A DNA stretch of 29,498 nt, taken from a virus. The stretch is taken from IMG/VR virus record IMGVR_UViG_3300030060_003671, positions 332-29,829 of that record; one strand, given 5' to 3'. The first letter of the stretch is position 1. Each line of letters begins with the position of its first letter. The translations under genes were made by a program, and so were the position numbers. Below the pieces are notes generated by a model that was not told where the DNA came from, did not search any database, and saw only the letters and a list, made by a program, of their open reading frames with translations. Positions 1 through 29,498 of this stretch are shown here, piece by piece.

Positions 1-936
1 TTAAACGAATTTTATAGACAGTTTCCAAGAACTGAAGAACATGCGTTTAGAGATGAAACAAAAAATAGTATATTTAACTTAGTTAGATTATACGAGCAAA
101 TAGATTATAATGAAGAAGTAAAACCTGCTTTAAGTGTTGGTAATTTTCAATGGGTTAACGGTGTAAAAGATACTCAAGTTATATTTTACCCGGATCCAAA
201 AGGTAGGTTTAATATAAGTTGGATACCACCAACTAATTTACAAAATAAAATAGCAATAAAAAATGGAAGCAAATATCCTGGCAACGATCATTTGGGCGCT
301 TTTGGCTGCGACAGCTACGATATTAGCGGTACTGTAGATGGTAAAGGCTCTAAAGGAGCTTTACACGGTTTAACTAAGTTTAGCATGGAAGACTGCCCGC
401 CTAATCAGTTTTTTTTAGAATATATAGCTAGACCACAAACAGCTGATATATTTTTTGAAGACGTATTAATGGCATTAGTATTTTATGGCATGCCTTTACT
501 TGCAGAAAACAATAAACCAAGATTATTGTACTATTTAAGAAGACGTGGTTATCGAGGTTATAGTATGAACAGGCCCGATAAAATATGGAATAAATTATCT
601 ACAGCTGAAAAAGAAATAGGTGGTATACCTAACTCAAGCGAAGATATAAAACAAGCTCATGCAGCTGCTATTGAAATGTATATTCAAAGCCATGTTGGTA
701 TGGATAACGAAGGTCAATTTGGCAGTTGTTATTTTAACGAATTGTTAAATGATTGGGCTAAGTTTGATATAAATAAAAGAACAAAATTTGATGCTTCTAT
801 AAGCTCTGGCCTTGCTATAATGGCTTGTAATAGACATTTGTATAGGCCAAACGCTAAAATAGAAAAACCAAAAGTAAATATAAGTATTGCTAGATATTCT
901 AATCAAGGTAATACATCTAAACTAATTAAAAAATAA
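1..936 (+). CDS. terL: Terminase large subunit, C-terminal nuclease part (5' truncated)
   Basis: The frame is open from base 1, so the gene begins outside the window; the 312 visible codons are the C-terminal part. The product is the packaging motor's large subunit, which translocates DNA into the procapsid and cuts it. What remains is the RNase H-like nuclease. In visible-residue numbering, the first acidic motif is GCDSYD (D104, D107), then FYGMPLLAENN with E169, and a late KFDASISSGLA with D264. The visible start, EFYRQFPRTEEHAFRD, is the segment joining ATPase and nuclease; the ATPase motifs lie off the left edge. A TTG at 292 could be misread as a start, but the homologous-looking protein upstream of it shows the gene is longer. 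It ends two bases before the portal ATG, the usual terminase-portal order. The residue roles are inferred from the family pattern. Confidence 0.9.
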   Translation, partial: LNEFYRQFPRTEEHAFRDETKNSIFNLVRLYEQIDYNEEVKPALSVGNFQWVNGVKDTQVIFYPDPKGRFNISWIPPTNLQNKIAIKNGSKYPGNDHLGAFGCDSYDISGTVDGKGSKGALHGLTKFSMEDCPPNQFFLEYIARPQTADIFFEDVLMALVFYGMPLLAENNKPRLLYYLRRRGYRGYSMNRPDKIWNKLSTAEKEIGGIPNSSEDIKQAHAAAIEMYIQSHVGMDNEGQFGSCYFNELLNDWAKFDINKRTKFDASISSGLAIMACNRHLYRPNAKIEKPKVNISIARYSNQGNTSKLIKK

Positions 937-938
937 AT

Positions 939-3347
939 ATGGCAGAGTCTGCGGTAAAAAGTTATTTTCCAAGTCAAGTTGTTAGCGATGCTGAGAAGCT
1001 TAGTTATGATTATGGTTTAAAGGTAGCAAAAGCTATTGAGCAAGAGTGGTTTTATGATGATAATAATCAATCAAGATATACTAGCAATAAAAACAATTTT
1101 CATGAACTAAGATTATACGCTAGAGGTGAACAGTCTGTACAAAAATATAAAGATGAATTATCTATTAATGGTGATTTATCTTATTTAAATTTAGACTGGA
1201 CTCCAGTGCCTATTATACCTAAATTTGTAGATATACTAGTAAATGGTATGACGCAAAGAACGTATGATATAAAAGCCCATGCAATAGATCCATTTGGTGT
1301 TAAAGAAAGAACAAACTATATGGAGTCTGTTTTAATGGACATGGAGCTAAAAGATATTAACGATGCTAACGAATTACAATTTGATATAAATACTAGAGAA
1401 ACTAATATAAATTTACCCGAAAGCAAAGAGGAACTAGAATTACACATGCAGCTTGATTACAAACAACCTGTTGAACTAGCAGAAGAACAAGCTTTAAACT
1501 TATTGTTTGAAGGTAATAAATTTGATTTAGTTCAAAAACGTTTTTATTATGACTTAACAGTTTTAGGTATTGGCGCTGTAAAAACAGGTTTTAACACCTC
1601 TGAAGGTGTTGTTATTAATTATGTTGATCCAGCTGATTTAGTTTATTCATATACTGAATCGCCATATTTTGAAGACGTATATTACGTTGGTGAAGTTAAA
1701 ATGGTTCCAATTAATGAACTTGCAAAACAGTTTCCTTTTTTAGAACAAGAAGAACTAGAAGATATAATTAAAAATAAAAAAACTTACCAAAGAAATTATC
1801 AAAAAGGATCTTCTGGTTATAAAGAAGAGGATAATAATAAAGTTCAAGTTTTATATTTTGATTATAAAACTTATATGAATGAAGTTTATAAAGTAAAAGA
1901 AACAGGTACAGGTGCTGACAAAGCTATAGAAAAAGATGATACGTTTAATCCACCAGAAAACAAAGAAGGTAATTTTACTAGATTACAAAGAAGTATAGAA
2001 GTTTTGTATGAAGGTGCTTTAATACTTGGTAGTAATAAGCTTTTAAAGTGGGAAATGGCTAAAAACATGATGAGACCTAAAAGTAATTATACTAAAGTTA
2101 TGATGAATTATAGTATGGTTGCGCCTAGGGTTTATAAAGGTAGAATTGAAAGTTTAGTTAGACGTATAACAAGCTTTGCTGATATGATACAATTAACTCA
2201 TTTAAAACTACAACAAGTTTTAAATCGCATGGTGCCAGATGGAGTTTATTTAGATGCTGATGGTTTAGCAGAAGTTGATTTAGGTAACGGCACAAATTAC
2301 AATCCACAAGAAGCATTAAACATGTTTTTCCAAACAGGTTCTGTAATTGGTAGATCTTACACGCAAGAAGGAGATATTAACGCTGGTAAAGTACCTATAC
2401 AAGAAATAACAAGTGGTAATGGTGGTAATAAAATACAAGCTTTAATAGCTAACTATAACTACTATATGCAAATGATAAGAGACACTACGGGTCTTAACGA
2501 AGCAAGAGATGGTAGTACTCCAGATAAAAACGCTTTAGTTGGAGTACAAAAACTAGCAGCAGCAAATAGTAATACAGCTACAAGACACGTGTTACAAGCC
2601 GGTTTGTTTTTAACAGCAGAAATAGCTGAACAATTATCGCTTAGAATATCTGATATATTAGAGTATTCACCAACAAAAGAAGCTTTTATACAAGCAATAG
2701 GAAGTCATAACGTAGCTACACTAAAAGAAATAGAAGATTTATATTTATATGATTTTGGTATATTTATACAGTTACAACCAGACGAAGAAGAAAAACAAAT
2801 GCTTGAAAACAATATACAAGTAGCTTTACAAAAAAATAATATAGAGCTTGAAGATGCTATAGATATTAGAGAAACTAAAAATTTAAAATTAGCAAATAAA
2901 CTTTTAAAATTAAGAAGAGGTAAGAAAGAGCAAAAAGATAGAAGGTTACAAATGGAAAATATTCAAGCTCAATCTCAATCTAATGCACAAGCCGCTCAAC
3001 AAGCTGCTCAAGTAGAAATGCAAAAAACTCAAGCGTTAACTCAAAGTAAAGCTGAGTTATCGCAATTAGAAGCTCAACTGGATCTTCAAAAGCTACAACA
3101 AGAAGCTCAAGTTAAAAAAGAGTTAATGCAATTAGAGTTTCAATATAACATGCAATTAAAAAGTGTTGAAACACAACAGTTAGAAAATAGAGAAAAAACG
3201 AAAGAAGATCGTAAAGACGAAAGAACTAGAATACAAGCAACTCAACAATCAGAAATGATTGACCAAAGAAAAGGTGGTAAAACACCTAAAAACTTTGAGT
3301 CAATGAGTAATAATATTGGAGAAAGCTTTGATCTAAGAAATTTATAA
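939..3347 (+). CDS. Portal protein
   Basis: This 802-aa protein is assigned as portal, the dodecameric ring at the capsid vertex through which DNA enters and leaves. Support is its position between terminase and scaffold/capsid genes, its size, and a layout of mixed alpha/beta core (about 1-640) followed by a long helical tail. The N-terminal segment WTPVPIIPKFVDILVNGM (about 86-103) and the helix-rich stretch ATRHVLQAGLFLTAEIAEQL are portal-like. Residues about 665-770 are Gln/Ala/Glu/Lys-rich and strongly coiled-coil forming; I infer a barrel or internal extension like that of long podovirus portals. It is much longer than T7 gp8 and nearer crAss-like portals. The start follows the terminase stop by two bases with no Shine-Dalgarno. 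Confidence 0.85.
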   Translation: MAESAVKSYFPSQVVSDAEKLSYDYGLKVAKAIEQEWFYDDNNQSRYTSNKNNFHELRLYARGEQSVQKYKDELSINGDLSYLNLDWTPVPIIPKFVDILVNGMTQRTYDIKAHAIDPFGVKERTNYMESVLMDMELKDINDANELQFDINTRETNINLPESKEELELHMQLDYKQPVELAEEQALNLLFEGNKFDLVQKRFYYDLTVLGIGAVKTGFNTSEGVVINYVDPADLVYSYTESPYFEDVYYVGEVKMVPINELAKQFPFLEQEELEDIIKNKKTYQRNYQKGSSGYKEEDNNKVQVLYFDYKTYMNEVYKVKETGTGADKAIEKDDTFNPPENKEGNFTRLQRSIEVLYEGALILGSNKLLKWEMAKNMMRPKSNYTKVMMNYSMVAPRVYKGRIESLVRRITSFADMIQLTHLKLQQVLNRMVPDGVYLDADGLAEVDLGNGTNYNPQEALNMFFQTGSVIGRSYTQEGDINAGKVPIQEITSGNGGNKIQALIANYNYYMQMIRDTTGLNEARDGSTPDKNALVGVQKLAAANSNTATRHVLQAGLFLTAEIAEQLSLRISDILEYSPTKEAFIQAIGSHNVATLKEIEDLYLYDFGIFIQLQPDEEEKQMLENNIQVALQKNNIELEDAIDIRETKNLKLANKLLKLRRGKKEQKDRRLQMENIQAQSQSNAQAAQQAAQVEMQKTQALTQSKAELSQLEAQLDLQKLQQEAQVKKELMQLEFQYNMQLKSVETQQLENREKTKEDRKDERTRIQATQQSEMIDQRKGGKTPKNFESMSNNIGESFDLRNL

Positions 3348-3349
3348 AT

Positions 3350-3374
3350 TTATTAATTATTATTATATTATATT
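3350..3374 (+). promoter_or_regulatory. AT-only translation leader, copy 1
   Basis: The 25 bases before the scaffold-like gene contain only A and T and run straight into ATGG. They begin TTATTAATT and end TATATTATATT. Nearly the same string precedes the gene at 6164. There is no purine-rich ribosome site; an unstructured A/T leader is the kind of start region used in Bacteroidota. It may raise translation or contain a promoter, but I cannot separate these. Confidence 0.4.
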
Positions 3375-4556
3375 ATGGAAGAAAACAAAGAAAACGTAGT
3401 TGAAGAAACTACACAAGATAACGTTGTTAAAGTTGATCTTAAAAAACAAAACAACACGGACGATAATGTCACAAAAGTAGATTTAACTAAAAAACCAGAA
3501 ACCAAAGAAAATGAAACTACAAACGATAACATTGACAAAACAGGAGTCGCTGAGGATGTTAAATCCGAGGACACCGGGTCCACACAAGAACAAAAAGAAG
3601 TACAGTCGGAAGAGCAAACACAAGAAAAACCTGTTGTTGAAGAAATAACAGATGAAAAAGTTGAAGAAAAAGCTGAAGAATTAGTTGAAGAAACTAAAGA
3701 AGCTGTAGCTGAAGCTCAAAAAACAGGCAAGGCTTTACCAGAAAACATACAGAAGTTAATAGACTTCATGGAAGAAACTGGTGGTGATGTTCAAGACTAT
3801 GTTCGTCTTAATCAAGATTACAGTAGTTATGATGATAACTCTGTTTTAAGAGAGTATTATAAACAAACTAAAAAACATTTAACAGATGATGAAATTAGTT
3901 TTTTAATGGAAGACTCTTTTTTAATTGATGAAGAAAACGACGACGAAAGAGATATTAAAAGAAAAAATTTAGCGTTAAAAGAGCAAGTTGCCAGCGCTAG
4001 AGCCTACTTAGACGGGCAAAAGTCTAAATATTACGAAGAAATTAAAGCAGGATCAAAGTTGACTCCTGAACAGCAAAAAGCTGTAAATTTTTTCAATAGA
4101 TACAACAAAGAATCAGAAGAAAATAAAAAAGTTGTAGATAATAATACTAAAATTTTTGAACAAAAAACTAATAATCTTTTTAGCGATAAATTTAAAGGCT
4201 TTGCTTTTGATGTAGGTGAAAAGAAATTTAGATTTAATGTTAAAAACAAAGATGAAGTAAAGCAAAACCAAAGTAATATAAGTAATTTTATGACAAAGTT
4301 TGTTGATAAAAATTCTACTTTAGTTGATGCCGAAGGTTATCACAAATCTTTATTTACAGCTATGAATCCTGATGCTGTTGCAAAACACTTCTACGAACAA
4401 GGTAAAGCTGATGCTTTAAAAGAAAGTATAGCTAAATCTAAAAATGTTGATATGAATCCAAGACAAGCTTTTGGTGAAGTTGAAGCTGGAGGTATAAAAG
4501 TAAAAGTATTAGGTGATAATTCTAATGATTTTAAGTTTAAAATTAAAAATAAATAA
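3375..4556 (+). CDS. Scaffold-like acidic capsid assembly protein
   Basis: This 393-aa protein lies between portal and major capsid protein, the usual place for a scaffold (T7 gp9 position). Residues about 1-120 are very rich in Glu, Asp, Lys, Thr and Val with no hydrophobic core, so probably disordered; a short unit is repeated there (DNVVKVDLKK then DNVTKVDLTKK, near residues 15-40). The middle (about 125-330) is charged and helical, and the C-terminal region (HFYEQGKADALKESIAK, then GGIKVKVLGD) ends very basic. An acidic, helical protein with a basic C-terminus that could bind capsid subunits fits a scaffold. I see no protease catalytic motif. The start follows the AT-only leader at 3350-3374. 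The scaffold role is inferred from position and composition. Confidence 0.7.
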   Translation: MEENKENVVEETTQDNVVKVDLKKQNNTDDNVTKVDLTKKPETKENETTNDNIDKTGVAEDVKSEDTGSTQEQKEVQSEEQTQEKPVVEEITDEKVEEKAEELVEETKEAVAEAQKTGKALPENIQKLIDFMEETGGDVQDYVRLNQDYSSYDDNSVLREYYKQTKKHLTDDEISFLMEDSFLIDEENDDERDIKRKNLALKEQVASARAYLDGQKSKYYEEIKAGSKLTPEQQKAVNFFNRYNKESEENKKVVDNNTKIFEQKTNNLFSDKFKGFAFDVGEKKFRFNVKNKDEVKQNQSNISNFMTKFVDKNSTLVDAEGYHKSLFTAMNPDAVAKHFYEQGKADALKESIAKSKNVDMNPRQAFGEVEAGGIKVKVLGDNSNDFKFKIKNK

Positions 4557-4576
4557 CAATTTAAAATTACAAAATT

Positions 4577-6094
4577 ATGGCAATTACAGGAGGAGATAAT
4601 TTGAATAGTGTACCTGCTTCGATTAAGCAAACACTAAACAATAATTATCTCGATTTATCGTCCGAAGCTGGAAAAGGCTGGGCGCAACAATATGTTCCAG
4701 ATTTAATGGAAAAAGAGGCTGAAGTTTTTGGACCTCGTACAATTTCTGGTTTCTTATCACAAATAGGAGCAGAAGAGTCTATGACTGCAGACGAAGTAGT
4801 TTGGTCAGAGCAAGGTAGATTACATTTATCATACACTGGTCAAATTACACACGAAACACAAGGTGCTGGTTTAGGTGTTGCAGGTGCAGGTACAGGTGCT
4901 ACTGAAATAACAATTAACAAAGAGATTGACGGTGCTGCTGTTACTGGTACTGATCATGGTATTAGACAATCAGACACTGTCATCGTTTCTAATGCTAATG
5001 GTGTTTTCAAATGTTTAGTTGTTGAAGTAATAGATAACGTTATATCTGTTGCTTGTTATACTCAAGCTACTTTAACTACTACAACTGGTGCTAACGACAC
5101 TACTATATTAGTTTATGGTTCTGAGTTTGCAAAAGGCAAGTCTTACACTACCGATATTGGTACAGGTGCTACTGATAGTAGAGGTGCTAACGAGCCTCAG
5201 TTTAAAACATTTAGAAACAAGCCAATCATTATGAAAGATTACTACGAAGTATCAGGATCTGACGCTTCTAGAATTGGTTGGGTTGAAATTTCTGCTGAAA
5301 ACGGACAATCAGGTTACTTATGGTACTTAAAAGCTGAAGCTGACACAAGAGCAAGATTTACTGACTACATTGAAATGGCAATGTTAGAAAGTGAATTATC
5401 TGCTGCTAGTGGTGGTTCTACTTTAACTGACTCTGCTTTCTCTATGTATGGAGCAGATGGAACACAAACAGGTACACAAGGTTTATTTGCAGCTATCGAA
5501 GATAGAGGTAACATAACTACAGGTGTAACTGGTGTTAACCCTGCTACTGATTTAGCTGAGTTTGATGCAATACTTGCTGAATTTGATAAGCAAGGCGCTA
5601 TTGAAGAGTACATGATGTTTGTTAACAGATCAACTAGCTTAGCTATTGATGATATGTTAGCTTCAATGAACTCTTACGGAGCTGGTGGTACATCATACGG
5701 TGTATTCAACAACTCTGAAGATATGGCATTAAATTTAGGTTTCACTGGTTTCAGAAGAGGTTCTTATGACTTCTACAAGTCTGATTTCAGATACTTAAAC
5801 GACAAAGCTACAAGAGGTAGTATTAACTCTGCTAGTCCTGGTAACGGAATTAGAGGCGTTATGATACCTGCTGGTACTTCTTCAGTTTATGACCAAACTG
5901 TTGGTTCTAGTATTAAGAGACCTTTCTTACATGTAAGATTTAGAGCTTCAGCAACTGATGACCGAAGAATGAAAACTTGGGTTACTGGTTCTGTTGGTGC
6001 TGCTACATCTGCGTTAGATGCTATGCAATTACACTTCTTAACTGAAAGATGTTTAATTACACAAGCTGCTAACAACTTCATGTTAATGAAGTAA
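4577..6094 (+). CDS. Major capsid protein (HK97-fold)
   Basis: This 505-aa protein forms the icosahedral shell. It follows the scaffold-like gene and precedes a strong terminator. The N-terminal segment after residue 30 (GKGWAQQYVPDLMEKEAEVF, then GPRTISGFLSQIG) resembles the N-arm of capsid proteins I recall from marine Bacteroidota phages. Residues about 88-200 are Thr/Gly/Val-rich, beta-like and low in charge; I read them as an inserted surface domain. The rest (EMAMLESELSAASGG, then FDAILAEFDKQGAIEEYMMF) is the helical/beta core. The gene uses TTC, AAC and TAC more than its neighbours, most clearly after 5200, a sign of selection for high expression. The ATG at 4577 follows an A/T leader. 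Confidence 0.85.
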   Translation: MAITGGDNLNSVPASIKQTLNNNYLDLSSEAGKGWAQQYVPDLMEKEAEVFGPRTISGFLSQIGAEESMTADEVVWSEQGRLHLSYTGQITHETQGAGLGVAGAGTGATEITINKEIDGAAVTGTDHGIRQSDTVIVSNANGVFKCLVVEVIDNVISVACYTQATLTTTTGANDTTILVYGSEFAKGKSYTTDIGTGATDSRGANEPQFKTFRNKPIIMKDYYEVSGSDASRIGWVEISAENGQSGYLWYLKAEADTRARFTDYIEMAMLESELSAASGGSTLTDSAFSMYGADGTQTGTQGLFAAIEDRGNITTGVTGVNPATDLAEFDAILAEFDKQGAIEEYMMFVNRSTSLAIDDMLASMNSYGAGGTSYGVFNNSEDMALNLGFTGFRRGSYDFYKSDFRYLNDKATRGSINSASPGNGIRGVMIPAGTSSVYDQTVGSSIKRPFLHVRFRASATDDRRMKTWVTGSVGAATSALDAMQLHFLTERCLITQAANNFMLMK

Positions 6095-6106
6095 ACTATT
6101 TATTAA

Positions 6107-6139
6107 GGATCGAGGCTTCGGCCTCGACCCTTTCTTTTT
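6107..6139 (+). terminator. Intrinsic terminator after the capsid gene
   Basis: A perfect 7-bp stem TCGAGGC/GCCTCGA (6110-6116 with 6121-6127) closes a TTCG tetraloop. An A-C mismatch and two further G-C pairs can extend it (GG 6107-6108, CC). It is followed by TTTCTTTTT (6131-6139). This is a textbook rho-independent terminator 12 bases after the capsid stop, in the same place as T7 T-phi after gene 10. It lies inside a co-directional gene block, so it probably lowers expression of the downstream tail genes rather than stopping all transcription. Confidence 0.88.
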
Positions 6140-6163
6140 ATTAATTTTATTATATATTATATT
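6138..6163 (+). promoter_or_regulatory. AT-only translation leader, copy 2
   Basis: This is the second copy of the leader found before 3375. It starts TTATTAATT, ends TATATTATATT and is followed directly by ATGG. It overlaps the end of the terminator's T-run, so the terminator and the next gene's leader are fused. It could serve as a translation enhancer or contain a promoter restarting transcription after the terminator. Confidence 0.4.
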
Positions 6164-6979
6164 ATGGCAAAAAAACAAAAACAAAAGGTAGAGGTACCTG
6201 TTGTTGAAACACCAGTTGTTGAAACACCAAAACCTAAAAAAGTTGAACCTGCAAAACCAAAGTGGGAAATTAAAGATAGAGTTTATAATTTAAAATCAAA
6301 TAGAAAACCTTTATCTTATATGTTAAGAACTAACGGCATATATTATTTTGATGAAGAAAAAGGTTACGAAAGAGAGTTAAAATATTGTGAAAATCAAAGA
6401 ACGTCGTTTGTTGACGAAATGAAAGGTGATCAGAGATTAGCTCACATCATATTTAGAAATGGTAGTTTATTTGTAGAAAAAGAAAAAACGGTTTTACAAA
6501 AACTATTATCTTTATACCACCCACATAGGGAAAATATTTACACAGAATATAAACCTGTTGAAGAAGCTGCAGATCAAATAGAAATATTAGAATTAGAAGC
6601 AGACGCTATAGTTTTAGCTAGACAAATAGATATTGAGATAGCAGAAGCTATTATGCGTGTAGAAAAAGGTTCTGAAGTATCTAAGATGAGTTCTAAGGAA
6701 CTTAAAAGAGATTTATTACTATTTGCTCGTAGTAATCCTGCTTTGTTCTTAGAACTAGCTGCTGATGATAACGTTCAACTTAGAAACTTTGGTATAAAAG
6801 CTGTAGAGCTTAATATTATTAAACTTTCAAGTGATCAAAGAAACTTTTTATGGGCTTCAAACAATAGACCTATTATGACAGTTCCTTTTGATGAGCATCC
6901 ATATACCGCTTTAGCGCATTGGTTTAAAACTGATGAAGGTATGGAAATCTATGCAAACATAGAAAAAAGATTAAATTAA
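6164..6979 (+). CDS. Conserved virion-module protein of unknown function
   Basis: I do not recognise a named family for this 271-aa protein. Residues about 1-40 are a low-complexity Lys/Val/Pro/Glu linker with a repeated VVETP unit, probably flexible. Residues about 40-120 look like a small mixed beta domain (LSYMLRTNGIYYFDEEKGYE, then AHIIFRNGSLFVEK). The remainder is helical (about 135-270), including ELKRDLLLFARSNPALFLEL. Position between capsid and connector genes suggests a head decoration or head-completion role; a flexible Lys/Pro arm would suit either. It is the only gene between two strongly structured non-coding elements, so its dosage may be set separately. Confidence 0.6.
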   Translation: MAKKQKQKVEVPVVETPVVETPKPKKVEPAKPKWEIKDRVYNLKSNRKPLSYMLRTNGIYYFDEEKGYERELKYCENQRTSFVDEMKGDQRLAHIIFRNGSLFVEKEKTVLQKLLSLYHPHRENIYTEYKPVEEAADQIEILELEADAIVLARQIDIEIAEAIMRVEKGSEVSKMSSKELKRDLLLFARSNPALFLELAADDNVQLRNFGIKAVELNIIKLSSDQRNFLWASNNRPIMTVPFDEHPYTALAHWFKTDEGMEIYANIEKRLN

Positions 6980-6985
6980 TCAAAC

Positions 6986-7024
6986 TGTAGAGGCGGTCGC
7001 TCTACGGGGCGATCGCAAACTACA
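6986..7024 (+). promoter_or_regulatory. GC-rich element with two mutually exclusive hairpins
   Basis: Two stems compete for the same bases. Hairpin A pairs GTAGAG (6987-6992) with CTCTAC (7000-7005). Hairpin B pairs GCGGTCGC (6993-7000) with GCGATCGC (7009-7016), eight pairs with one G-U, and can be extended by TGTAG (6986-6990) with CTACA (7020-7024). The 3' flank is A-rich, not T-rich, so it is not a standard terminator. It could be an RNA-processing site, a stability element or an attenuator for the next gene. Confidence 0.5.
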
Positions 7025-7034
7025 ATAAAAAAAT

Positions 7035-7721
7035 ATGGCAGTAAATATAAATACAGTATATCAAAAAGTATTAGCAATAGCTAATAAAGAAAAAAGAGGC
7101 TATATAACTCCTCAAGAATTTAATTTATTTGCTGATCAAGCACAAAAAGAAATATTTGAACAGTATTTTTATGATTTAAATCAATTTAAAAGAATACCTG
7201 GTAATAATACAGTTTCTTCAGATCCTACAGATATTATTGAAGAAAAAATTTCTTTATTCCGAAAACAAAGTGGATCTCAAAACCCGCTTAGCGATGAAGT
7301 GTATAGACTAGAGTCTGTTAGATATAAAGACTCTATCACCGGCACTTTTTATACAGCAGAAGAGGTTAGCAAAAAAGAACACGACGCTCTTGTTTTATCT
7401 AAATTAACAAGACCTACTATTACTAGACCTATATTTTATAGATTAGAAAATGAAATTTATAGATTTCCTGATTCTGGCTATAACGATACACTTCTAGATT
7501 ACATAAAAAAACCAACAACTCCTAGTTGGGCTTATAACATAATAAATCAAAAACCTTTTTATAATAGCACTAATTCTATTGATTTTGAATTACATCACTC
7601 TGATGAATCAGAATTAGTTTATAGAATATTATTTATGGCTGGTGTAGCTATAGAAAAACCACAATTATCACAAGCTGCTGCTGCTTTACAAACTTCAACT
7701 ATACAACAAGAAAAACAATAA
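7035..7721 (+). CDS. Head-tail connector / tail-tube ring protein
   Basis: This 228-aa protein begins with a helical region containing YITPQEFNLFADQAQKEIFE (about 22-41), which I recall from connector/ring proteins of marine Bacteroidota and crAss-like podoviruses. Its size and place after capsid match T7 gp11, the ring joining portal to tail tube. A central beta region (VYRLESVRYKDSITGTFYTA) and a helical, Ala/Gln-rich C-terminus (SQAAAALQTSTIQQEKQ) fit a helical bundle with a beta insert. The next gene starts four bases beyond the stop, so translation is probably coupled. The fold assignment comes from pattern and position. Confidence 0.65.
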   Translation: MAVNINTVYQKVLAIANKEKRGYITPQEFNLFADQAQKEIFEQYFYDLNQFKRIPGNNTVSSDPTDIIEEKISLFRKQSGSQNPLSDEVYRLESVRYKDSITGTFYTAEEVSKKEHDALVLSKLTRPTITRPIFYRLENEIYRFPDSGYNDTLLDYIKKPTTPSWAYNIINQKPFYNSTNSIDFELHHSDESELVYRILFMAGVAIEKPQLSQAAAALQTSTIQQEKQ

Positions 7722-7725
7722 ATAA

Positions 7726-9369
7726 ATGGCATTAATTAACCAAACAAATCAAGCTTATTACGAAGGAAATAATTATGGTGATTATCAGTTTGTATCTTTA
7801 GATGATATAATTAATCAATTTCAAATTGCTTATGTTGGTCAAGATAAAATAATACCTAGAATAAAAAGAGTTGATATAGCTTTTCATGCTATGAGAGCTT
7901 TACAAGAATTATCATTTGATACTTTTAAATCTATTAAATCACAAGAAATAGTTTTACCACCAAGTTTAAAAATGATATTACCTCAAGATTATGTAAATTA
8001 CACAGGAGTTTATTGGACTGACAGCTCTGGTATTAAACATCCTATATATCAAACAAAATATACTTCAAATCCATTTTCAATATTGCAAGATGATGATGGT
8101 GATTATATATTTTCTGATGATGTAGAATTATTAATAGATGCTGATTTTGAAAGTCCTACATTAAGTTCAAAATGGAAAAAAACTAGTTTTAGTAAAGTAC
8201 AAAGAGACGGTCAAACTTCTGCACCAAACCCAACTACAAGCGGTAATCCAATTTTAGGTTTTGGAGGTGGTTTTAAAATAGCATCAAATACTATTCCGCC
8301 TCACTCTAATCAATTACAATTTACTCACGTTTCACAACCTATGACTACTGTTAGTCCTAACCCTATTTATGATGGTAGAGTGTTGTCTTGTTGGCAAAGA
8401 ATTGATGTTAGTGAAATAAAAACTTTAACAATAAGTGCAGATGTAGATCTTTTTGAAAAAGACTTAGCTAGTAATATTACTGGCTCTGGTAACGCTACAA
8501 GTTTTAGTAGCTCTGTTCCTGACGGTAAAGTTGTTGTAGGTATACAAACTTCACCTGGTGAACAAAACACAAAAACAAAAGGAACTCCTCAACAGATAAG
8601 TAATAATCCTAATCATTTAAGTAAAAACTTAAACAATCCTGACATTGGTTTTCTTGAATTTACTGTAGATGGTACTCAAGAGTTAGATATTGACGTTACA
8701 AACTATAATGAAGTTTATTTTATAATTAATAGTACTGTTGCTGTAGATACTGAAGAAACAAAAGGTGATGGTGTTGCTGCTACTGTTGTTAACGATCCAA
8801 ATGCTGTAATACCAACGCAATGGCAGTTTGTAAACAAAATAAACAGTGTGTCTTGTAAAAGTGGTGAACCAATAGAAAGATTAATGCCAAGAGATGTTGT
8901 AACTAATGATTCGTCAACTTGGCAAAGCTATAAATCAAATAATCCTGCTGAAAATATTATAACAGAATATGATTATGATGACCCTAGATTTAACAACTTA
9001 AATAAAGGTCAAAGATTTGGTTTACAACCTGAACAAGCTCAAATTAACGGATCTTTTTATATAGACAATTTACAAGGTTATATAAACTTTAGCTCAAATA
9101 TTAGTGGTAAAACTGTTGTGTTAGATTACATAAGTGATAGTTTGGGTACTGATGGTGAAACGCAAGTTCATAAGTTTGCAGAAGAAGCAATGTATAAACA
9201 TATGCTTTGCGATATAATGTCAACTAGATTAGGTGTGCCTGAATACGCTATTAATAGATATAAAAAAGAAAAAAGAGCTTCAAAAAGAAATGCAAAGCTA
9301 AGACTATCTAATATTAAATTAGAACAAATAATTCAAACATTTAGAAATAAATCTAAGATAATAAAATAA
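7726..9369 (+). CDS. Second connector/ring protein with inserted beta-sandwich
   Basis: In this 547-aa virion protein the two ends look like one connector-type domain and the middle like an insert. Residues about 1-130 (IKRVDIAFHAMRALQELSFD, then ILPQDYVNYTGVYWTDSSGI) and about 396-547 (FYIDNLQGYINFSSNI, HKFAEEAMYKHML, and a basic C-terminus with KKEKRASKRNAK) resemble shorter proteins of related phages. Residues about 135-395 begin DFESPTLSSKWKK and include a string of beta strands, a jelly-roll or carbohydrate-binding-like layout. I infer that the ends form the tail ring and the insert projects outward. It is flanked by the 228-aa connector and the 1621-aa tail protein with one- to four-base gaps. 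Confidence 0.65.
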   Translation: MALINQTNQAYYEGNNYGDYQFVSLDDIINQFQIAYVGQDKIIPRIKRVDIAFHAMRALQELSFDTFKSIKSQEIVLPPSLKMILPQDYVNYTGVYWTDSSGIKHPIYQTKYTSNPFSILQDDDGDYIFSDDVELLIDADFESPTLSSKWKKTSFSKVQRDGQTSAPNPTTSGNPILGFGGGFKIASNTIPPHSNQLQFTHVSQPMTTVSPNPIYDGRVLSCWQRIDVSEIKTLTISADVDLFEKDLASNITGSGNATSFSSSVPDGKVVVGIQTSPGEQNTKTKGTPQQISNNPNHLSKNLNNPDIGFLEFTVDGTQELDIDVTNYNEVYFIINSTVAVDTEETKGDGVAATVVNDPNAVIPTQWQFVNKINSVSCKSGEPIERLMPRDVVTNDSSTWQSYKSNNPAENIITEYDYDDPRFNNLNKGQRFGLQPEQAQINGSFYIDNLQGYINFSSNISGKTVVLDYISDSLGTDGETQVHKFAEEAMYKHMLCDIMSTRLGVPEYAINRYKKEKRASKRNAKLRLSNIKLEQIIQTFRNKSKIIK

Positions 9370-9370
9370 C

Positions 9371-12300
9371 ATGCCGGAAATTAAACACAATTTTACCACC
9401 GGTAAAATGAACAAAGATCTTGACGAAAGACTTGTTCAAAATGGTGAGTATAGACATGCTACAAATATTCAAGTTTCTACTTCAGATGAATCTGATGTTG
9501 GCTCTGTACAAAATATACTTGGTAATAAAATAGTTGAAGATCTTAGTTATATTGACAATAATTGTGTTTGTATAGGTAGTATTGCTGATGAAAAAAATGA
9601 TAAAATATATTGGTTTGTTTTTGATACTACTAGTGGTAGTCCAAAAAGTTACATATTACAGTATGATAAAACAAGTGTAATACCTGTTTTTGTAGATGAT
9701 GGTAATACTGTTTTAAAATTTAGTGAAGATAAAATAACAGGTATAAATATAATTAATGATTTATTATTTTTTACAGACGGTACTAATGAACCAAAAAAAA
9801 TAAATATACCAAGATCAATAGAAGGTACTGCTTCTTCAGGTACTGATTCAACTGAAATAACAGATTACACTGGCGCAGATATAGATGCTAAAGAAGAAAA
9901 TATAACCGTTATTAAAAAGTCACCTATTAATGCTCCAACAATACAATATAATTATTTTAGAGATCCTACTTTAGCTAATATAGGTTTTATAAATATAGCT
10001 AACATAGCAACTAACCGACATACTTTTATAAACTCCTCTAAAGGTAGAATACACGACTTTTCAACAATAAAAGTAGGTGATACTTTTGATACAATAATAG
10101 AAACTGATGAAAACTTTAGTAATGATTTTAATTTAAGTTGGCAACCAGGCACTGATGTTATATTAAAAGCTTTTAATTTAGACAACACCCCTCCTTCTCT
10201 TCCATTACAAAATTACGATTTAAAAGGTTATATAACTGATTGGAATAACAATGAGTTTACAAATACTGTAACACCTTTTCCTATAGAAAACACTACTGTT
10301 CAAACTCCAAGCTGGACTAATTCAGGTACGGCTAATGATTATTATTTTGATTCTAGTAGTGGTACTTCTGGTAAAAAACTAGTACATTATTTTTATGATA
10401 GTGGTGCTGGAAATGAAGTGCTAGATACTCATAGATATAGACTGTCGTTTGAATTAGCTGAGTATAATAGTATTTTACAAGGTAGACTCATAATTAGATT
10501 TCATAATAATGGTTCAAATTATTACGAAATAGATTTAGATGATATAACTGTATCAGACGCTGGTGTTTATGATTTTACTATACCAGAACAATCTTTTAAC
10601 AATTCATTAGGCCAAAATTATCCTTCTGCTATTTATTTTCAAGCTGATAATGATACTAGTAGTAATTTATTTAACGGTGTTGTAAAAAATGTAGAATTAA
10701 CTAGAATAGACGTGCAAATTGCTAAAGTACGTATTAAAGTAACATCTGTAGTAGGAACACCACCTACAGTACCAGCTGGAAGTCAAACATTAGGTTATGC
10801 TGTAGATTTATACGAAGACGTTGAAAGTTTGTTTGATTTAAAATTTGCTAGATTTGCTTATAGATATAAATACGCTGACAACGAATATTCTTGTTTCTCT
10901 CCATTTAGCCATGCGGTATTTTCTCCTGGTAGTTTTTCTTACCATCCGGTAGAGGGTTATAATATTGGTATGGAAAATACAGTTAAAGATATAACATTAA
11001 AAAATCTTAATGATGAAATGCCAAGTGATGTTGTTGCTATAGATATTTTATATAAAGAAGACGACTCTACAGCTGTATATTTAGTTGATACAATAAAAAC
11101 AAAAGATTTAATTTTTAATTATAATATTACTAATGATACAGTAAAAGGTATACTACCTGAAAGTCAACTACTAAGAGTTTATGACAACGTGCCTATTAAC
11201 GCTAAAGCTCAAGAAGTTTTAGGAAATAGAATTGTTTATGGTAACTATCAACAAAATTACGACTTAGAATATTATAACGATAATACTTCGCAAAACGAAG
11301 ACTTTAATATATCTTTAAACACTAAAATAAATAATGAAGAAAACAATAGTGGTTTAGGTATACCATCAATAAAGTCTTCTAGAAAATATCAAGTAGGTGT
11401 AGTTTATAGTGATGAATACGGTAGGCAAACACCTGTATTAACAAATTCAGACGCTACAAACGAAGTACAGCTATTATCTGCTCCTGAAATAAACACTTTA
11501 CAAATACAAATAAATTCAGATGGTCACCCTGTAAATGCTGATTATTTTAAATTTTATGTTAAAGATATTGGTGGTGAATATTTTAATTTAGCAATGGATC
11601 GTTGGTATGATGCTGAAGATGGTAATGTTTGGTTGTCATTTGCATCTAGCGATAGAAACAAAGTTGAAATAGATGATTATTTAGTATTAAAAAAAGGTGT
11701 TGATAATAATGTTGTTGATTTAGCTACTAAAAACAAATACAAAATAATAGATATAAAAAATGAAGCTCCTGAGTTTATAAAAGCAAATAAAATGCTTATA
11801 AGCTCAAAGTTTCACAACAATACGGGGGTAGAATTATTTGACTCATCATTAGGTTGTGAAATACCTGCTTTAAACGGTAGTAGCTTTAGCGTTAAATTTT
11901 CTAGATATAATAGTAGCGGTTTGTCTGAGTTAGAAACTATATTTAACAATAGACCTGTAGGTGATGAGTATTTTATACAAATTGTTAATGAACCTTTATC
12001 ATCTAACAGATATAAAGTTTTTAATATTGAAAAAACTACTAGTGGTACTGCTAAATTTATATTTACAGTAGAAGGTGTTTTTGGTGCTGATATGGCTCAG
12101 TTTAATGATGATCCATCAAACTCTGGTACGCCTACTCTAGTTAATGATGGCGCTTCTTTAAAAATATTCAAACAAAGAATAGAAAACTCACCTAAATTTG
12201 AAGGTAGATTTTTTGTAAAAATATTTAGAGACGAACATTATAATCAATTTATTTCTTCTAGTATAGATAACGATGACGTAGAGTACACAACTTCTTCTGC

Positions 12301-14236
12301 AACAGATAAAACTTTATATTATTTTAAATCTAAAAGTAATAATAAATATAACCAACCTGATTATCATGGCACTGGTAATGCTGGTGAATTTTTTGGAGTA
12401 AATTCTGATGAAGACGCTTGGAATACTGGAGGTGCAGGTGGTTACTACGATACTGTAGGTAATTTTCCATTAGGTGAAAGCGCGACTGATCCACCTAGTT
12501 ATGCTAATGCTACTTTATATAAATATTTAAAATCAACTAAATCTATTATTCAAAGTTTAGGTGATTTTGATTATGATCCAGCTAATCATACTAGCACTGA
12601 TCCTAATTATGCTAGAAAACAATGGAATACTGTTTTAGGTTTAAAAGCTTGGTATAGAGGTATAAATACAGAGTTAGATCCAGACAAAGCTGCTAATGAT
12701 AGAGTATTAAAATTAGATTTAGAAGAAGATAGGGACAACACAAAGTTTGAAGACGTGTGGTATTTTAATGGTATGAAAAACTCTCGTAATTATCCTTATG
12801 GCACAGTACAACAAAACGGACTTGTTGTTAGCGAAACTTATCCTATAGCAAACTCTGGAGTTGCACACAGTGCTTGGGTTGAAAGAGATGCTTATGCTGG
12901 TTACAGCACTACTTCTGCAATAAATATTGGTTTTGGAGGTATAGAGCCAGAAGAAACTACTGGTTGGGCAACGCAAGGTTACCCATACACAGACTCTGAC
13001 TTTTTTGATTTAATAAACCACTCTACGTTTGCGCCAACGCAGGGTGCTTTTATAAGAAAGTTAGCCGCTGGTAGTCAGTTTAAATTTAAAGAAGATCCAG
13101 CTTCTACTATATATACAGTAACTGATGTTACAATAAGCTATTTAGTAAACTATGATAATTTATGTGAAGATGCAGATTGGGATGGTGTAGGTGCTTATAA
13201 CAATACATCTGCTTCAAATGTAAATCAATTTTTAGGAAATAAAAACATTGTAAACGCTACTAATAATGGTAATACATATTATGAAAATGAATATGATAGT
13301 AGTGGTAATTTAAACGGTAATCCTAGTAGTCCTGGTAATACTGCTGACACTGTAGTTCATTATAGAGCGCCTTCTTTTTTAAATGCTTATAATTTTTCTG
13401 TAAATTATAGATTATCTCTTGACAAGCCTATTGCTTGGAATCCTATTGGCACACCAGGAACTCCAATACCAGGTGGTATAACTTTAACAGTACCAGCATC
13501 TACAAATCCTACTGGCACAAAAGCTTCTAATAGTGGTTTAGCACAAATAGAGCTTGATAGTATAAGTGGTACTACAGATACTGGAGACACAATGAGCGTG
13601 CAAGAGGGTATGGTGTTACATGCTTATGAAGATGATGGTACTACTACACGTACAATAACTAAAATAGCTATAGTTAGTGGTATTTCTTTTGACGACAGTA
13701 CAAATAAATTTACTATTAAATTTAGAGCTTATGACGGTATTGAAGAAGATTTAGAATCAGGAACTGGTAACGGTAAAATTGGAGATATAACTACTGCAGA
13801 TAACTTAGTTTTTAAACAATACTACATGAACGGTATGTGTCCTAACTCTGCTAAAAATTTAAATTATTTTAGAAAAGGCGGTGAGTCATTGCTTAAAACA
13901 GGTGTTGCGCCACTTGGTTATACAATGCAGTTTGTTACTGTTGTTGATGAAGATCAAAGCGAGTTATCACAAAATCCAGCTGTTTGGGAAACAGAGTCTA
14001 AAAAAGATAAAAATTTAGATATTTATTACGAAGCTAGTAATTATTACAAAATATCAACAGACAAGCTAAGCGAAATAATACCAGTAGGCTCTAAAATAGA
14101 ACATGTAGAAAGTAATGGTATACCAGAAGGTGTTACTATTACAAGTGTAGATGATGAAGGTGATATAACTTTATCAGAAGCAGTTACAGTAGTACCTCTT
14201 ATTATTCAACCAGATCACATAGCAGATAGATTTTAA
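9371..14236 (+). CDS. Giant tail-tube/muzzle protein, N-terminal part
   Basis: This 1621-aa protein opens with HNFTTGKMNKDLDERLVQNG and ATNIQVSTSDESDVGSVQNI, a signature I associate with tail tube / muzzle proteins (T7 gp12-like position) of marine and crAss-like podoviruses. The early region is propeller-like (KIYWFVFDTTSG, LLFFTDGTNEPKKINIP). Residues about 305-450 look like an inserted beta-sandwich. The centre has repeated IDILYKEDDS and KYQVGVVYSDEYGRQTPVL strands typical of this family. It lacks the later propeller segments, which are in the next gene, one base downstream and in the +1 frame; TTT-TAA at 14231-14236 allows +1 slippage into it. A short hairpin lies about 20 bases into the gene. 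Confidence 0.75.
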   Translation: MPEIKHNFTTGKMNKDLDERLVQNGEYRHATNIQVSTSDESDVGSVQNILGNKIVEDLSYIDNNCVCIGSIADEKNDKIYWFVFDTTSGSPKSYILQYDKTSVIPVFVDDGNTVLKFSEDKITGINIINDLLFFTDGTNEPKKINIPRSIEGTASSGTDSTEITDYTGADIDAKEENITVIKKSPINAPTIQYNYFRDPTLANIGFINIANIATNRHTFINSSKGRIHDFSTIKVGDTFDTIIETDENFSNDFNLSWQPGTDVILKAFNLDNTPPSLPLQNYDLKGYITDWNNNEFTNTVTPFPIENTTVQTPSWTNSGTANDYYFDSSSGTSGKKLVHYFYDSGAGNEVLDTHRYRLSFELAEYNSILQGRLIIRFHNNGSNYYEIDLDDITVSDAGVYDFTIPEQSFNNSLGQNYPSAIYFQADNDTSSNLFNGVVKNVELTRIDVQIAKVRIKVTSVVGTPPTVPAGSQTLGYAVDLYEDVESLFDLKFARFAYRYKYADNEYSCFSPFSHAVFSPGSFSYHPVEGYNIGMENTVKDITLKNLNDEMPSDVVAIDILYKEDDSTAVYLVDTIKTKDLIFNYNITNDTVKGILPESQLLRVYDNVPINAKAQEVLGNRIVYGNYQQNYDLEYYNDNTSQNEDFNISLNTKINNEENNSGLGIPSIKSSRKYQVGVVYSDEYGRQTPVLTNSDATNEVQLLSAPEINTLQIQINSDGHPVNADYFKFYVKDIGGEYFNLAMDRWYDAEDGNVWLSFASSDRNKVEIDDYLVLKKGVDNNVVDLATKNKYKIIDIKNEAPEFIKANKMLISSKFHNNTGVELFDSSLGCEIPALNGSSFSVKFSRYNSSGLSELETIFNNRPVGDEYFIQIVNEPLSSNRYKVFNIEKTTSGTAKFIFTVEGVFGADMAQFNDDPSNSGTPTLVNDGASLKIFKQRIENSPKFEGRFFVKIFRDEHYNQFISSSIDNDDVEYTTSSATDKTLYYFKSKSNNKYNQPDYHGTGNAGEFFGVNSDEDAWNTGGAGGYYDTVGNFPLGESATDPPSYANATLYKYLKSTKSIIQSLGDFDYDPANHTSTDPNYARKQWNTVLGLKAWYRGINTELDPDKAANDRVLKLDLEEDRDNTKFEDVWYFNGMKNSRNYPYGTVQQNGLVVSETYPIANSGVAHSAWVERDAYAGYSTTSAINIGFGGIEPEETTGWATQGYPYTDSDFFDLINHSTFAPTQGAFIRKLAAGSQFKFKEDPASTIYTVTDVTISYLVNYDNLCEDADWDGVGAYNNTSASNVNQFLGNKNIVNATNNGNTYYENEYDSSGNLNGNPSSPGNTADTVVHYRAPSFLNAYNFSVNYRLSLDKPIAWNPIGTPGTPIPGGITLTVPASTNPTGTKASNSGLAQIELDSISGTTDTGDTMSVQEGMVLHAYEDDGTTTRTITKIAIVSGISFDDSTNKFTIKFRAYDGIEEDLESGTGNGKIGDITTADNLVFKQYYMNGMCPNSAKNLNYFRKGGESLLKTGVAPLGYTMQFVTVVDEDQSELSQNPAVWETESKKDKNLDIYYEASNYYKISTDKLSEIIPVGSKIEHVESNGIPEGVTITSVDDEGDITLSEAVTVVPLIIQPDHIADRF
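9390..9408 (+). other. Hairpin near the start of the 1621-aa tail gene
   Basis: ATTTTACC (9390-9397) pairs perfectly with GGTAAAAT (9401-9408) across a three-base loop ACC, 19 bases into the gene. In a genome whose other start regions are unstructured A/T, an 8-bp stem this close to the ATG could reduce initiation. It may equally be chance in AT-rich DNA. Confidence 0.3.
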
Positions 14237-14240
14237 TATG
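14231..14240 (+). other. Candidate +1 frameshift / reinitiation site TTTTAATATG
   Basis: The upstream gene ends AGA-TTT-TAA. Four T residues (14231-14234) let a phenylalanine tRNA on TTT move one base forward and still pair TTT, while TAA waits in the A site. The new frame reads AAT-ATG and continues into the 572-aa gene. Slippery Phe/Leu codon plus stop is the arrangement of the known prfB +1 shift. Simple termination-reinitiation at ATG 14238 is an equally possible reading. Confidence 0.35.
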
Positions 14241-15956
14241 ACATACTCAATAGAACAAATAATAAATACTGGAGATCTATTTAAGATAACAAAACCAAAT
14301 GGTGATGTTATATATATAGAAATAGATACAATTGGTACTTTAACTAGCGGCCAAACAGACGCGTTTACATTAAAAACAGAAACTCATAATTTTGCTTATG
14401 ATTTAAATTGGCATAATTGTTATAGTTTTGGTAACGGTGTTGAGTCTACTAGAGTTAGAGATGATTTTAATAAAATGCTTTTAGCCCCTGGTGTTAGAGT
14501 TTCTGCAGAGTTTGATGATTATAAAAAAGAAGAAAGAAAAAGTAGTTTAATATACTCTGGTATATATAATAAGTCTAGTAGTTTTAACGAAACAAATCAA
14601 TTTAATTTAGCAGAAAAAATTACAAAAGATTTAAATCCTACATACGGTAGTATACAAAAACTTCACACAAGAGATTCTGATTTAACCGTACTGTGTGAAG
14701 ATAAGGTTTTAAGAATATTATCAAATAAAGACGCGTTGTTTAATGCAGATGGTAATCCTCAATTAATATCTAATGAAAAAGTTTTAGGGCAATCAATACC
14801 TTATGTTGGCGATTATGGTATATCTAAAAATCCAGAGTCTTTTGTTTCAGAAGCGTATAGATCTTATTTTACAGACAAACAAAGAGGTGTTGTTTTAAGA
14901 TTGTCAAGAGATGGTTTAACCCCAATATCTTTGCACGGTATGAAAGATTATTTTAGAGATAATTTAAAAACATCTGATTTATTAATTGGTGGTTATGATA
15001 AAAAGAAAGATCAATATAATTTAACTTTAAACGATATAGAAGAAGGTTTAATAACCGTTAGTTTTCAAGAAAATGTTAGAGGTTGGACAAGCTTTAAAAC
15101 TTATGTACCAGAAAGTAGTGTAAGTTGTTCTAGTGACTATTATAGTTTTGATAAAGGTGAACTATACATACACCACGATGATAGTGTAAATAGAAATCAG
15201 TTTTATGGTGATGATTACGAGTCAGAAATAACTTTACTGTTTAACGATGCGCCTAGTACTATTAAAAACTTTGAAACTATAAATTATGAAGGTACTCAAG
15301 CTAAAATAATAGCAACAACAGAATCTACTGTAAGAACCGATGATGATAGTTATTATAATTTAGAAGACAAGCCTGGTTGGTATTTAAATAGTTTATCTAC
15401 AGATAAAAACAGTGGAGCTGTACACGAGTTTATAGAAAAAGAAGGTAAGTGGTTTAATTACATAAAAGGTGATAATACTGAAATAGATTATAGTTCAAAT
15501 CAAATACAAGGTATAGGTATTATATCGCAAGATACTGTTTTAACAGAAGATGTTACAGATCCAGCTACGGGAATTACAACTACAACGGTTTTAGATGAAG
15601 TTGTTATAACATTTGATGAAGATATTAACACGTCTTTATCTTTAAACGATACTATTCATTATGTTGTAAAAACTAATATTGGCGATGGTGACGTTATTGA
15701 TAGTGCAAATTTAGTTGAATACGACTTGCCAATAGTATCAATTGGTAAAAATACAATTACAGTAGAGCATGATACTGGTGCAAATCCACCTGCAACAATA
15801 TTTGAAGAAGGTGATTTTGTGTTGTTTAAAAAAGACTCTTTAGTAAACAAATCAGGTGTTACAGGTTATTATGCAGAAGCAACGTTTAAAAACGATGCAA
15901 AAATTAAAGCAGAATTATTTTCTGCTAGTTCACAAATAAACGAAAGTAGTAAGTAA
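14238..15956 (+). CDS. Tail-tube/muzzle protein, C-terminal propeller part
   Basis: This 572-aa protein continues the family of the previous gene. Diagnostic segments are WHNCYSFGNGVESTRVRDDF (about 55-74), GSIQKLHTRDSDLTVLCEDK (about 137-156), then YRSYFTDKQRGVVLRLSRDG and LTPISLHGMKDYFRDN: repeated propeller-blade-like strands. In related phages I remember these in the same polypeptide as the N-terminal signature of the gene upstream, so this looks like the second half of a split protein or the product of a frameshift. The C-terminal part (about 330-572) is Thr/Asp/Ser-rich and beta-like. TAA-T-ATG spacing at both ends means it could also be made by reinitiation. It is probably part of the short tail through which DNA exits. 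Confidence 0.7.
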   Translation: MTYSIEQIINTGDLFKITKPNGDVIYIEIDTIGTLTSGQTDAFTLKTETHNFAYDLNWHNCYSFGNGVESTRVRDDFNKMLLAPGVRVSAEFDDYKKEERKSSLIYSGIYNKSSSFNETNQFNLAEKITKDLNPTYGSIQKLHTRDSDLTVLCEDKVLRILSNKDALFNADGNPQLISNEKVLGQSIPYVGDYGISKNPESFVSEAYRSYFTDKQRGVVLRLSRDGLTPISLHGMKDYFRDNLKTSDLLIGGYDKKKDQYNLTLNDIEEGLITVSFQENVRGWTSFKTYVPESSVSCSSDYYSFDKGELYIHHDDSVNRNQFYGDDYESEITLLFNDAPSTIKNFETINYEGTQAKIIATTESTVRTDDDSYYNLEDKPGWYLNSLSTDKNSGAVHEFIEKEGKWFNYIKGDNTEIDYSSNQIQGIGIISQDTVLTEDVTDPATGITTTTVLDEVVITFDEDINTSLSLNDTIHYVVKTNIGDGDVIDSANLVEYDLPIVSIGKNTITVEHDTGANPPATIFEEGDFVLFKKDSLVNKSGVTGYYAEATFKNDAKIKAELFSASSQINESSK

Positions 15957-15957
15957 T

Positions 15958-17613
15958 ATGGAAATAAAAAATTTTAATTACGGTTCTAATTATTTAAGTA
16001 ACGATGGTGAGTCTAGAAGTATTCAAATATTAGGAGATAATGGTTCTATATTTAGTTTAGAAATACAAAGAACTGTAGGTTCTACTATTACTTTTTATGA
16101 TTTTAACACACAAACTTTTGGCTCTGCAAGAAAAAGATTAAAAAACAGAAAGTGTGTTAACGGTGAGGCTAGCGTTGTAGTTCAATTTCCTGCTGGGGGT
16201 TTAACATTAGGTAATAACCCTAATAAATATGACTTGTATTTATATGCTCATAATGAGCTAGATACGTTTCATATTCCTTATGTAGACGCTAGATTTCTAG
16301 ACGATAGTATTGATATAAATAATACAATAGGTTCTAGTTCTTCTGTGTTGCAAAGAGTATTATATCAATATCCAAACTCTGTTTTAACTTTAACTGCATT
16401 AACACCTTCTTCGGCTTCTGGCTTTAGTGGGGCAACTGTTAATTCTGCTAGCTTTGATTTACAGTCAGGTAGTAGTACTGGTTTAATACCATTTTCTTTT
16501 AGTGTTACTTTAGGTTCTACAAAAAAAGGTGTTATATTAAAACAACCTAGCTTAGGTGATCTAACTGCTTTTACTACTTTAGGAATAACAGAACCTTATT
16601 TTAGAAATTATCCTGCAACAATAGACCCTCCTTCAGAATCAAAAGTTGAAATGGCTATAAGTAATTTGCCTAGAACTAATACTAATACTTTTGACATTTC
16701 AGGTGGTAGCGCTAGTACTGAAAGCACTATAACTGGCCCTGGTTTTGATGGTATAAATGATTTAGATGGACCTGTTGTTGTTACTAATGTTTCAGGAGAA
16801 ACTATAACTCTTAATAAAAACGTTACAATACCAGCTGGAGGAACAAATACCGTTGCTTATTCTCAAGCGCTTAAATATCGTAGATGGCAAATAAACACTT
16901 CAAACACAAGTTTACACGCTTTAGTACCTGGTTTAAATATGTTTGGAGCTACTGCAGATTTTACTAGTAACGCAACAATTCAAGGTATTTTAGATGAAAC
17001 AGAATTAACAAGAGAGGTTGTTCAACAAGATGGTAGTATTGAAGAAGAAACTTATACTATTACTAATGCAAATATACCTGCTCTTGAAACGCTTGGTAAA
17101 AAACCTACAATTGAATATGGCTTAGTATCAAATCAAGATGGCATTATTACTTTTAGTGCTGGTCAACAATTAACAAACGTTAGAAATACCAACAACAAAT
17201 GCTATGCTTACGGTAAAACAAGTATTAAAACTTTAACAGGTATAGACATAACTATGACTGATTTGAAAATAGAATTAGCAGACGTAATAACTACTGTGAA
17301 TGATTCAGATGCTAACGGCACAGACGCTTTAACTAGTTTTGATATAACAAGTACTAGCGGTATATTAGATGATGTTAGTACTGTTCATGGTGTTAATTTA
17401 AACTCTGGTGTAGCTACACCTGTAGTTACAAATATATCTAGTAACACTATTACTTTAACACCAGGTGGTCACGTGTTACAAAACGGTCAAGGTTTAACAT
17501 TTAAAGGCGCTGGTAGAGTATTTACAATAAGTGGTAAAATACAAATAACAAATAATGCTGTAAGAAGTACATCTCTTTATTTTGATTTAGATCGTCTCAT
17601 AACAGCGTCGTAG
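15958..17613 (+). CDS. Beta-rich tail-associated structural protein
   Basis: I do not recognise a named family for this 551-aa protein. It is almost wholly predicted beta, rich in Thr, Ser, Asn and Gly, with few charged residues and no signal peptide. Residues about 1-140 (FNYGSNYLSNDGESRSIQIL, then KYDLYLYAHNELDTFHIPYV) look like an N-terminal attachment domain; about 150-551 hold repetitive strands (ITGPGFDGINDLDGPVVVTN, ISSNTITLTPGGHVLQNGQG) suggesting two similar beta modules. Composition and position after the tail-tube genes suit an accessory tail, appendage or needle protein. It ends in TAG at 17611-17613; 12 sense codons follow before an in-frame TAA at 17650. Confidence 0.55.
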   Translation: MEIKNFNYGSNYLSNDGESRSIQILGDNGSIFSLEIQRTVGSTITFYDFNTQTFGSARKRLKNRKCVNGEASVVVQFPAGGLTLGNNPNKYDLYLYAHNELDTFHIPYVDARFLDDSIDINNTIGSSSSVLQRVLYQYPNSVLTLTALTPSSASGFSGATVNSASFDLQSGSSTGLIPFSFSVTLGSTKKGVILKQPSLGDLTAFTTLGITEPYFRNYPATIDPPSESKVEMAISNLPRTNTNTFDISGGSASTESTITGPGFDGINDLDGPVVVTNVSGETITLNKNVTIPAGGTNTVAYSQALKYRRWQINTSNTSLHALVPGLNMFGATADFTSNATIQGILDETELTREVVQQDGSIEEETYTITNANIPALETLGKKPTIEYGLVSNQDGIITFSAGQQLTNVRNTNNKCYAYGKTSIKTLTGIDITMTDLKIELADVITTVNDSDANGTDALTSFDITSTSGILDDVSTVHGVNLNSGVATPVVTNISSNTITLTPGGHVLQNGQGLTFKGAGRVFTISGKIQITNNAVRSTSLYFDLDRLITAS

Positions 17614-17662
17614 TGTAAAATAACGCTAAAAAGTGTAACTATTATTTTATAAATTAAATTAA
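17612..17662. other. Gap with a direct repeat before the GNAT gene
   Basis: This is one of the larger gaps in the window. AGTGTAA occurs at 17612-17618 and again at 17632-17638, 20 bases apart start to start (two helical turns). The rest is A/T-rich. I see no hairpin and no clear promoter. Confidence 0.3.
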
Positions 17663-18082
17663 ATGAATAATGAAATAATTTTCCGTAGTTTTAACAACTC
17701 GGATTATAATACGGTTTCAAAATGGTGGAACTGGTGGTGGGGAGAAAAAGGTGCTATAGAAAAAGAATATCTACCACATAATAATTATTGCTATATAATT
17801 GGCAAAAAAAAAGAAATGGTAGCTGCTGGCTTTTTGTTTACTGATAAACATGCTCCAGTTGGTTATTTAACTTATGTAGTTTCAAACCCTAACTACAGAC
17901 AAAAAGATAGAAGAAGTATTATAGAACAATTAATACTTAATATAGAAAGACAAGCAAAGCAAGAGGGTATAAAGTTTATATTCACTGTTTGCGGTAATGT
18001 TCACATGGAAAATATTCACAATAAATTAAGCTGGACTATAGATAAAACTGCACCGGCTTATGAAACTTTTAAATACATATAA
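17663..18082 (+). CDS. GNAT-fold protein, T7 gp13-like position
   Basis: This 139-aa protein has a GNAT acetyltransferase layout: N-terminal beta-alpha unit with a Trp-rich stretch (KWWNWWWG, about 20-27), strands CYIIGKKKEMVAAGFLF and GYLTYVVSNPNYR, a long helix (RSIIEQLILNIERQAKQEG), then the strand FIFTVCG. The acetyl-CoA loop is expected after NPNYR, but here reads QKDRRS in place of the usual Gln/Arg-x-x-Gly-x-Gly/Ala, so catalysis is doubtful. Length and position, between tail tube and the three ejection-type genes, match T7 gp13 (138 aa), a virion assembly factor whose family I recall being grouped with acetyltransferases. I therefore favour an assembly role. The A/T leader TTAAATTAA precedes the ATG. 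Confidence 0.65.
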   Translation: MNNEIIFRSFNNSDYNTVSKWWNWWWGEKGAIEKEYLPHNNYCYIIGKKKEMVAAGFLFTDKHAPVGYLTYVVSNPNYRQKDRRSIIEQLILNIERQAKQEGIKFIFTVCGNVHMENIHNKLSWTIDKTAPAYETFKYI

Positions 18083-18084
18083 AT

Positions 18085-18789
18085 ATGGGAGGAAGAGCAA
18101 GAAGACGTATTGCTAGAGAATCAATGGATTTTGCAAAACAGCAAGTTGCTGCTTATAAGCAAGAACAAGCTATTCAAAGAGACATTTTAGAAAAACAAAA
18201 AGAAGAGTATAGACAATTTGAGTTTGTTAATCCGTATAGAGATTTACAAAACTATTACGAAGACATGGAAAATGTTTTTGAAGACTTAACTGTAGATACT
18301 CAAGCTGCAGACTTTCAAATGGAAAGAGGTGAGCAACAAAGAGCTAATATATTACAAGCTCTTAGAGGTGCTGCTGGTGGTAGCGGTATAGCTAATTTAG
18401 CGCAATCTTTAGCTAATCAAGGTGTAATACAAGCCGCACAAGTATCAGCTAATATAGCTCAACAAGAAAGACAAAACAAAGTTTTAGCCGCAAGAGCTGC
18501 TAGTCAAATACAAACCGCTGAAAGAGGTGGTATGGCCGCTGCTGATATGGCACAGAGAGGTGGTGAGGCTATGGTTCAGCAAGCAGAAATGTCAAGAGTA
18601 AACACTTTACTTGGTATAGAGTTTAGTGGTATGGCCGGTGCTAACGCTGGATTACAAGCTGCTTATGCTAATCAAATGGGTGCATTTGGTTTGGATGCGC
18701 AAATGTTAGGTGCTCAAATGGGTATGTATGGTCAAATATTTAGCGGTATAGCTCAAGGCGGTGGTAAGGTTGGCGCTGCAATGATTTAG
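18085..18789 (+). CDS. Internal virion / ejection protein (T7 gp14-like)
   Basis: This 234-aa protein has a basic N-terminus (GGRARRRIARES), a charged coiled-coil to about residue 55, a segment NPYRDLQNYYEDMENVFEDL (about 51-70), and a Gln/Ala/Gly/Met-rich second half from about 100 with amphipathic helices (AAGGSGIANLAQSLANQG). Such low-complexity Ala/Gln helices are typical of small ejection proteins like T7 gp14, which inserts in the outer membrane and starts the transfer channel. The place, just after the GNAT gene and before two larger virion proteins, fits gp14. It ends in tandem stops, TAG TAA (18787-18792). Function is inferred. Confidence 0.65.
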   Translation: MGGRARRRIARESMDFAKQQVAAYKQEQAIQRDILEKQKEEYRQFEFVNPYRDLQNYYEDMENVFEDLTVDTQAADFQMERGEQQRANILQALRGAAGGSGIANLAQSLANQGVIQAAQVSANIAQQERQNKVLAARAASQIQTAERGGMAAADMAQRGGEAMVQQAEMSRVNTLLGIEFSGMAGANAGLQAAYANQMGAFGLDAQMLGAQMGMYGQIFSGIAQGGGKVGAAMI

Positions 18790-18808
18790 TAAAAAAAAAT
18801 AATTAAAT

Positions 18809-20665
18809 ATGGCAAAAAAACAAGGATTACCATCTATATTAGGAAGAACAGACGCTACGTTAGTAAACGCTGCTTATAAAGCTGCTATGGCTAACGTGCC
18901 TAGAAGTTTACAACCTGTTTACGAACAAATAGGTAACTCTTTTGAAAGAGGTATGAGCGCTTTAGGTAAAGGATTAGGAGATTTAGCATCAGCAGCTGGT
19001 GATATAGGTGCGGCTTTAATAGAAAAACAAAAAGAAGAAGACGAAAACACAGGCGTAACAAGAAGCTATGAAAATAATACAGACTTTACAAGCACTGAAG
19101 ACCCCGCAAGTGAAACTGATCCTGTTTCTACGTTTGAATCTACTCAAAAACATACAGATAGCTCTGGAAACACAGTTGATTTTGAAATAAATAGTTTAGA
19201 TGATGAGTTAGCAAAAATAAATAAAGAGCTTAGATCTTTAGCCCCTATTATTGGTAGTAGTGAATTAAAAGGTGATGAAAGAAAAAAAGCAAGAAGAGCT
19301 TTAAAAGAAAGAAGAGATAATATATATGAGTCAGCAAAATCTTATGAAGTTTCTTCTAAGTTAATAGGTGAGTATTTAAAGCCAGAAAATTTTGTTATAA
19401 ACCCTGAAAGAATTGATGACGCTAATTTTTTAAGAGCTTTAAAAAATAATGGCAGGCCTTTAGGTGATGGCTCTAGAGCATTAAAAGGTTATGACAATGA
19501 AGGAAATATTATATTTTCTTATGTGGATAAAAATGGTAAGCCTATAGAAGATTCTTTTGGTAACAATCTTACTGTTGATCAAAACAGTGTTAAACGTTTA
19601 ATAGTACCTGCTAACGGTGTGGTTAGTGTTGATTTTGCTAATAGTGAAAAATCTGCTCTTGACAATGGTTTAAAAGGTATAACGCTAACCGATCCCGACA
19701 AAAAAGTTATTGCTCAATCAGCTACAGGAAAAATAAAAACATCTGCTGATTTTGAGTGGGCTGCTAGTATAAAGTATGGTGATAAATCTTTATTTGAAGA
19801 TTTAAACTCTGCAGATTTAAGTAAAACTTCTTTTAGGTTATTTAGCTCGTTAAGCGTAGCTGAATTTGATGCGGGTAAAAAAGACGGTGTAGTAGATGCT
19901 AGTGATTTTGCTAATAACCCAGATAATTATAAAAAATTAAAATCTGCTTTGTTAAATCCAAGAGATCCTAATTTTAACTTAGGAGTTTCAAAAGCTTTTT
20001 TAAGCGATTTTGTAAAAGATCAATCTACTGCAATAAACGCTCGAGGTTTACAAAAGTATGTACCATCAGGAAATGATAGCGATGGCACTGCGACAGAAAG
20101 AGAAAACGCTCGTAAAGTACAATCTTTTGTTGCAACTGCTAATGATGTACAGGCTGGAGAAGAAGCACCTCCTATAAATTTAGGTGATGGTAACTTTTTA
20201 AGTATTAAAAAAGATCCTAATGTAGATCAAAACGATCCAAAAGGTGGTTTAATACTTGAACTAACTAGCACAGATGAAGATACAGACGAAAGAACAGTTC
20301 GACAAGTTAATTACCAAAGCGCTATAGACATGTTAACAGAGAATAGTGGCTTTAGAGCTAAAGATGTATTTAAAGATCAAACTTGGTATGTTGCTGGAGC
20401 AACTGGTTTTAACTCTGCAAACGTGTTAGGCGCTTTAAGTGAATCAGAAAGAAAAGATGATGATGCTGTTATTCCTGTACTAAGAGATAAACTTAGAAGA
20501 AATTATCCAGATAAGTTTAAAGTAAGTGAGCCTAGAGCTTTATTTGCACAAGAAATAAAAATAGAAGTCAGAGACACAGAACCGCCTAAGTCAATTACTT
20601 TAAATGTTAACGACGCTGACTTTAATGAAAACTTAGATAAATTTATCAACGAAAACGCTGAATAA
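18809..20665 (+). CDS. Internal virion / ejection protein (T7 gp15-like)
   Basis: This 618-aa protein lies between the 234-aa and giant virion proteins, equivalent to T7 gp15 (747 aa), a component of the periplasmic DNA-transfer tube. Residues about 1-75 contain amphipathic Ala/Gly-rich helix (ERGMSALGKGLGDLASAAGD), then a disordered Thr/Glu/Asp-rich linker (to about 125), then a helical charged region and a mixed domain. An EF-hand-like loop, DAGKKDGVVDASDF (D354-F367), has acidic residues and glycine in nearly the right spacing, but one extra residue at the front. I see no enzyme motif. The next gene begins immediately after the stop (TAA then ATG), so translation is probably coupled. Role inferred from order. 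Confidence 0.6.
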   Translation: MAKKQGLPSILGRTDATLVNAAYKAAMANVPRSLQPVYEQIGNSFERGMSALGKGLGDLASAAGDIGAALIEKQKEEDENTGVTRSYENNTDFTSTEDPASETDPVSTFESTQKHTDSSGNTVDFEINSLDDELAKINKELRSLAPIIGSSELKGDERKKARRALKERRDNIYESAKSYEVSSKLIGEYLKPENFVINPERIDDANFLRALKNNGRPLGDGSRALKGYDNEGNIIFSYVDKNGKPIEDSFGNNLTVDQNSVKRLIVPANGVVSVDFANSEKSALDNGLKGITLTDPDKKVIAQSATGKIKTSADFEWAASIKYGDKSLFEDLNSADLSKTSFRLFSSLSVAEFDAGKKDGVVDASDFANNPDNYKKLKSALLNPRDPNFNLGVSKAFLSDFVKDQSTAINARGLQKYVPSGNDSDGTATERENARKVQSFVATANDVQAGEEAPPINLGDGNFLSIKKDPNVDQNDPKGGLILELTSTDEDTDERTVRQVNYQSAIDMLTENSGFRAKDVFKDQTWYVAGATGFNSANVLGALSESERKDDDAVIPVLRDKLRRNYPDKFKVSEPRALFAQEIKIEVRDTEPPKSITLNVNDADFNENLDKFINENAE

Positions 20666-23600
20666 ATGTTTACATTAGGAGATAATCAATATACTTTAGA
20701 ACAGCTTAAAGGTTTTGCTTCTAAAAGAGGCGAAGACTTTGATTTGTATTTTACATCATTGCAACAAATGGGCTTGCAAGGTGAAGGTTATACTCCTAAA
20801 ATAGAAGGTAGTAAAACAGCTGAATTACCTCAAATAACACCTGCTGATGTTGATTTAACCGAAGAACAGTTTGTAACAAAATATAAAGATGTTTTAAGTA
20901 TGATGGGCTTTAAAGTTGAACAAGCAAATCGTCGTATACCTATAGGAAGAGGCTTAGGAGTTGGTATTCCAGGTACAGATGCTATAACTATTACTTCGCC
21001 GCCTGATGAAAACAAAAACACTGTTTCAGAAACTTTTGGTGTAGACGTACTTAACCTTTTTATGGGTGAACAGCATAGAGGTAAAGCCAGTAAAATTAAT
21101 GATTTTATTAAACAACATGTTGACAAAAGTAATATTGATTTAAACTTTTTTTCAGCTGGTTATCAAACTGCAAGAGAAAAATACGACTCTGTAGATTTTG
21201 AAAATTTAAGCGCAAAAGAAATTTTTGAAATACAAAACGATATATCTAATGATATTTTTAATAGCGGTGATGCTGTTACTAAAGTTGTTGCTGACATAGC
21301 AGTTGGCATGCAAGATTTACAAAAAAACACTATTAACAACTTAAGTAAAAAATACAACGTAGCAGATATAAGCCAAAGCTCTGAAGCTATGCAAGAGTAT
21401 ACCTTTACAATGGGTAAAGAGTTTGATAAAAGGCTTGACGAAAGTGAAGATTTAAAAAGATTAGAAAAACTTACTGGAGAAATAGCTGAAAATGTTTTTA
21501 AACCTGCTTTAAAACCGCAATTAGCAAAAGAAGAAGAAGACGAAGTTCTTAGCGAAACAGCAACTGGTAGAGCAATAATTAAAGGTCTTAGAAGAAACCC
21601 AAAACTAGATAAATTATTTAGAGCTATTTACGGAACTGCAGGTGTTAAATTTCCAAAAGCAGATGCTGATTTTACTAAATTAAATATTGATGAAAGAATA
21701 GGAAATATAAGCGCTGAACTAGAAGAATTAAAACAAAAAGATCCTAACGAAAAAATTAACGTTATAGGTGTTTTTAACCAAAAATCTCCTGAGTTAAATG
21801 TAAAAGGTGGTATATATACTGTTGCTGAAAGAATAGAGCAAATAAACAATATTATGCCTAAGTTAGAAGAACAAGCTAGCCAACAGTTTGCTAAAGGAAA
21901 AGAATATCAAGAAAAACTTCAAAAGCTTAATGTAGTAGAGCTTTATGATGAAGATTTAAGTATTGATGTAGACGGTGAAAAGCTATATAGTATGATAGGT
22001 GATCAAGGTGTCCAAATGCTTAGCGTTATGCTTAGTGGTGGTGGTTCTACTATGGTGCAAGAAGCTGGTAATGCTTACGCGGAAATAACATCGCAAAAAG
22101 CAGCTATGAAAATGTTTCCAGATTTAGAGTTAAAAGAAGCTTTAAAAGCTTTTTATAAAGAAGATATTAAAACTCAAGCCGATGCTATATTAGAGTTAGT
22201 TAAAAATGGTGAGTCTGACACAGACATAGCTTTTAGTATTGGCGGTGTTAACGCTAGTTTAGATATGGCTGGTGCGTATATAGGATTTAGTAAAGCGGTA
22301 AAGTTTTTACCAAAAAAATTAACAAGACAGTTTATAGACGGAGAGTATATAAAGTTTTTACAAGGTGGTTATAAATCTTTTGGTAAAGATGTAGCTATTT
22401 CTATGTTTGCAGAAACTTTAACAGAAACTTTGCAAGAAGGTGTTAATTTGTTCGGCGTGTCAAGAGCTACTGGCGTTAATCCTAAAGTAAAAGAAATTAA
22501 AAAAAGAGTATTAGAGGCTGGTACTCAAGCTATGCTTGCTACAGGGCCGTTAGTTGGTGGTGGTAAAATTGTAACTACAGGTTCAAAAGAGCTTTTAACA
22601 CAATTTGTAGCGCATACAAATCCTGATCATAAAAGAAATTTTATAAACCAAGCAAGAAAAAAAGTAGATTTAGAATACAAAAACGGCAAAAGATCAAAAG
22701 AAGATAGAGACGCAATACATGATCAGCTTGATATGATGGACGAGTATACTAACTTAGATCTTCTTGGTGATAATAAAAAATCAAAAGAAAATTATATTAA
22801 CGCTGCAACAGAAGATGTTGTTTTAAGAAGACAACAAGAAAAATTAGAGTCTGAACAAAAGACTCTTGAAAAGTTTGGCGGTGTTGATCCTATGGGTGGA
22901 AGAGGTAGTGTTGCTATTGATTTAGAATTAAATAAAATTAAGAAAAAAAGAGAAGCTCTTAGTAAGAAAAAAATGAAAGCCGTACGAACAGGTAATTATT
23001 TGCAGAGTCTTAAAAGCATAAGCTACGCAATAAACAATACACAAGACGGTGTGTTAGGTGATAAAACAATAACTAGTTTTGAATTTGTTGAAGGGGCTCT
23101 AAAATATATTGATGGTAAAAAATATAATATTACCAAAGGTCAAAGAGATAGACTTGAAAATGGAGAAAGCACTGCTATTACTTTTGGAAATGAAACTATA
23201 GCTGTAAAAGAAAATGCTATTAACTTGATTAATAAAAATGATCCATATTCTACTAATTCAATACACCACGACGGTTTACATTTAATACTAAATGCGTTTA
23301 ATGATAAACAACTAAAAGAAGCAAGAAATTTATTAACTAAAGAGCTTGGTAAATCTACTGATCCGTTACAAATAAAAATGAACGAAGATATAGCTGGTAG
23401 ATTTTTACAATATGTAGCTGATCCAGATTATAAAGGTCGTGCTTTAGACGAAGAGTTTTTTACAGCAGTATCTGATGTTTACAAAGCTTATACCTTGGCA
23501 AATCTTAATACAGAAAGCGCCGGTGTGTTTGATCTTTTGGCAGAAGGATTTAGAAATATTTTTAGAAAAAACACTGGCATGAACTTAGATTTAGAAAAGC

Positions 23601-26600
23601 TAGATCCTGGTACTATGTTAGAGTTCATAAAACAGTATAATGCTTTTAACGGTAAAACTGGTGTTGCTGCTCCTTCAAGAACAGCGTTAGTAGCTTCGGA
23701 AGTTGATGATAAAAACGCTAAAGAGTCTAAAGAAGCTTCGGATCAAGTACAACAAATATTTGAACAAAGAGGTGTAGCTGGTGCTATGGATATTATAGAT
23801 TTATTTAAACCTATAACAGCTAGAATAGCAGAAGAACGTAGAAATGCACCAAACTACGACAAAGAGCTTTTAATGAGTGAAATAGAAATAGGTAAGCGTG
23901 GAATATTTGACTTGATTAGAGATTACAAGGTTGAGTCTGGCGTGCCATTAGCTGCTTATATTAATACTAATTTAAGAAGAAGAGCTATAGAAGCTTCTAG
24001 AAGAGTTTTAGGCGAAGAGTTTACAGAAGATGTTTCAACAAGAGTTGATATAGCTGAAAGAGAAGTAGATGTAGAAGTATCAAGACCACGAAGAAAAAAG
24101 ATTAATTTAGCTGAAAGACTTGGTGTTAAAAACAAAGTAGATGAAATTATATCTAAAAAACTATCAGACTTAGATATAAACAATTTAAACTTTAAAAACT
24201 TAAAAAACTTAGTACCTGAAATAGTTGGCGAGCTTTACGGTATATCACCTAAAAAAATAGAAAACTTAGCTAATATAACTAAAAAAGAGTTACAGTCAGC
24301 TCAAATGTTTATTAATAAAAACGCTGATTTATTAATAGCTATGTTACCAGAAGGTGCTACGTCAAGTGGTACAGCGACTGGCGTGCCTAAAACTTTATTA
24401 AACGAGTTTTATACTAAAACTGATAGAGCTAAAATGGCTGAAACTGGTACTAAAGCTGGTTTAGCAATACAAGTTAAAAATAAAAACATAGATAAAACTA
24501 AATTTTTAGAAGTATTTGGCATTGTTGACGGTAAACCTGTACGTACAGACAGAAACACGTCGGCTCGAGTTTTAGCAATAGCTAATCAAACGGGTAAAAT
24601 GCTTACTAATCAAAGTGTAAGACAACAGTTATTAGACAATGGCCAAGTAGCTAGCGCTTTGTTTAAAATAGAAGATGGCAAATCACCTGCTATGGAATCA
24701 AAAGCTGCTGCTAATTTAAAACCTGAAAAACTTGCTGAGTTGTTGCTTAGATTACCTAGCGTTGGTAATATAATATCACCACTCATACCAGTATATAGAA
24801 AAAAATATTTAGTTGAGGCTATGGAAATTATATACAGCGGTGTTTTAAGTGCTGATCAAATAGTAGACTTAACAAACGATATACATAACATAATAAAGCA
24901 ATACGTAAAAGAACCTATTGACAATGTTAAAATAACTAAAAAGCCTGAAGATTTTAACAAGTATTTACTTGATGAATTACTTAATTTTGATTTAAGTATA
25001 TTAGAAATAACAGGTGTTAAAGGTAAAACCCAAGATCAATTATTTTTAGATTTAGATTTAATTAAAGAGCAAAGAGCGGGTGCTGTAATTGCTGTTAAAA
25101 AATTAATTGACAAACACGGTATTGAACAAGGTCTTAGATACGCTTTAGCATTTATGAAGCCTATGTATGCTGGAGCTTCTAAAATAGCTGACGGCAGATA
25201 CGACGTAAATAGTGAAGGTGATGTGTTTTATATTGGAGATGAAGCTGTAAAAAAATTAAAAAAAGCAAAAGGTAAAGAAACTTTAAAAAATAGAAAACAA
25301 GTATTTAAAAATGTACCTGATTTTGTAAATGTTTTAAATAAAGGTGTGCCTGGTTTAAATATAGTTTATACAGGAAAAAATTTAAGTACAGCAATTTTTA
25401 ATTATAAAGGCAAAGCTATAAACGTAAACACTAGTGTTATAAATCAAACTAGTGAGACTTTTATAAGTAAAATTAAAAATGAGGGCGAAGCTGCTGTTAA
25501 AAAACAAAGTTTAAAAGAAGCTAAGGAAGCTAGAGAATTAGTTAATGATCTTATAACTATATTTAACGAGGAAAGTAGCTTGTCTAACACTAATTTAGCG
25601 ATGATGCTTTTTAGCTTAAACTCTAACATGAAAGCGCCTATGCGTAGAGCAGCTAATTTGCTTTATGTGTCAGAAAATTATAATACATTTAGCAAGCCTG
25701 GTAGTGAGTTAGAATATGAGCACATGATACCTGCTAACTGGATGATGATTAAAACATTACAAGCTAATCTAGCTGAAGGCGGTATAAAAGATTTAGATAG
25801 TTTTTATAAAAACTACAACGTAGCTATTATACCTAAAACAATGGATAAAAATATAAAAGCCGTTGGTTATAATTCTATTATGCCTAGTGATTATAAATTA
25901 ACAGATCCTGCTTGGAAAAGATATTACAACAATAGAACTTTAGTTCAAAAAGATATAGTTGCTATTAGAGAAATAGGTACTAATAAAATTATAGGTGAAA
26001 ATTATGCAAAAGTTAATTTTATAAAAGACCCTAAAAAAGCTCAAACTTTTGAAAAAGCAATACAAAAAGGTAGAGAAGTAGGTGTTGAAAGTAAAGGTAT
26101 AAGTATTTTAGATTTTGATGATACTTTAGCTGTTAGCCAATCGTTAGTTAAGTTTACTACACCTGAAGGCACCACAGGATCTTTAACGCCAGCAGAATAT
26201 GCTAGTACATACGAAGACTTATTAGGCCAAGGTTATGTATTTGATTTTTCTGAGTTTAACAAAGTTATAAAAGGTAGAACAGCACCGCTGTTTCAAAAAG
26301 CTTTAAAACTTGCTAATAAATTTGGCACAAAAGATATGTTTGTTTTAACTGCTAGACCACCTGAGTCTGCTGTTGCTATATTTGAATTTTTAAAAGCAAA
26401 TGGTTTAAATATACCTTTAAAAAATATAACTGGCCTTGCAAACTCTACAGCTGAAGCAAAAGCGTTATGGGTTGCTGAAAAAGTTGCTGATGGTTACAAT
26501 GACTTTTATTTTGCTGACGATGCGTTGCAAAATGTGCAGGCAGTTAAAAATATATTAGATCAATTTGATGTTAAATCAAAAGTTAGACAAGCAAAAGGAG

Positions 26601-28645
26601 CTGAGAGTAAAGCTGCTATGAACAAAGCATTTAATGAAATACTTGAAAACGTTACTGGCATTGGTGCTGATAAAAGATTTGGCGCTGCTAAAGCTAGAAA
26701 ACGTGGTGCTAGCAAAGGTAAATTTAGATTTTTTATACCGCCATCACATGAAGATTTTGTAGGTTTATTATACAACTTTATGGGTAAAGGTAGAATAGGT
26801 GATAGTCATAGAGACTTTTTTGAAAAAACTTTAATAAAACCTTTAAACAGAGCTTTTAGAGAGCTTGATACCGCTAGACAGTCTATAGCAAACGATTATA
26901 AAGCTTTAAATAAACAAATGCCTGAGGTTAAAAAACTGTTTAAAAAAGAAGTGCCAACAGGTGATTTTACTTATGAAGACGCTATAAGAGTTTATTTGTT
27001 TGATAAGCACGGGCATACTGTACCTGGTTTAAGTAAAAAAGATCAAGCAGATCTTGTTAGCTTGGTTCGTAATGATGAAAAGTTATTAGCTTATGCTGAG
27101 GCTTTAAACATAATATCAAAGCAAGAAGATTATGTTGCTCCTACAGAGACTTGGGACACAGGTGATATTAGAGTTGATTTAGACGATGCAACTGGTAGAG
27201 TTGGTAGAGCTCAGTTTTTTAAAGAGTTTAGTGATAACGTTGATATTATATTTTCTACAGAAAACTTAAACAAAATTGAAGCTGCTTACGGTAAAGAGAT
27301 GAGAGACTCTATACTAGATATGCTTTATAGAATACAAACAGGCAGAAATAGACCTCAAGGTCAAGACGGTTATGTAAACGTGTTTGTAGATTATTTAAAT
27401 GGATCTGTTAGTACTGTAATGTTTTTTAATGTTAGATCAGCTATATTACAGCAATTATCTTTTGTAAACTTTATAAACTTTGCTGATAATAACTTATACG
27501 CTGCTGCAAAAGCCTTTGCAAATCAAAAACAATATTGGGCTGATTGGGCTATGTTATTTAACTCTGATTTTATGAAACAAAGGCGTGGCGGTATTAGAAC
27601 AGACGTTAACGGCGCTGAATTAGCACAAGCTGTTGCAAAATCAGATAGTCCAACACGTACTGTTATACAAAAGTTATTACAAATAGGTTTTTTACCTACA
27701 CAAATTGGTGATAATATTGCAATTGCTTCTGGTGGTGCTACAATGTATAGAAATAGACTTAATACTTATTTAAAACAAGGTTTAAGTAAAAAAGAAGCTC
27801 AAGAAAAAGCTTTTGCTGATTTTCAAGAAATAGCAGAAGCTACACAGCAGTCCGCAAGACCTGATATGGTTTCAAAACAACAGTCTTCTGTTGCTGGTAA
27901 AATAATATTAAATTTTCAAAACGTTACTTCACAGTATAATAGATTAATGAAAAAATCTTTTTCAGATTTAATTAATAGAAGAATATCTAAAGGTTATACC
28001 ACTCAAGCCCAAAGTGATTTAGCTAATGTAAATAAAATATTATATTATGGTGCTGTACAAAATATAATATTCTATAGTTTACAGTCTGCTTTATTTATGA
28101 TGTTATTTGATGATGACGATGAAGAGTTTTTTGATAAGAAAAAAGAAAGAGTTTTAAACGGTAGCTTAGACAGTATATTAAGAGGTGCTGGTATATATGG
28201 TGCTATTGCTTCTACGTTAAAAAATGTTGTTAGACAGTTTAGAAAACAACGTGAGTCTAAAAGACCAGATATGACTGCTGTTGCTATAGAAGCCTTAAAC
28301 TTATCACCTGTTATAGGTATTAAAGCTAGTAGAATAGTAGGTGCAGAAAAAACCTTAGTATATGATAAGAGGGCTATAGAAAAAATGGGTGATTTTGATA
28401 TTGACAATCCACATTTTGACGCATATACAGCTTATATTGAAGCAATACTTAATCTACCATTAAATAGAGTTTATAGAAAAACTATAAATACTAGAAACGC
28501 TTTTGACTCACAATATAAAGCATATCAAAGATTATTATTCTTTAGTGGTTATACTACATATAATTTAGGTATAAAAAACAAGGAAGTTGAAAAATACAAA
28601 AAAAGAAGAAAAAGTAAACAAGGTAAAAAAATACATATTTATTAA
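20666..28645 (+). CDS. Giant multi-domain ejection/polyvalent protein (T7 gp16-like position)
   Basis: This 2659-aa protein occupies the T7 gp16 position but is twice its length and lacks a transglycosylase motif I can see. In order: helical N-terminal region; low-charge, membrane-prone segment about 450-660; IHHDGLHLIL with HDGLH at 868-872 and EEFFTAVSD downstream, metallopeptidase-like; sigma-70 region 2-like helices about 1079-1118 (GVPLAAYINTNLRRRAI); conserved-looking stretch about 1220-1335 (LPEGATSSGTATG); HNH-like EYEHMIPAN (H1686) to IIPKTMDKN; HAD domain about 1812-1990 with DFDDTL (D1816, D1818), TAR (T1895), K1932 and FADD (D1951, D1952); helical C-terminal region; one hydrophobic segment about 2459-2481 followed by DDDDEE; very basic tail. 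The mix fits the phage large polyvalent protein concept, delivered with the DNA. HAD is firm; the other domains are inference. Confidence 0.7.
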   Translation: MFTLGDNQYTLEQLKGFASKRGEDFDLYFTSLQQMGLQGEGYTPKIEGSKTAELPQITPADVDLTEEQFVTKYKDVLSMMGFKVEQANRRIPIGRGLGVGIPGTDAITITSPPDENKNTVSETFGVDVLNLFMGEQHRGKASKINDFIKQHVDKSNIDLNFFSAGYQTAREKYDSVDFENLSAKEIFEIQNDISNDIFNSGDAVTKVVADIAVGMQDLQKNTINNLSKKYNVADISQSSEAMQEYTFTMGKEFDKRLDESEDLKRLEKLTGEIAENVFKPALKPQLAKEEEDEVLSETATGRAIIKGLRRNPKLDKLFRAIYGTAGVKFPKADADFTKLNIDERIGNISAELEELKQKDPNEKINVIGVFNQKSPELNVKGGIYTVAERIEQINNIMPKLEEQASQQFAKGKEYQEKLQKLNVVELYDEDLSIDVDGEKLYSMIGDQGVQMLSVMLSGGGSTMVQEAGNAYAEITSQKAAMKMFPDLELKEALKAFYKEDIKTQADAILELVKNGESDTDIAFSIGGVNASLDMAGAYIGFSKAVKFLPKKLTRQFIDGEYIKFLQGGYKSFGKDVAISMFAETLTETLQEGVNLFGVSRATGVNPKVKEIKKRVLEAGTQAMLATGPLVGGGKIVTTGSKELLTQFVAHTNPDHKRNFINQARKKVDLEYKNGKRSKEDRDAIHDQLDMMDEYTNLDLLGDNKKSKENYINAATEDVVLRRQQEKLESEQKTLEKFGGVDPMGGRGSVAIDLELNKIKKKREALSKKKMKAVRTGNYLQSLKSISYAINNTQDGVLGDKTITSFEFVEGALKYIDGKKYNITKGQRDRLENGESTAITFGNETIAVKENAINLINKNDPYSTNSIHHDGLHLILNAFNDKQLKEARNLLTKELGKSTDPLQIKMNEDIAGRFLQYVADPDYKGRALDEEFFTAVSDVYKAYTLANLNTESAGVFDLLAEGFRNIFRKNTGMNLDLEKLDPGTMLEFIKQYNAFNGKTGVAAPSRTALVASEVDDKNAKESKEASDQVQQIFEQRGVAGAMDIIDLFKPITARIAEERRNAPNYDKELLMSEIEIGKRGIFDLIRDYKVESGVPLAAYINTNLRRRAIEASRRVLGEEFTEDVSTRVDIAEREVDVEVSRPRRKKINLAERLGVKNKVDEIISKKLSDLDINNLNFKNLKNLVPEIVGELYGISPKKIENLANITKKELQSAQMFINKNADLLIAMLPEGATSSGTATGVPKTLLNEFYTKTDRAKMAETGTKAGLAIQVKNKNIDKTKFLEVFGIVDGKPVRTDRNTSARVLAIANQTGKMLTNQSVRQQLLDNGQVASALFKIEDGKSPAMESKAAANLKPEKLAELLLRLPSVGNIISPLIPVYRKKYLVEAMEIIYSGVLSADQIVDLTNDIHNIIKQYVKEPIDNVKITKKPEDFNKYLLDELLNFDLSILEITGVKGKTQDQLFLDLDLIKEQRAGAVIAVKKLIDKHGIEQGLRYALAFMKPMYAGASKIADGRYDVNSEGDVFYIGDEAVKKLKKAKGKETLKNRKQVFKNVPDFVNVLNKGVPGLNIVYTGKNLSTAIFNYKGKAINVNTSVINQTSETFISKIKNEGEAAVKKQSLKEAKEARELVNDLITIFNEESSLSNTNLAMMLFSLNSNMKAPMRRAANLLYVSENYNTFSKPGSELEYEHMIPANWMMIKTLQANLAEGGIKDLDSFYKNYNVAIIPKTMDKNIKAVGYNSIMPSDYKLTDPAWKRYYNNRTLVQKDIVAIREIGTNKIIGENYAKVNFIKDPKKAQTFEKAIQKGREVGVESKGISILDFDDTLAVSQSLVKFTTPEGTTGSLTPAEYASTYEDLLGQGYVFDFSEFNKVIKGRTAPLFQKALKLANKFGTKDMFVLTARPPESAVAIFEFLKANGLNIPLKNITGLANSTAEAKALWVAEKVADGYNDFYFADDALQNVQAVKNILDQFDVKSKVRQAKGAESKAAMNKAFNEILENVTGIGADKRFGAAKARKRGASKGKFRFFIPPSHEDFVGLLYNFMGKGRIGDSHRDFFEKTLIKPLNRAFRELDTARQSIANDYKALNKQMPEVKKLFKKEVPTGDFTYEDAIRVYLFDKHGHTVPGLSKKDQADLVSLVRNDEKLLAYAEALNIISKQEDYVAPTETWDTGDIRVDLDDATGRVGRAQFFKEFSDNVDIIFSTENLNKIEAAYGKEMRDSILDMLYRIQTGRNRPQGQDGYVNVFVDYLNGSVSTVMFFNVRSAILQQLSFVNFINFADNNLYAAAKAFANQKQYWADWAMLFNSDFMKQRRGGIRTDVNGAELAQAVAKSDSPTRTVIQKLLQIGFLPTQIGDNIAIASGGATMYRNRLNTYLKQGLSKKEAQEKAFADFQEIAEATQQSARPDMVSKQQSSVAGKIILNFQNVTSQYNRLMKKSFSDLINRRISKGYTTQAQSDLANVNKILYYGAVQNIIFYSLQSALFMMLFDDDDEEFFDKKKERVLNGSLDSILRGAGIYGAIASTLKNVVRQFRKQRESKRPDMTAVAIEALNLSPVIGIKASRIVGAEKTLVYDKRAIEKMGDFDIDNPHFDAYTAYIEAILNLPLNRVYRKTINTRNAFDSQYKAYQRLLFFSGYTTYNLGIKNKEVEKYKKRRKSKQGKKIHIY

Positions 28646-29498
28646 TGAAAAAACTATTTATACTATTATTAGTTATTTTAACAGCTTGTGCAGCCCCTAA
28701 AAAATGTTGCAGTCAAGATATAAAAAAAATATTTAAATTCTCTACGTTTTATGCAGCTGCAAATGGTGGTACGTCAATATCAGATGTTGATGTGTTTTCT
28801 GTTACAAATGGTTTGCAAACGTCAACAATTAAAACCCCTTATGATTATAATTTAGTATTAGGTATACGTAAAATAGCTAGGTTTGGTTATGAAAACAGAG
28901 CACAAACTTTTTACGACGGTACAGAAAATTCATGGTCAGATGGTGCTAACATAGGTAAGGTATCTGGTTTAGAGTTTTTGTTTGAAGTTGATTACAGTAG
29001 ACAACAAGGCAACGAGTATATTGATCAACATCATTTTGTTAGATTTGTGCAAGATAAATATATATTAAAAGGTGAATATTTAGAAGATGGTTTTGCAGAT
29101 GTTAAATATGTTGAAACATCTGAAAGATATAGATATAAAATAAGTAATAAGTTTTCGCTTAATATAGGTGCTGCTCAAAGACTATCAGAGCCGTATGGCT
29201 ACGATCCGCTTGAAGAGTGGAAGTTAGATAATGGTGGTATACATTATACATATTTAGCTTTACAAGAAGGTTACAATGTAGATGTGTTTAATTCTGAGTA
29301 TACAGATCCAGCTGGTAACATAGTAGCTACATCAGCTGATGTTTGGGAACAAATTGTTATACCTACTGTATTAGCAGACTATACTGAAAGAAAACGTAAT
29401 GAATTAGACCAAATAATACAGCACTCGTTAGTATTAGGTTTTGATTATTATCATTACACTAAAATGTTTTGGACACATGCTTGGGCTAATGTTATGCC
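28645..29498 (+). CDS. Signal-peptide (probable lipoprotein) protein of unknown function (3' truncated)
   Basis: The ATG overlaps the giant gene's stop by one base (TAATG), so the two are translationally coupled. The frame is open for 284 codons to the window edge. The N-terminus is a signal peptide: MKK, a hydrophobic core of Leu/Ile/Val, then LTAC with Cys15, a lipobox; Cys21 and Cys22 follow. The mature part begins KIFKFSTFYAAANGG and has many aromatic, alternating strands (DYNLVLGIRKIARFGYENRA, then GLEFLFEVDYSRQQGNEYID), which suggests beta-barrel or outer-membrane association. I recall similar proteins in the same place in marine phages but know no function. Possibilities are superinfection exclusion, an envelope-active lysis factor or a virion component. 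Export to the outer membrane is inferred. Confidence 0.7.
   Translation, partial: MKKLFILLLVILTACAAPKKCCSQDIKKIFKFSTFYAAANGGTSISDVDVFSVTNGLQTSTIKTPYDYNLVLGIRKIARFGYENRAQTFYDGTENSWSDGANIGKVSGLEFLFEVDYSRQQGNEYIDQHHFVRFVQDKYILKGEYLEDGFADVKYVETSERYRYKISNKFSLNIGAAQRLSEPYGYDPLEEWKLDNGGIHYTYLALQEGYNVDVFNSEYTDPAGNIVATSADVWEQIVIPTVLADYTERKRNELDQIIQHSLVLGFDYYHYTKMFWTHAWANVM

Follow-up and report, generated by a model that had tools for sequence, protein, structure and literature searches.

A giant putative ejection protein with exchangeable N-terminal domains in an uncultured podovirus related to Bacteroidota phages

The window (the whole stretch of DNA that we analysed) covers 29.5 kb of a 31.2-kb IMG/VR virus record. 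A single open frame of 2659 codons occupies positions 20666-28645 on its plus strand. The ATG of this frame follows directly after the stop of the gene for a 618-aa protein (18809-20665), the downstream gene overlaps its stop codon by 1 base, and the opposite strand is packed with stop codons. The same protein, referred to below as the giant, is encoded at full length on 2 further contigs with 94% identity; because of these near-identical copies, an assembly fusion is excluded. The giant ORF is real, as the original prediction had claimed. It adjoins late and virion genes, following the structural genes in a gene order common to cultured phages. The features of the locus are listed below, with the type of evidence in brackets.

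18085-18789, plus strand: 234-aa Gln/Ala-rich protein, first of a putative ejection cassette (homology to phi38:1 gp099 and phi18:3 gp120)
18809-20665, plus strand: 618-aa protein, second of the putative ejection cassette (position of phi40:1 gp100 and phi18:3 gp121)
20666-28645, plus strand: the giant, a candidate polyvalent protein at the ejection position, 2659 aa (open frame, 179 confirmed relatives of the C-terminus, recorded MS/MS of positional counterparts)
20666-23083, plus strand: residues 1-806, clade-specific N-terminal region, exchanged between relatives (only three relatives, at 93-97%, were found with it)
23084-23647, plus strand: residues 807-994, zincin-like metallopeptidase domain (leave-clade-out profile, hhalign, model)
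23267-23281, plus strand: residues 868-872, HDGLH, counterpart of HExxH (third ligand E930 at 23453-23455)
23717-24016, plus strand: residues 1018-1117, sigma-70 region 2-like domain (structural matches, hhalign)
24017-24706, plus strand: residues 1118-1347, conserved domain always adjoining the sigma-2-like part (conservation, pLDDT)
25610-26056, plus strand: residues 1649-1797, EH..P / R-Y/F-x-N module (conservation, profile)
26072-26590, plus strand: residues 1803-1975, HAD phosphatase domain, polynucleotide-phosphatase-like (motifs, profiles, VIA rows)
26591-28591, plus strand: residues 1976-2642, family-constant helical C-terminal domain, proposed carrier or encapsidation part (79/79, BFVD fold)
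28052-28108, plus strand: residues 2463-2481, conserved hydrophobic helix, weak membrane candidate (hydropathy 1.42, consensus)

The terminase, portal, capsid, and most later genes are homologous to those of cultured relatives and are kept in the same order. The portal is 53% identical to that of a circular podovirus genome from Manatee Spring, 47% to that of Maribacter phage Panino, and 41% to those of the Flavobacterium elemo phages; the identities to Cellulophaga phages phi38:1 and phi18:3 are 37% and 29%, respectively. Judged by these sequences, the phage is kin of the Bacteroidota podoviruses with a P22-like portal (Cellulophaga phi38:1, phi40:1, and phi18:3 and the Flavobacterium elemo phages). 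A T7-like (Autographiviridae) neighbourhood was rejected, since the relatives of the terminase, portal, and capsid are Bacteroidota podoviruses with a P22-like portal. The gene had originally been placed where T7 has gp16; it does close a cassette of three genes, but in a phage that is not T7-like, and T7 synteny was the wrong comparison.

Several neighbouring genes differ from their counterparts or carry features of their own. The structural protein encoded at 7726-9369 matches 285-308-aa proteins of cultured relatives with both of its ends and has ~240 additional residues in its middle. In phi38:1 and elemo, a single gene stands in place of the two at 9371-15956 (1621 and 572 aa); the 1621-aa product also has ~260 additional residues after its N-terminal part. 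The 139-aa protein encoded at 17663-18082 shows weak acetyltransferase similarity (phrog_3810, E 0.015); its homologues lie at the same place in cultured phages, where phi40:1 gp098 is annotated as MS/MS-detected. Downstream, the gene at 28645-29496 starts within the stop codon of the giant and has 90 homologous ORFs among the loci; its protein begins MKKLFILLLVILTACAAPKK, with a lipoprotein-type signal and a lipobox. A phage lipoprotein encoded beside the putative ejection cassette may function in exclusion or in the envelope.

The order TerL, portal, MCP, ..., g12, g13, giant matches that in cultured phages, with the homology of most genes up to g12 anchoring the synteny. The giant gene closes the structural module in all of these cultured and related phages, with the exception of Gundel, where it lies just before the terminase. 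The giants at this place comprise 3859 aa in MW202828, 3694 in elemo, 1829 in Panino, 1691 in phi38:1 and phi40:1, and 1935 in phi18:3. The 234-aa protein is homologous to phi38:1 gp099 (E 2.9e-8) and phi18:3 gp120 (E 3.3e-7), and in 75 of 76 relatives a homologue of it is encoded no more than 3.5 kb ahead of the giant; a PDB profile search with this protein returned no match. The 618-aa protein has a detectable homologue directly upstream of the giant in 37 of 76 loci and no sequence match among cultured phages.

In the deposited records, phi40:1 gp097-gp101, of which gp101 is the 1691-aa giant, carry the note "experimental MS/MS proteomics", as do phi18:3 gp120, gp121, and gp123, the last being the giant. 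Going by these records, the presence of the cassette, including the giant, in virions is supported for the cultured counterparts. The Cellulophaga giants are not annotated consistently: a "structural" label transferred from the same source sits on a small gene preceding the giant in phi19:3, phi13:2, and phi46:3, unlike in phi18:3. Phage phi40:1 has no small gene there and is unaffected. The loci with the shifted label are L156 (phi19:3, 24056-29991), L159 (phi46:3, 6119-12958), and L160 (phi13:2, 8119-14366); the annotation splits the phi46:3 giant into two ORFs. The mass spectrometry on virions of a cultured relative that the original prediction proposed as a check is thus on record for the positional counterpart (phi40:1 and phi18:3), not for this protein. 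The HxxxH and HAD motifs are absent from phi18:3 gp123 and phi38:1 gp101, and for this reason the virion evidence does not extend to the cargo domains described below.

Direct sequence searches with the giant (Pfam, phage records, PADLOC, PDB) returned nothing useful, PHROG 415 being the sole match. A first scan gave 19 relatives, and a scan with an alignment of the C-terminus gave 179 confirmed relatives in IMG/VR. From these 179, we analysed 84 distinct chains, 79 of them full-length (2032-3383 aa, median 2560). One of the loci (L106) is a 6.6-kb contig with a giant that was binned in a Maricaulis metagenome-assembled genome; a stray phage contig is likelier here than a prophage. Among the 79 full-length chains, the C-terminal domain and an H[ED]xxH motif are present in all 79 and the HAD profile in 78. 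The order is zincin, HAD, C-terminal domain in 67/67 chains, and zincin, sigma module, HAD in 16/16. Ahead of the zincin, by contrast with the constant C-terminal ~680 residues, 77 N-termini fall into 10 clusters. Because the C-terminus is constant, the domain order fixed, and the N-termini variable, we read the layout as a constant carrier with exchangeable cargo, in which the C-terminus would have the carrier role. The chain of the giant itself contains two or more unrelated domains, namely the zincin, the sigma-2-like domain, and the HAD phosphatase.

The zincin-like domain was recovered by a profile built without the window clade, which matches the giant at residues 821-992 with 38.7 bits. 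All 29 aligned relatives keep H868, H872, and E930. A chance origin of the HxxxH motif was considered; in a protein with the composition of the giant, H[ED]xxH is expected 0.015 times. The elemo giant carries the same domain (hhalign probability 84%, E 7.6e-6). The model, at low to moderate pLDDT, has three strands followed by the HxxxH helix and then by a later helix with the Glu, an arrangement that corresponds to the core described for polyvalent metallopeptidases (PMC5512222). HExxH is found in 75 and HDxxH in 4 of the 79 full-length relatives; in the window clade, the catalytic Glu is replaced by Asp at 869 (HDGLH). Because of this replacement, which would be expected to cripple the enzyme, peptidase activity of the window zincin is doubtful on sequence grounds. 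The metallopeptidase originally proposed therefore stands as a domain with its zinc triad, but its motif is HDGLH, not HExxH, and the canonical catalytic Glu has been lost in this clade.

Outside the sigma-2 module, confidence in the model of residues 740-1760 is low (mean pLDDT 49.7). Within the module, a helical domain spans residues 1018-1117, with most pLDDT values between 64 and 87. All of the 50 VIA-align rows for this model are sigma factors, belonging to many subfamilies and covering residues 1018-1117, mostly over ~90 residues, with Z values of 6.2-8.4, a middling range that, as the tool warns, helical bundles can reach by chance. Foldseek lists sigma factors at E-values no better than 0.15. 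An RpoD/FliA-type region 2 profile aligned with hhalign gave P 0.0014 for the whole module and 3.7e-4 for its first 110 residues, both in the same register, and this match beat 200 of 200 column-permuted decoys as well as 23 windows of the C-terminal part. We favour the sigma region 2 reading because no other family was listed and because the profile match falls in the same register. HMMER sequence searches (Pfam with 27 members, PDB, and PF04542 on the record) missed the domain, no match to sigma region 4 was found in the domain adjoining it, and hhalign of the module against the cultured giants gave no match. A sigma-like alignment in phi38:1 gp101 (867-931, E 0.046) was not used. Of the sigma-like segment in the original prediction, region 2 is thus retained, by fold and by profile, and region 2 only.

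The sigma module is present in 18 of the 79 full-length chains by profile count and in 30 loci by a scan with the module itself; in most of these 30, it lies ~160-190 residues after HxxxH. Its mean column identity is 66% over 27 loci. Much of the adjoining domain (residues 1118-1347) is modelled at pLDDT 76-92, and the searches made here found no relative of it. Its coding region, 24017-24706, holds the most conserved stretch of the module, GTATGVPxTLLxxFYTKTDRAK.

Between the sigma module and the HAD domain lies a segment that had been called HNH-like. It is a real, conserved module, with a profile match in 26/79 relatives, but its invariant residues are E-H..P and R-Y/F-x-N, and no HNH, family, or PDB match to it was found; on this evidence, we have dropped the HNH reading.

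The HAD domain has all the expected elements, as had been predicted: motif I DxDxT/V, motif II T/S, and the motif IV acidic pair. Conservation is 90% or more at the corresponding residues, D1816/D1818/T1820, T1895-A-R1897, and D1951/D1952. When the window clade was left out of a HAD profile, the profile matched the giant at residues 1805-1975 with 294 bits. The phrog_415 profile "polynucleotide kinase" matches the giant at 1809-1971 (E 3.2e-4) and 5/18 relatives; all 26 aligned members match Pfam DUF2608 (best E 4.2e-6), and some show weak matches to the Pfam HAD, acid phosphatase B, and NIF families. VIA over this region returned Rossmann-type rows, class C acid phosphatases among them, and covered other parts poorly. 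In seven relatives (L015, L034, L055, L061, L071, L074, L079), the HAD domain is interrupted ~35 residues after motif I by an inserted P-loop kinase, which is of the AAA_33/zeta type. Since this pairing is the one seen in polynucleotide kinase-phosphatases, it suggests an end-healing enzyme, whose substrate would be nucleic acid ends. A different insert occupies the same point in L068, and in L018 (5141-14089) the HAD region is duplicated, with the DFDDT motif found only in the first copy.

The model of residues 1640-2659 has a mean pLDDT of 67. For its helical C-terminus, Foldseek found no significant match in the PDB. In BFVD, by contrast, 42 matches were found at E<=0.001 (E 1e-11 to 1e-3; 10-15% identity), and many of these are named PolyVal ADP-ribosyltransferase or large polyvalent protein-associated domain (LPD) proteins; no Pfam LPD family matched the giant at E 0.01. 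The cultured giants and the window giant show no detectable sequence similarity at the C-terminus, including by hhalign; what they have in common is position and, weakly, fold. The fold matches include phi19:3 S0A015_2 (E 2.7e-3), whose length of 936 is that of the second half of an 1871-aa protein. The sole protein of 1871 aa in phi19:3 is gp129, so that, judged by length, S0A015 is gp129. This protein is 88% identical to phi18:3 gp123 and locally 23% to phi38:1 gp101. Through it, the predicted fold may weakly link the window giant to a giant annotated by MS/MS. The membrane segment of the original prediction corresponds to the helix at residues 2463-2481, which is conserved in the family and has the highest 19-residue hydropathy in the giant; its value of 1.42 lies below the usual cut-off of 1.6 for a transmembrane helix, and it is a weak candidate.

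We interpret the giant as a polyvalent ejection protein of an uncultured marine podovirus, in which swappable cargo is joined to a carrier and which would be delivered like the N4 virion RNA polymerase (vRNAP). We give this reading a probability of roughly 0.68. A packaged polyvalent protein at the ejection position is well supported by the recorded MS/MS of the counterparts together with the fold match of the C-terminus. Since its positional counterparts in cultured relatives are recorded in virions, the giant probably enters the bacterium together with the viral DNA. Its carrier would be the constant C-terminal ~680 residues, probably docked in the head with the proteins encoded at 18085-18789 and 18809-20665, and the N-terminal three quarters would be the exchangeable cargo. 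On infection, the giant would leave the particle together with the DNA or before it, for which the N4 vRNAP and T7 gp16 are precedents, the latter recruiting host RNA polymerase (PMC12633501), and it would be active in the cell before the phage genes are read. The sigma-2-like domain may dock on the clamp of the host RNA polymerase and either steer the enzyme to phage DNA or block the host sigma. The HAD domain may strip 3' phosphates at nicks in DNA or on tRNAs that host defence has cleaved. A host take-over before transcription could follow from these activities. The fuller version, in which a virion giant with a fixed C-terminus and swapped cargo captures host RNA polymerase at entry through the sigma-2-like domain and its partner and repairs DNA or tRNA through an end-healing phosphatase, with a nested kinase in some members, is tentative, and we would not bet on all of its parts.

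As a variant of the polyvalent ejection reading, the zincin might cleave the giant itself, in the head or after entry, and free the cargo, so that the fragments would be the functional units. Each chain has a single zincin, which separates the variable N-terminus from the remaining parts and has HExxH in 75/79 relatives; moreover, P1 DdrB is processed before packaging, and the N4 vRNAP carries a zincin (PMC5512222). Yet the N4 vRNAP is packaged unprocessed (PMC5512222), the HDxxH of the window clade is expected to be poor or dead, and no cleavage site is known. We consider self-processing possible, though rather on the unlikely side.

Lower again in our estimate is the possibility that the giant is packaged but that most of its domain resemblances are vestigial, the zincin and sigma-2-like parts being inactive and lending their helices to the structure of the channel or core, with nothing catalytic delivered except perhaps the HAD domain. 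The Asp in place of the catalytic Glu in the window clade, a sigma region 2 that stands without region 4, and cultured giants at the same position that lack the HxxxH and HAD motifs are all in line with such a structural role. It sits poorly, however, with the retention of HxxxH and the third-ligand Glu in all aligned relatives (HExxH in 75/79) and with the conservation of at least 90% in the HAD catalytic motifs, and a kinase inserted in the HAD domain is hard to explain without catalysis. That the giant stays outside the mature virion and has a late role in the cell that makes the particles, be it in assembly, in prohead processing, or in the timing of lysis, is improbable: phi40:1 gp099-gp101 and phi18:3 gp120, gp121, and gp123 are recorded as MS/MS-detected virion proteins, and the fold match is to phage polyvalent proteins, a class argued to be injected (PMC5512222). 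This last alternative draws on the fact that the virion data concern counterparts only and that the annotation of the Cellulophaga giants is partly inconsistent.

Polyvalent proteins have been known since 2017 (Iyer et al. 2017, PMC5512222). The giant resembles them as a very long chain of unrelated domains encoded beside virion genes, in its zincin with HxxxH and a downstream Glu, and in its C-terminus, which has the fold of LPD-annotated proteins. It differs from them by its sigma-region-2-like domain and its HAD phosphatase with, in relatives, the nested kinase; the main text of the survey (PMC5512222) contains neither the term "sigma" nor the term "polynucleotide kinase". Like the N4 vRNAP gp50 of the Schitoviridae, which is delivered through the tail, it is the last and giant member of a three-protein set, with domains on a string and a zincin. 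In contrast to gp50, with which no sequence similarity was found, it has a sigma-2-like domain, which would make use of the host enzyme; no single-subunit RNA polymerase domain was found in it by Pfam, PHROGs, or PDB profile searches, and the folded models cover residues 740-2659. The phi40:1/phi38:1 gp101 and phi18:3 gp123 proteins are giants at the same place and in the same order among homologous neighbours, but they are shorter (1691-1935 aa), have neither an HxxxH nor a HAD motif, and show no detectable similarity at the C-terminus. As with T7 gp16 and P22 gp16, the giant follows two smaller ejection-type proteins; it is about twice as long as T7 gp16, comes from a different phage lineage, and no sequence match with the T7 or P22 gp16 was found. 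Its HAD domain is matched by phrog_415, and kinase and phosphatase are joined in seven relatives, as in the T4-type polynucleotide kinase-phosphatase; the giant, however, has the phosphatase only, and the kinase of the relatives lies inside the HAD domain, just after motif I. To our knowledge, and in the literature searched, the sigma-2-like domain, the HAD domain with a nested kinase, and the carrier and cargo layout of this phage family have not been described.

Podoviruses without a virion RNA polymerase of their own face the problem that N4 faces, namely to start transcription and to survive host defence before the phage genes are read. If our reading is true, a sigma-2-like domain delivered from the virion would be a direct solution by way of the host enzyme, and an end-healing enzyme delivered with it would act before any new phage proteins exist. 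The family of giants is common in IMG/VR and has cultured relatives in Cellulophaga and Flavobacterium, and its constant C-terminus provides a handle for reading the cargo domains that lie upstream of it.
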